From assembly GCF_026151205.1 (NCBI RefSeq), contig NC_087079.1:5165230-5229229 (forward strand): a DNA stretch of 64,000 nt, given 5' to 3'. Under the pieces are notes generated by a model. The model was not told where the DNA came from. It worked only from the letters and a program-made list of their open reading frames with translations, and searched no databases. A program made the translations under genes and the position numbers. This document shows positions 1-64,000 of the stretch, piece after piece (within the stretch, counting starts at the first letter, position 1; each line of letters opens with the position of its first letter). The DNA comes from Bolinopsis microptera. Lineage: Eukaryota > Ctenophora > Tentaculata > Lobata > Bolinopsidae.

Positions 1-1168
1 AGTATATATTTAAGTGGCCATTATTTCCAACAAACTTTTTTGGCGTACAGTTTAAGAAAATTAGGCTATATATAAAGATATGTCCAGTAAAGTTGAACCG
101 CTTTTCAGTTAAATGTACCATCTTACCATCTACAGCTCAGGAATGCCAAATATCTTAAAAAGCAGTCTAACTCATATCTCAAATATTTGAACTGTTTTAA
201 ACACGTTTCCGGAACTAAACTAAACGGATCACCACACAACAAAAGCTGAATTTAAAACACAAGGCACAGTTATATTGAGCAAAGTGGAGATATGTTAACA
301 ACAGCGCAGCTATATTGTCTAGACAGTTGCGGGAGTGAGTTAAACAGTTGCAGTGAGCGGACATGTAGCATGCAGGCTGGTCCAGAGTTAGTTCTATCAC
401 GATTTACGGAATTAGAGAGCTGATGGTGGGGGTGTGTTTTTTAAAGATAACCACTTCCACCCCCCTCCCCCTCCCCCCTCCTCCCCCGGCGTTAACAGCT
501 GATAAGGTGAGATTTTATGATTTTCATAATGTTCACTACATTTTTAAAATGGTCACTACATTTAGGTAAGGATCACTACGTCATCTTGATAAGGGTCACT
601 ACTTTGTGCTAAAAATCGCTCAAAAAAAGGGCTACTGAAATTTTCCTGAAAGTTGTGAAATTATCGAGCCTTTATATTTTAAAAAGTACTATTTCTAAAA
701 GTCTTCATGAATCTGGTCTGCAAGTTTTTTAAAGTACTGTTTCATTAAGGATCAGTGGATTCTGCCAGCACGTTAAAAACCACGCCCCGATTAAATACGA
801 CCAACGTTTACTTCAAAGAATGACGTGCACAATGCAGTTTCTATTATTTAATATGTTTATATCATTTTCTCATAATATGTTATATCATTTTCAGCTGCAA
901 ATTTGGTATGTACAGATGATGATGATCATAGATGTTTGAAATAATAACATGATGTACATGGATATCTATAGTGTAAGTCAGAGTGTTACAAATATATTGA
1001 GACTAACGAATAGTCTAAACCGCTAAGTGATTTTCTCCAAATATAATATTAAAAGTGTCTGACTAATAGATGTTTGAATAATATCGTGTCTGACTCTGGG
1101 ATAATGTTCTGCTAATGATCTACAGACCTTTATTAGGTTCCGAACCCAACATACCATAGGACGTAGGA
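1..1168. other. Non-coding stretch with simple repeats
   Basis: No convincing gene. A long pyrimidine tract (C-rich with T) lies near 449-489. A short degenerate direct repeat built on a 'ggtcactac' core recurs about four times between 528 and 605. The rest is AT-rich sequence with stops in all frames. Confidence 0.5.
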
Positions 1169-1492
1169 CCAGGCCGCAACATGTTGAGAACCAGGCCGCA
1201 ACATGTTGAGAACCAGGCCGCAACATGTTGTGAACCAGGCTGCAACATGTTGAGAACCAGGCCGCAACATGTTGTGAACCAGGCCGCAACATGTTGTGAA
1301 CCAGGCCGCAACATGTTGTGAACCAGGCTGCAACATGTTGTGAACCAGGCCGCAACATGTTGAGAACCAGGCCGCAACATGTTGGGAACCAGGCCGCAAC
1401 ATGTTGGGAACCAGGCTGCAACATGTTGTGAATCAGGCCGCAACATGTTGTGAATCAGGCTATGCTGCAACATGTTGTGAACCAAGCCACAA
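1169..1492. repeat. 22-bp minisatellite, about 15 units
   Basis: Tandem array of a 22-bp unit, CCAGGCCGCAACATGTTG followed by TGAA, AGAA or GGAA. Every unit contains the palindrome AACATGTT. The 3' end carries degenerate units, one expanded by a few bases. The long open frames on the minus strand here come from the repeat and are not genes. A related fragment follows near 1557-1575. Confidence 0.9.
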
Positions 1493-4147
1493 CCATGGGG
1501 TGGTCAGAAGATGTGATGGCCCCGTCAAGTTTTGACGAAACTCAACATAGGTAGGTCAACATGTCGCGAACCGGGCCCCACAATTTCTAGTGTGATTAAA
1601 ATCATCAGAATAACTGCACCTGTATATTTTAGGGAATTACAAACTTGTCAATTCTTATGATTGTCAGCTGAAATGACTTTAAATGTCAATTCTAAAAACT
1701 TTGACAAAACTAGGTACGTACCACCTTTGAAGCAGAGTTAAACACATGGGTTGATGGGTTCCCTCTCTGAATAGCAACATGTGCTGATTTTGCAACTTCT
1801 CAACTGGGTTTATAACATTCAAAATTGCTATTTTTATATTATATTAACTGATATCGTCACAATATCTTGTATCCGCTAGCAGTAATATCGATTACATAAC
1901 ACGTGGAAACTGTAAAATATAACATGTTTTATCAACATAATATGTGTGATAGTATCACGTCTTCATTTACAAAGCTCTCTCCGAATGAGCAGTTAGAAGG
2001 AGAGACTTCAGCCATATTACCAATACTCTGTGATAAGAAATACCCATCTAATCTACATTTCCACCGGACTCCTGCAAAGTTAGGACAGATTTATGCATCC
2101 ATGCAATAGCTTATACTTATATTAGAGCCCACACTAGCTCAATGTTGAGGGATCTCTGTTTCGACACCGGCATGATAAGAAGATACAAAGCATCTTTTTC
2201 AATCAGCAGCGAGATAATGACTTTATCTGTACAAGCAACCTGGCGTGATGATAGCAATCTACAAGCTGATACTATTTCACTGTTAAAACTGTGACTGCAG
2301 GGTGTTTAGTGCCTCAACATAGAGCTGCACCTTGTTTCATTTCTCCGTGTTGCTAGAAACCCAACAATAAGTTGATACGAGAAATAAGGCAGCAGACCGG
2401 CAAGATGTTATCATTGCACAACTTGACACAGTTCAATTACCCCGAGCCTGCCCACCTTGTATCACGCTCCAAATTAAAATGGGCAGATATTTAGATAACC
2501 GGTAGTTTATCGCGAGATGATTCTCTGCGAATTCCACGAGCGGAACACTGGTACCGTGGTTCAGAGATCATGGAAGGAGTTTCTCAGTTCCAACTTCAGG
2601 ATCCACACCAGGGGGGCACGGGGTAATTGTTTGGGTCATTTAGAATCATTGTTATTTTCTAGTATCTTTGTTGCGGACAATAAAGTGAAAATACCACCAC
2701 CCTACCCGGCACCTTGTTTGAGTCTAGGATAACCGGGCCGCTAAGTACCCCTCAAAGGGGCGACCATGTTCACACTAGCAGGTGACAATTGGGTACCCAC
2801 TGTGTGGATTAGGCTCTAAAGTTGTTTTAAATGGAATATAATACAAGTCAAATTCAATACTAATCATTGATTTTAAGAATAATGATTTTCTCTGGGATTT
2901 AATATGGGAATGATTTTCAGATTACATCTTTTGAGGGTCTCCTGGGTTTGGTGCTTAAATAATACCTCTAGTGTTGTATAAAGAAAGAACAAAGGCTGCA
3001 TTACCTTTCCCGAAGAAAGTGCAGCCTCTCAAATCATTTGTGTTCAACAAACAGTGATAATAGTCATATTTATTCACATAATATTACTTCATAATGATGT
3101 ATACCTGTAACTTGTAATGGATATTTTATTTATTGCCAGGTGAGCATGAGTACTTACTGTACGTGAACCCTTACTGTACGTGACAGCCTAGTAAATTAGG
3201 ATAAAACCAGTACATACCCTAGTACATAGTAGCGATATATTCGATAAAAACTCTTTTCAAAATACATAACACAAGTGCGGGGGATCACTTGGTACCTGAT
3301 CCCCCCTCCGCAAGCAATCAAGCGGGCCCCTATTGATCTTGTGTGCTTACTTTATCAGTCTGAGTTCGGTGGTGGAATACTCTTTAAACTCTATGTGAAG
3401 GTGTCCTTTCCATATCCAACAGAAACATTTGCAAACTTGTTTAAGGAATGTAGCGCTAAACAAGGTACTGCGGAGGGGGATACTGAATTATTGTTTTAGA
3501 GAAAATAAGATCACGGCGCAGTTCGATTGGTAACTTAAAACCAGTCTACTATAACATATTACATGTATAAGATATACTAATATAGCATAATATGGTGTTT
3601 CAAGATATGTATCTCATTATTATTACATATTATTCAATTGCGAAATAAGCTGTACACACTACTACCTGTTATTTTGTTGCTTATACCTTGTCAATGGGCC
3701 AGTGTCATCACGTTTACAGGTTCCAGGTAGGTTCAGGGTAGAACCCCTGCAACCTGCACTTACCTACAAGCCTTACAATTCGGAGTTTACTACAGGCTTC
3801 AAGTGTCTATTAGACTCTGCCTAGCCACTTAGACTGCGTGGAATATATTATAAAAGTTGTGAAAATTATAATTGGGGTATTTATTTGACTGAAATGTTGC
3901 TAAGAATCTCCTTTTGCTGTCAAAGTTAAGCCGTAAAAAAGGCGTGCCAAATGCCTAGCCTATAAATAATTTGGGTTGCAGTATCTTACAAAGGGAGATG
4001 GGGTCTGAAACTCACAAAAAACATTGTGACTCAGTGTTTACCCCTCCCCCTGCTAAATTAACTGGTACTGTCAAACCACAAACAAGATCCACTATAACAG
4101 TGACGTACTTTTGACTGTTATTAATATGTCAGAACTTCAAATGGTGG
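1493..4147. other. Intergenic, no gene recognised
   Basis: Short frames only (for example 1903-2109 and 2517-2732, plus strand), with no recognisable domain. A 'cttactgtacgtga' direct repeat sits near 3153-3184. I see no mobile element boundary in this stretch. Confidence 0.45.
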
Positions 4148-4190
4148 CCATATAAGGAGATGTAGGACCACGTGATACCCATACAAGGAT
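4148..4190 (-). repeat. Dispersed CArG/E-box repeat, single copy
   Basis: Minus-strand copy of the 31-bp unit that is tandem at 6575-6709. It carries CCTTATATGG, which fits the serum-response-factor CArG consensus CC(A/T)6GG, and CACGTG, a perfect E-box. Other single copies are at 4791-4823 and 8111-8145. Confidence 0.75.
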
Positions 4191-4502
4191 AGCTCCACCC
4201 TCAAACTTATAATGTGTATCTTGAGCACTGATGCGTACTGATGCAGACTCTGAGACTACAATAATATGTTACACTGTAAGTAAGTGCATATAGGAGTCCC
4301 CAGTCATTGGGATTCTCGACACTTTAACCAACTTCTCGAATAGAGGGTGGGCTGTGTTTGACGAATAGAGGGTGAGCTGTGTTTGACGATGACACGTGGA
4401 TTTACTTTACATCTTTACTTCGTCAGCTCCCGGATACAAGAAGCTTCCTCGTTTTATATTAGCAGAGTATTGCACTCACTCCATCTCTTGAGCGTGCACT
4501 TT

Positions 4503-4768
4503 TTTTTTTCTTTTTTTTTAAAGAGAGGCTGGGCCTAGTTGGCCCACGAGAGGATAGCATATATGGATGCTTTACCTACCTCTGGGGTATGGCAGTCCTG
4601 TGGGAGGATGCCAGTGGAATCAAGATGTGTAATCAAGGATGATGGTAAGTGTTGTGGGGTGTGTCATAGATAAACGCTTAAGTGGTGGTTGAGTGTGGAA
4701 GAGAGGGGCGAAACAAGACGGCGTTAAAGTAGTCGCTATGTTACACCTGTCTGGTCCAACTTTGTAAC
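4503..4768 (-). mobile_element. 3' end of RNase-H-type LINE, 5'-truncated
   Basis: On the minus strand this matches the 3' untranslated ends at 54648-54895 and 59027-59120. Shared blocks include 'CCCAGAGGTAGG', 'ATGCTATCCTC' and a terminal hairpin TGGGCC-AACTA-GGCCCA, followed by an A-rich tail that appears as T-runs at 4503-4520. Only untranslated sequence remains. The copy is a truncated retrotransposition product. Confidence 0.8.
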
Positions 4769-4790
4769 GCTAAGAAACCGCTCAGATCCG

Positions 4791-4823
4791 GACATCTCCT
4801 TATATGGGTATCACGTGGTCCGC
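4791..4823 (+). repeat. Dispersed CArG/E-box repeat, single copy
   Basis: One unit of the repeat described at 6575-6709, with CCTTATATGG and CACGTG intact. It starts about 22 bp from the truncated 5' end of the LINE fragment at 4503-4768. Confidence 0.75.
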
Positions 4824-6574
4824 TAATCGTAAAGCTGACAGTCAAAGGAACCACGTAAGTAGAAGTGTTAGTGTATACAACTATGTGAAACAGTGGGACA
4901 CAGTCATGGCAACATATCTTAGCATTCCTAAAGTACCATCTGGAGAAACAGAGGAGAGAGATAATGTCTTCTTGGATGTCACAATGTGATCTGAAGGATT
5001 CACGAAGAAACTGCTTCCATCAAACTCTGACAGCCGTAATACTAATTATCACTACGACACACCTGACTTTCTCATCAACTTTGATCGGAATTTTTGTGAT
5101 CGAATACAATATATGCCCACTAAAACCTTATTACATTATATTACGCTCATAAGTTGATTGGGAAACATAACCAAAATATATGAGTTCCACCGAATCCGAA
5201 CATCTAATGAAAGGAAAGACACGTTCTTTTTAGCCAATCAAGTTTCAGGAAATAGTAGGGTTAGAAAGAGTTAACTGCACGTTTCACACAATTACCTTGT
5301 GTAACCTTACCGCCAATTAGTGGCCACGCACTAGCCAATTAAAAGAGAATAACATCTAGTTTTTGTATTCGAACACAAAGTAAGGCTCAATTAGCTTTAA
5401 GAGAATATTCCGACAACATTACTGAGTAAAACATGTTTACTAAATACTAGAGATTTCTTGGGTAAATTTCTATTGATCCCGTTTGCTGCGACAAGGAAAA
5501 GGCTCTTATCAGGAAAGGAATTATTCAACGTTTCAATGTGACAACATCGTATTCATGATTTCAAATTATTTGTTATATAATAGTGTTGAAAGTATTAAAA
5601 CTCACTAAATACTAGTGTTTGTATATAAGACGTTAATTGTGTTTCAGACCTATTTGAAAAGTTTAAAACACGTGAGATAAACGTAAATTTGTTAATCATA
5701 AATTTTTCTTATTTTAAACACCATCAGATTCATAAATCTAAAACACCTGTGAGCTTTATCTCTGGATTCTAAGTTTGAAACGTGTGGGTCGTGATAATCC
5801 GTTAAAAATACACTTGAGCGATGTAGCTTCCGGATCAAAATATTACTGATCAGTGGCATTTTAAAATGAAGGTAGTTTTAAATCAAAAACGTGATCAACG
5901 ATTATCACGTTTTTTTGTGAACAAGGTGAACACGAAATGACCATATAAGGAAATATCATATATATATATTATATATTTAAATATAAGGAAATACCTCGTT
6001 TTAGTTTCTCCAAGAGATGGCCCTCATCCTGAGATGAGTCGATGAGTCAAAGGGGAGTCACATTTAATCAAATAACGTTTATTATGTCCTCCTTGATCTT
6101 TCTTTTTAGTCTTCAAGTCAAGAACCGAGTGTTTACAACGTATGCTAGTCAGACGGAATAAGCACTGTTTTGTATCTCACCGACAGTTCTTTAGCTTTGA
6201 TCAGTGTTTTACGATTTAATCGGTAGTTGGTACCTGGTCATTCTTTGACAGGTCTAGGTTTGTGTCATCAGAATTGTTTCCAAATTAAACAGATCTTCAA
6301 AGAGTGGCAGCATTTCAAAACAGAGTTGAACGATGTAGCTTCCGCGTCGGAACAACACCTATCAGCCGTATTTACGATGGAAATATTTTAAAATTGCTGA
6401 TTATCACGTTGCTGTGAACAAATAAAACGAGCACGTACTTAAATAAAAGAGAAATACCTCGTTTTACTTACTCTCCTAAGTACAGATTTTCAGACGCAAA
6501 AAAAAACGGAATCACATCTTGAAAAGATTATAAAATTGTTTCTTGGCTGGTCTTTACCCAACAAAAGCAAGGTT
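4824..6574. other. Intergenic with a two-module repeat at 5461-5606
   Basis: No gene recognised. Positions 5461-5606 hold a dispersed repeat made of two modules. Module 1 is about 5461-5560 ('gtttcaatgtgacaac', 'cgtattcatgat'). Module 2 is about 5563-5606 ('tcaaattatttgttatat', 'gtgttgaaagtattaaaac'). Module 2 recurs at 14955-14992, 17315-17357 and, inverted, 33308-33349. Module 1 recurs at about 17590-17692. Confidence 0.6.
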
Positions 6575-6709
6575 CTACATCTCCTTATATGGGTATCACG
6601 TGGTCCTACATCTCCTTATATGGGTATCACGTGGTTCTACATCTCCTTATATGGGTATCACGTGGTTCTACATCTCCTTATATGGGTATCACGTGGTCCT
6701 ACATCTCCG
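6575..6709 (+). repeat. Tandem 31-bp units with CArG box and E-box
   Basis: Four full units spaced exactly 31 bp apart (CArG boxes start at 6583, 6614, 6645 and 6676), plus a partial unit. Each full unit contains CCTTATATGG and CACGTG, about 5 bp apart. In animals these are the core sites of SRF-type MADS proteins and of bHLH proteins. Whether they are used here is unknown. The ORFs in this stretch are repeat translations. Confidence 0.85.
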
Positions 6710-7693
6710 TTACAGTCATCTTTAATCTCCAGGATAATACACAGCCGGGTCGTAATGTTACAAAGAGTCAAAGGGAGATCCATTAAGCTATTAGCTAAGT
6801 ACGAACCTCCATTGTCTATGTAATCGTTACATAGAAAGACCGTGCATATTCATCAAGTAATGGGTGATGTGAGTGATTATGCGGGTATAGAAACATCTAG
6901 ACTAATCGTTTTATTCATTCCAGAGTCATTGTAACTATACTGACGTTATACTGTAGGTATGTATCACAGAGCCATTGAAACCCAGGTTATAACAGCCAGT
7001 ACTTGAGCATGTGGGAGGAGCTGGCTGACACAGGTGTAGTCTGACGTTTCTCCAAGCATTTAAATAATTCATTAACCTTAAAAGCTTACAAGCTTACCTT
7101 TTCAACCTTTAGAATCTAATTACCTCATATTTAGATTCATTTAAAAGTAAGTAACTACCAGTTGAAAATATGATATTATTGAAACAATATGATATATTAT
7201 TAGTCATAAATATGTCGCATTATAACTACCCATGACTATAATAACCCCATAACGTATTCCTTAACCACTGCAACTCGCTAGATTCTTTGAACTGTGGGAC
7301 TGTATTCACATAAACAAATATTTACCTTGTTAATTAACGCAGCTGCTTCCTGATGAAGCTACCACCTTGTGGTGATAACAATAACACTGTTGTTATAAAC
7401 AGTAACCACAGTAACAGTAACCACAGTAACCGTTTAGATTTAATTAACAGTTCTCACCTTGTTACTAGCCGATTAAGTAAGACAAGTCAGCTATTTTTGT
7501 AGAAACAGTTGTTTAATAAAAAGAAAACTTATCTTAGTTATGTAATCAATCAATGCAATATTATATTAATGTGTCATTAAAGACTGTTATACAATAACCC
7601 CTGAAATAAGCTAGATTAGCTGAAAGATAGGCGTCCCAGTAACCATAAGCAGTCAAGCATCACCTTCAGTTCCACACAGTGATGCTCCTTAGT
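6710..7693. other. Intergenic, nothing recognised
   Basis: AT-rich sequence with stops in all frames. A short CAGTAACCA direct repeat (7399-7430) is the only structure I noticed. Confidence 0.4.
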
Positions 7694-7984
7694 TATTAAT
7701 TAGCTGTGTTGAGACTATTAATTAGCTGTGTTGAGACTATTAATTAGCTGTGTTGAGACTATTAATTAGCTGTGTTGAGACTATTAATTAGCTGTGTTGA
7801 GACTATATTAATTAGCTGTGTTGAGACTATTAATTAGCTGTGTTGAGACTATTAATTAGCTGTGTTGGGACTATTAATTAGCTGTGTTGGGACTATTAAT
7901 TAGCTGTGTTGAGACTATTAATTAGCTGTGTTGAGACTATTAATTAGCTGTGTTGAGACTATTAATTAGCTGTGTTGAGACTAT
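7694..7984. repeat. 22-bp minisatellite, about 13 units
   Basis: Tandem array of a 22-bp unit, TTAATTAGCTGTGTTG plus AGACTA. Units are almost identical; one has a 2-bp expansion near 7805 and two carry GGGACT instead of GAGACT. There are no spacers, so it is not a CRISPR-like array. Its period equals that of the unrelated array at 1169-1492. Confidence 0.9.
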
Positions 7985-8094
7985 TTCTAAGAAGAAAGAA
8001 AGGCCACTTCGATGTAAAAATTAATTTCCCAGTATTTTCATTTCTATGAAACAGCAATTAAACGGACCACACTTGAAAACTTGTTAATTAGACA

Positions 8095-8161
8095 GCTTTA
8101 CTCTTTATCACGTGGTCCTACATCTCCTTATATGGGTATCACGTGGCTTTACTCTTTATCA
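8095..8161 (+). repeat. 35-bp satellite-unit insertion between 16-bp direct repeats
   Basis: Positions 8111-8145 hold just over one unit of the CArG/E-box repeat (CGTGGTCC, then the unit through CACGTG). It is bracketed by identical 16-bp copies of GCTTTACTCTTTATCA at 8095-8110 and 8146-8161. The layout looks like a capture of satellite DNA with target duplication. Because TATCA and GGTCC occur in both target and insert, microhomology template switching is an alternative. Confidence 0.75.
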
Positions 8162-9163
8162 GGTCCCATTAAAATATACCGAACTTAGAAAGAACAGTAA
8201 TCAAGCGAGCGTAACTAGCGCACTTTTGAAACCACTAGAACTTTTAAACAATGTTGACACATATTTGATGCAGTGTTACAGTTAGATAATATAGTGTTAC
8301 ACTACAGTTACAGTTAGTAGTGTAACAGTAACAGTTAATGAGAGCTAGACTTTTTGTCTTCTTCTGCTGTGAGAAACTTTTACAGTTCATATTCAGAGAG
8401 GGGAGAGCTCAGTAAATTAAATATATTTTAGTCAAGTACAGAGACTTGCAGTCTATATTATCACAGTTATAACTATAATATAAAGTTAAAGTAGAGTCAA
8501 AGTTTTGAGAGTTGACGTCAAGGCTAATAATACTTTGAGAGTACTTAACAGCTCAAATCAGTGGCTCCCAGATCATTTGTCACACTTTACAAGTAGTAGT
8601 AGTAGTGAGATGTTACATTTGTAAAACATACCTAATTTGAGTGAGTCGGCCCCCACTTTTTTGTCGCCGCGGTGTGGTCTTTAGTGGTGGGCGCTGTCAA
8701 CTCATTACTAATATTACTTACTCAACTCATAACTCTACACGGATAGAAAAACTAATAAAACTTCAAGATCATGAAGCATACAGGACACTTAGAAATATAG
8801 AGCGGCTCGTTTGGCGGGAATGGTGGCCAATTGAACTGTTAAATTTTAATATTGTTATAGTATTACAGCTTTATACTAATAGTATATATTATTATCATAC
8901 TACAACAGTTATACTTTAAACCTAAACATTCAATCTATTAACTCAAACTGAGTTTTTAACTTTTATAATATTTTAGGAAGTGGTTAATCCCTGATTTAAC
9001 TCTTTAAAACGGAATAAGAACTTGGAACCTTGATGCAAATTTTACATTTTCATCATTCCATCATCGGGCATCATCCCATCATTCCTAAAGTACTACTATT
9101 AACTGACCCGTCTTAAATAAGATCCATAATAATCTGGTCTGGAGTTTAACCCGAATAAAGATC
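8162..9163. other. Intergenic, nothing recognised
   Basis: The one longer frame (8641-8919, plus strand, 92 codons) shows no domain and has low-complexity AT-rich codons at its end. No repeat or element boundary was found apart from short 'acagttac' repetitions near 8276-8336. Confidence 0.4.
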
Positions 9164-9262
9164 ATAATATCATGACGGTACCTAATTATAATATCATGAC
9201 GGTACCTAATTATAATATCATGACGGTACCTAGTTATAATATCATGACGGTATACCTAATAC
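9164..9262. repeat. 24-bp tandem repeat, four units
   Basis: Four units of ATAATATCATGACGGTACC plus TAATT. Each contains GGTACC and ATCATGA. The last unit is slightly altered (GGTATACC). Confidence 0.85.
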
Positions 9263-9513
9263 ACACCAAAGGTAACAAGGCTTTTGTCACGGTACAATAC
9301 ATCAGTAGCAGGGTGAATATTATATTGGCGCGAAAATAACGCCACATAAACCAACCTTACTCCTTACACATAGTCCACTTGGGGGGAGCTTGGTTTTTGG
9401 GGTGAAAACAAAAGGGTTGCCTTCCTGGTGTCAGGTTAGTGTGTGTTTAACTAGGGGGAGTGTAGTCTACTGTTACTGTGTAGTACTTGGAGTAGGTGAA
9501 GTGTGCAGTATGT

Positions 9514-9772
9514 ACTGACTACTGACCAGTATGTACTGACCAGTATGTACTGACCAGTATGTACTGACCAGTATGTACTGACCCTGGTATGTACTGACCA
9601 GTATGTACTGACTACTGACCAGTATGTACTGACCAGTATGTACTGACCAGTATGTACTGGCCAGTATGTACTGACCAGTATGTACTGGCCAGTATGTACT
9701 GACCAGTATGTACTGACCAGTATGTACTGACCAGTATGTACTGACCAGTATGTACTGACCAGTATGTAGTAT
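9514..9772. repeat. 14-bp minisatellite, about 18 units
   Basis: Array of CCAGTATGTACTGA. Two units are extended with CTACTGA and two carry CTGG in place of CTGA. The minus-strand frames of 149 and 73 codons across it are repeat translations (runs of STYWSVHTGQYILV-like residues) and are not a protein. Confidence 0.9.
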
Positions 9773-11025
9773 GTGAAGTGTGCAGTACATTATATTCCAT
9801 ACTTTGTAGCATCCAGTAAGTACTGGTAGACAATATGTGAATATCATGTGAATGTGCATTGAGGTGTATGTGAATATAATGAATATGTAAATATGTGTAT
9901 ATTTAACTGCATACAGTTTCATGATGGGTGCCAGTAATTAAAACAGTATTGAGACCAGCAACCTAACATACCGTATCAGTGTTATCTTCATAATATGTAA
10001 CGCACTACCACCCCAGTTATTAGATTATCTCTCTGGTATTTTATCTAAACTTGGACAGAATTACTTGTAGGGTACTCAAGAAATATATAATTTTAATACA
10101 ATAAAGGTTTTAACTCGAAACTTTCGAATTTCCTGCAACCTTGTGGCTATTGAGTATTGATCTTAACTCAAATTTTATAATTAACGAATTTCAAGTTTTC
10201 AAGGCTAGTATAGTGAGAATGTTTCAAATTTCGTTAATTCTAAAATTTGAGTACCTCAATAACAAAACCGGTAACCTTGTTGGGACCCTAACATGATTAT
10301 CAGTCAACTATTGAATCTCATGTAACAAATAAGTTGCAAGGTGGCAATGTGGTTACATGTTAATACCGGACCTGATTGTACCTTAAAATTGAGTTTATAA
10401 TTCAAACTCAGACGCTTTGCCCAGAAAAACAGCCAAAAATGGAGGATGAAAAGTGGAGGAAGTCAGTTACAAGAAGTAACAACTTGTGTAGTGAAGTTGG
10501 CGACTTGTCATGGGCTAGGTGTGGTTACCTTGTACAATTGATGGAACGTTCCCGAAATAGCCAGTTACATGGCTAACTCAATTTGCTCAGAGTAAAACTT
10601 GCTTTTTTGCTAAAATAAAAAGTATGTTCTAAAGGCGATGTCTAATAAATCTAGCTGAATAACAGTTGTCGGGTCACATAATTCAGAACTCTGACTACAG
10701 AGGGCGACATGAATTGGGTATTGAGTATCAAACATATCAATTTCTAAGCTCAGTCGGACAATAACTGTTGTCTCGAAGTGTCATTTCGTATTACTGGGTC
10801 AATGTTCATAACATGTCTAGATGCAGAATTAAATTAATGTTGAAATCGAATTTCGTTAAAAAACTTTAGCGAGAAAATAGAAATGAATCCTAAAGTATGG
10901 TGGAGGACTCTATTTTGCAAGTTAAGAGAGGTTTTACTTGCTCTGGTTACAGTTAACCTGTTAATGTTATAATTGAACACTGAACAGGCCGTTAAACTCC
11001 TCGTTACCACGTAATGGGACCAATT
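9773..11025. other. Intergenic, nothing recognised
   Basis: Several short frames (10376-10576 plus, 10834-11055 minus) without recognisable motifs. No element termini were found. Confidence 0.4.
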
Positions 11026-11080
11026 ACAGTCAATTACAGTCCAATTACAGTCCAATTACCGGCCAATTACCGACCGATTA
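11026..11080. repeat. Degenerate 11-bp tandem repeat
   Basis: Five to six degenerate copies of 'tccaattacag', drifting to 'gccaattaccg' at the 3' side. Confidence 0.7.
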
Positions 11081-11700
11081 CACGAGATTACAAGGCCATT
11101 ATCACACCTGTTAACTGCAACTGTTTCCTACCGCCTGCCCTAAAACCACTTTACACAATATGTTAACTGATCGGAGCTCTGCTGTTTTCAAGCTGGAGAG
11201 ATCTGCAGATAGCTAGTTTTACCTGGAGGTGTGGCTGAAACTTAATTAATGTTTAGATTTACTAACTAAATGCTTGTTGTAAAACATAATTTGTACAAGA
11301 TTTGGACAGAATCCAGGAGGATGGTTCATTTGTTTATATCGAGCTGGACCTTGGTAATTTTAAGGGCTTTTAGTTGCAACTTTCAAGTCACAAGATAGGT
11401 GATCTCAGCTAGCTAAATGATGAGATGATCACTTATTTCGTCTGAAGATGTTAGATCATCATAATTCTGAAGCCCTAAGATCAGACTTTAAGACTTTCTT
11501 TTAACCAGCAACATCTTGATTTCGACTCTTTGAGTTATCACCTATTTTATGTGAACATTGGATACGCCGTGTTAAAGTATAAAGTGTAATTCATTGCTCT
11601 GTTCATGTTCCTCCGAACATATATCAGGAGCCAACTTAAAATCACAAGACTGGTACACTCAGTCCCATTTTTAAGTCGCTTGGAGAACTGGTATCACTAT

Positions 11701-11810
11701 TGGTCTGTAACCCTGGTGACTGTAACCCTGGTGACTGGTATCACCATTGCATTGGACTGTAACCGTGGTGACTGTAACCCTGGTGACTGGTATAACTGTT
11801 TGGTCTGTTA
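11701..11810. repeat. 14-bp near-palindromic tandem repeat
   Basis: Copies of TGTAACCCTGGTGAC, in which GTAACC faces GGTGAC across two bases. Two clusters are separated by a unique 'tggtatcaccattg' piece. The same motif recurs twice at 13361-13401, 1.6 kb away. Confidence 0.75.
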
Positions 11811-13360
11811 GCCTCACTTTCTATTATTATGGGAAGTAGGCCTATCGTCTCGGAAATCTAATGCAAGATCACGTGACCCTAATAACACTCCATCACAGGT
11901 GGAGGGAGGTATGAAGGGAAGTCAGTGATTGGATGTGAAGAAAGGATAAGACTATAAATAGTGTAGGGGCAGTTTGGCACAGTGGTGTGTACAGTTCGGC
12001 TCCGTTTGTGGAAGCTAGGGAGCCTACTTGACTAGAACTACTGTTCTAGTCTACTGTTCTAGTACTATTGTACCATGAGTACTCAATTGTAGTGTTTTAG
12101 GGGGCCCACTATTGTTCCTCCAGTAATGAGACAAGAACACACACACACACACACACACACGAACGCACATGACGTGAGGATAGTCTCCTTGAATCCTTGC
12201 CAGGAAAATATTATACTTTTGGTTGGTTTCGTTACATTTCAGTTTTTTCAACACGTAATGTAATATATAGGTATTAGGTACTGACAATTTAGTTTTTTAT
12301 TAACTGTGTTAAGTTTAAACAAATAACTTAGCTCTTAGTGACATATTATTGATTTTAGAGGAGACTGTTCCATCAGTATTATTATGGCATACTTGACATC
12401 TATACTTCTGCCAGTATTAATTTCATTTCCCTTAACAAGTGTAATATAAATAGTATTTAAAAGGGTTTTAATTTCACGTCCAAGAGTATCTAATTATACT
12501 ACTTTATCAATAATTTAAAGAAGTATTAAATATATTGTTTAATTAATCTAAGCTATATTTTAAACATCAGTACGTGATCAACATGGTATCACAAGTCTCC
12601 TTCTTATTTTTACACGCTACCAATTCCCATTTCCCATCGATAATAGTTACACTAATAGCTAATGTACTGTAGTAGTGTACTCGTAGTCTACTGGAATACT
12701 GTTGCCCGCTATGGCACCCCTCCAAGAATCTCAACATAGGTGACATAGGTAGGTGACTGTAATGATCAAAGTAACTAAAGTAGAGTAAAATTCGCATCCA
12801 ACTTGAAATTTTCTCAACACTCACCGTACTGATTGGATGCTAACTGCTCAATAGTAGATGTAAGTTACCTACTTACCAGTGTAAAGCAAACATGAGTACT
12901 TTAACTAATTATTTGAGTACTGCTGAATGTTACACTAACACCATACCTCAATAGAAAGATCAGATAAGTGCAGCAAAATTAGGAGAATATGGGATTTGGG
13001 GCTTGATTGCGGCATTTTAATGCAAAATGTGCACGGCAAAGTGTGGTGAATCTTCTTCACTTAGACAGGCTTATCTGCACTGAATTATAAAATGTTACAT
13101 AATACATGACATTATTGTAGACATTAAAGAACGTCCAAGCACCATGTTTCCTGACATTTCCAGATGTATTCCAGAATTACACAGATGAAAGTTATGATAA
13201 TTTTAATGAGTAGGACTGCACTGTCTCCCTTGAGGTTGGCACCGTCTGCGCTAAACATTTTTACGCTCCTCATAATAATTGACGCCTTACATTTTAATCT
13301 TACAACAAATTTTATTTCAACATACTATGGTTAAAAGCTGCAATACTTGCCACCTACAAT
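11811..13360. other. Intergenic with a short (AC)n tract
   Basis: A perfect (AC)n run of about 26 bp lies near 12137-12162. TATAAATAG at 11951-11959 is the only core-promoter-like sequence, and no gene follows it that I can recognise. The remaining frames are short. Confidence 0.4.
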
Positions 13361-13401
13361 ATCTGTAACCCTGGTGACTATAACCCTGGTGACTATAACT
13401 C
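13361..13401. repeat. Second cluster of the GTAACC/GGTGAC repeat
   Basis: Two units of the 14-bp repeat at 11701-11810, with TATAACC replacing TGTAACC in the second. Confidence 0.65.
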
Positions 13402-16400
13402 TACTTACCAACTACAATATCTAATCGTGACTAAGGTTTTGCTAGGGATTGCAATTAACATTGATGAGTAATTGTTCATTTGCAACCTTTCACCCTTCTT
13501 TGTTTTGTATCAAATATCAATTAGTATTTTAATTCGCTGCATTATCAGTTCACCATGCGATATTATTGTATTGATAATGGACATTATATTAGATATCTGG
13601 AGGACAAATTCTGTTTTTTCGATGTTTATCTCGTCATCGAAATATTACGTTGATTCTAACCAGTAACCATAGTTAAATGGACATTCCACATTCCACACCC
13701 GCCACACTAATGCATAGTCTCTGTGTCGCAACACTCCAGTACTTGATGAGAAGGGTGTTTCAATTTTATCTGCAACCTCCCGGACAAATTGCGGTTTATT
13801 CAAGCTTAAACTGGTAAATTCAGTTTCATCGTCACTCCCTACTACACTATCTACACTTTCTACTACACTGTTCATTTCTTTGAAGCTACTGAGATTCTGA
13901 AAATCGTCATCTAATCATCAGATGTTATTACCAACTTCTTATCTACAGTTTCTATAACAATGAGTATTGGCTTTGTTCATACAGAACATTATATGAATAT
14001 GACGTCACATATCATGATAATAAGAACTCAGCTTAACCTGGGGCGGGACAGATAAGTCAAATTTGGTGGAGAAGATTGACACTCCATCTCTTCACCAGAA
14101 TTTAAAAAGACTAATCAAATCAGAGAATAAATCGTATTAGGAGGTGGGCTACAATTGAAGGACAGATCCTTCAATGCTGCTGAGATATGATTATCATTAA
14201 CAATAAGTTTAGTTAAGATCTAATCAGTCAGTTTCCTAATTGATTAGCCTTACATTGTAATAGCTTGACATTAATGATTATTTGCCAGGTCAGTGTTACA
14301 CTACAAAGTAACTAAATTAATTGAGGATATAATATTTAAGAAGGGGGACAGTAGTTCAGTATACAGTCAGTTTAAATCTGCTAAAGACAGTTTGTAGCCT
14401 CCCCCACCCTCTCCTAAATTCTACAAGATTACTGTCCAGTTCGTTAGTCAGCATTTGGTTATCACAGGAACACTTGTGGTTATCGCTCAACCACACCAGT
14501 CTTCATCTCAGACCACTACATTTCCCAGCCTCCACCATTTACGTGATACAATTTGGGCTGGCCCCAAATTCTCCGGATTCCTCGGTCTACGAGGTGAGAA
14601 ATTCCGAGTGCTTGCCCTGATTACATATGTGCATGATAAAACTCTCACACCGACACAACCTGCTTGTGCAACTGCACAGTTAGTAGCCCTGATAGCGAGC
14701 TAATTGAAAACTCTGTCTCTCACATGATTTTAATAGGAGTATTTTTACAGTTGTTTGAGAAGTGCAGTGGTGTAATTGTACGTATTATTTACAGTGCTGG
14801 TTGTGGGAACATCTTGAAGCTCTACTCGTGGGAATAAGAAGATGTAATCACACTCAGCTGTAATAATAATAATATACTGTTATATAATGCTTTTGGACAC
14901 GAAGGGAAACACACAATGTGAGGCTTGAAATCTTCGTAAAACTACATCATTAGACCCTCAAATTATTTGTTTGTAGTGTTGAAAGTATTAAATAATAATA
15001 CTGATAAGGCGGGTTTGTTGTGAGCTTCAGATTACAGGCACATGAGTTTAAATATATGACAACAACTTCTGCTGCTCAGGTTTGTTGTAATATAGTAATA
15101 AGTTCAATTTGGATTCACTATAAAAGGAATAAACGAAAAATACAATGCATTGATCTGACTTTACACCCTGACCTGGGTCTACTATAATATCAGATACAAC
15201 TGTAAAGGATGTTGTGTAGGGAAAAAGGGGTTTATGAAAATAAATATCAGTCATTGACTAAAACCTAAGCGTAATTTGAAGCTTCTGACTAATAAAAATG
15301 AAAATATCCTTGTATTCTTGTATAATCATAGTCCCCCACTCTCTCTCTCTCTCTTTAAAAAAGTAACAAGATACCGAGCCAGAGTGGCTGTTTACTTTGT
15401 ATCGCTCTGAACTGTCCTGCAATTAGTCCAGTAGGAGTACTTAACATTCGCTGCTACTTCCTCCTGACAGTACTGGTACTGGGCCCTCTTGACAAATTCA
15501 TCAGAACACTGACTGAGCAGGACACTTAATTCCAGAGTTACAAAAGCAATGGCACCCGGTAATATGGCTCAGGGTCATTTATTACTGGCAGTCATCAAGT
15601 TCAACATGGATTTTCCTCTTCTTCTCCTCACCATGACGTCATGACAATGTGCAATGTGATGTGAGTTAGAAAAGGGTGAAAATCATTGCAATAATATTGC
15701 TGTATTTGTAACAACTCACATATAAAGTAGTAATTTTCACCGATGATGTAGTCTTTAAAGAAAGGGTCTCGCACATCGTGCTGTACTATTAGGGCTGTGT
15801 AGATATCTCTGCCTCGTGGAGTGTCCCGAGTGCAGTTTAATAAACTGTGCTGGTTCATAAGTGGCTCACAACTGAAATAGAGCCCGGGCTGTTACATTTA
15901 TTTATAAAATGTTTATCATGATGGTTATAATATCCTTAATGAAGTGTAAAAATCAAACTTCGTTTTAAATATTCGCTTGGTGATGACACCAAGGTCTTTT
16001 TTCAAAACGTAAGTTACCTACTTATCAGCCCAAACCTGGCCTAACATTACGTATTTTTAACGAAAGTCACTATTAATAATCTGTGATATCAAGTTTAGAT
16101 TTACAACAATAATTTCACTTGTTTTACTAACTCACCTATCATATTCCTCTTCAGATACTTCAAAGAGGTTATCCACTGTATTATTATGACACCTAAATTC
16201 TACTGCACTACCGTATAACACATTTAGCACTCTGGAGGTTGAATAATATGGTAAAGATTAGAACATAATCTGATCAAATCAAGATATGTATGACTAATGA
16301 TTATAATATATAATTATTTTCATATTCTTAAAATACATACGAAGATTTATGGAAAAAAATCGTTAACTCCAAACTCTGGAATAAAAAAACGGAACAAAAT

Positions 16401-18024
16401 TATATTGTATCTTGTCTTAAATACTTTAAAACAAAAATGATCAATAATTACACTTACTGGCCGTTTATATTTTTCTCTGACCAAAAGATTTTGACGTCTG
16501 ATGATAAAGACTGAAGAAACAGTAAAAATGTAGCTAAACACTTTAGCCAACTCATCTGGTTTGCATGCTATTCTGGGATTGTTCTCGTTATTAATTTTAG
16601 TATATATAATATTAATATCAATTAAAATAAATTTTTTTTGTGCACATACAGAATGAATGGTTAATAATACAGTAAAGGTACAGTAAACTCAAAATTTATC
16701 TTTATTCGATCTTTATTGGAAACTTATTGTTCCATTAATATATTAGTATCCCCAAATTACATGCTGAACCTTAATTAACTTTTCTTTGATTAATCTTACA
16801 GTTAGCCTTTCTCCTTCTAGAAATAGAGCAAATAGACAGTCAGAAGCCTTGGTGTAGACATTTACTGTCTAGATGTGCAGTCACAGGCTTGGTGTAACAT
16901 GCTGATCAGTATTTTTCTCTGGCCAGCTCAGGACAGTGTTCTATGGACCCATCTGTCATTATTATTAGATGAAAATTGGCAAATACCAACATCAAGGGTG
17001 TGTACAACAAGATCAGTGATTTATCCCAGAAAATAAGTAAACTAACAATCTTGCATCAAAATTATCCTGAGGGATAAGTCCACTAAACTATATGTGTAAA
17101 AGAGCTCAAAATATGGTAATCAGAAAGACCTGTGCACTAGTTATTTAAATAATACAATAGATAAATATTAATTGTATTTCTGTTAATATCTCACTTTTCA
17201 CAATATTATCTTATATTTGATCCTTCGAACAGCTGTTGAGCAATGAAACGCAAACATAATCTTAGCAAAATGAATATATTTCTTTTATCTTCAGCATTTA
17301 ATCAGTCACATAATCTCAAATTATTTGTTATATAGTAGTGTTGAAAGTATTAAAACTATTTCACAATATTAACTGCACAACTAGCAGAGAAAGGGCAGTA
17401 GAAGTTTTGCCAGTGCCTCCTTATATAGATAATGTATAATTTTCTTTACACCTAAGTCCTAAATACAGTCAGAAAGCAGATTGGGTATGTTATAACAATC
17501 TTCATAAACAACAGTTAGGGAACATAGCCATAAAACCTTACTTTGGTAAGAAAACCTTCTAAAGGATAATATACTACGTATTCTGTGTAAAATTATCTTT
17601 ATCCCGGTTGTTGCGACTAGTGAAAATGCTCTTATTAAGGAAAGGAGTTTACTCGACGTTTCAATGTAACTACATCGTATTCATGATCTAAAAACAAGTG
17701 TTAAAAATTCAAAACGTAAAAAACATATATCTGAGGCAAAATTTGTGTACACTAATTTATTTTTAATCAATCCGGATTTTACATGCGGATTTTACATACA
17801 ATCCGGATTTTACATAATATACTACTAAACATTAAGTACATAGCGATTATTTGTGACTAAATCATCTTTTGACTGTCAAGATCAAGAGGGACTTGGTGAT
17901 CAAAATCTAATAAATCTATATCGCACTACTTAATTATGAATAATGCAGTACTCCATATTATTATGTCCAAAAAGGTAGTATAATTATGTGCAGTAAATTG
18001 TTGTAAAGTAAGGGTAGATTAGAT
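13402..18024. other. Intergenic with dispersed repeat copies
   Basis: No gene I can name. A minus-strand frame at 13645-13875 (76 codons, acidic N-terminal third, then 'FVREVADKIETPF') has ordinary protein-like composition and could be an isolated exon, but it has no known domain. Repeat module 2 occurs at 14955-14992 and 17315-17357, and module 1 at about 17590-17692. A short direct repeat, 'atccggattttacat', is at 17770-17814. Confidence 0.45.
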
Positions 18025-19574
18025 GGTCAAGTTCGGAGACAACCTGTACATAAAATCAGTCACTAATTACACTCATTTCACTGCCATAAACGGTAAAATT
18101 AATTATAATTCCTCTGACAGTCCAAGGGGTACAGGCTCTTCAGATATTATACTCCTAACCTTTCTATAATGATATCTGGGTCCAAAATTCAAATAACTCA
18201 ACCTTGGTGGAGACAGTGGCCACCTGAAAATTACAAAAATAAAGGAGCTGTAAATCACTTTAAAGGAGCTGTAAATCACTTCAAATATTTACTCCAAATT
18301 TCACAATTTAAAGTTACGTAAGACAGGTGGGTACTCAAAAAGTGCTGGTTGAGCAGGTTTGTCTGCTCAACACAGGTGGAGCAGCTTACTGACTACATGA
18401 GCTAATATAAGTGACTAGAACTAACCCTCTCATGCTTTTTAATTGCTCCAAAGTCCTAATATTTAATATTATGGGTTATACCAATTATATTTCATAGAAT
18501 AGGATCCTCAGAATCGGCTCAACCGAGGTGGAGACAGCATAACATGCAGTTCAAAATCTGTTATTCTGTAGTTTAGGAGCTGTAGAGTGACTGTGGCAGT
18601 CCATTTGCAATACCAATGATTCTAAATCATCTACCAACTCATATTACAAGGCATCCTTGCTGAAAAGTACACTCAACATAGGTGGAGACTCAAATTTGGC
18701 AAATTTTGGCGTAAATTTGACCTCAGAAGTCAAGGTTCTCCACCACGGTTGAGTGGTTGATGGCTTGTTTGATGAGTTGTATACATGTTAAAGGGTCACC
18801 CAATGTTATTTCTTCCAGAAATCAACTGCCAAAGCTCAACTCAACCCGGTGGGGCCAGTTTTAATGCATTTTTTAATGTTTTAATGTTTAATCAACAATT
18901 TCTCCACCTTGTTGAGCACCTTTTCACAACTTTGATAGTTTTTTCATTTGCTAGAACACTTTGCTTTAAGACAGAAGGGATAACAGTTTTATGATCCCCT
19001 ACAGTAGCAGTTAACAGAGCAGATTAGAATTAGTGATAAAACCAATGAATTTAGGCATGTTTGACAGGCTTTTTACTGTTTCTTAATCTCCACCCTGTTG
19101 AGCGTCAATGGAAAAAACAAAATTTAACGGGAAGTAGAAAAGGCCGAGACGTAACTTTCTAGCTAACCTAGAACTCTCTAAACCTTTCTCCACCCCCGGT
19201 TGAGCAGCTTTGAAAAGTGCATTTAATTTCTCCACCTCGGTTGAGCACTTAAATAAAATATTGATAAAACCATCAGATTGCAAATTTGATGTAGTTTGTG
19301 TTACCAATAACCTTTTCCACCTTAATCAAAAGTTTCTTCAACCAGAGCCAGTCTCCACCTTAAATCTCCACCTTTCAAGGGTTTGTTTAAAACCACCTGT
19401 ATCTGCTCAACCGTTCAACCTTTTAATTTATTTTTTTTACTCAGAGAAAGTCCTGAAAAATGTCTTGTCAGCCATATAATCAGGGAGTTTCATTCTGTGT
19501 TGAGTTGGCTCCACCACACACTTCTAAAAAAGTAAAAAATGTACAGGTTGTCTCCGAACTTGACCAGATTAGAT
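18016..19574. mobile_element. Mutator-like non-autonomous element with internal motif array
   Basis: A 1541-bp element (18025-19565) with perfect 27-bp terminal inverted repeats starting GGTCAAGTTCGGAGACAACC. It is flanked by identical 9-bp direct repeats AGATTAGAT (18016-18024 and 19566-19574). A 9-bp duplication is typical of Mutator-like elements. Inside, the motif CTCAACC-NN-GGTGGAG recurs about ten times. It is in forward orientation near 18197, 18365, 18517 and 18672, and inverted near 18737, 18901, 19088, 19187 and 19228. Near 18834 there is one weaker forward copy. Degenerate copies lie near 19352-19412 and 19499-19514. No transposase frame is present. The internal motif resembles the TIR (TCAA...GGAGACA), so it may be a repeated transposase-binding site. 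Confidence 0.8.
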
Positions 19575-21306
19575 TAGATTAAGAATAATGACATAAACAT
19601 CATCACTAGTTTTAAACATTCTTTCTGATTTCCTCATTATCAGAACTGTGAACATTTCACAGCCTTCGTCATTAAAAAACAAACAAATTCTATAACTAAC
19701 ATAAATGTCATAATTTATTTACATATAAAAAGTTTAAAAAGTTAAAAACCGTTAATTTAAAAAATAAATAAATAAAAACAAATTATGTAGTCAATGCTCA
19801 TCTTTTTACGACACAGATAAACAATGAAATGAAGCATAAAAAATAAACAGAACAAGGGAAGGAATAGCCACTGAACCTTGGTACAATTAATGACACAGGA
19901 CTTGGCATTTAATCCTCCAGCTCCTGTAGGACTTGGTTACTGGTGTCCAACATTGTGATACTGATAATCTTTCTAGGCTGCATTTTATGTAGTGATTGTA
20001 TAGTCAACAGAATGGTGTAGTATAGTACTGTGTTTACAGTACACTACAATGTAGATGTAATCAAGGCCAAGGGGTATCCTAAGAAGTTTGCTGATCTTTT
20101 GGCAGAGCCCGCCCTCATTTAACCCTTTCTCAAGCTTCCTATCATTCAGCCGATTCAACCGAGGAGATAATGCACAGATGTTTAATTTTGCATAGATCCA
20201 ATTCATCCTTAGCTCCTCCCTAGACTAGTAGGTGACACTGGACCTTATGTGCAGAAGGCGGAAGCTCTAACCAGTAACCAGTGACATATTCTTACGGATC
20301 CTTGAGGTAGTTTAAGATGTCCATACAGTAGCTGAGACAAGTGTATTTTTTCATGTGGTAGATTAAATTAAATTAAATTGTGATGTGCACATGTATTTTC
20401 CTATACATGCGCACAGCATAATTCAAGGAATCTTTTCCACATGTTTAATGTCTGGGACTCATCTAATTTTTTTGTGCGAGGGGAAATCTTGATGATATAA
20501 ATATGTGGCTGTGAAGAGATCGTGCTAAATTATATAATAAAACTGCCAAATCGTGTAGAGTCATGCCGCGGCCGTCCAATTTATACTTCGTGAAAATTCG
20601 TGATATTGCTGTATACATTTTTTATCCGTGCTTTTCATTCATACAAAGTTATGACAAATTCTTCTTGTTACCATTTACGCAAACAATATATAATACAATT
20701 AACACACCTGTTATAATAATAACAATAATTCTATACAGTTACATAATTGAAACAATTATGGCCCCTTATTGTGTAGTGGGCAGTAACACCTGTTTTAGGA
20801 ATATAGACAGTTTCATTGAGTTTTCATCACTACAGTATATGGACATGGTATCGATATTAATTTTTAAAAACTGATGCTGCATTTACACAATTAGTAACAA
20901 TTTTGTTAAAGTTTAGAACCTACCGAGCCACACACTGATTACAAATTGAATTTTGGTACCAAGTCTGTATAGTATGAATATTTAAAACAACTATAATTTA
21001 CGGTTATCATCCATTAAAAAATTTTCTGTCAAAGATAATTTATGGTACTAGTCAAAATGATCCAAGGTACAAAATAGTTTATATTATGGCATGTATAATG
21101 GTAGTAATAGTGAACAGTAGTAATGGTATACTACTCAAAAGCATTTTAAAAACTTCGAATCAAAGTATAATTAATCATTTTGCACGGCGCGGCGGGCGAC
21201 AACATCCCTTATCGTTAATGATAAGAAGTGTACATTGATAAATGATGCAAAGGGTTTGAATTTAAGTTTGAAGTTTGTGAACCCATACCATGTACCAGGC
21301 CTTTAC
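19575..21306. other. Intergenic, nothing recognised
   Basis: AT-rich sequence. The longest frame (20563-20874, plus strand, 103 codons) is hydrophobic from low-complexity AT content and lacks any motif. No element ends were seen. Confidence 0.4.
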
Positions 21307-21956
21307 TTGTCATACGTTGTCATGTATGAACCGCCGCGCACGAGTGCGCGGCTCCCCTGTATCCAAGAAACGATTTAGTTTCCTTTTTAGTCACCATTTA
21401 GTGAAACGACAATGGGGTCACGATGTGATATATACAAGCCTTCGCCTAACTCTATGTGCTTTTTCGCCACTGTTTTCTTGAAATTGTTGTTTTCTTGGCG
21501 CGCGCTTGTTTGTTGTTTTGCCAAGAGGCAGGCGCCCGCTACTGCAAAGGTAAAAGCTTTGGATAGAGCAATATACAGTTTTAAAACCATAATAATTTTA
21601 CCGCGCTGTATGTTGCTTGTATGTTATACGTCCCTATTTAAAAAAGTATGAATTCAATATTATGCGATCTGTTAGGAATTTTTACTTTAATTTATTTTGA
21701 GCGCCGCTGCTTTAAATGTGACATGAAAAAAGATCAAACACGCACGCGCGCGCGTCTTCATGCATGTGTTTTCCCCTTTCACGTCGCACTTTAAACTATT
21801 CCCATAATTTTTTACATTCTAGCTATGGCTTATTTTGTATTTTGGAAATTAAAAATGAAAACTTCCGATTTCTTGCAAAATTTTTGCCAGCCTAGCCTTT
21901 AAAAATTACACAAATTTTTTTAGCCGAGGCAAAAATTTTAAACAATGTAGATTATA

Positions 21957-23057
21957 TAATATGTAGAGGGTGCACGATAAAAATAAACTTGCTCGGATTT
22001 TAAAATTTTTTGTACCATTGTTTTCTAGAGACTGTGAGAATTTTCACGATACCAAATTTGTCGTACCTTTTTGGAAAGATCAGTGAGTTTCGCCTAGGTG
22101 CCATATTTGATGGTGCGCGGCTTTTCGAGCAAAATTAGCTATAAAAGTCGCGTTATTTGACCAAATTCGTTAATTTTTGTCGTATTTTTTGGCGCTCCTA
22201 CTAAATCGCTCGCCCAAATTTTAAGAACATTCTTGTGAAAAGGCCCTTTGGGTGTGAAATTGATCTGAATCGGTGTATTTTTGGACGCTGATTCCGAATC
22301 ACCCCACATGACGTAGGGTAAAAATGCTTCCACGGAGAGTTATGGGCAAAAAACCGTTTTGGTCACGTGACAGGCTAGTAAAACATGAATTCGATTGTTT
22401 AGGGCTCAAGTTAGGGTTAGGGTTGTGGTAAGGGTTATGGTTAGCTTCGGGGTTATTGGTTATGGTTAGGGTTAAGGTTGGGATTAGGGTTTATGTAAAA
22501 CCGTTTTGTACGGCTGAAAAACCATAAAAAACAAAGTCACGTGAAATTTTTGGGCGAGCGAATTAGTAAAAGCCATTATTCTGATATATCTTCGGTTCCT
22601 TGAATGAGATCATTCTGAACATTGGCGACGACCTTTCAATAGGTTAGTGCTTTCACAACTGTTCGAAAAATTTGTTGCTCTAACCAGAGCCGATCTCGCT
22701 TGCAGTAGCGCGCGACCGCCGGTCTACTTGTGAAACAAGCGCGTCACGCAGTACGCGTAGACACATGGCTCCTATGGATATCGGAGTTGATAAAGTAATC
22801 AAAATGGATATGGGGTAAAATACGCTGCTTTTAGCTGTAACATAATGTTTGGTGGTTGGATATGCTTTAAATTTTCCGGACACTTTCCTTGTAAGTCTAG
22901 GAGTAAGCTTACCAATTTTTGTTGCAATCAGAGGTCGGGAAGGATACTCAATATCTATTTGTTTAAAGAAAATTGTGCTGGCCGAAATTAGCGCTAAAAA
23001 ACCATCCTACAGTCGGCACGCGCGGCTCACTGTCGATGGCGCACTACTTATATTATG
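21957..23057 (+). mobile_element. DNA transposon family X, copy 1 (7-bp duplication)
   Basis: Element 21964-23050, beginning TAGAGGGTGCACGAT and ending (on the opposite strand) TAAGTAGTGCGCCATC. It is flanked by TAATATG and TATTATG, a 7-bp duplication with one mismatch. It matches copies at 23247-23769 and 32089-32684. It carries an inserted element at about 22188-22574 and extra sequence near 22680-22770 that copy 2 lacks. There is no intact transposase frame. Terminal pattern: TAGGN(A/G)GTGC(A/G)C. Confidence 0.75.
22188..22574. mobile_element. Nested inverted-repeat element with telomere-like core
   Basis: This sequence is absent from the same site in the two sister copies, where 'gtcgtattattc' is continuous. 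Its ends are inverted (TACTAAATCGCTCGCCC near 22198, and its complement with one change near 22566). The core (22397-22490) is a degenerate run of TTAGGG-type units (TTAGGG, GGTTATGG, GGGTTAAGG). The exact junctions are ambiguous. A short duplication of 'ATT' fits the sister copies. Confidence 0.65.
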
Positions 23058-23103
23058 TATAAGTTGATATTCCTAACAAAACTTATATTCACAGGAGGAG
23101 CAA

Positions 23104-23190
23104 AGTGCAGCAGTTAGTAGCAGCTTGTAGCAGTCAGTGCCAGTTTGTAGCAGTTAGTGCCAGTTTGTAGCAGTTTGTAGCAGTTGCGCG
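23104..23190. repeat. 10-bp tandem repeat
   Basis: About eight degenerate units of CAGTTTGTAG, also written GTAGCAGTTA. On the opposite strand they read CTACAAACTG, and CTGCTAC where GTAGCAG occurs. The period and CTGCT content resemble the much longer array at 29001-29440. Confidence 0.7.
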
Positions 23191-23239
23191 TGTCTTTACT
23201 GCGCAACTGGCCACGCACTCCACGCAAAATGTTCGTTTT

Positions 23240-23776
23240 GTAAAAGTAGGGGGTGCACGATAAAATAAACTTGCTCAGATTTTCAAAATTTGTGTACCAT
23301 AATTGTTTTCTAGAGACTGTGAGAATTTTCACAGTAGGTGCCATATTTGATGGTACGCGGCTTTAGCAAGCAAAATTAGTTGTAAAAGTCGCGTAATTTG
23401 GCGAAATTCGTAGATTTTGTCGTATTATTCTGTCATATCTTCGGTTCCTGAACATGAATCATGCTGAAAATTTGTCAGAACCTTTTAATCATACTTAACT
23501 ACCGAACCTAACTTAGTTTGGAGACTAGAGATTGGCCTTGATTAAGAGGTCTAAAAATGATAATATAGGTATAAATTCGTTGATGACTCAAATTCTGACC
23601 ATCGAAATTGCTTAAACTAATTCAGGTTCAGTAAAACATAAGTGTTTACGTAAGCTGACCAAATTTCAACAAAATTGTTATATGGGAAGTATTATAACTT
23701 TTTGATATTGTTTCCGAAATAATGTGCTGGCCAAAATACGAGCTAAAACGGTCGATGGCGCACTGCCTAGTAAAAG
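23240..23776 (+). mobile_element. DNA transposon family X, copy 3 (perfect 7-bp duplication)
   Basis: Element 23247-23769 starts TAGGGGGTGCACGAT and ends with the complement of TAGGCAGTGCGCCATC. It is flanked by identical GTAAAAG (23240-23246 and 23770-23776). It is 523 bp, internally deleted relative to copy 1, and has no coding capacity. A perfect duplication suggests it is fairly recent. Confidence 0.8.
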
Positions 23777-23987
23777 TAACGTTTCCGGATGATGATTAAT
23801 CACTCTACTGCATTAGACTGTCACTTGACTCTTTCAACCTGTTCTCTACTTGTATCACATCGTGACCCCCACGGTCGTTTCACTATAGTAGAGTTTCAAC
23901 GATACAGGGGGAGCTGCGCACTCGTGCGCGGCGGGTCATACAACGTATGACAATTCTCTACACTCTAGCTGGTCCTGAACGACTATT

Positions 23988-24043
23988 GGAAACCCTAACC
24001 CTTTATTAATCTGATCCCAACCCTAACCCTAAGGCTAACCCAA
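23988..24043. repeat. Degenerate interstitial telomere-type repeat
   Basis: CCCTAA-type units (AACCCTAACCC twice, with diverged neighbours) lie just outside the composite inverted repeat. The strand is opposite to the telomere-like core at 22397-22490. Confidence 0.6.
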
Positions 24044-25388
24044 TCCTTAATAAAAGCATATTTTGGAATTCTTACCCTAACGATAAATTAGACTTACTTC
24101 CTTATAATTATATTTACGGTCATATCACGTGATCTAGACAGTGTTTCACCAATATCTCGTCAGGGGAGCTTTTTAACTTTATTTCGATCATAAGGTGTGA
24201 TTCAAAATCAGCGTCCAAAAATACATTGATTGAAGTTGGTTTTAACTCTCGGGGACCCTTTTCGAACAATCTCGAAGATCGACTGTAAAGTGATTCAGCA
24301 CGATCGAACGTTTCCTGTTTCCTCCCCAGGAGGAAAATTAGGGACATTGTAGATTTTGAGTTATCTCAAAATCTCCAGAAAAGTCTCATTTTGGGTCGAT
24401 CAAAAGTTTGTAAATTGAACTTGGCGGATTTCTGTACTCTGATTGGTTGAATTGTGGTACGTGTTAGCTGCTTGAACATTGGAATGTTTCACGCGTACAA
24501 TAAACCTTAGCGCAGGGCGCAAGCATGAACTCGCTGTGAAGACGCGATCACCTTTAGTGACACGGCCAGCCTGTAAGGTTTGCTGGGAAAGTGAGAACGC
24601 ATTCAGCCAGGAACTTTAAAGTTTCTAAACATATTTGGTTTGATAATTGAAGTGCATTCCCAAAATTTCAAGTTGGTTGTTCACAATTTAACCGAGTTTC
24701 AGTTATGACCATATTCAGATATTGCAGATACGTGATCTCGTTGACCATTGTTAATGGTCTGGCCCGGCGCGCGCTACTTCGTAGCACGTGCCATTTTGGC
24801 AATTTGGTAATCTAGCTAGGCACACTTGGGGCACAGTTGGGGCACACGTTTATACGTCACATCACTAAATATACGTCATATGATTTGACCCCTAATATTC
24901 GGGGGCCCCCCTTTGTCGGCCTCCCAACTAAACACACTTGGGCACAATTACTTACTTTACTTTACTTGGGGCACAGCTGGGGCAAAAAGTTACTTGGGGC
25001 ACAATCGGGGCAAAAAATGACTAAGGTAAACAATCCTTTGGTGTAATAATAAGTGATAAACAATGTATACGTAATTTTTAATTTAATTAAAATTTAACCT
25101 AATTCCTGAAAACCAATACAACCAATAAATTAACAAAATTATACATTCAACTATTCAGGATAATACTCTTCTCATCAGCTTAGGGATTTCGCTATTAAAG
25201 GATCTTCTCACAGATGAGTTCGATCAGGAGAGGTTGTGAGACTTTCGCCACATGAACTCACAGAGGGCTATTTCTAGGGCTTCAGAGTCTGCACGTGCCA
25301 CGGAGCATGTGTCTCTTTGCGTGAAACTTCACAGTTCACAGTGCCTACCTTCCTAAGATGCCAGCCCTTCGCTGCACTGCCTGCATTC
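24044..25388. other. Intergenic with GGGGCACA repeats
   Basis: No gene. 24822-25013 has six to seven scattered copies of 'cttggggcacag/ttggggcac'. 24180-24330 distantly resembles, inverted, the flank of the nested element at 22200-22320 ('tacattgat', 'gattcaaaatcagcgtcc'). The 3' end of the transporter gene abuts the right edge. Confidence 0.4.
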
Positions 25389-26602
25389 TTACATGTCGCT
25401 CAGGTTAAGAGGACGTGCCTGACAGCTCCTTCTACTTGCTGACCCAGCTCCTTCTGCACTTCCTCCCGACTGCATGGCAAAAGGTTTGTTGACCTTTACC
25501 AAACTTAGTTCAAATTTGGCTCGCCTTGATGCAACTTTAGATCTCCAGATAACAATATCCTGCGAAATGCACACTACCAAAGACAGTGCACTGAATGCTG
25601 CCATCATCCAGCCACCTCGGCTGTAGGTCATAAACTCCATCGCCATCAAGGCCACCAAGTGTCCTCCATACACGGATATCATCCAGGCACAAAGCCAGAG
25701 AGTTGAGGCGGTCGACTTGTTTTTGCGTGTGTAGGGTCTTCCACCTAATACTGTATGGAACTCCTCGACTGCCGGAAGGGTAGCTACCCCAATCATCTGG
25801 CTTCCATACCCTTGGAGAAATATACCGACATAGGCTACCTGTGGAACTCTTTCATACAGAAACTCTATGCCCTGACCCGGGAAGACTAGCATCACGCCCA
25901 CAACGCAGATAAGGGAAGCTGATGCCATGACTTTACTAACAGAAAACCACCCTAATTGCAAGATCGAGCCAGAACTAGCTGCCCCCATCATTAATCCAAT
26001 GTACTGTACAAACACATAGCTACTTCCACGACTTATGGGTAGATCGTATATATCCTTTAGGTAAGGAGTGGTTATGGCCGCCGAGAAACCTTCAAGCATA
26101 ACCGTAAGACTCAATGCAGCAAGAGGGATGGCAACTTGCCAGGAAAGGCCAAGGGGTGACGCTACCTTTTCTTCCTTTTCTTGAACCCTATCTTTGTTGC
26201 TAGCTTCACTTACCACAACTTCATCGGACCAAGGAGATTCAATGATGCCTCCAATATTTCTAGCTTTAGTAAACACAGGTTCAGAAGTTCTTGGCATACA
26301 AATAAAATTGTATACCAAGAATATGAGGCAAACTACAACAGAGAACATGTAAGGCTCCTGATAGCCAAAAGCTTCGTAGGCATGCCCTCCCATGAAAATT
26401 GCAAAAGCACCTCCGAGGTAATATCCACTACACTCAAGCCCAACTAAAAGATTGATATGGTCAGGAAACCATGCTCTACAGCATTCCACTGTCACATTGC
26501 TGCCTAGGAAACCTACGTAGCCGTGAATGACACGCAGTAGTATCAGCAGGGTAGCCAAAAGTTTGTTGTAGTCAGATGGGAGCCACTCGACGATCCCCAT
26601 CA
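25389..26602 (-). CDS. SLC18B1-like major facilitator transporter, exon 3 (C-terminal)
   Basis: This is the last and largest coding exon of a three-exon gene, whose predicted full product is 504 residues. The acceptor is TTTCAG at 26603-26608. The phase joins exon 2 exactly to give LMGIVEWLPSD, and the TGA/TAA-type stop follows LNLSDM. The exon encodes most of the transmembrane helices of a 12-helix MFS fold. The block around 'GLECSGYYLGGAFAIFMGG' followed by 'YEAFGYQEPYMF' matches the conserved helix 5 and motif-C region of vesicular amine/polyamine transporters of the SLC18B1 type. A hydrophilic loop rich in E and K ('KDRVQEKEEKVASP') separates the two six-helix halves. The tail after the last helix is short, basic and serine-rich. 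The likely role is proton-coupled transport of a small cation into vesicles. Substrate is inference; a different MFS subfamily is possible. Confidence 0.75.
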
Positions 26603-29000
26603 CTGAAATGATCAATAATTTTTACTAATTTCTACCAATTAGTCAGCGTAATAACTTAATAAGCACCAAGCACGAGCACAGATTTTTTTTTCCGATTATT
26701 AAACATTTAATACCAATTTTTTAGTCAAAATGTAATCAATTTTTATTCACCGTGTAGCACTGTTAGCTCAGCGTTCAGCAGGATTGTAATTTTTACACCC
26801 CACACTGGTCCTGCGCACGAAAAAATCGAATCGACGATAGAAATCGAGCGCTTTGCGCATTATATTCGCTTCTTCATTGTTATTTTTAGGTTGATTTCAT
26901 AAACGTTTTGTTTTGATATCGCTGATCATTTCAATTCCGTCATTTTGTTAATGAAGAGGGACTATTATACGACACAATTTATTAATCTTTTAAGACGACC
27001 CTTAAGTATAAATGCTGCATAACTTTGAGTGTATTTTAAACAAGAATTCTAAGAAACCAAGAGTTGTCCACTATTTGACTGCAATTATATACTTGAAGTT
27101 TATTTTTATTTCATCAAACAGCTCAGCGAGTGGAATATTTTCTGTGCTTGATCTAAACTGTAATTAGATGATAGGGCCTTAATAATGCAAATTGGCAATT
27201 ACAGATTACTTAAGTTCTCAAGTTAATCGCTTAGGTTATTTTAAAGTTCAACTGCTTGGTTAAATCAAAGCTGGGCACATGTGCCTCGCCGGGCTAAAGT
27301 AGTGGATGACCTTGCTGTACGGCAAGTTAAACAAGGATCTGAAACTACTAGGTTCCGTACAGACTCACCTCTGCACCCGTGTCAATATGTTCATTATATG
27401 CAAGCCTCTTGATTTACAAACATCATTTTTGCAAAGAATTCATTCAAAGACATTTTAAAGCATATACAACACATAGCATATTCTAGCAGTATTGTTATTC
27501 ACTTAATATTTGATTTTATCCTCACTTTAATCTTATTGTTACTTTTCATAATGAATGTTTTTAGTACTGTCATATTTGATATCATATTATCTAGTATAAT
27601 GATATTATTTAGTATTTATTATCGAGTATCTATTATCTAGTATCTAGTACGAACCTGTTTTATTGACTGCTGACAGCACATCAGAATGAAAAAATTAAGT
27701 GGGACAAACGCGTCCTTTGTCAAGTAAGTACAATATTTTCAATGTATTTGTTGTTTACAAAAAACTACTCTAATCGATCTTTCCTTCCAGGAAATCGATC
27801 AGCTGCATCAACAGTCAAGTTTTAAAGACAAGTATTTCAAAGAATATCTCGTTGAAAAGGTTCCTTTTTAAAATTTGTATGGACTATGGATGTGCATGGC
27901 TCTTTTCTTAAAATTTGTTGTTGCTGTGTAATTGCTAAACGTCATTAATTTTCATATTATGTTTTGGAGACTGAAAGTTGACATAGATTGCTAATAGCCC
28001 AAAAACTATTCTTACGCTCTCGCACTTGACACACTTCATACTAACTGTTCATCTTGGACATGAAATTGTTCAAAATCATCACAAAAGTTAACATGCTTTA
28101 GATTGTTGAGTTTATAAAGTCCATATCCTATTTTACGGATCATCTCATTGATTGTCGTAGAACATGGTTTTAAAGTCTTCAGACTTCATGCTGTTGCATT
28201 TAAGAAAATATATGAGGAATTTTTAGGGTACCCTGACAAGGAATCCTAGTGTAGGATTACTTGATGATCTAGAGGTGCTGGGAATTATTATAACTAGCAG
28301 GAACCCGTCTAACCCTAAAGTGGTGTCAAGACTCGAGAGACTAAAATAATTATTACCTATTTAATTCGCGTTTTTGACACCACTTGAGAGTCCAAATTTT
28401 GGGCACTAAAATTATTATTCCTTGGCCAATTTTTTATTTTTTCATGCTGATTTGAAGGCCATTAAAGCATTTGACCCAGTCAAAAAAGTTTCAGTTGTAT
28501 ATGTTTTACGGTTTTTGCGGAAAGTCGCGTTAAAGTTGATGCCGTGGTGTCAGTAAAATGGCACGGATATATACACATATATATATCGTCTCGCTTTATA
28601 TATAGTAAGATATCATACAGTCGCAAGCATATAACACACAGAATGCACGAATACGTTTATTTTGTCACATACTCTTGATGATATCTGTGAAAATTGAGCA
28701 AATTTTGAGCAAATATTGAAATACCAGCTTAAACACCCTATATCACAAACTGGATCATTTAACACAATTACAACCACGCACCATTCACATAAATTATTAT
28801 GTGGTAGTAATATTTTTACAGTGTCACAATTGAAACATCGCAATACATGTTTAAAATAAGTTAATTTTGTCACACAAAATATTATAACTGTGTTTGCTCC
28901 TTGCTGGAAGAACTATAATTTTTTGAAATTTGTATGATAATAAAGTTATATTGAATTCTAATAAGAGGTATGTATGCACAGGGGGACTAAAGTGCAAAGA

Positions 29001-29440
29001 AACTGCTGCTCAATGCTGCTCACTGCTGCTAACTGCTTCTCACTGCTGCTAACTGCTGCTAACTGCTGCTAACTGCTGCTAACTGCTGCTAACTGCTGCT
29101 AACTGCTGCTAACTGCTGCTAACTGCTGCTAACTGCTGCTAACTGCTGCTTACTGCTGCTAACTGCTGCTAACTGCTGCTAACTGCTGCTAACTACTGCT
29201 AACTGCTGCTAACTGCTGCTAACTGCTGCTAACTGCTGCTAACTGCTGCTAACTGCTGCTAACTGCGGCTAACTGCTGCTAACTGCTGTTAACTGCTGCT
29301 AACTACTGCTAACTGCTGCTAACTGCTGCTAACTGCTGCTAACTGCTGCTAACTGCTGCTAACTGCTGCTAACTGCTGCTAACTGCTGCTAACTGCTGCT
29401 AACTGCGGCTAACTGCTGCTAACTGCTGCTAACTGCTATA
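29001..29440. repeat. 10-bp satellite, 44 units without an indel
   Basis: Forty-four consecutive 10-mers, nearly all AACTGCTGCT, all in perfect 10-bp register. Variation is substitutions only (for example CGGCT, CTGTT, ACTACTGCT). The first few units are more diverged (CAATGCTGCT, CACTGCTGCT), as expected at an array edge. It abuts the duplicated segment starting at 29441. It is intronic to the transporter gene. Confidence 0.95.
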
Positions 29441-29846
29441 TTGACCACCTCGGTCCTGCATTTCAGTGCAAACGTTTACAAGATGTGGAGGTAAATAATA
29501 AATCCGAAGAAGTGAACGAGGAAGTCGAAGATCAAAAAAGTGATCAAGCCATAATGTGATACTTAGAATATTTAAATTGTATAATAACTTGTTTTTCGTT
29601 AATTCAATGATATAGTCCGAATCCGATGATAGAAATAACAATTGACTTAAATTAAAAAGTTGTCATATCTTCAACATGACTTCGCAGGGGAATAATTTTG
29701 TAAAAATCTCAACGGACAGCGGACTTTAACTTGGACGGACCTTAAACGGACTGACTTCATTTGAACGAACATTAAAATAAACGCTAGGACCTCCAGCGTT
29801 CAATAACAATTGATGACCGTTCAAATATAAGGTCCGATAAGGTATA
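29441..29846. repeat. Segmental duplication, copy 1
   Basis: Direct copy of 31443-31812. The shared sequence starts ACCTCGGTCCTGCATTTCAG. On the minus strand it carries a short open frame (…LYNL-ILSITLW-DHFFDLRLP…YYLPPHLV…TEMQDRG) and ends with an 'acggac/aaggtccgataaggt' inverted-repeat MITE. The protein-like part is unrecognised. In copy 2 this frame is longer (88 codons, acidic end), so copy 1 is the truncated one. Confidence 0.75.
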
Positions 29847-29850
29847 TATC
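29708..29850. mobile_element. MITE-like repeat ending AAGGTCCGATAAGGT
   Basis: Short foldback repeat with ACGGACTTTAACTTGGACGG at one end and AAGGTCCGATAAGGT at the other. Inner segments (GAACG.ACATTAA against CGTTCAA) can pair. Related copies are at 31076-31150 (minus), 31726-31812, 53895-54017 and 55167-55230. No coding capacity and no clear target duplication. Confidence 0.6.
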
Positions 29851-29889
29851 CATAGACACAGTGTTTCGTTCTATTTAGGACTCATCAGT

Positions 29890-30342
29890 ATGGCACAATC
29901 ATCATTATTATATAACCGCCCTTATCCCGAAATACTAGGTATCGACATTCGACCCGAAAGCAACCCACAGCATGTGATTGATGCAATTATTCGAAACTTA
30001 TTACAATTCATAAGCCGTGAATGAATGGGAAAAGCCAGCGACCGATTTCATTCTCGGTATCATTTTGAATTTGCAGACGGTCATTCAAATTAATATCATT
30101 TACTTTTGTTTGGGAAAGAGAGTCACTGGCAGCACTCTACCCATGATTATGGGTTTTGGTCAAATATTGGTATCAAAATTTTACCAAAACCTCATCGGGT
30201 GAGGCCAGTAAGAAAAAGTTTTTACACTTTGACAGGCAAAGGCAAAAAACACCAATATCAGCGTCAAATTAAGCAATTGAAAAGTGCTACACGGTGGTTT
30301 TCGATGCTTCCGTATCCCCCGCACACTTTAAAAGGCATATAA
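29890..30342 (+). pseudogene. Relic single-frame ORF with two stops, unrecognised
   Basis: One reading frame of 151 codons runs from ATG at 29890 to a stop at 30342, broken only by an in-frame TGA (after LLQFISRE) and a TAA (after ADGHSN). The predicted protein starts MAQSSLLYNRPYPEILGI, has an aromatic-rich centre (HSTHDYGFWSNIGIKI) and a strongly basic C-terminal part (KPHRVRPVRKSF, GKGKKHQYQRQIK). A TATATA sequence lies about 40 bp upstream, supplied by the end of the MITE-like repeat. It lies inside the transporter intron on the opposite strand. I do not recognise the family. The basic tail suggests nucleic-acid binding (inference only). Confidence 0.5.
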
Positions 30343-30501
30343 ACGATATCTGGACAAACAAATTCTGTGCTCGCGCTTGGCGCTTATTACACTGACTAAA
30401 TGACAGACAAGTAAAATTTGCAAGGTCGGTGATAAATGATATTCCTCAAAAATGAATAACATTCTAGCCTCATTTGAAGCTTAAAACAGAAAGATACTTA
30501 C

Positions 30502-30663
30502 AAAGAATGCTGGCTATGAGCATTGTCAAAAAGATGCACTGGGTTACTCTTAAGGAAATATGTTTGGTTCTTAGGAAGTAGCCGGTGACATCATAAAAGG
30601 TGTTTAGAATGTAGCCAATACCAGGAGCCATTCCAATGAGGCCAACTTGAAATTTTGGGATTC
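30502..30663 (-). CDS. SLC18B1-like transporter, exon 2
   Basis: A 162-bp exon between a CAG acceptor (30664-30666) and a GTAAGT donor (30496-30501). It keeps phase 1 at both ends. It encodes a glycine-rich helix region (GLIGMAPGIGYILNTFYDV) and the start of the next helix (VTQCIFLTMLIASIL). Splicing to exons 1 and 3 gives one continuous frame with no stop, which is the main support for the exon call. Confidence 0.8.
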
Positions 30664-30785
30664 CTGAAATGGATATTTCTAGTTAATTAATCATTATTCT
30701 TGAAATAGATAGAGAAAGAAGCATAAATTTCAAGCAAACGACCAAATAACTGAAATTTAGTTTAGAAAAGGTATCATATTCAAAC

Positions 30786-30924
30786 CTCTGTTAACAAGAT
30801 GAGTAACGTAGAATGCTGACTGAAGGACTGAGGTAGTGTAGATTAACACACTCTGCAGATAGATTGCTCCAAACACCGAAAAGGCTTTCCAGCTAAATCT
30901 TCTCCAAGAAGATAGAAACTCCAT
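30786..30924 (-). CDS. SLC18B1-like transporter, exon 1 (start codon)
   Basis: A 139-bp coding part of the first exon. The ATG at 30922-30924 is preceded by AAAA on the coding strand. It encodes MEFLSSWRRFSWKAFSVF and then the first membrane helix (AIYLQSVLIYTTSVLQSAF), ending NRG at a GTTTGA donor. The short basic cytoplasmic N-terminus before helix 1 is usual for the family. The upstream region 30925-31442 has no recognised promoter. Confidence 0.75.
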
Positions 30925-31442
30925 TTTTCAATCTTTTGATTCTTTGAAGCTGATTTTGTAGTGCCGATCGTGATATCATGGATCACAATTACTGTGAGTC
31001 TACCAATACTTAATTAAATACGGACACTTAAATACAGGCTACAATTGACTGGCAAAGCGTCTATCCCTGAATATACCTTATCGGACCTTATTTAACCGGG
31101 CATTAAATGAACGGATATAATTATGAACGGACATATTAAAATGGACGCTTGAAGGCATTCAAAACCATCAAAAATCCAAATGTTTTAATCTAATTTGTAA
31201 ATTAATTTTTCATACAGTGAGCAAGAAAGGCAGTCGTTAAGCAGTAAAAGATGTCAAAATATCTGTAGATCAGTGTCTATGATTATGAAAGTTGTGTAAA
31301 AACAACAGATACGAAATATGACCAGATTTGATGATCATATCACAGGTCATCTTCCTCAAATGGGTTATCGTGCATTAAATATTCTATGCTTAAAGCATCA
31401 ATCATCATATTAGTAATACCTGCTTTGTGAAAACAATTTTTT

Positions 31443-31812
31443 ATTTGACGACCTCGGTCCTGCATTTCAGTGTAAACTTTTACAAGATGTGGAGGTAAAT
31501 AATAACTCCGAAGAAGTGAACGATCAGGAAGCCGAAGATCAAAAAAGTGATCATGCCATAATGTGATACTTAGAATATATAAGTTGTATAATAACTCGTT
31601 TTTCATTGATCCAATGATATAGTTTAGTCCGAATCCGATGATAGAAATAACAATTGACTGAAATTAAAAAGTTGTCATATCCTAAACATGAGTTCGCACT
31701 GGAATAATTTTGGAAAAATATCTCAACGGACTTTAACTTAGACGAACCTTAAACGGATGGACTTCATTTGAACATTAAAATGAACGCTAGGACCTCGAGC
31801 GTAATTTTAACG
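31443..31812. repeat. Segmental duplication, copy 2
   Basis: Direct repeat of 29441-29846, about 2 kb apart. The pair brackets exons 1-2 of the transporter. The minus-strand frame (31340-31606, 88 codons) extends 5' of the duplicated part and ends with the acidic DNPFEEDDL. No domain is recognised. It includes a diverged copy of the AAGGTCCGATAAGGT-type MITE. Confidence 0.7.
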
Positions 31813-32081
31813 CTCTGCAAAATTTCAGATCTCTAACTCAATTTTAACAGGGTTTTTAAGGCACTTGAATATGGCGATTTTGGGTTTTTACCGAATTTCG
31901 TATAACAGCTGTGCTGGCGCGTATTTTATGCAAATTTCTTAAAAACCTCCACATAATTATTTCTTATTCCTGTCATTTTTGACTTTGAATAAGAAATTAG
32001 AATGTTTTGAACTTAAAATATGCCTGCTGAACCACTTTCGATGAGTCTTAATGCCTGAAAAACAATAAAGGGGGTATAATA

Positions 32082-32691
32082 GTATAGGTAGGTAGTGCGC
32101 CATCGACAGTGAGCCGCGCGTGCCGACTGTAGGATGGTTTTTTAGCGCTAATTTCGGCCAGCACAACTTTCTTCAAACAAATAGATATTGAGTATCCTTC
32201 CCGACCTCCAATTGCAACAAAAATTGGTATGCTTACTTAAAGACTTACAAGGAAAGTGTCCGAAAAATTTAAAGCATATCCAACCATCAGACATTATGTT
32301 ACAGCTAAAAGTAGCGTATTTTGCCCCATTTTGATCACTATATCAACTCCGATATCCACCAAATTTTTCGGACAGTTGTGAAAGCCCTATTGGAAGGTCG
32401 TCGCCAATTTCCAGAATGATCTCATTTAAGGAACTGAAGATAAATCCGAATAATACGACAAAAATGGTCAAATTTGGACGAATTTGGTCAAATTACGCGA
32501 CTTTTACAGCTACTTTTGCTCCAAAAGCCGCGCACCATCAAATATGGCACCTAGGCGAAACTCACTGATCTTTCCAAAAAGGTATGACAAATTTGGTATT
32601 GGGGAAATTCTCACAATCTCTAGAAAACAGTGGTACAAAAATTTTTAAAATCCGAGCAAGTTTATTTTTATCGTGCACCTCCTAGTATAGG
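32082..32691 (-). mobile_element. DNA transposon family X, copy 2
   Basis: Element 32089-32684 on the minus strand relative to copies 1 and 3. Its ends are TAGGTAGTGCGCCATC and TAGGAGGTGCACGAT, with identical flanking GTATAGG (32082-32088 and 32685-32691). It lacks the nested insertion present in copy 1 and so shows the ancestral sequence there. It sits in or beside a 'ggggtaaatagtaaa' minisatellite. Confidence 0.85.
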
Positions 32692-32800
32692 GGGTTAATA
32701 GTAAAGGAGTAAATAGTAAAGGGGTAAATAGTAAAGGGGGGAAATAGTAAAAGAGGTAAATAGTAAAGGGGGTATAATAATGAAGGGGGTAAATAGTTCA
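32692..32800. repeat. 15- to 16-bp degenerate minisatellite
   Basis: About six units of GGGGTAAATAGTAAAG with length variation in the G-run. A fragment ('aaagggggtataatag') lies on the other side of transposon copy 2 at 32068-32082, so the transposon probably inserted into or next to the array. Confidence 0.75.
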
Positions 32801-33042
32801 GTGAATATAAGAGGCACGGTCATGCTTGCCAGCACTGTGATACTTGGTAACTTAAAAGAGATGAACTAAAATAAAAACCAACAAAAATGAAAACCAACTT
32901 TCAGATAATTCTAAACTTTCCTATATAAATATAATGGCACGTGACAAATCAATTACAAACATGAGGTGTGGACTGTGGAGCTTAAAAAATGATTGGAAGT
33001 TTTTCAGTTGTCATGTGGCACGTGAAAGGAATAAATAAAAGT

Positions 33043-33125
33043 GCAGTGCAATCTCCTAGGTGATAATAAATAGTTAATGCTTTTGTGGTCCAAAACGATG
33101 CTGAAAGTGGATTCTTGGAAATATA
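33043..33125 (+). repeat. 83-bp dispersed direct repeat, copy 1
   Basis: Nearly identical to 42650-42733 (AGTGCAATCTCCTAGGTGAT ... GTGGATTCTTGGAAATATA). The two copies bracket the whole LINE cluster. Downstream, 'aatgcgtgttaaaata' here corresponds, inverted, to 'ttctaacacgcatt' near 42757. Confidence 0.7.
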
Positions 33126-33227
33126 TATACAATAGATTATGCTTGTGAGGTGAAAAGATGCTGAAAGTGGATTGATTAATGCGTGTTAAAATATATTATA
33201 GTGACTAAAATACATAACTATGAAATG

Positions 33228-33277
33228 GAATTAAACGGAATTAAACGGAATTAAACGGAATTAAACGGAATTAAACG
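33228..33277. repeat. 10-bp tandem repeat, five units
   Basis: Five perfect units of GGAATTAAAC. Repeat module 2 (inverted) follows at 33308-33349. Confidence 0.9.
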
Positions 33278-33668
33278 TAAAGTTGTCTGAGATGGCACTA
33301 ACAGTTTTAATACTTTCAACACTACTATATAACAAATAATTTGAGGTGTGACAACATGATTCGGCGGGTCACGCTATAGCAATTGCCGTGTTGAAGAGCT
33401 CTATACTACGGGTACGTATTCGTGTTGAGTGCCCTAAAAGGGAGCTGGATATTTCATTGCTGTTATCGTTTGAACGCAGTTTAGCTTGAAGAATTTACGC
33501 TGTCTGTGTTATTTGAAGAAAAATCGTGATCAATCAGTTATTTCAAAACCTACCCAATAACCCCTACCCTACTACAAGGGTAACTTGCTTTCAAGTTTCT
33601 GTCGCACATCTTTTCAGACCCGGCTGGATCCAGCATCCTACATCGTGTCTGGGTACTGCTCTTTGAAA

Positions 33669-34262
33669 ATGCCAGCGATACTAGAGAATCAGAAAGTTGT
33701 GCTTGGAGGTCTTGCAAACATAGCTGATGAGCACGCCAAGAAAGCCCTTGCGAGCTATAGTCCTTCACTGCCTTATGGTGAAAATAAAACTAACGTCAAG
33801 AAGTGCAATGCCCAGCAGCTAGAGGCTTGTGCAAAATTAGTTGGACTCAAAGCCAGGTCAGAGGATGGTAAGGAAAAGCTTTATCGAAACCAGGATATCC
33901 TGACTGACAGAATAATCCTGAAGATAGAGTCACTATTTGAAGCTGAATGCAGTGACTGCAAGTTAGTGTACCAGAACACACTGGAATCCACGCCTCTTTT
34001 CACCTGCAGATTGTGCCTATTGGGAAGTCACGACTGTGAGGAGCTGAAGAAAAAGGCAACGAGTATGAGTGAAACAAATCCAAAAGGATTTGTCTGGATG
34101 TGCCACGTGTGTCTGGAAAAGAATGAATTGGAGGATATGCTGCTTTCATCAAACCCTCCAAAACAAGGCTCACTGAAACTGATTCCGAAACAAGCACTTA
34201 GTGCTAGTGTCGACAAACTGGACACTATTACAGAGTCAGAGGAAAATACAGAAGGTATTTAG
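33669..34262 (+). CDS. LINE ORF1-type protein with zinc-finger (PHD-like) domain
   Basis: The frame opens at 33585, but the ATG at 33669 (context GAAAATGCC, product MPAILENQKVV) is the more likely start, giving about 197 residues. The centre holds a Cys/His cluster of PHD type: CSDC, then CRLC, GSHDC, and W-CHVC near the end. This domain is common in ORF1 of CR1-like LINEs. It ends TESEENTEGI, then TAG. The RT frame begins within the last 60 bp of this ORF. The 5' untranslated region is 33350-33668. Confidence 0.7.
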   Translation: MPAILENQKVVLGGLANIADEHAKKALASYSPSLPYGENKTNVKKCNAQQLEACAKLVGLKARSEDGKEKLYRNQDILTDRIILKIESLFEAECSDCKLVYQNTLESTPLFTCRLCLLGSHDCEELKKKATSMSETNPKGFVWMCHVCLEKNELEDMLLSSNPPKQGSLKLIPKQALSASVDKLDTITESEENTEGI

Positions 34263-36051
34263 TAACCCTATGAGTGCCGATATTGATGAATGTATGAAGA
34301 GCCAAGGATTACCTCAGGGACTGGATTCCGGATTCAACGAGCTAAGCTTCACAAGAAAAGATATCATTAAAGCATTAGGAGAACTGGATCCCTATTCGGC
34401 CGCACCTGACGGAGAGATTCCTGCTAGGATACTCACAGCCTGCAAAGAACAACTTGCAGACCCGCTAACACTCCTCTGTCAGGAATCGTTCAGCAGTGGG
34501 TATATACCAGCGGAATTAAAGACCCAATATATCACCCCTATCTATAAGAAGGGGGACAGAACGGACCCAGCAAACTATAGACCAGTGTCTTTAACCTCGC
34601 ACATCATAAAGACATTTGAGCGTGTAATCAGAAAAAACCTGGTTCGTCATTTGGAAGAGAACATGATGATCAATACGAACCAGCATGGGTTCAGAAAAAA
34701 GAGGAGTTGCATGACGCAGCTTCTCAGTCACATCGAACAGATCTATAAATCACTCAACATTGATGAAGAAGTTGATGTGATTTACCTCGACTTTGCCAAA
34801 GCTTTTGACAAGGTCGACCATGCAGTGCTGCTAGCCAAGCTTGGTCGATACGGAATTGGTGGTCAGGCTTTAAGGTGGATCAAAGAGTTTTTGCTAAACA
34901 GAAAACAAACAGTCGTTGTTGAAGGTCGCAAATCATCCTTCCAGCCAGTGGCAAGTGGGGTGCCACAAGGGACAGTCCTAGGACCGATCCTATTTATCCT
35001 GTACATCAACGATCTGTTGAACAGCATTAGCTATAGTAACGGATTCAGCTTTGCAGACGACACAAAGCTGATTGGGGCTATCCGAGGAATGAGTAGTGTG
35101 GAGTTACTGCAAGATGATCTCAACATAGTCATCGAGTGGTCACGTGTTAACAACATGGAGCTACACGAACAGAAGTTTGAGGTTGTAAACTACCCCCTGA
35201 ATGGATCAAAAGCTCTAAGAGAGCTCCCGTTCTACCCAGAGACTGTTGAGTATACTACACCAAAAGGACACGCAATATCACCACAGGAAACTGTCAGAGA
35301 CCTTGGAGTGTATGTTAGCAGCAGTAGGTCATGGGGTCCTCACATTGAGAAGACAGTTCAAGGAGCTAGAAAAATGGCGGCTTGGACATTGAGTGCCTTT
35401 AGAGACCGGTCACAAGTAGTCATGCTGACTTTATACAAAAGCATGGTTCGCTCCAAGCTAGAGTACTGCTGTCCAGTCTGGAACCCTACAAAAGTCACAG
35501 AGATACAAAAGCTGGAGACTGTACAGAGATCCATTAATAGAAAGATATCTGGCTGCCGTGATCTCCAGTACTGGGACAGGCTGAAGAAGCTTAACTTGAT
35601 GTCCCTTCAGAGGCGGAGAGAGCGTTATTCTATTATTCATGTATGGAAAATTCTTAATGAACATGCTCCGAACGATACGGGCTTCAAGTTCAAGTCTCAT
35701 CAAAGGCATGGTATTAAGGCAGAGATCCCAGCCATGAACAAAAACGCACAGTTGTCGGTAAGAACAGATTACGACAACAGCTTTAGAGTTAGAGCAGCTC
35801 AGCTCTTCAACGTGCTCCCATCGGAGCTCCGGAGTATCACATTGCTAGACAGTTTCAAAGTTGGTCTAGGCAGATTTATGGAACAGTACCCAGACACACC
35901 ACCGGTTCCGGGCTACACTCCGACAAACGATAACTCAATGCTGAGCTGGAGGAGGACGCACTCGATGCAGTTGTCCTGCGCACGCCCTGCCAAACTCACC
36001 AAAACGTACCAAAACGTACGTAACACCATCGTCTCGACTATACATGAATGA
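34252..36051 (+). CDS. Non-LTR reverse transcriptase lacking its endonuclease domain
   Basis: An intact frame (open from 34201) with all core RT motifs: the finger region DPANYRPVSLTSHIIKTFE, motif A YLDFAKAFDKVDH, motif B SGVPQGTVLGPILF, motif C FADDTKL, and a full CR1/L2-like thumb and C-terminus (SKLEYCCPVWNP). The apurinic-type endonuclease that should precede RT is missing. The ORF1 frame runs into the RT linker (VFSNPMSADID) at about 34250, so roughly 0.7-1 kb appears deleted. No stop interrupts the 600 codons of RT. It was probably mobilised in trans, or the deletion is recent. Function: target-primed reverse transcription. Confidence 0.85.
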   Translation, partial: KVFSNPMSADIDECMKSQGLPQGLDSGFNELSFTRKDIIKALGELDPYSAAPDGEIPARILTACKEQLADPLTLLCQESFSSGYIPAELKTQYITPIYKKGDRTDPANYRPVSLTSHIIKTFERVIRKNLVRHLEENMMINTNQHGFRKKRSCMTQLLSHIEQIYKSLNIDEEVDVIYLDFAKAFDKVDHAVLLAKLGRYGIGGQALRWIKEFLLNRKQTVVVEGRKSSFQPVASGVPQGTVLGPILFILYINDLLNSISYSNGFSFADDTKLIGAIRGMSSVELLQDDLNIVIEWSRVNNMELHEQKFEVVNYPLNGSKALRELPFYPETVEYTTPKGHAISPQETVRDLGVYVSSSRSWGPHIEKTVQGARKMAAWTLSAFRDRSQVVMLTLYKSMVRSKLEYCCPVWNPTKVTEIQKLETVQRSINRKISGCRDLQYWDRLKKLNLMSLQRRRERYSIIHVWKILNEHAPNDTGFKFKSHQRHGIKAEIPAMNKNAQLSVRTDYDNSFRVRAAQLFNVLPSELRSITLLDSFKVGLGRFMEQYPDTPPVPGYTPTNDNSMLSWRRTHSMQLSCARPAKLTKTYQNVRNTIVSTIHE

Positions 36052-36368
36052 ATAACATACCTAGAGTAAGTAAAATTCGAATTTCAAGAATCATGAAAAT
36101 TTGAAACAAAATCACTTAAAATTTAACTCCCGTACAAACAACCGAAATAGAAATAATTGCTGAAATAATAATTTAACATAAGAGGAAGTAGTAAAAGGCA
36201 ACTTCAATGATCACTAAACTACGATATCAGTATTCGAGTCCACAAAAGACACATTCATACTCGAACAGTCCTCCCACTCACAGTCACAACGTACTGGAAA
36301 CAGTAATCACTAGTGTTCCATGCTCGTACAACAGATCGTGAAATCTGCATAATGATGGTTGATCTGTA
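36052..36368. other. Convergent LINE 3' untranslated regions
   Basis: Between the stop of the plus-strand RT element and the stop of the minus-strand LINE A. I could not place the boundary between the two elements, and neither side shows a clear poly(A) tail. Confidence 0.5.
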
Positions 36369-37751
36369 TTATGTCTGTTGAGTTGGTAGTCCTGATGGGG
36401 TGACAGGCAGTATTGGCGTCTTTTTCGGGTTCCTGATGCGGTGACAGTTGCAAAGGAATTTGCCCAGTTCTTGCACATGGGCAGAATTCATGATAGCTCC
36501 GTATTCCTTGAGCAGCAAAAGACTCTTAAGGTTTTCCGACAGTGAGAGTCTCGCTGAGTGGTACATTGGACATTCGGTGAGGCAGGGTTCTTCATTTTCA
36601 ATGATTGTTCCTTCGAAAAAGGGGAAATATTCTAAGCCTTGAACGTTCTCCTTGTTGCAGCAGAATCTGCAGGCTCTCGTCCACGTTCCAGTTTCTTTTG
36701 TGTATCTCCCTCTCTCAATAAGAAGGTCATGGCTACTGGAGCGGATTTTTGCTATGTGCATGCGACATTGACTATTCTTTAGATTGAGATACTGCTCCTC
36801 TCCGAATACCTGTTTGATAGTGCAGTAAAATTGCATTTTCTTTTGGGATGCTAAATCTGTTCTCCAATCTTTTACAAAGTGATCGACCAAATTTCCATGT
36901 GCAGTTGAGGTCGTTCCTTCTGCTCTGCGTTGGTCGGATCGAGCGAATTTGGCCGCTTTGGATTCAGACTGAGCGATCGAGTTCCAGGTCTTATACCAAG
37001 AGAGGTTTAGATTCTTCTGCTCTTGGAATGTCTGATGTACAAGAAAGTTGACGCTGCTCACGTTGGGTGATGTCTGAGACAATCTGTCGAAGTATCTCAG
37101 GCATTGTGGTAGTACCGACAGGGCCCATGGTAACCTGCCCGTATCTCCGTAACAGAAGTTGTTGTTAGCTTTCTTGTGTAAGCCGAGCACCCACTTCAGC
37201 ATTTTCAGGTGTGTTGTCTCAAGTGCGTCCTTTGTTGCAGCTCTAGCAAGGTTCTGTCTTGAACCATCAGCGCAAGCCATCTCCTTTGCCATTTTTGTAC
37301 ACGGTAGCCATATCTGACAGGCATACGTAGCGACTGGTTTAACGAGGCTGTCTATAAGCTTGAGCATGGTTTTTGTTGTTAATGCTCGAGTGTCGACCAT
37401 GCGTCTGATCGAGAAAAATGCTCTTAGTGCTTTTTTCCTCAGTTCGTTCATGGCACCTTTAAATGAACCGTTGAGACTGAATTGAATGCCTAGATAGCAG
37501 TAAGATTTGGCCGATGAGATGTCCAGGTTCCCTAGTTTGAACCCGTAGGAGCACTTCAGCAAACGAGAGCTCGAGTTGAATACCATGATTTTGGTTTTGT
37601 CGATGTTAATTGACAGTTCCCATTTACTTGCAAATTCGTGCAGGCAATCAAGTTGTTTCTGCAGGATTTTGGCGTCGAGTGCCAAAAGTATCAGGTCGTC
37701 TGCCCACAGAAGATGGCTGACCGAGAAGCCGCTCAGTTCTGGAATTGACAA
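36369..37751 (-). pseudogene. LINE A, RT motif C to C-terminal zinc knuckle
   Basis: C-terminal half of the interrupted LINE A. It starts in the RT palm (SGFSVSHLLWADDLILL, with WADD in place of the usual Y/FADD). It continues through the thumb (YLGIQFSLNGSFKGAMNEL) and ends with a Cys/His cluster (CRFC ... CLTECPMYH). The reading frame is open for 460 codons, so the damage to LINE A is mainly the nested insertion upstream and a frameshift further 5'. The motif-C variant and the GTEQGHPMSPELF motif B set it apart from the CR1-like elements here. Clade uncertain. Confidence 0.8.
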
Positions 37752-37770
37752 GTCCTCAAGAGCTGCTAGT

Positions 37771-40545
37771 TTTTTTTTTATTGAAATCTTTCAAATCAGT
37801 CAATTACATACAAGTTTACACAATGAATTAGTTAAATATAATATTGTCCTCTAAGCATGGATTGTCAAAGTTGAAATTGTCTCGGACAAAATGTATGTAA
37901 CCAAAGGACCTGAGGGTCACCAAAACACAGATATTGAGTGCAAATGCAGCTCCTGCACAAGCATGGGCCCTTATAAAATTGTAATAAGTTACTTTAAACA
38001 AAATCACACACCAATTCAATCAATTCATAAAATATTGTGCTGTGAGATGAAATTGAGAAATATGTGAATGCAGACAGCAAGAATAGATAATTTTGAATAA
38101 ACTATTTTACGGATTTGTTTCTATTGAATAGTCAAGTTCAGAGTCCGAATCCACCGGGATAATTTTCCCCCACATGTAAGTGGAAAGTTTACTTTTAAAA
38201 TCAGTGATACTCTATATCTCACGGATATCTAGAGGAATGTGATTCCACTTAGTGTGGGTCCTATAGAAGAAATTCTTGGCAAAAGCGTTGGAGCTTGCTC
38301 GAGGTGAGATAGAGCTTACAAAACATAGAGAGTCCATGTGACTATTTCTGAGCCTTGAGTGGCCTTGAAATGGTTGCAAATATGAGGGTAAAGTGACAGG
38401 TATATGTTGCTTCACGATTTTAAAGAAGAAGATGAGATCCAAGAAGTCAAAGCGGTCTTCAATCGGCATAATCTTCAGCTGTCTGCATTTTTGAATGTAT
38501 GTGGATGGTGGATAACTCATATACTCCTCGTGAAGAATCCACTTAATAGCACGCTTTTGGAGGCCCTCCAGCTTGCTTATCTGGGATTTTGTGACTGGTC
38601 TCCATATAACCGAGCAATGCTCAAATAGGCTCCTCACTAAAGTGAGATACAGTACTCTACGACGATTTACGTCTTGGACAAAATAACAATTTCTTCTCGC
38701 CATGCCTAATTTTTGGTTTGCCTTAGAAAGGACTTTGGAGCACTGATCTTTCCAATCGAGATTTGATGTCACAATTACACCCAGATCCTTTTCATGATCA
38801 ACATAGTCAAGTGTGATTCTTCCCATGGAGTATACAAAGTTAAAGAGTGGTAGGACACTAAGGAGGGAAACTGTTTCGGATATCCTTCCTGCGACGGTGA
38901 GGACCTTACATTTGTCGGGATGAAATCTCATTTTATTAGAAAGTGACCAGTCATGGAGATAATCAATGTCCTTCTGCAGTCGCAGGATATCAGACTCCGA
39001 AACAATTTTACGCCAAATTTTAGTATCATCGGCATACAGTGACAGTTGTGTGCCTGGTGAAATCCCCACTGATATATCATCAATGAACATAATGAACAGC
39101 AATGGTCCCAAAATTGACCCTTGAGGTACACCAGACTGGGCGTTTCTCATAGAAGAAAACTTGCCACTTATCAAGACCTGTTGTTGCCTGTCTCTTAGAT
39201 AATCAGTGATGAATTTCAGTAGCCTCCCATCAATACCAAATTTGCTCTTTAGCTTAAATAATATAAGATCATGGTTAACCGAGTCAAATGCTTTGGCAAA
39301 ATCAAAGTAGACTACATCTGTTCTCATATTTTCATTCAGTGAGAGCGCTAGGCTGTCGCACAGTCCTACAAGATTAGTTGCACAAGATCTCTCAGCTCGG
39401 AAACCATGCTGTTTGTCATTGATCATGCCATTAGTAAGTGCCAATAACTCATCTCTTATTATGCGTTCAAGAACTTTTGTGATTAAGCATGTAAGAGAAA
39501 TTGGCCTATAATTTGAAACCTCATGTTTATCCCCTTTCTTGAATATTGGTACAATGTGCCCCAGTTTCCACTCCCTTGGTAGTGTCCCAATGTTGTAGCA
39601 TGAATGAAAAAGTATTGATATAGGGTATGCGAGCCCAACCGCACAGTTTTTCAAAAGTTTCCCATGGATACCATCAGGTCCATAAGCTTTATTAGCATTA
39701 ATATTGGAAAGGATTTTGCGAACCCTTCTGTGGTCAAATTCAATATCAAAGCGCCAATCATTAGAGTAATCTATATCTATGTCATAAGTTGATGCCTCAG
39801 AGAACTGCTCGAAGAAAAAGTCATTAAATAGGTTGGCCTGGTCTTCAGGGCAGTTGCGGACAGTGCCTTTGTGGCTTACAAACTCAGGGATCCGCTGACT
39901 AGCTGTCTTCGATTTGACATAGGACCAAAATTTTTTTGTTATTAAAGCACTATCATCAGATTCATTTAATGTTTCCCTCATTTTTTGAGCAACCACATTT
40001 TTGAAATTTTTCCTAGCAAGGGAGAATGCAATTTCAGCTCTATCACTTTTATGCCTTTCTTTATGTAATCTCACTTTCTTACGCCATGCATCATAACACT
40101 CCGAGTCAAACCATGGATCTTGGCCATCAGTCTTGACAGAGCATTTTTTAACAAATTTATCTGTGACATTAAAAAGTTTGTCCTTAAATTTTTTCCATCC
40201 AATTTCAGGTTCTGTGCCATTGAGCAATGCATCCCAATTCGTGTGTCGGAGTTCATGGTTTAGCCTCTCCCAGTTCACAGTCTTAAAGTTATAGCACATA
40301 CGCCTGACTGGCTTCTTCCTACCAACTTTAACGTTGATCTTAAAATTGATGGGGAAGTGGTCAGACTTGCAAGCACTATCTCTCTCACCTACCATTAGGT
40401 CATTAATATTTGACACAGAGTTTGTGAGCAATAGGTCAAGTGTTTTGCCTTTGCAGTGGGTAGGTGTTAACACACATTGTTGAAGGCCTAGATCAACAAA
40501 AGATTCAACAAAAGATTGCTCAATAGGACAGGAGCTAATGGAGAG
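37771..40545 (-). mobile_element. LINE B, CR1/L2-like, inserted into LINE A
   Basis: A 5'-truncated copy inserted in the minus orientation inside LINE A. The 3' end is a T-run at about 37771-37780 (poly-A on its own strand). The 5' edge falls where LINE A coding (KVYIYDLSI) switches to unrelated sequence. After its end LINE A resumes with EDLSIPELSG. The flanks share only a few bases (TAGC), so the target duplication is unclear. Confidence 0.8.
38212..40545 (-). CDS. LINE B ORF2: end of endonuclease plus full reverse transcriptase
   Basis: About 775 codons open without a stop, continuous with LINE A coding at the junction. The N-terminal part keeps the end of the apurinic endonuclease (GLQQCVLTPTHCKGKTLDLL, then SDHFPINF with the SDH catalytic motif). 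RT follows: VSNYRPISLTCLITKVLERI, motif A YFDFAKAFDSVNHD, motif B SGVPQGSILGPLLF, motif C LYADDTKIW, then the CR1/L2 thumb (DLGVIVTSNLDWKDQ) and the C-terminal AKNFFYRTHTKWNHIP. 5' truncation removed ORF1 and most of the endonuclease. The open frame implies a fairly recent insertion. Confidence 0.85.
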   Translation of the reverse strand, partial: LSISSCPIEQSFVESFVDLGLQQCVLTPTHCKGKTLDLLLTNSVSNINDLMVGERDSACKSDHFPINFKINVKVGRKKPVRRMCYNFKTVNWERLNHELRHTNWDALLNGTEPEIGWKKFKDKLFNVTDKFVKKCSVKTDGQDPWFDSECYDAWRKKVRLHKERHKSDRAEIAFSLARKNFKNVVAQKMRETLNESDDSALITKKFWSYVKSKTASQRIPEFVSHKGTVRNCPEDQANLFNDFFFEQFSEASTYDIDIDYSNDWRFDIEFDHRRVRKILSNINANKAYGPDGIHGKLLKNCAVGLAYPISILFHSCYNIGTLPREWKLGHIVPIFKKGDKHEVSNYRPISLTCLITKVLERIIRDELLALTNGMINDKQHGFRAERSCATNLVGLCDSLALSLNENMRTDVVYFDFAKAFDSVNHDLILFKLKSKFGIDGRLLKFITDYLRDRQQQVLISGKFSSMRNAQSGVPQGSILGPLLFIMFIDDISVGISPGTQLSLYADDTKIWRKIVSESDILRLQKDIDYLHDWSLSNKMRFHPDKCKVLTVAGRISETVSLLSVLPLFNFVYSMGRITLDYVDHEKDLGVIVTSNLDWKDQCSKVLSKANQKLGMARRNCYFVQDVNRRRVLYLTLVRSLFEHCSVIWRPVTKSQISKLEGLQKRAIKWILHEEYMSYPPSTYIQKCRQLKIMPIEDRFDFLDLIFFFKIVKQHIPVTLPSYLQPFQGHSRLRNSHMDSLCFVSSISPRASSNAFAKNFFYRTHTKWNHIPLDIREI

Positions 40546-41140
40546 GTCATAAATGTATACTTTGAAGAGCTCCGGCGACATTGGATGCCCCTGTTCGGTA
40601 CCAATGGTGACATCGATGGTGTCCGACAGCTTCTTGCTCAGTTTGATACGGGTAACTGAGTTGCTGTACATGTTCTGGAGGCAAGAGAAGAAGCTTTCTC
40701 CGATACCAAGTCTACTGAGTTTATACATGAGAGCCTCCCTGCAGACTGTGTCGAACGCCTTACGATAGTCCACGAAACAAGCGAATATTTTCTTCTTCAG
40801 CTTCTTTGTGTACTTCTCGATGATCGTTGTAAGGATATGGTCAGAGCACTGGGCACCAGCTCTGAATCCGAGTTGGTGAGGGAAGTCGGGACAGACGACT
40901 TTACGGAATTCGATCAGCCTATCAAGGAGGAGGGATGCAAAGAGTTTTCCAAGGCAACTTCCTACTGTGATTGCTCTATAGTTATCGGGGTTCTGCTTGT
41001 CCCCCTTTTTGTGTAGGGGGGGGGGGGGGGTAGTTATTGAGCAGTTCCAGGGGTAGATTCCTTGCGTTAGGCAACCATTGAATAGTTTCAGAAGGACTTT
41101 TTGGAGACCGAGTTTGGAGCTCTTGAGCATCTCGTTGGAG
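40546..41140 (-). pseudogene. LINE A, RT fingers and palm (5' side of the nested insertion)
   Basis: Frame containing NEMLKSSKLGLQKVLLKLF, then HKKGDKQNPDNYRAITVG, motif A ACFVDYRKAFDTVCREAL and motif B GTEQGHPMSPELFKVYIYD. It breaks at the LINE B insertion. A pure G15 run (41016-41030; C15 on the coding strand) encodes an odd run of prolines before HKKGD and looks like an expanded homopolymer. A one-base frameshift near 41150 separates this frame from the endonuclease frame. Confidence 0.8.
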
Positions 41141-42416
41141 ATAAGATGAAAGATCACATGAAACGCTTTTGTTATTCTGGAGCTTATTGGTGACTTTCTC
41201 CAGTTCTTGGATAGTAAACTCTGTGTTGAGTTTTTCAAGTTCGACTGATGGCTCGAGGTGGTACTCGGTTCCCTGTTCACCAGCTTCGTTGGTCGAAGTG
41301 TTCGTTTGTAGTCCACCGTGTGAGGGGTCCTTGCACTTTTGATTGTATAGGTCGTTGAAGAACTTGTGAAATGCGACCAGGTCATATATGTCGAATGTAT
41401 CAGGGTCCTTGCAAGCGGACGAGAGGTCTTTTAAAGCAGCCCAGTTGATGTTGTTGCTGTGGTTGATTTTCTCGTTAAGTTTGTATAGGTAAGCTCCCTT
41501 TCTAGCTCGTGTTTGTGCCCTGTATTCTTTCTTACGGAGGTAAAATCTTGCTCGGTTGGATTCCACGAGCATAGGATCGATGTGGGTGTTATTCTTGGCT
41601 CTTTCGTCTCTACAGACTAATCGTTTAGCATGCCTACAACTCCAATCAAACCATTTGTTTTTGTTAGTACTGGGCTTTCCACTTTTCTGGGTGGTAACTT
41701 GACTTGCCAGGTTAGTAAAGGTGGCAATCACAATTTCATTGAAACTGCGAATGTCGTCAGGGGAGGAAATATCAGTTTGAAGAAGAGAATCAACTTTTTC
41801 TTTGAATTGAGCGGTGTTCTGGGCTGACTTGAATTTTTCTGTGGTACCAAGTCCAGAGCAGGCATCTTTGGTCCACTTGAATGGCTTCGGGATCGATGCG
41901 AATTTGAGCTCCATTTCATTCGAGATGTCGCCAGCCATCACAATGTTCCTTATGTTAGTGGTTAAAGTGGTGGATATTGGTCTGTGGTCAGAATAAGGGG
42001 TGAGGTCACCAACTTTGAAGAACCTTGCCCGATGAAGAAGGCTGTGGGACACGCAAATGTAGTCGACCGTACTTACTCCATTTCTTTGAATGCAAGTTGG
42101 ACTGCCAAATATGTCCCCAATTGTCCTTCCGTTTAGGATTATCATTCCAGTTGTCTGGAGTAGCTCAATGAAGGGTTTGCCGTTGGAGTTGAGAATCCGA
42201 TCTTGGTTGTTTCTAGAAGCTACCTCAGTAGGAGATATAGAATGCTGGGGAGGATCGAGTTCAACTTGAAGGTCTCTAGACTCGCATGGTATAAGGAAGT
42301 CGTTCAATGTGCCGGTCCGCGCGTTCATGTCACCAAGTATGGCAGCATCTTCGGAGTCGGGGATATTTGATAGACACTCTTCTAAGTGCTCACAAGTGGT
42401 TGTATATTGTTCCATT
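41141..42416 (-). pseudogene. LINE A, endonuclease and linker, 5'-truncated
   Basis: Minus-strand frame beginning MEQYTTTCEHLEECL. It holds the C-terminal half of an apurinic-type endonuclease: GDMNARTG, STVDYICVS and YSDHRPISTTL, which carry the catalytic N, D and SDH residues. A basic linker follows, then ELEKVTNKLQNNKSVS, where the frame shifts by one base. The N-terminal half of the endonuclease is absent, so LINE A is 5'-truncated at about 42416. Confidence 0.8.
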
Positions 42417-42649
42417 TTGGAAATGGAAACACGTAAGGAAAATGGCTACAAAAGATGATATGATATAAAAAATAACTAAAATAACGCACAACAGTATATA
42501 GTATACTTAATTGTGGGTGGCGTCGTCTGCTTACAGTGCTCAATCGGCAAGCCGAGAGCTATTTTATAATTTGTATAGTATATACTTATATAGAACAATG
42601 ATAAAAATCAATAATTATAATATGAACATGCGATGACTAACTAAAAGTC

Positions 42650-42733
42650 CAGTGCAATCTCCTAGGTGATAATAAATAGTTAATGCTTTTGTGGTCCAAA
42701 ACGATGCTGAAAGTGGATTCTTGGAAATATAAT
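42650..42733 (+). repeat. 83-bp dispersed direct repeat, copy 2
   Basis: Near-identical to 33043-33125. Here it lies about 230 bp upstream of the truncated 5' edge of LINE A. Confidence 0.7.
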
Positions 42734-42849
42734 ATTCTTATTAAGGATACAATATTTTCTAACACGCATTAAGAATCTTTCCTAGTTCTATAGAAACTAT
42801 ATTACAAGTTTGAAATATTAAATATTATCAGTATTATAGCTAATCAAGT

Positions 42850-43140
42850 AGATCCACCGACCAATTCTAAGAAATGTGGCACTTGTAAAATACGTTTAAC
42901 AAAGAATTTCATCCATTACTTTGTTGTGTAACATGTAAAGCAACTAAACATCATGCTACAGAGGTGTTTTAGGATGTGTGAAGTGTTGCGAGGAGAATAT
43001 TGCAGGTTTGAATGTAAACTGCATCGATCTGAACGAGAACTACTGCACAGAGTCGGACAAAATTTCATTCAACCCGTACCACAGAGATTGTTTAATAAAT
43101 GATATAGGAGATAAGCTAGATGATCACGAGGGTTGCTCTG
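42850..43140 (+). pseudogene. LINE fragment with zinc-finger / pre-endonuclease sequence
   Basis: Frameshifted coding remnant. CGTCKIRLTKNF in one frame is followed by CCVTCKATKHHAT and then GCVKCCEENIAGLNVNCID in another. Together these resemble the PHD-type Cys/His region that precedes the endonuclease in some LINEs. It stops at a TAA in an (AAT)n run near 43143-43160. Confidence 0.5.
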
Positions 43141-43319
43141 ATTAATAATAATAATAATAACATTTGTAGTAGTGTAGGATTGTTTGAATTTCTTTTTGCT
43201 AGGTTTTATAATATTTATTTGTATAATTTGTGATTGTTTCTCCCGGTTTTCTTCCCTTGCGTAGCAAGCCCTGTCTCTTGTAAAAACAACCTCGAAAGAT
43301 TTGTAGATACACATAGTCT

Positions 43320-43432
43320 CTACACCTTTCCCCTCTGGTCCCTAGGGTCAGCTGATCCCGGGCCAGAGGAAAACTACCGACTGCCAAGGTTTGACGCCTA
43401 GGCAGTCGAGACCTCTTATTGAGACCCTTTAT
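43320..43432 (+). mobile_element. LINE 3' end with (AAT)n tail
   Basis: A block (CTAGGGTCAGCTGATCCC ... GCCTAGGCAGTCGAGACC) followed by CTTATTGAGACCCTTTATAA and an AATAATAATA tail. It has the form of a CR1/L2-type 3' terminus. It meets the tail of the minus-strand LINE at 43433, so the two elements share the microsatellite. Confidence 0.5.
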
Positions 43433-44702
43433 AATAATAATAACAAAGTATTTATATCCCGCTCATATTAGCAACTAGTAACCAAGAATGGTACTAGCTA
43501 CTAATGTCAGAGCGGCTCTCATAACAAAGAGAAAACTATAATAATTAAGAATTCTCCAACAAAAGAAATTCTCATTTTCCTTTAAGCTGCTTAATGGTAA
43601 CACTAACTTTTAAAAACTATATACGACAGACATGGTGGTACAATCAGACATCAGATGGATTAAACTATAAGAGAAAAATAATAATCTCGACACATATTGG
43701 TTACCTTTATTTATTCAAAAGAATTTAATTAATTGAACTTTATTATACACTCTTCTTTATTTGTAGATCAAAACAACAAACACAAACTGTGGCCTGCATC
43801 CCCGTCAATACCACACAATCATTTAATGAGTTGCTCGAAGGTAGTAGACCAGGCCGACGGATCCCCAGTCCGATTTCCCTGAGTATTGTCGCACCCAATT
43901 AAGGGAACTCGCACACTACATCACCCTGTACCCAACAGCTTGCAAGCAAGCTGCCGTTCACCCACCGGTTCACTGAGGTACAGGTAGATTGCCGAAGCAT
44001 GTGCTACCAACTCTGCAATCATGTGGTACCGGCCAAGGATACAGGTTAAAAAAATAAAAACAAGCCAGGGTATGGAAAATGGCAGTCTAGTCTCTCCGTG
44101 TAAGTGTAACTATACACACAACTCATGGCAGTTAAAAAATCCCATGGAATAATGTACAAACTAAGGCCAGGTTCTAGGAACTTTCTAAAAAAGAAAAAAG
44201 AACACGAATATAAATACGACTAGGTATGTTCTAAATGATTGAAAAAATGGGTTTTTAAAGCCCGTTTAAAATATCAATGTTGTTAGCTTTTCTTACCGTA
44301 TACGGTAGCAAGTTCCAGAGTTTTGGGGCTGCGTTGCTAAACCTCCTATCACCTAGCCTGATTTTGCTGAGTCTACTAACCTTAAACCTTAAGTCATTAC
44401 CAGACAGTTGCCGTGTTTTAGAATATGCTGCCTGGGAGTCAATCTGAAGAAGATCAGACAGATATTATGGTGGTGCTTGGCTGTACATAACCTTGTACGC
44501 CAGAAGACATATCTTGAAACTTATTCGTTCTTCAATGGGGAGAATGTGTGCTTTTTTGTAGTATTCGAGAAGATCTACATCACGGTCATCGATGTTATAG
44601 ATGAATCGTATTCCAGCATTCAGTACAGATTTGAGCTTTTTCAGTGACTTCATCGGTAGGCAAACATACAGTGCATTACAGTAGTCAAGCTTTGATACTG
44701 TA
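43433..44702 (-). mobile_element. CR1/L2-like LINE, C-terminus and 3' UTR only
   Basis: On the minus strand, 44217-44700 encodes the RT C-terminal region typical of CR1/L2 elements: LKSVLNAGIRFIYNI, then HILPIEERISFKICLLAYKV, and after a frame change KLWNLLPYTVRKANNIDIL near the end. The 3' UTR runs to a TTATTATTAT tail near 43433. The 5' part is lost, so the copy is strongly truncated. Confidence 0.75.
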
Positions 44703-45412
44703 ATGGATTATTGGAACGAACTATCTTCTTTCTTACAGGGCTGTGAATACAAGCAGCCGACGCACGTAAAATCTGCGAATCGCAACGAGCTCAAGATTTT
44801 TTCTCTAAATGTGAGATCACTACATAATAACATCAGCTACTTCCGGGAGGAGATCGACAAATATAGCAATTTCGATATTTTAAGTTTTAATGAAACCAAC
44901 TGTACTCTGAATAAATTACCGAACGGGATTACTGACCTTATTTTGCAAAATTTCTACGAGCCTATCCAGCAAGACCCTGTAAGGAAAACAGGCAGGGGAG
45001 GGGGTTTAACAATATATATCAACAAACGGGTCTGTAATCGGGAACAAATTGAATCTTTTAGGCCAAATTTTGAGGGAGATGGTGACTTGAACGGGGAGAT
45101 TCACAACTGCAAAGGCTTCAACAAAACTAAAATGTTAGTTAATGTTTATCGCTCTCCTTCCAGGAGTATTGACAAATTTACCGAAATTCTAGATAATCCA
45201 ATTCGAAGTCTTGATCTGCACTTTCGTAAACACATCGTTTTTACCGGTGACTATAATGTTGATTTAGTAAAACACGAAAAAGATGTAGCAGGGAAAAATC
45301 TTATCGCAGTTTATGAAAAATACGGATTTGTACAACCATGGTGTCAAGGCCCACTCGTGTAACTGATCATACTTACATACGGTAGTAACACTTTTAGACA
45401 ATCAGTATTTTT
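44703..45412 (+). pseudogene. LINE apurinic-type endonuclease domain, frameshifted
   Basis: Starts MDYWNELSSFLQGCEYK. It contains endonuclease motifs in order: FSLNVRSLHNNI (N of motif I), ILSFNETN (catalytic E), GGLTIYINK, VYRSPSR and FTGDYNVDL (D/N). The last motif, SRPTRVTDHTYIR, lies in another frame just after 45340, so one frameshift precedes the end. The RT is absent. The element stops before the (AC)n tract. It abuts the head of the oppositely oriented LINE at 44702. Confidence 0.75.
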
Positions 45413-45562
45413 CAAAATTCCACTGCTTGCCATCACTGAAACAAACTTAAATATAACGTGTCTTCCCAGCTTATTTTCAATAAATATTTACAAGTCTAAT
45501 GCAAAACTTGATCTCGGTGCATCATAATAACTGTCACCGCTCACTTCACCGCTCACTTCACT

Positions 45563-45890
<328 letters not shown>

Positions 45891-46375
45891 CACAGTACCA
45901 CATGACACACAACCTGCACAGAGCTCAGCAATCATTTCTAAACGGCCAGCTGATTTTGATAAAGTAACATCGTGATCCAGCGTGATCAATTACTTTAAGT
46001 TCAACGGCTGCACCCCTGACTTTTAACTTAAGATAAGAAACGTATATATTAGGACATTTGTAATATGATAAAATTTAAAGTTTTGATGTGTGAATTAAAG
46101 CTTGGTGTGAGAATTAGTGTGGAAATAAGAGAGATATTTATTTTATTATATTATCAATATCATATTTCTTAATTAAGTGATAGTAAGTAATATTATTTAA
46201 ACTACAGATGATATTATTTCAGTTAGAATCGACATGAATGTTACGATTTCAGTATTTATTTTTATATTATATTGTACTTAATAAACCGGTTTCAAAGCCC
46301 TTAAGGGTGGCCCTCGGGTCTTTAAAACAAAACAAATCACTTTACAGTCGATCTTCCAGATTGTTCTAAAAGTAA

Positions 46376-46412
46376 AAGGGCCCCACAGTTGAAACCAACT
46401 GTCGGGGCCCTT
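46376..46412. other. Strong GC-rich hairpin
   Basis: AAGGGCCCC-ACAGTTG pairs with CAACTGT-C-GGGGCCCTT across an AAAC loop, a 16-bp stem with a single bulged base. It lies in otherwise AT-rich sequence. No CTRR end follows, so it is not a Helitron terminus. It could be the centre of a small foldback element or an RNA structure. Confidence 0.7.
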
Positions 46413-46640
46413 GATGCGGTGATGCGGTCTGATATGACTGCGGTCCGGCTGATTTGATATTCAAACCGTGGTCTGGGAATATTCGAGGAATTATAGATTG
46501 AGAAGTATACTATAATAGTAGTACAACTACTAGTAGTAGTAGTAATATACGTCTCACGTCCGGTGATAATTACAAATTTAAATTAGACCCTAGCTTTTTA
46601 TACTTCTATAGACAGCACAACCGTGGTAATGGTATGTTAT

Positions 46641-46786
46641 ACCTCCCGATTTAACTTTAACACTGCCATAATCTATCCGGAAGGCGGAATGGATTGATAA
46701 TTTCATAACAAATCCTGCCAAGTTAATAGAAAACCTGCCGATTTAACTTTAACATTGCCATAATCTATCCGGATCGAAAGGCGGAA
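46641..46786. repeat. Tandem duplication that supplies the Helitron target
   Basis: A segment of about 91 bp (CCGATTTAACTTTAAC ... CCAAGTTAATAG) occurs at 46641-46731. It is repeated from 46733, where it is split by the Helitron at 46786/46787 and resumes at 47564. The first copy is intact across the insertion point. Confidence 0.85.
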
Positions 46787-47045
46787 TCACCTTAATAACA
46801 CCAAAATGTGTGTGTGTCTGTCTGTCTGATCGTCTGTGTGTCCGTGTGTAATTTCCGGTCGGTTATACAAAAAAACAGTAAGAGTTACGGGACTGGTTTT
46901 TTCGGTATAGTGCCGACAAAACTCTGATGAAACCCATAAGAAATTTTTTTTAAATCGGCCGGTGGTAAGTGGTTTAATTGATGGTTTTGTACCACAAATG
47001 TTACATAAAATAGCTTGAGCAGAACGGCAAGAGTTACGGGGCTTG

Positions 47046-47077
<32 letters not shown>

Positions 47078-47563
47078 TGTATAATATGTTATAGCTGCAT
47101 TTAAGTAGCGTCATAATTGGATTAGCCCGGAAGATTCGCTGTAATGTTATACCATAAGCTTATTAGGGGAGGGGGGACTGTTAGTGTTAATTGGGGTCTG
47201 TTTGGACTGCAGAGAGAGATAGAAAGAGTTCATACGACAATGTTATGCGTGTTTTCAAATATAATAGGCGGGTGTGGTGCGGAGTTAACAAGGGTTAATT
47301 TCTATAACGATTTAAATAAAAATGGAAAGCGGTTCAAGACGGGAGTGATGAGGTGTAATAGTCGGTGTTCAGCCCTTATGATCATGGAATGTGGTGCCTC
47401 ATGGCTAATAATGACTTAATTATCCACAAAAAATAACTGATGATGAGATTATTGTTGAAGAAACTATTGGGTCACCTAATGCGGGTTTTGACTCAGCGGG
47501 TAATTACTCCTACCCTTTTTAACTGCGGCAGTGAAATCCCGGCCGAAGGCCGGGTTACACTAG
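46787..47563 (+). mobile_element. Non-autonomous Helitron, 777 bp
   Basis: It begins TCACCTTAATAAC after a host A and ends CTAG before a host T, the standard A|T Helitron insertion with no duplication. A perfect 3' hairpin, CCCGGCC-GAA-GGCCGGG (47538-47554), lies 5 bases before CTAG. The neighbouring tandem copy of the target reads GGCGGAATGGATTG uninterrupted, giving the pre-insertion sequence within the same window. There is no Rep/helicase coding sequence. The interior has TGTG/TCTG microsatellites and two copies of 'agagttacgggnctt'-type sequence. Confidence 0.9.
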
Positions 47564-47656
47564 TGGATTGATAATTTCATAACAAATCCTGCCAAGTTAA
47601 TAGCAACTCCTGCCAAATAACAAATACCTGCGCTGTTGATGCAGGATGACTAGTTG

Positions 47657-47754
47657 TTGTAGGTTTATAACCTACCATGCAGGACGCGCGCCGAGTTGGA
47701 CTCGTCGACGGTCCTAATATTTGAAACAATATTCTACAAATATATCACCCGTTA
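47657..47754 (+). mobile_element. Triloop-hairpin cassette, copy 1
   Basis: A 98-bp copy bounded by TTGTAGG and CCCGTTA. Hairpins: GTAGGTT-TAT-AACCTAC, CGAGT-TGG-ACTCG, AATATT-TGAAAC-AATATT (lost one base), and a degraded fourth. Flanks GACTAGTTG and AAGTTTATG do not match, so this copy is old or recombined. It lies 93 bp after the Helitron. Confidence 0.8.
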
Positions 47755-48551
47755 AAGTTTATGAGGCAAGTTTTGCCATTAACAAAAATTGCGCCCGTTA
47801 ACCACTTTTTGGAGGTGAAGACCTCGTATTTTGACGTATTTCTTCAAACACAGCGTACTTTTTGATAGATTTTTAACTAATTTAGCAACACTGACTGAAA
47901 AGTAAAGGGCCCATAGTGATAAAATGGATAGTTTATATTTCCTTATGTTTCAAATTTCACAATGTCAAATACCTACATCTTTAATTTCTAGTAATTTCTA
48001 GTAACGGAATATCAGGTTTCTTATTGTGGAGATAACTGCTACCCAAGCAGCAGTTATCGTATCATCTTTACTGACCTGTACCTTTCTTTTGACTGCCCAC
48101 ATTCCGCAAGTATGATAATGGGAGCGGGGAGTGGTAAGGGGGTCAAAAATAGTTCAACTGTACAAACTAATACGCTGGAATATTTAATCACTATTATAAT
48201 GTTTGAATCACTATACAAACCACTCACAATCTATTTCCAAGAATAAAAACATTCGCAACATAAAACATACAAAGCGGATCAGTTATCCAATTTTATAAAA
48301 TATACATAGGATAGTCTTACATGTTAAAAAATAGTATTTGTAAAAAGTACTTGATCATCATTAAGTAAATTCTTAAATAAGGTCAAAACACTAATTAATA
48401 ACATGCATCGAAAAAGCTCACATATTTAACACGCCAATTTAGTTCCTCAGTTCGTCAGGTTTGCAGCAAACAATAACTCAAACGAGTAATAACAAATACT
48501 AACTCCTTAATTCATATGGAATCATTTCACCTCACGACTCAGCTTAATATT
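47755..48551. other. Intergenic, nothing recognised
   Basis: AT-rich sequence between the first two cassettes. I see no frame with a domain and no element ends. Confidence 0.4.
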
Positions 48552-48673
48552 GCTTCTCACTTGTAGGTTTATAACCTACCAAGAGGGGCGCCCGGTTTGG
48601 ACTCGTCGACGGTCCTATTCGACGGTAATATTTGAAACAAATATTTTATGAGTATCACCCGTTAGCTTCTCAC
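48552..48673 (+). mobile_element. Triloop-hairpin cassette, copy 2 with 9-bp duplication
   Basis: Cassette 48561-48664 (104 bp) flanked by identical GCTTCTCAC at 48552-48560 and 48665-48673. Hairpins GTAGGTT-TAT-AACCTAC and AATATTTG-AAA-CAAATATT are perfect. The second hairpin is weakened and 'tcgacggt' is duplicated. One duplication arm contains the stop codon of the DSL-type gene (TGA at 48670-48672 on the minus strand). Confidence 0.85.
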
Positions 48674-48724
48674 CACAGCCTCAATTCTGCGAAATCATAA
48701 GGTGGTTCATCTAGAACAGCTTTA

Positions 48725-49673
48725 GTTTGAAACTTAGTTGTAGTGAACGCTGAACTTAGTCGTACTGAACGTACGTTCCAATCATTTTGTAGTGAACGTT
48801 TGTGAACGTTAGTGAACGTTAGTCAATATTTTGATAATTTTTCCGATAGTTTTTAACTTCCAGACATCCTGATTCGTGTGCTGATCATATCCCTGATAAG
48901 CCGCGGGTGAACACAAAACCCTACTGAATGTAGGGGGGAATGGAGCTCGAGCCACCTTTTGTTGGCAAGACATCCTTGGAACCCTTCAGTCTCTCTAACA
49001 TAATAAACTGGGTGGCAAACCGAGTTTCCCCTGGTTTTAGCAAATTGACATGAGAATGGGTTCTAAACGTTTTTTCACATTTGTAACTATTTTGTTACAA
49101 TTCGACAATGTCTCCTTGGTCCAGCTCAACTTCCCGACATCCTCGGCAAGTAGATCGAACTGGTGGGTTACACAGCATGATCCTATGATGTGTTCATAAT
49201 CAGCTTCGATTAAGCGTCGTAGAGATTTATTGACATTTGGATTGTCTGTTACAACGTGGCAAATCCTGTCGGCGCCAATTTCTTCAATTTTGGCTTTTAC
49301 AATCTCATACTGACCATTCGCAGTTTTCTCAACCCCTGTAGCATTAACTGCGTCATGAAAAATAATGTCCTGCCTTTGCACGAGGGTGAAGTTAACGAGA
49401 GGGTGAGAGGATAGATCCTTCCAACCATCAGTTGTTAGGGTACATGGGAATTGCTCAGTGATCAGCCGTTTCTGGAAAACGTCCACCTGCCGTCTTAGAG
49501 AATCTCGTTCATCTGTCAGCATCTTTGCCGGATAATTGGGCTATGTCCGGCATTTTAATTTCATAATAGCAATTAACGTTCCTTATGTTCCGAACGTTAA
49601 AATCTTTAGCAAACGCGTTCACAAACTATTTTTAGTGAACGTTCCGTACGTTCACTACAACTAAGGTTTGAAA
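48725..49673 (-). mobile_element. hAT element inside the DSL-type gene
   Basis: Element 48733-49665 (933 bp) with 17-bp terminal inverted repeats CTTAGTTGTAGTGAACG and perfect 8-bp duplications GTTTGAAA (48725-48732 and 49666-49673), the hAT hallmark. Subterminal 'tgaacgt' motifs recur near both ends. Removing the element and one duplication restores the reading frame of the host tail across the site. Confidence 0.9.
49037..49522 (-). pseudogene. hAT transposase fragment (DUF659-type)
   Basis: 161 codons matching the central part of hAT transposases: CTLTTDGWKDLSSHPLVNFT (first catalytic D in TTDGW), then ICHVVTDNPNVNKSL (second D in VTDN), and HIIGSCCVTHQFDLLAEDVG. The N-terminal BED finger, the third catalytic residue and the C-terminal dimerisation region are missing. 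The element cannot move by itself. Confidence 0.85.
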
Positions 49674-50525
49674 CGCAACATCAGTGTAGAGATGATCACT
49701 GTCTGGTGAGGTTCCATCAATAGTGTAGTCAATGTAAGTAGCATCTTCAGAGGTTACTCGGACAACAACATCGTCTTGCTTGTGTTCAGTAGTGGGGATC
49801 TGTTCAGGTGTGTTGGGAACTGCAGTATTAACGTAAACTACATTTTCCTGCTTCCTGCGTGAGTGTAGAATATAAATGCACCCAAAATCAATATCATGAA
49901 GAGGACAGCTCCTGATGCTATCCAGACTCCTATCTGTTGTGCTGTCTTACAATAGGTTGTACAATTCTCTCCGTAGTGGTATGCACTTCTTTCCTTCTCT
50001 TTTGCTATTTTAACACCCACCGAAGTCATCTGTCTCTCCTTCCTCGCATATCTTCTCTTCTGTTGTCAGATTACAAGTACTGGTTCACAGTGTGTGTCAC
50101 ATTTCTGTTCTGGAAAGTAGCTATCGTTGTAGACTTTTTCTCCTGGTCCACTACCGAATGTGGAGCACTCCTCTCCAAAATGGTTCGGTTCAGAGTGCTC
50201 ACAGTCCTGTTTACTATAAGACACTCTTTATCTCCTTGTTCTGTGTGTATTTCTCTGGATCAGGTGGAGACTGGACAGTGCAGATGTTCCTAATATGGAG
50301 TAGGGTTTATGTGTTCATGTGGGGGTTATGAGTAATATGATGTAGTGTTTCGTGTAGGAGTATGAATTATCCGCATTAACACAGCATCTTGTTCTGTTCA
50401 TGATGCTGATTCCGGGAAGCATGCTCTTTACGCGAGCATCACATTCTGCACTGAGATATTGTTCAATTATAATTTAGAAGCTGTTGCGACGAGTGGTTAT
50501 AAAATTTACATTATACAGTAATTAT

Positions 50526-50653
50526 GTAGCTTGTTGTTCTGATTCATAGCTTGTTGTTCTGATTCATAGCTTGTTGTTCTGATCACATAGCTTGTTGTTC
50601 TGATCTCATAGCTTGTTGTTCTGATCTTTTATAGCTTGTTGTTCTGATCTTTA
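50526..50653 (+). promoter_or_regulatory. Six tandem monomers directly upstream of a LINE ORF1
   Basis: Six copies of TAGCTTGTTGTTCTGAT with 3- to 6-base spacers (TCA, CACA, CTCA, CTTTTA), ending 3 bp before the ORF1 start. The position matches the monomer arrays that serve as internal promoters in some LINEs. The promoter role is inference. Confidence 0.65.
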
Positions 50654-50655
50654 CG

Positions 50656-51525
50656 ATGGCAGATTTGGACTTGGAAAGTATCAATTACATGTGGAATGAG
50701 ATGTTCACCTGGAGCAAAGAGACTCTGAAGAAATTTGGCAAGCCTTACGGAAAGTTAAAGGACATTGCGGACGCTAAGAACTTCAACAGACTGAATAAGC
50801 CGGAGATTGTCGATGTGTGTGGTCGATCTTTTGAGTATACGAACTATCTTATGGATACCGTTGAAGCGTATAAGAATGTGTTGACCAGACTTCAGGGTCA
50901 GTTAATTGAGAAGCAAGAGCAGGTTATCAGTGTTCAGGCCGAGCTATCAGCTTGCAAGACTGAGCAACTTGAAGCGATGAAGAAAACTGTGTCAAGTTCA
51001 GTTGCTGATTCAGTGAAAGCGGAGTTCCAATCTTACAGCTCAGTCGTTCAAAGTTTGCCAGCACAGTCTCCAGTAATCAGCCCGGAAGCATTGACGTCTG
51101 TAGTCAAGACTATTGTTGCAGAGGAGGACCGCAGCAGGAACCTTCTTATCTTCGGCCTGCCTGAGGAAAAAGAAGAGAAGCTCGAATCTCAAGTCAGTGA
51201 AGTTTTGGAAACTATTGGCATAAAGCCAAAAGTAGAGGCTCAGAGAATAGGAAAAAAGAAAACGGTTGACTCAAGGCGACCAGTTAAAGTTATCACCTCA
51301 AACTCGCTCATCGTTAATCAGATTCTGAGGAATGCCAGGAACCTGCGGCAGACTGAGAAGTTTAAGACAGTTTTCTTGAGCCCTGATCGGTCTGTCGAAC
51401 AGAGGAAGCTCCGGAAAGATCTGGTACAGGACATGAAGAAGCGGGCACTTGCAGAACCGACCAAAAAGTTTTACATAAAGGACGGGCAAATTTATAATTA
51501 TTGTGCAGATGAGAGCAACGGTTGA
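50656..51525 (+). CDS. LINE ORF1 protein (coiled coil plus RRM-like region)
   Basis: An intact 289-residue frame. The N-terminal 75 residues are mixed helical. A coiled coil follows at about 75-115 (LQGQLIEKQEQVISVQAELS). Then a Ser-rich linker, and the conserved block RSRNLLIFGLPEEKEE with IGIKPKVEAQRIGKK, and PVKVITSNSLIVNQILRNA, as in ORF1 proteins of CR1/L2-type LINEs that use an RRM-like fold. The basic end KDLVQDMKKRALAEPTKKF resembles the RNA-binding C-terminus. Role: RNA chaperone in the LINE particle. No RT or endonuclease follows (51529 onward), so it is an ORF1-only 5' piece or a captured gene. Confidence 0.8.
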   Translation: MADLDLESINYMWNEMFTWSKETLKKFGKPYGKLKDIADAKNFNRLNKPEIVDVCGRSFEYTNYLMDTVEAYKNVLTRLQGQLIEKQEQVISVQAELSACKTEQLEAMKKTVSSSVADSVKAEFQSYSSVVQSLPAQSPVISPEALTSVVKTIVAEEDRSRNLLIFGLPEEKEEKLESQVSEVLETIGIKPKVEAQRIGKKKTVDSRRPVKVITSNSLIVNQILRNARNLRQTEKFKTVFLSPDRSVEQRKLRKDLVQDMKKRALAEPTKKFYIKDGQIYNYCADESNG

Positions 51526-51528
51526 CAA

Positions 51529-52639
51529 CTTTTTTTGAGTGTGTGTTTCGTGTGCTGTTTTGAGATGTTTTGGACCATGTTTGTGAGGGACATATTGGTA
51601 GCTGTAGTTATTTTCTATACAAGACTGAATAGTCTTCAGGCTTTAGCTGAGCTTTAATTTCCGACGCAGTATTGTTGAGCCACTAGTCCATGATGGGGAA
51701 TATAAACAATATATTTAACTCTTAATGGTCAAAGCTACTTTTAATTTCATGAATCATACAGATTTTAAAGTACGCTGGTACGATTTTTATCTTATTAAAT
51801 TGCTGTTCAATATCTATTTTAGTAAACATTAACTGGGGTAGTAAAACCCAGTTCCCAATCATGTTATCATACAAGTTATTTAATTTTTTACTAAATTAAA
51901 CAATTAATAAAAAACCGGACTCCATTTATGAAACACTCTGTAAGTAAAATTTCTTTAAAAAAATTCTCCTTTACTGAACTAAACACGACTATAATACTGT
52001 TAAGAGAAGCAGCTGGAAAACCAGAAATTTTAGATGCATTTTTTATTAGTTCAAAATTCCACGTGGTGGGATGAAAAGGCAGCTGTAAAACTGCAACAAA
52101 GAACACAGTGCGAAGACGAAATGTGAAATCCACACCCTAGTATCGCCTACGTTACAATGTTTGGTTCTAGATAACCGTGCAGATTCGTACTTTGAGTAGC
52201 GCACTGTTGGGGGTAAGGAGTGTCGTGTTACTGTGGAATAGCGAATCTTCTTTTAAAGCTGTATCATTCAGTAACATTGTCTTATGAGATGTATCACTAT
52301 AAAATGTTCGAACATGTCTTTATGGATTTATTATTAAATACAAGGTCAAACTCTAACAAATATAATACCCGTTTTAATACCCTATGTTTCAATGTACAAC
52401 AAGTTGCAGCTGAATACTAACGAACTGGTTTTGTAGTTTGAGGATCTGACTTCATCGCTAAACTGCTGATGAATATAAGGGTACAGTATTCCTTTTCTAT
52501 AACGCGCCCCTATTATATATACAACGTGGTTTTTTGGGCAAAATGTTTGATCACGTTTATGTTCGGTGGAAATCTTCATTTTGATATGCTTATCAGTTTT
52601 GTGACGAAACATAATACTCTGCTCAAATATAAGAAAACG
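51529..52639. other. Intergenic, no ORF2 found
   Basis: Begins with the LINE 3' flank (T-run at 51532) and then AT-rich sequence. None of the short frames shows endonuclease or RT motifs. Confidence 0.5.
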
Positions 52640-52925
52640 TAAATATGGCTAGACTCTGCTCGCTCCAGGTATAGAGAATAAAAGGAACATAGCTCTTGGT
52701 CCCCAGTCCATGAGCCAGGCTATTTCAACACATAATCTTATGGGAACCTATGCATGGTAGATCACAGCAAGGCCGACCAAGACAAAGCTACTTGTCTATG
52801 TTACTGAAGGAAGTTGGGACAAACTGTAAAGAGGAACTGCGAACCCTGATGCGGGACAGGGATATATGGAGGAGATTATCTGGCGTAGATCGGACTTAGT
52901 TCCGACATAGTAGTAGTAGTAGTAT
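52640..52925 (+). mobile_element. RTE-clade-like LINE 3' end with (TAG)n tail
   Basis: A frame ending GRSQQGRPRQSYLSMLLKEV, then RTLMRDRDIWRRLSGVDRT and a stop, matches the typical C-terminus of RTE-like RTs (GRP...QDRDxWR). A short 3' UTR and a TAG microsatellite (about 52907-52923) follow, as expected for RTE elements. Only the last 70 or so codons survive. Confidence 0.7.
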
Positions 52926-53894
52926 TTCAACACATGAAAATGGCACACAGTGATTTGGATTGCATAAGATTGTAAGTTGTCTCCACATCTAACCCATCTC
53001 AAGTCTTGCTAATGCTATGTAGTCCAAATGAAGTGTCATATGCGATAAAATGTTTAGAAATAAATGTCTTTTAGTCAATGATCAAACCATTTATTATTCA
53101 TTTTGAACTTAAATCTTAATTGCTTCGAATTAGATCACGCATACACAATAGCTGCGATTGATATCTGTTTGGCAGTTGCAGTTGTTTTATTGTGATGGCG
53201 TTGTTCTATTTGGTTTTGAACAATAAGTTTGAAGCATTATTTATTAATGTTTTCGTTACATGTTTTAATTGTGCCAGTGCACGAGCTTGCAGCATGAGCG
53301 GCGCACAGTCTAATAGATTTTAAAAAGACGGCATCAAATTAAGTTTTAGAAAATAATTCTATTGTATACCAAAATCTTGTCTTTTGATAAATCTACCTAT
53401 CTACTATATCACAATTATACTCATAATTTCGTTGTTCAGTTGTCTTGCTTGGCTTCAGTACGTGAATCGTGTAGAAAATATTTCACTCGATCCTGTTCCC
53501 GTATATTGTATTTTCGTAAGTTAAGTTTACCTATCAGAGCTTTTCATAACAGATTAAAACCAGATCTTTATTTTACGGTGCCACGGTGTGGACTTGCTAC
53601 ACCCGGTCAAAACGAAATATAATACATTTACAATAAAATCATACCATTACAATTAACAAAATAAATTTAATCACAGAATTATAATTGTTGTCTGCATCAT
53701 GCAACTCATTAGTATTAACTCTATTTAAAATGAACAGTCCTTCGGTTGTAAAGCTGTCTCATTAACGTGATACCGGCTGAACAGAACCGACCCTCGGTTT
53801 CAGTTCCTTGTTTAACACTGCCGTCTCGAACCAAAGCTGGACAATTCTCACGAATTCTGGACAAAAAGTTCGAAGTGGAAAAATGTTTGAAAAA
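52926..53894. other. Intergenic, nothing certain
   Basis: A plus-strand frame at 53362-53622 has weak LINE C-terminus character (FHNRLKPDLYF), but it lacks diagnostic motifs. Nothing else recognised. Confidence 0.35.
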
Positions 53895-54017
53895 AATTCA
53901 ACGGACTTGAACTTGGACGGACCTTAAATGAACGGACTTTAATTGAACGGACATTAAGATAAACGTTAGGGCCTCCGGCGTTCAATTAATGTCCGTCCAA
54001 ATAAGGTCCGATAAGGT
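53895..54017. mobile_element. MITE-like repeat, best-preserved copy
   Basis: GAACTTGGACGGACCTTAAA at the left and TTAATGTCCGTCCAAATAAG, then GTCCGATAAGGT, at the right form a long imperfect foldback with a loop near GGGCCTCCGG. Same family as 29708-29850. Confidence 0.65.
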
Positions 54018-54259
54018 AATCAAAAGCTATTATTTCTCACGATTTACCCACGACAGTTTGTCCAGCACCAAATTATTAGAATCAATGAACCGAATTATTA
54101 GAAATTAGAATCAATGAACATAGTTCATGGCTTTTGTTCATAAATTCCTTTGGTGCTGGATGTTAATAAATACAATTATCTGTATAGACTATAGGTACTA
54201 TATCATAAAAGTGAAACATTCGAAATATACTGACAAACGGACATGGAATTAAAAAACTA

Positions 54260-54895
54260 TTTAAATACCAACCATCGATGCTGCCATCATCGAAGCTTGT
54301 AAATATCTGTCAACTTATACCAACACACACATCATCATATGGTCAGACAGTCTCTCCTCTATTCAAGCTATATCCACACCCTCAACGAGGAGTAGAACTA
54401 CTAGAGACTGTTACGACACCATCGGCCTTAACAAAACGCCTACATACCATTCGCAAATCAGACACAAGTGCTTGTCCTAAATGCGGCGACGAAGAGGAGA
54501 CTGTCTCACACTTTCTCGGACAGTGCCCGGCTATTGCCCAAATAATTTTCGGGACTACCACCTCTCTGTCAATGATATATTCGACAACCAACACAACACC
54601 ACCATCGTCAACTTTGCAAACCACACTAAACGCTTAATGGTGCCAGAGGAGTTGGACCAGACCGGTGTAACATAGCGACTACTCAAACGTCGTCTTAGTT
54701 CGCCTCTCTCTTCCACACTCAGCCACGTTCATCTATAAAACACCCCACAACACTTACCATCATCCTTGATTACACATCTTGATTCCACCGGCATCCTCCC
54801 ACAAGGCTGTCATACCCCAGAGGTAGGCAAAGCATCCATATGCTATCCTCTCGTGGGCCAACCAGGCCCAGCCTCTTTAAAAAAAATCGATGCTT
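54260..54895 (+). pseudogene. LINE with RNase H and zinc finger, internally deleted
   Basis: IEACKYLSTYTNTHIIIWSD plus SLSSIQAI is the RNase H region with its D. It is followed in a shifted frame by a C-terminal finger, SACPKCGDEEETVSHFLGQC. The RNase H C-terminal half is missing here but present in the other copy at 58731. The 3' UTR ends with the family hairpin and an A8 run near 54886-54893. Typical of I/R1/Jockey-group elements with RNase H. Confidence 0.7.
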
Positions 54896-54950
54896 TTGTT
54901 CAAGTTCGTGTCGAACTAATTTCCAGGTACCTGGTGGCTGAGCGTACCTC

Positions 54951-55502
54951 AAGGACAAAAGAAAATCACGATTATGTAGGCCAAAAATCGCGATGAAAAT
55001 CTTGAAAATCGCGGCAAAAGATAATGTATTTGCAGAGCAAAGTTAGATGTCATAGATTCGTTAACTAGCTCGTTAGTCTAGTTAGATTAGCTATAAACAC
55101 TTAACTGAGCAGAGCTTGCTTTTAGATCAGCCCTTCCAGACGATCTCAAAAGTTCCTCCCAGATCGCCAGACGTTAGGGCTTCCAGCGTTCAATTAATGT
55201 CCGTCCAAATAAGGTCCGATAAAGTATGTATATATTAGTATTTATACTACTTTATGTAACTTATTATATAACTGTATTAGTTATATAATAATTATATAAC
55301 TGTATTACTATTAGTGCCGGTAATTAATACCGTACGAGCAGCAAATCATTGGTTATTGTAATCCTCTGTTCTGAAGCACCAGTACAACACTCTTTAACTA
55401 CTTTATCACCAACTCAGCTAAACATGACAAGTTAGAAATAACTCTACGGAATAAGGACAAAAGAAAATCGCGATTATTTAGGCCAAAAATCGCGGCGCCG
55501 CA
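54951..55502. repeat. Chimeric repeat region, includes a copy of the GPCR 5' leader
   Basis: 54951-55000 and 55453-55502 share GGACAAAAGAAAATC and GGCCAAAAATCGCG. 55167-55230 is a half copy of the AAGGTCCGATAAGGT MITE. 55319-55455 is about 90% identical to 60608-60744, the sequence immediately upstream of the GPCR start codon. The match ends at the base where the GPCR has ATG and this copy has ACA. Confidence 0.75.
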
Positions 55503-56286
55503 ACAAGCCAAACTAAGAAAAATCTGGGACAAGTAGTCCTATATGGCATATTATCATTTTGGTTATCAGATTGAGGTTTAAATCATTTCATCTTTAATTC
55601 TATCGAGTAGTGGCAAGATTTTGCAGCTCAGTGGCTTCTTGTGGGCGACTTTAGGGCCTGTCGTGATATCATGGATCGCTTAGGTTCCACCAGGATCTGG
55701 TAGTCCTCATAATTCTGCGGCCTCTATGTTTCGTCATCTCGCACAACTCTTTAAGAATCTTGTGGATTTGGCATGTGAAAATTTGCAGCCTTCCAGACAT
55801 TGATTGGGTTAACGAGGTGTCGTACGTCACCTCAAGATCGGGTGACAGGGGGCTGACCAGGCCAGAACCCAATTGATTGGGTCTGAGGTCACGTGATTAT
55901 GAGCCTGAGGTCACGTGACTATGACGTCACCAGACCTTCCTCTCCGTTTCCCGCTCATTGGACCAGGTGAGCTTGCATGCATGTGAATGTGGGTGTAAGT
56001 ATAGCTGTACTGTAGTTTATACCTAATTAAACCCCTATAGAAACCGAAAATTTATTTTCTGGCAGAAAGCTAGAAATTTACCAAAATATCGTCATTGTTT
56101 TAAATTTATTTTGATGACCATTCCTGACCTAAAATCGCACGAGAAATCGATTAAACTTGGTTTCAGAACTCAACAATGCTTCCTTATGCCTCAAAATCCA
56201 TGTTTTATCAATACAATCAACATCTCGATTCTGTAGTTAAACTTATTACTTAACGGATTCAAGTATAGTTACGCGGTAGACAAACT

Positions 56287-56381
56287 AAAACAAAATTGTA
56301 GGTTTATAACCTGCCAGGACGTGCGCCGAGTTAAACTCGTCGAAGGTAATATTTTACGAGTATCACCCGTTAAAAACAAAA
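56287..56381 (+). mobile_element. Triloop-hairpin cassette, copy 3 with 9-bp duplication
   Basis: Cassette 56296-56372 (77 bp, missing part of hairpin 3) flanked by identical AAAACAAAA at 56287-56295 and 56373-56381. Hairpin 2 reads CGAGT-TAA-ACTCG, a changed loop with an intact stem. It lies at the inner edge of the left arm of the foldback element. Confidence 0.85.
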
Positions 56382-57801
56382 CACCAGTTTAATTGTCCTT
56401 TTGTCTGAACCATATGGTTAAGTGTAAGCTGTATACAATACGTCAAAAAATCATATCAACGAATCGTATCAAAGTCCATCATCAGTTAGTAACAGAGTAG
56501 AGATCAGAGCAGAACGAAGGAACATGCTTGCTTGCGGGAATCTTTTCTGAAATATTGTCGACAGGTTAAAATCAATTGCATTTCCGTTACTTGGGTGTGG
56601 GATATAAAGCATTATATGGTTGTTAAAAGCCTACATAATACTCTTCACTTAATATGGCTAATGTTTAGCATTATTTATAATCCATTATAATGATGTGATC
56701 TGAAATTAAGTTAAGCTACAGACGTTTTTTGTGACAATACAAGAAATAATGGTTGAGCTCCTACTTGTGAGCCACTTAGGAAATACAGTATATCTGATTT
56801 ATTGTACCTTCACTTCTTCTGCTTTCTCGTTTGCTGTCTGTGCTCTGCGACAGCAATTTGTTGCCCAGACTTCCTATCCTCCCCTACCACCTTCTTACCA
56901 CAGGTTGAAATAAGCGCCACTTGCCTCTCAACAGCTTGGTTGTTGTTAACAAATACTGTTTTGAGAGGCATTCTTATATATGATATAATAGCGGCTCTCG
57001 TCAGACCACGTAGCAAGGGGGGTAGGGTTACCCGAGCATACTCCTTCTTTGCTGAGGATAATTGTGTTATTTTTTATTTACATCATGTACTGAGACTAAA
57101 GAAACTGTAACCTAACTCAAACACGTTATTTCTAGTAGTAGTATAATAATATGTTGAATGAATGATTGATTAAGCTGATCGTTAACATATGACACATATT
57201 ATGCAAAAAAGTATCTTTGATAATAACAATTATTACCGACTCCCGTTTTAAACCACCATCCACAAGAATCTTCTTTGTAGATGGGGAGCTCAGTGAACTT
57301 CCTTGCGGTCATGTCCAAGTATGGCTTGTAAAAAACCCTCACACGTCGGGAGGGTGGCACCTTCTCCAGTCAAGGATTTTCAGACAATCGGCCACACCCT
57401 CCCTCCGCACATCTTGTTCGCACATAATACTTCCAGATTATTTCTCGAATAAATTCATAAGTAACCTTATAAAATAAATCATTATATTAATATAAAAAGT
57501 AGTTGTCTTTTCCATTTATACTGTACCAATCGACGACTCACTTTTAACATTTAGCCTCACCAGCGCAACTTGAATTTTATTAGAAATTGTTAACAAAATA
57601 TTTTACGAAAGTAGATCTGCTGGATTTGCAAAGTGCTAGTTATAACCAAAGATGGTCACCTTTTTCATTCATGACATTCCCAGGTAGTAGGTTTACGAAA
57701 ATTGAAATAACAGACACTTAAAAAAAGCTGCCCAACTGAAATTGCACAAATTGCAATACAACTGCCACATAACACAAGGTTTTTATACATATAAGTTTAT
57801 T

Positions 57802-57891
57802 TAACGGGTGATACTCGTAAAATATTTGTTCCAAATATTACCTTCGACGAGTTTAACTCGGCGCACGTCCTGGTAGGTTATAAACGTACAA
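57802..57891 (-). mobile_element. Triloop-hairpin cassette, copy 4
   Basis: A 90-bp minus-strand copy at the inner edge of the right arm. Hairpins CGAGT-TAA-ACTCG and AATATTTG-GAA-CAAATATT are intact; hairpin 1 has one mismatch. The outer flank TTTTGTTTT (57892-57900) is the complement of the copy-3 duplication. The inner flank AAGTTTATT is unrelated, so arm homology stops exactly at the cassette end. Confidence 0.85.
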
Positions 57892-58714
57892 TTTTGTTTT
57901 AGTTTGTCTACCGCGTAACTATACTTGAATCCGTTAAGTAATAAGTTTAACTACAGGATCGAGATGTTGATTGTATAATCGATAAAACATGGATTTTGAG
58001 GCATAAGGAAGCATTGTTGAGTTCTGAAACCAAGTTTAATCGATTTCTCGTGCGATTTTAGGTCAGGAATGGTCATCAAAATAAATTTAAAACAATGACG
58101 ATATTTTGGTAAATTTCTAGCTTTCTGCCAGAAAATAAATTTTCGGTTTCTATAGGGGTTTAATTAGGTATAAACTACAGTACAGCTATACTTACACCCA
58201 CATTCACATGCATGCAAGCTCACCTGGTCCAATGAGCGGGAAACGGAGAGGAAGGTCTGGTGACGTCATAGTCACGTGACCTCAGGCTCATAATCACGTG
58301 ACCTCAGACCCAATCAATTGGGTTCTGGCCTGGTCAGCCCCCTGTCACCCGATCTTGAGGTGACGTACGACACCTCGTTAACCCAATCAATGTCTGGAAG
58401 GCTGCAAATTTTCACATGCCAAATCCACAAGATTCTTAAAGAGTTGTGCGAGATGACGAAACATAGAGGCCGCAGAATTATGAGGACTACCAGATCCTGG
58501 TGGAACCTAAGCGATCCATGATATCACGACAGGCCCTAGGGCGACTTAGAGGTGGCAGCATGTTTCAAGGATTGTGGCATCCTTTGTATAAGTTTTTCAC
58601 TATCACTATGTTTAGTGTAAAATAGAGGCGGCATCCTAGACTAGTCCTCCCGGGGCGTACCGATGATAAACTTTGCCTGCTCACGAGTCGTTCAGCGACC
58701 AAAACTGACTAACA

Positions 58715-59136
58715 AGTGTCTTCCTCCGCAGCCCATATTGGGTTGTGGGGAAATGAAAAAGCGGATGAGCTGGCCAAGCTTGGCACGACCAGCGAACACG
58801 TTTTGAAATGCCCAATCCCTCAATCTTACATCAAACGACAAATCAACAACAAAGTCCACAGACTGAATCAGGATATCTGGTTAACGGATGGTCCTAGACA
58901 CACATTACATATGCAGCCTTGCCTAACTGATTTATAAACTCATCTGGTACCAAAGCGCGGTATTCCCATTCAGATCATTACCACCACCGTCCTCCACAAT
59001 TCACACTGTTGTCTCCGATAAACCCCCCCTCATCCCAGAGGTAGGCAAAGCATCTTAATGCTATCCTCTAGTGGGCTTTCTATGCCCAGCCTCTCTTAAA
59101 AAAAAAAAAAAAAAAAAAAAAGTGTCTTCCTCCGCA
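58715..59136 (+). mobile_element. RNase-H LINE insertion with 16-bp target duplication
   Basis: A 5'-truncated LINE (58731-59120) starts inside the RNase H domain (AHIGLWGNEKADELAKLGTT, carrying the conserved H and D). It ends with the family 3' hairpin and an A23-24 tail. Identical AGTGTCTTCCTCCGCA at 58715-58730 and 59121-59136 marks target-primed insertion. The long tail and perfect duplication make this a recent event. Confidence 0.9.
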
Positions 59137-59677
59137 AAACCATCCAAAATCTATTACACTCAGCTCCAACCTTCTAACGGTTATTCTACACTAAACTAGA
59201 ACATTCTAAAATATCAGTACGCTATAACGCTATATAAAACCCTGCTGCATCAGCTTACCGTATTACACTATGTTCGTAGAAATATTTCCTTTACCCTCAT
59301 GAGGTTCTGTCCATATTGTGTTCGCAAAGGTATGTTATAAAGTTATAATGTAGATTAATTATCTTAACAATTGGTCAATGTTTTCATGGTTCCAAATCTC
59401 GCTTAACAGATTAACTGCTAACTATAAATAGTAACTTATGCCTAACACATTTTACATCACATACGTATTATGCTATTTCCTCATCTTTGCCTTTGTTCAT
59501 AAAAGGGCCTCTGTCCTCTATGTATCGTCTTCTGAATGTTTGCAGTTTTCCAGGCATTGATTGGAATTTGGGGTGTCTAGTGGTTAACTTTCTGTCTAGT
59601 AGTAAACTTATGTCTAGTGGTCTAAGTTTTTATGTCTAATTTTGGGGAAGTTGGGAAGTTTTGGCTGATACCCGACA
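59137..59677. other. Intergenic, short 'gtctagtggt' repeats
   Basis: Three to four copies of 'tgtctagtggt/agtaaact' lie near 59571-59640. Otherwise nothing recognised. Confidence 0.4.
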
Positions 59678-59725
59678 GCTCTATGGAGGTCAGGGGAGCC
59701 CCTGACCTCCATTATCCATAGAGCT
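59678..59725. other. 48-bp quasi-palindrome over the F-box stop codon
   Basis: AGCTCTAT and ATAGAGCT form the outer stem. GGAGGTCAGGGG-AG-CCCCTGACCTCC forms a perfect inner stem. A 'tatcc' bulge sits on one side. The F-box frame ends in this bulge (TAA). Confidence 0.85.
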
Positions 59726-60104
59726 CCCCTGTTGCTGTAGTGTTGTCACATAACACCACTGATGCCAGGTTTGGCAGCCGTTTGCTGACTGAAGCCAGCC
59801 ACCATTCCGGCACAGGGCCGGTACACCGCAGCTCTGTCAGAGTTGACGGGAGCCTGATGAAGCTGTTCAGGCTCTGTCTTTCCTCACCGCCTGTAATTGT
59901 AAATGCTATCTCTAAAGTCGACAGTTTGGGGCAGTTAGCCACCAACAGCAACGTTTCGCGTAAGTTGCTACTCGTGATCTTCAACACCGTGAACTGATTC
60001 ATCACCATTTGTCTGCATAGGCTGTTGACCCCCAGAAGGGGCAGAAGTTTCTCGTTGCATAGATGGTCGAACACATGACAGAGGATATCGTAGCTGGTAA
60101 TCAT
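59712..60104 (-). CDS. F-box / leucine-rich protein, truncated
   Basis: 130 codons from ATG at 60104. Residues 4-40 (YDILCHVFDHLCNEKLLPLL, then VNSLCRQMV) fit an F-box, which would bind the Skp1 adaptor of an SCF ubiquitin ligase. Residues 55-125 show leucine-rich-repeat spacing (LLLVANCPKLSTLEIAF, LPSTLTELRCTG, RLPNLASVVLC). Family members are usually 350-600 residues. Here the frame ends abruptly at LYG-stop inside a quasi-palindrome, so the gene looks truncated. It is divergent from the GPCR, with 641 bp between starts. The F-box call rests on pattern only. Confidence 0.55.
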   Translation of the reverse strand: MITSYDILCHVFDHLCNEKLLPLLGVNSLCRQMVMNQFTVLKITSSNLRETLLLVANCPKLSTLEIAFTITGGEERQSLNSFIRLPSTLTELRCTGPVPEWWLASVSKRLPNLASVVLCDNTTATGELYG

Positions 60105-60607
60105 TTTAGAAAAGATTCAAAGTTGTGATCAAACGGAATATCGGTAAATCTGGAGGAAGGTTTTTCTATTGCAGTTAAAGTTCGTTGCCGCATACAATTC
60201 TCATTTGATACCTAATAAACCCAATTAACGACCGCTGATTAACGTTAACATTGCTCGCAAACATGACACACCTGATTAACGATGCAATCATGACACACCT
60301 GATTAATTAACGATGTATTTATTGCTTGCGAACATGACACCACACCTGATTAGCCGACAAACAGCTTAATGATGTAATTGCCAATAATGTCCACAGATAC
60401 CACTATAACGCAATTAACTGTGGAACATATCTCAAAGAAAAACCAATTAACAGTATTAATTTTCGCTTGTTTGCATGAAAAGCATTAATATCTTGACACT
60501 TTAATCCTATTTCAAATCCGAACCACCTCTCCAACACACCAGATTCTTAAGAGTGAAGTGGGACCCCTCATTCTCTCCTACTCCGGTCGGTTCCTAGAAT
60601 TAGAATT
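60105..60607. repeat. Divergent intergenic region with CATGACACACCTGATTAA repeats
   Basis: Three degenerate copies of CATGACACACCTGATTAA, some with 'cgatg' appended, at about 60262-60355. Nothing else recognised. It lies between the starts of the F-box and GPCR genes. Confidence 0.6.
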
Positions 60608-60745
60608 GGTAATTAAAACCGTACGAGCAGCAAATCATTGGTTATTGTAATCCTCTGTTCTGAAGCACCAGTATAACACTCTCTAACAACTCTATCACCA
60701 ACTCAGCTGAACATGACAATTTAGAAGTAACTCTCCGGACTGAGG
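60608..60745 (+). promoter_or_regulatory. GPCR 5' leader, duplicated at 55319-55455
   Basis: The 138 bp before the GPCR ATG are repeated 5.3 kb upstream with about a dozen substitutions. Conservation of GTACGAGCAGCAAATCATTG and ATCACCAACTCAGCT suggests either a shared promoter/leader from a lost paralogue or a dispersed repeat co-opted as a leader. No TATA box was found. Confidence 0.55.
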
Positions 60746-61900
60746 ATGTTTCCACCAATCTCCTCGTCACCGCTCAACTCGCGATTGCAGAGACCACCTT
60801 GGATATCATCTTCACCGATATCATCTTTAAAAATACCTGATTCGGATCATGGAGGTGACAAATTCTTACAAATAATTAATGATGTTCCTCAGAATCATTG
60901 GAGTCCTATACCTAGTCCGTTCAAATTTAATTTGATAATCAGCAAGGTAATCTCAATTCCAAGCTATATTACCCTGATAATTTTTAGCGTTTTAACATTT
61001 TACATAATCTTTAAACACTTTAAGCGACTGCTAAACATCTATTTGACTGTTCTGTTTTACACCGTGTCTCAACTGCTACTCCTTCTGGTTCTCTCCATAT
61101 CCTGGATTTCTGAGCTGACTAGATCAGAGGAGACCGAGGATCAGGAAACTGAGTTGGGGTGTCAAATAAAACAAGGTTTCCAAACATTTTGTTTGCTTTT
61201 ACCAGGGTACTGCATTTTCATCATTTCAGCCGTCAGGAGCATATTTGTTACATTCCCATTGTCTTATTTCGACTACATAAAGAGAAGAAACCAGCTGATC
61301 GCATTTGCACTCGCTGTTTTGATTTGCGGACTAATAGCGGCTGCTCCTAGCCTTGGACTTTGCAGCGCAGTTGTCAATTTGTCTCGGCTACGTAATGGTG
61401 AGGTTATGACGTACTGCAGTTTTGATGAAAAAGGTAAAGCTGAATGTAAAATATTCTATAGTATTGTTGCTACAGTAGGCATTATTCTTCCTTTCATCGG
61501 CACAGTTTGCTTGTACATCTACATGTGCAAGCTGGCTGCTGGCGCAAAAGAGATCCACCGTTCGCTTACCAAAGCTTCATTGTCGATGTCTACCTCCACC
61601 AACACCTCTGGAGGGAATCTATCACAGGAAGAGCGAAGAACTATACCCTGGTCCATAATAGCGATCCTTGGTGTGAGTCTCGCTACCACGCTACCCTGGG
61701 CTGGGATGATCGTTTACACTGTGGAGATAACTGAAATGCTTGTCGAGAAAGGTGATCTGTCGGTTGTTTTTGATGTGTTCTATTCGGTGCTACAAGTACT
61801 GATAGGTTGCTCACTTTTAGTTTATCTACTTACAACAAACTCGTTGAGAAAGAAAGTGTTTCAAATTTTTAGAAAAATATACTTTTGTGCCGCTGAATGA
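60746..61900 (+). CDS. Rhodopsin-family G-protein-coupled receptor, single exon
   Basis: 384 residues, uninterrupted. The N-terminal 60 residues are Ser/Pro-rich and outside the membrane. Seven helices lie at about 64-89, 97-122, 143-170, 184-208, 236-262, 301-326 and 340-363. C139 before helix 3 and C224 in loop 2 are placed for the conserved disulfide. The DRY motif is reduced to a lone Arg (AVRS, R164). Helix 6 keeps the proline (TTLPWAG, P317). NPxxY is replaced by GCSLLVY. Helix 8 follows (NSLRKKVFQIFRK). Loop 3 is Ser/Thr-rich (SLSMSTSTNTSGG). It acts at the plasma membrane; ligand unknown. Single-exon receptors of this kind are often in expanded invertebrate families. The ATG is supported by the end of leader homology at that base. 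Confidence 0.85.
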   Translation: MFPPISSSPLNSRLQRPPWISSSPISSLKIPDSDHGGDKFLQIINDVPQNHWSPIPSPFKFNLIISKVISIPSYITLIIFSVLTFYIIFKHFKRLLNIYLTVLFYTVSQLLLLLVLSISWISELTRSEETEDQETELGCQIKQGFQTFCLLLPGYCIFIISAVRSIFVTFPLSYFDYIKRRNQLIAFALAVLICGLIAAAPSLGLCSAVVNLSRLRNGEVMTYCSFDEKGKAECKIFYSIVATVGIILPFIGTVCLYIYMCKLAAGAKEIHRSLTKASLSMSTSTNTSGGNLSQEERRTIPWSIIAILGVSLATTLPWAGMIVYTVEITEMLVEKGDLSVVFDVFYSVLQVLIGCSLLVYLLTTNSLRKKVFQIFRKIYFCAAE

Positions 61901-63476
61901 TTTAAACCCTTGAAGTTGAAGTATCAAATGATTATTTTTAATCAAAACACAAAACCTACAAGAATTTCGCCGCGGTTACACCACGCACGATTCATTTTCC
62001 CTGCTTAAACCGTTAATATTTGCAACGCAATATTTTCATCGTAATTTGTCATTGCGCGCGTGCAGGATTGCATGTTATCGAATATTTAGACGCCGCGCAC
62101 AAATTTTGGGCTAATTTAATTTGAACGACATCGTTTGACATAACAATTGAAATTCGCGTTGGATACTGCAATTAACTAACACATGCTGAACGTCACGCGC
62201 AGCATAACAGACGCTTCCTATACACTTAATTATAGGGGAGTGGTCTATATTGCGAAGGAGCAGACTTTTGTCGTCACCGCAGGTCCATCGGGATAGCTCA
62301 TATATCCAAACCCGATTACTTATTCCCTACGATCTTTTTGCCTTCGGCAAGAGCAGGGAAAAAAATTGGGTAGAGTGGAAATTGTTCATAACGAAAAGAA
62401 AGATGTGTAAATTTCCACAGTCGTGCTTGCCACCATTGTGATAAGGCAACATATTTATATTGTATTAAGCTTGAAGCTAGATTTTAATACTAATAGGTTC
62501 TAATACTGAATTTTAAATACTTTTATTATACTTATAGAAGACATTCTGTTTCATTTCATCTGTGACATATATTTGTGGTAATCCTTGATCCTGCTTTTAA
62601 TGCATTGCACAACATTGTTTAGATTCTATTTAAAAACTTGTTTGATTCTGGCTCTACTCTAATATCATTTTATTGTTATTATATTATTATTAGTGTAATT
62701 ATCTAATTAATGTAATTATCTAATAATCTATTTAGTATTTACACTTACAGTTTTCTGATTCATTGTTTATTTTGGTCTGTCTATAAACATTAAACTGTAA
62801 ACGAACATCATTATAAAAAGCTGTACAGTCGTATACTCAATATTATGACGTTGAGAATCAGTTGCTACTCGTAGTCGTACCGAAATATACAGGGTGGGCC
62901 AAAAGTCAGTACCCATACGTTGGCCATAGCTCCGCCGTGTTTTATATTTGAGAGCTGTTGCTTTGCAGATGGCAAACTGTACTTACTGGTTCGAGGATTC
63001 CGTCGTCAAAATTTGAAAATTCGAATATTTTAGACCACGCCCATTCAATATTAAAACACCTATTTTGTTTTCTCTGAACATGAACATACTGAACGCCTAA
63101 TTTTTTCAGAGACGGTAGATTATCAAATGTTGCATATGATCTGAAAACATGAGGCAAAACGGATCAGAAATGACGAAGTTATCAAGCATTTTCTGTATCT
63201 CGTTAACAAAATCGACTGGGTGATTATGTGACAGTGACACGACACCTTAATTGGGCACCCTTAACAATTCCCATAATGTTTAACGGGGTAGTTAACGGGG
63301 GCACCTTATCACGTGATTAGGTAAACCAATCACCTGATCGCACGTAATGAATAAACTCGTTATGCTTTCTCCTTTTATAACTGGGTTTATTTAGAAGCAT
63401 TCAATTCTGTATAATAAAATATCTCGGTCATCTGAGAAGCTACAGTTCTAATTCTTTCAGGACAAACGTAATTCGA
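61901..63476. other. Intergenic with a possible mariner-type terminus
   Basis: 62892-62917 reads TATACAGGGTGGGCCAAAAG, then TCAGTACCC, which resembles the ends of Tc1/mariner-superfamily elements (TA target, CAGGGTG...CCAAAAG). No matching inverted end or transposase frame was found downstream. 61950-62250 is moderately GC-rich with no gene. The remainder is AT-rich. Confidence 0.4.
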
Positions 63477-63665
63477 ATGGCCAAACACAATTTAATAACA
63501 TTTAGCTTGATCTTACTGGGCGGCGCTCAGCCTGTCATTCCGCTGAATCTTTATTATGTTTATGAACATAATAGCCCGGGGTCCCCAGGCTATCCAAACT
63601 ATCAAATAAATGTAAAAAATGAACCTCCATTTGAAAAAAATGAACGCGAATATTTTTCGAGTTGA
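63477..63665 (+). CDS. Short secreted-protein-like ORF, unrecognised
   Basis: 62 codons. The first 20 residues (MAKHNLITFSLILLGGAQPV) have the form of a signal peptide. The rest is Tyr/Asn/Pro-rich with SPGSPGYPNYQ, faintly like the SPGYP segment of CUB domains. TTTATAA lies about 100 bp upstream. It may be a first exon or a chance frame; I would not assign a function. Confidence 0.25.
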   Translation: MAKHNLITFSLILLGGAQPVIPLNLYYVYEHNSPGSPGYPNYQINVKNEPPFEKNEREYFSS

Positions 63666-64000
63666 CAAATTCCTCGAACCAGTGGTGGTACTAAGAGTAA
63701 GTCATACATTGTACATACCAGAAAGAAGTATTTAAATTGGGCACTCAGTGACCCCAGCAAACCCTACCGGCCGGGGAATATCTCCAAAAGTAAAATAGAT
63801 AGAACCTTCCGGTTTTCAACAAAATGTCCGTCTTGTAAATTTAAAAGAGGCTCCCCAGGAGCACAATTTGGGACAACTTAGATTCTGAATTAAACCGAAA
63901 ACTTTGCAAAGTCATGTCGTTGTCATGACTACTAAACTAAATGCAGCGTGCGAAAGGTAAACTCGATGTGACGCGCGACGCCAAACGTGCTGTTGAAAAT

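What the first reader, a model, noticed from the sequence alone, without database searches (positions are those of the whole stretch)
47657..57891. A ~100-bp mobile cassette built of triloop hairpins, with 9-bp target duplications and no terminal inverted repeats
Seen: four copies (47657-47754, 48561-48664, 56296-56372, and 57802-57891 minus) share the ends TTGTA(G/C)G and CCCGTTA. Two are flanked by different perfect 9-bp repeats (GCTTCTCAC; AAAACAAAA), so the cassette itself moved. Internally it is a series of hairpins, nearly all with 3-base loops: GTAGGTT-TAT-AACCTAC, CGAGT-NNN-ACTCG, AATATTTG-NAA-CAAATATT and ACGAGT-ATC-ACCCGT (one mismatch). In hairpins 2 and 3 the loops differ between copies (TGG/TAA; AAA/GAA) while stems hold. 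GGACTCGTCGACGGTCC in copies 1 and 2 can alternatively pair with itself, competing with hairpin 2. The ends are not inverted repeats and there is no A-tail, so it fits neither a standard MITE nor a SINE. Inference: a hairpin-recognised mobile element, possibly borrowing a Mutator-like enzyme.
Basis: partly seen in the sequence, partly recalled or inferred. Interest (0 to 1): 0.88.

Follow-up and report, generated by a model that had tools for sequence, protein, structure and literature searches.

The report
Mobile DNA cassettes with twin hairpins
This genome carries thousands of short mobile DNA pieces whose two ends can each fold into a small hairpin of the same shape but different sequence, and the same ends also bound stretches of up to about 17 kb, which suggests, but does not prove, an enzyme that reads the shape of the ends.

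Summary
The cassette (F1, commonest length 92-93 bp) is a high-copy mobile element: 2,175 exact 5' ends and 2,129 exact 3' ends genome-wide, reversed-pattern controls 0. Its 3' end is CCCGTTAA, so the target duplication is 8 bp, less often 9; 78 of 108 copies keep it. A de novo scan of 363 kb held found further families (F2-F5; F6 once) with the same plan: TT plus a 7-3-7 palindrome (triloop hairpin) at each end and an 8-9-bp duplication. A 3-base loop gave 61 elements; loops 0-2 and 4-9 gave 0 or 1. The two ends of one element agree at about half of their stem bases, yet each end pairs with itself. F1 ends also bound 11 stretches of 3.9-17.6 kb, all 11 with 8-9-bp duplications; the one read in full has no open reading frame of 85 codons or more. 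No transposase could be linked: MULE, hAT and Merlin domains are all present, none of those listed within 3 kb of these stretches. Most likely these are non-autonomous DNA transposons moved in trans by an unidentified enzyme that recognises a terminal palindrome or hairpin. The Mutator link is open.

The parts
47657..47755 (+). F1 cassette copy 1 (no recognisable target duplication)
48561..48664 (+). F1 cassette copy 2; flanked by GCTTCTCAC on both sides (terminal A replaced by G, or a 9-bp duplication)
48552..48560 (+). left target duplication of copy 2 (GCTTCTCAC)
48665..48673 (+). right target duplication of copy 2 (GCTTCTCAC)
56296..56373 (+). F1 cassette copy 3; flanked by AAAACAAAA; lacks hairpin 3
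57801..57891 (-). F1 cassette copy 4, in an inverted duplicate of copy 3 with its flank; no target duplication
47659..47675 (+). 5' terminal palindrome GTAGGTT-TAT-AACCTAC of copy 1 (same at 48563-48579; one mismatch each at 56298-56314 and 57873-57889 minus)
56355..56371 (+). 3' terminal palindrome TACGAGT-ATC-ACCCGTT of copy 3
23850..23953 (-). F3 element: another family of the same plan, head TTGTCATAC-GTT-GTATGAC; 8-bp duplication TTCTCTAC on both sides
24741..24762 (+). F2 head TTGACCATT-GTT-AATGGTCTGG (no F2 tail found in the window)
63513..63592 (.). degenerate F5 element (TTACTGGGC.. end and its partner); no clear duplication
55652..56354 (.). left arm of the inverted duplication that carries copies 3 and 4 (found as two abutting arms)
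57833..58538 (.). right arm of the inverted duplication

Best explanation
The cassette is a non-autonomous class II (DNA) transposon, one of at least five multi-copy families in this genome (plus a sixth seen once) that share one terminal plan: at each end TT, then a palindrome of two 7-base arms around a 3-base spacer, with no long inverted repeat between the two ends. An enzyme encoded elsewhere cuts the target with an 8-9-base stagger and joins the element at its TT...AA termini; gap repair makes the 8-9-bp duplication. The terminal palindrome is the recognition feature: the arms of one end match each other, but the arms of the two ends of one element need not. Shown: termini, duplication length, high copy number (F1, F3), family diversity, the fixed 3-base spacer, and stretches of 3.9-17.6 kb between F1 ends. 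Inferred: that the enzyme is a DDE-type transposase, that it acts in trans, and that it reads the palindrome as a hairpin or cruciform.
For: Exact F1 heads 2,175, tails 2,129, F3 heads 1,938, reversed-pattern controls 0. Of 188 F1-F5 elements with both ends, 100 have an exact 8- or 9-bp repeat, one has 7, none has 6, 10 or 11, and 87 have no exact repeat of 6-11. For 73 F1 copies, 56% show some exact repeat of 6 or more against 1.6% for shuffled flanks. Strict two-ended scan: 61 elements with loop 3; 0 for loops 0, 1, 2 and 5-9, 1 for loop 4; six other leading dinucleotides gave 0 (five) or 1 (GG) (61 and 1 repeated). An earlier threshold gave 55 for loop 3 against 0, 0, 0, 0 and 1 for loops 1, 2, 4, 5, 6. 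Twelve ends of six families: 71 of 84 stem cells pair, shuffled arms mean 32.2 (sd 4.9), 0 of 20,000 reach it; other spacers give 9-25. Arms of the two ends of one element agree at only 3.5 of 7. F4 shows a same-family two-sided change, G-C in 11 and A-T in 7 of 22 distinct heads. 11 of 11 large F1-ended stretches are flanked by 8-9-bp repeats, one of them with one mismatch in 9. Heads are as frequent as tails, so no 5' truncation.
Against: No encoding element was found and no enzyme linked. F1 shows almost no stem variation, hence no real within-family covariation. F3-F6 were found by asking for pairing, so the shuffled-arm test is biased for them; the spacer controls are the fair test, and they count elements of few families. 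Held DNA was fetched around F1, so F1 counts in the scans are inflated. The two ends of one element are somewhat more alike than ends of different families (arms 3.5 against 2.4 of 7; first 19 nt 10.7 against 8.4, F2 14 of 19), so a worn or short inverted repeat is not excluded. Of nine elements folded, four have z weaker than -1.3. Five of the 12 ends have only 5 of 7 Watson-Crick pairs. A palindrome can be a duplex binding site without ever forming a hairpin. On the first 10 Mb of C1 only 58 of 100 exact heads have an exact tail within 400 bp; the rest have a mutated, missing or displaced partner.
Confidence: 0.7

Rival explanations
1. One reading: a Mutator-like (MULE) transposase moves the cassette.
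For: 88 MULE matches in the genome; three MULE families here have, by eye, duplications of about 9 bp. MULE family C begins GATTGTAGGAC and ends GTCCGTTCACC, sharing TTGTAGG and CCGTT with the cassette. MULE duplications of 8-11 bp and non-TIR MULEs are published (PMC6446971, passages).
Against: The head similarity to family C is only p about 0.05 on shuffling, the tail similarity not significant (p 0.37). MULE ends read here start with G and reach at most 4 of 7 pairs in a 7-3-7 frame; family A has inverted repeats of about 0.6 kb, unlike the cassette. No MULE match lies within 3 kb of the 11 large stretches.
Confidence: 0.25
2. A Merlin (IS1595-like) or hAT transposase moves them.
For: 58 Merlin matches and 150 hAT matches listed (150 of 365 hAT candidates scored). 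Merlin makes 8- or 9-bp duplications and can have highly imperfect terminal repeats (PMC8101967, abstract and passages); hAT makes 8 bp (recalled). The mix of 8 and 9 seen here fits Merlin.
Against: Merlin termini carry conserved GG; these start with TT. hAT termini (recalled YARNG) do not fit both ends. None of the listed matches is within 3 kb of the large stretches.
Confidence: 0.3
3. The palindromes are ordinary duplex operator-like sites for a dimeric transposase; no hairpin ever forms.
For: A fixed 3-base spacer suits two half-sites at a set distance; the centre is partly conserved among the 12 ends (position 10 G in 10 of 12, position 12 T in 8 of 12). Folding z-scores are modest.
Against: Half-sites differ between the two ends of the same element (2 to 4 of 7 identical) and between families, while pairing holds; a duplex-reading protein should keep its half-site.
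Confidence: 0.4
4. RNA-mediated retroposition (SINE-like).
For: Short, structured, no long inverted repeats; a minority of 3' ends carry extra A/T bases such as TATTAA before the duplication.
Against: Duplication length is fixed at 8-9 where present; heads and tails are equally frequent, so no 5' truncation; no A-tail.
Confidence: 0.04
5. HUH-type single-strand transposition (IS200/IS605- or Replitron-like), which reads hairpins.
For: Hairpins at both ends, different in sequence.
Against: Fixed-length target duplications are not expected of that chemistry (recalled); no such gene was searched for in the genome.
Confidence: 0.06

Closest known systems
[quoted passage not shown]
   Same: Short, non-coding, high copy number, fixed-length target duplication, presumably moved in trans
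   Different: No inverted repeat between the two ends beyond a weak likeness; instead each end is itself a 7-3-7 palindrome
Non-TIR MULEs (VANDAL and others)
   Same: 8-11-bp duplications, some without terminal inverted repeats (PMC6446971, passages)
   Different: No coding relative found; termini TT...AA with triloop palindromes; the MULE ends read here do not have them
Merlin (IS1595-like) transposons
   Same: 8- or 9-bp duplications, imperfect ends reported (PMC8101967, abstract and passages)
   Different: Termini GG there, TT here; the word hairpin does not occur in that paper's main text
Double hairpin / repetitive hairpin-forming elements of mitochondrial genomes
   Same: Small mobile-looking pieces that form hairpins (PMC2800124, passages)
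   Different: Mitochondrial; loops of 7 in two of the types described; no fixed target duplications in the passages seen
IS200/IS605 ends and integron attC sites (recalled)
   Same: Would work like them: hairpin structure rather than stem sequence is recognised
   Different: Single-strand chemistry without fixed-length target duplications; bacterial

Membership tests
MITE (non-autonomous class II element) | Fixed-length target-site duplication | tested here: met
   Exact 8-9 bp in 100 of 188 elements, 7 bp in one, none of 6, 10 or 11, no exact repeat in 87
MITE (non-autonomous class II element) | Terminal inverted repeats between the two ends | tested here: not met
   The first 19 nt of the two ends agree at 8-14 positions, mean 10.7, against 8.4 between families; F2 with 14 comes closest
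MITE (non-autonomous class II element) | Shares ends with an autonomous partner | tested here: inconclusive
   11 large stretches share the ends; the one read in full has no ORF of 85 codons or more, 5 kb of a second none longer than 85 aa, the other nine were read only at their ends
Mutator-like elements (MULE) | 8-11-bp duplication | tested here: met
   definition in PMC6446971
Mutator-like elements (MULE) | MULE transposase in a relative with the same ends | tested here: inconclusive
   No MULE match within 3 kb of 11 large stretches and the nearest of 89 unusual tails is 28 kb away; most of the roughly 2,000 short copies were not checked
Merlin (IS1595-like) | 8-9-bp duplication | tested here: met
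Merlin (IS1595-like) | Terminal GG | tested here: not met
   Termini are TT...AA
hAT | 8-bp duplication with short YARNG inverted repeats (recalled) | tested here: inconclusive
   8 bp is common; TTGTA/TTAAC do not fit YARNG
SINE | Variable duplications, 5' truncation, A-rich or simple-repeat tail | tested here: not met
Helitron | No target duplication | tested here: not met
   Duplications present

The most novel reading that the evidence does not exclude
A previously undescribed group of eukaryotic DNA transposons whose transposase recognises a terminal triloop hairpin by its shape, so that the two ends of one element can carry unrelated stem sequences, while integration still makes an 8-9-bp staggered cut.
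Probability: 0.3. Interest if true: 0.88.

Novelty: new variant of a known kind. Interest (0 to 1): 0.7.

Why it matters
Known cut-and-paste transposases read the sequence of matching inverted repeats (recalled). Ends that keep pairing but not sequence, in several families, two of them counted at about 2,000 exact ends each, would point to a eukaryotic transposase that reads DNA shape. Annotation that looks for inverted repeats between the two ends could miss such elements. The same ends also bound stretches of up to 17.6 kb.

Tried and rejected
Autonomous MULE partner by proximity of unusual tails: nearest of 88 matches to 89 tails 28 kb. MULE family C as source: head similarity p about 0.05, tail not significant. 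Preference for inserting into palindromes, suggested by a few nested insertions: 3 of 83 sites against 13 of 498 control positions with 6 or more pairs, so rejected. Exchange of ends between families: 64 of 65 pairs with exact repeats are within a family; the exception is two adjacent elements sharing a repeat. A pair labelled F2/F1b proved to be an ordinary F2 element, mislabelled by a loose pattern. Covariation inside F1: no signal, too little variation. Coding capacity of the one large element read whole: no ORF of 85 codons or more, longest run 77, and no MULE protein match better than E 0.54; it was not scanned against Pfam. Listed MULE, hAT or Merlin matches inside or near large stretches: none (only 150 of 365 hAT candidates were scored). 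Other long head-tail candidates: three (0.9, 1.2, 3.8 kb) showed no matching flanks by eye, two heads with partners more than 13 kb away were not checked. One pattern was badly chosen (B includes C), so it counted nearly all heads rather than the odd ones; the count was still used. Ten literature searches, several of them on other points, listed nothing that describes this terminal plan, judging by titles and abstract starts; they cover only open-licence papers. A comb jelly genome paper has no occurrence of transpos-, MITE or hairpin in its main text (PMC11797021).
Full report
What is there. The four copies in the window are real and belong to a large family, here called F1. The window is part of a 264.65-Mb genome of 232 contigs, 13 of them apparently of chromosome size. 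Genome-wide there are 2,175 exact 5' ends (752 with loop TAT) and 2,129 exact 3' ends; reversed patterns gave 0. Equal numbers of heads and tails speak against a truncating, RNA-based route. On the first 10 Mb of C1, 58 of 100 exact heads have an exact tail within 400 bp.

Ends and target duplication. In 108 copies with both ends, the base after CCCGTTA is A in 97, the corresponding left-flank base is A in 44, and 78 copies have a repeat with at most one mismatch (part of the sample was chosen for lacking the A). In 56 the repeat is 8 bp after that A (in 28 of them the ninth base also agrees), in 16 it is 9 bp after that A, in 6 extra bases precede the repeat, in 30 there is none. The A is therefore part of the element. 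Shuffled flanks give some exact repeat of 6 or more in 1.6% against 56% observed (73 copies).

Large relatives. Two long elements with F1 ends were found on contig C1. Their inner junction sequences gave 21 and 22 places genome-wide with at most one mismatch; by eye 11 pairs lie in matching orientation at 3.9-17.6 kb, the other 10 and 11 places are unpaired. The flanks of all 11 were read: 9 have the 8-bp match after the terminal A and 2 the 9-bp match (one of these 8 of 9). The interiors of nine were not read, so later insertions may add to their length. The element read in full (8.5 kb) holds four ~0.92-kb tandem copies and has no ORF of 85 codons or more. Five kilobases of a second one look alike, with a 0.32-kb array; its longest stop-free run is 85 aa. 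One head is joined to the opposite end of this body, so the body can sit in either orientation.

Other families. A related tail led to F2, whose head TTGACCATT-GTT-AATGGTC is again a triloop palindrome with a different stem. A de novo scan of the held DNA (299 kb of loci, some overlapping, plus the window), asking for an 8-bp repeat and a palindrome behind TT at both ends, then gave F3, F4, F5 and a single F6. With TTR leads and an exact repeat: 55 elements at loop 3, none at loops 1, 2, 4 and 5, one at loop 6. With Watson-Crick pairs only and one mismatch allowed in the repeat: 61 at loop 3, 1 at loop 4, 0 at loops 0, 1, 2 and 5-9; six other leading dinucleotides 0 or 1. The single loop-4 hit is no member of a family known here. 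F3 has 1,938 exact heads genome-wide, and one F3 element with a perfect 8-bp duplication lies in this window at 23850-23953. Over F1-F5, 100 of 188 elements have an exact 8- or 9-bp repeat, one has 7 bp, none has 6, 10 or 11, 87 have none.

Why structure matters. In 12 ends of six families, 71 of 84 stem cells pair; shuffled arms give 32.2 (sd 4.9), 0 of 20,000 reach 71; other spacers give 9-25. Six of the seven pair positions show three or more Watson-Crick types. The two ends of one element agree at only 2-4 of 7 arm bases (mean 3.5; 2.4 between families). Limits: F3-F6 were found by asking for pairing, so the spacer controls are the fair test; held DNA is enriched for F1; the two ends of one element are a little more alike than unrelated ends; F1 alone hardly varies; within families only the first pair of F4 shows a clear two-sided change (G-C 11, A-T 7 of 22 distinct heads). 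Folding z-scores are strong for two of nine tested elements (-4.4, -3.0), middling for three, weak for four.

The enzyme. MULE (88), hAT (150 listed, 365 candidates) and Merlin (58) domains are all present, superfamilies with 8-9-bp duplications (hAT recalled). None of those listed lies within 3 kb of the 11 large stretches. The ends of three MULE families were read: by eye about 9-bp duplications, but termini begin with G and show at most 4 of 7 pairs in a 7-3-7 frame. Family C shares TTGTAGG and CCGTT with F1, at the edge of significance for the head and not significant for the tail. The enzyme therefore stays open.

Verdict. Non-autonomous DNA transposons, with a terminal plan for which ten literature searches listed no description. 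That they are mobile DNA with an 8-9-bp stagger is close to certain; that the palindrome is the recognition feature is likely; that it is read as a hairpin is a fair but unproven reading.

Noticed in passing
window 55652-56373 and 57801-58538: A ~0.7-kb inverted duplication that ends at the 3' terminus of a cassette copy, which there joins new sequence without a target duplication: possible one-ended or alternative transposition.
   Followed up: partly
G000 C1:2524532-2533035, C1:9269584-9279072 and nine more: Large stretches with F1 ends; the two sampled inside are non-coding with tandem arrays of 0.92 and 0.32 kb.
   Followed up: partly
L109 (C1:3598186 onward): A large-element body in the opposite orientation relative to the F1 head.
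   Followed up: partly
L022, L037, L089, L092, L094, L095, L105, L106: 3' ends with extra A/T bases (such as TATTAA), in several followed by a clean 8-9-bp duplication.
   Followed up: partly
L020 541-880: F3 and an F4-like element inserted side by side inside an F5 end, with three copies of the 8-mer GGGACCTC.
   Followed up: partly
L069-L088: At least three MULE families with duplications of about 9 bp; family C has an N-terminal stretch that looks like a FLYWCH zinc finger (by eye) and inner repeats.
   Followed up: partly
window 29849-29894 minus: Type I hammerhead ribozyme (Rfam RF00163, 40.6 bits).
   Followed up: no
window 34201-42415: Several reverse-transcriptase and endonuclease ORFs of non-LTR retrotransposon type.
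   Followed up: no
window 50531-50649: Tandem repeat with a unit of about 21 bp (TTGTTGTTCTGATC..CATAGC) just before a 289-aa ORF without a Pfam match.
   Followed up: no
window 60746-61900: A 384-aa rhodopsin-type GPCR ORF (7tm_1).
   Followed up: no
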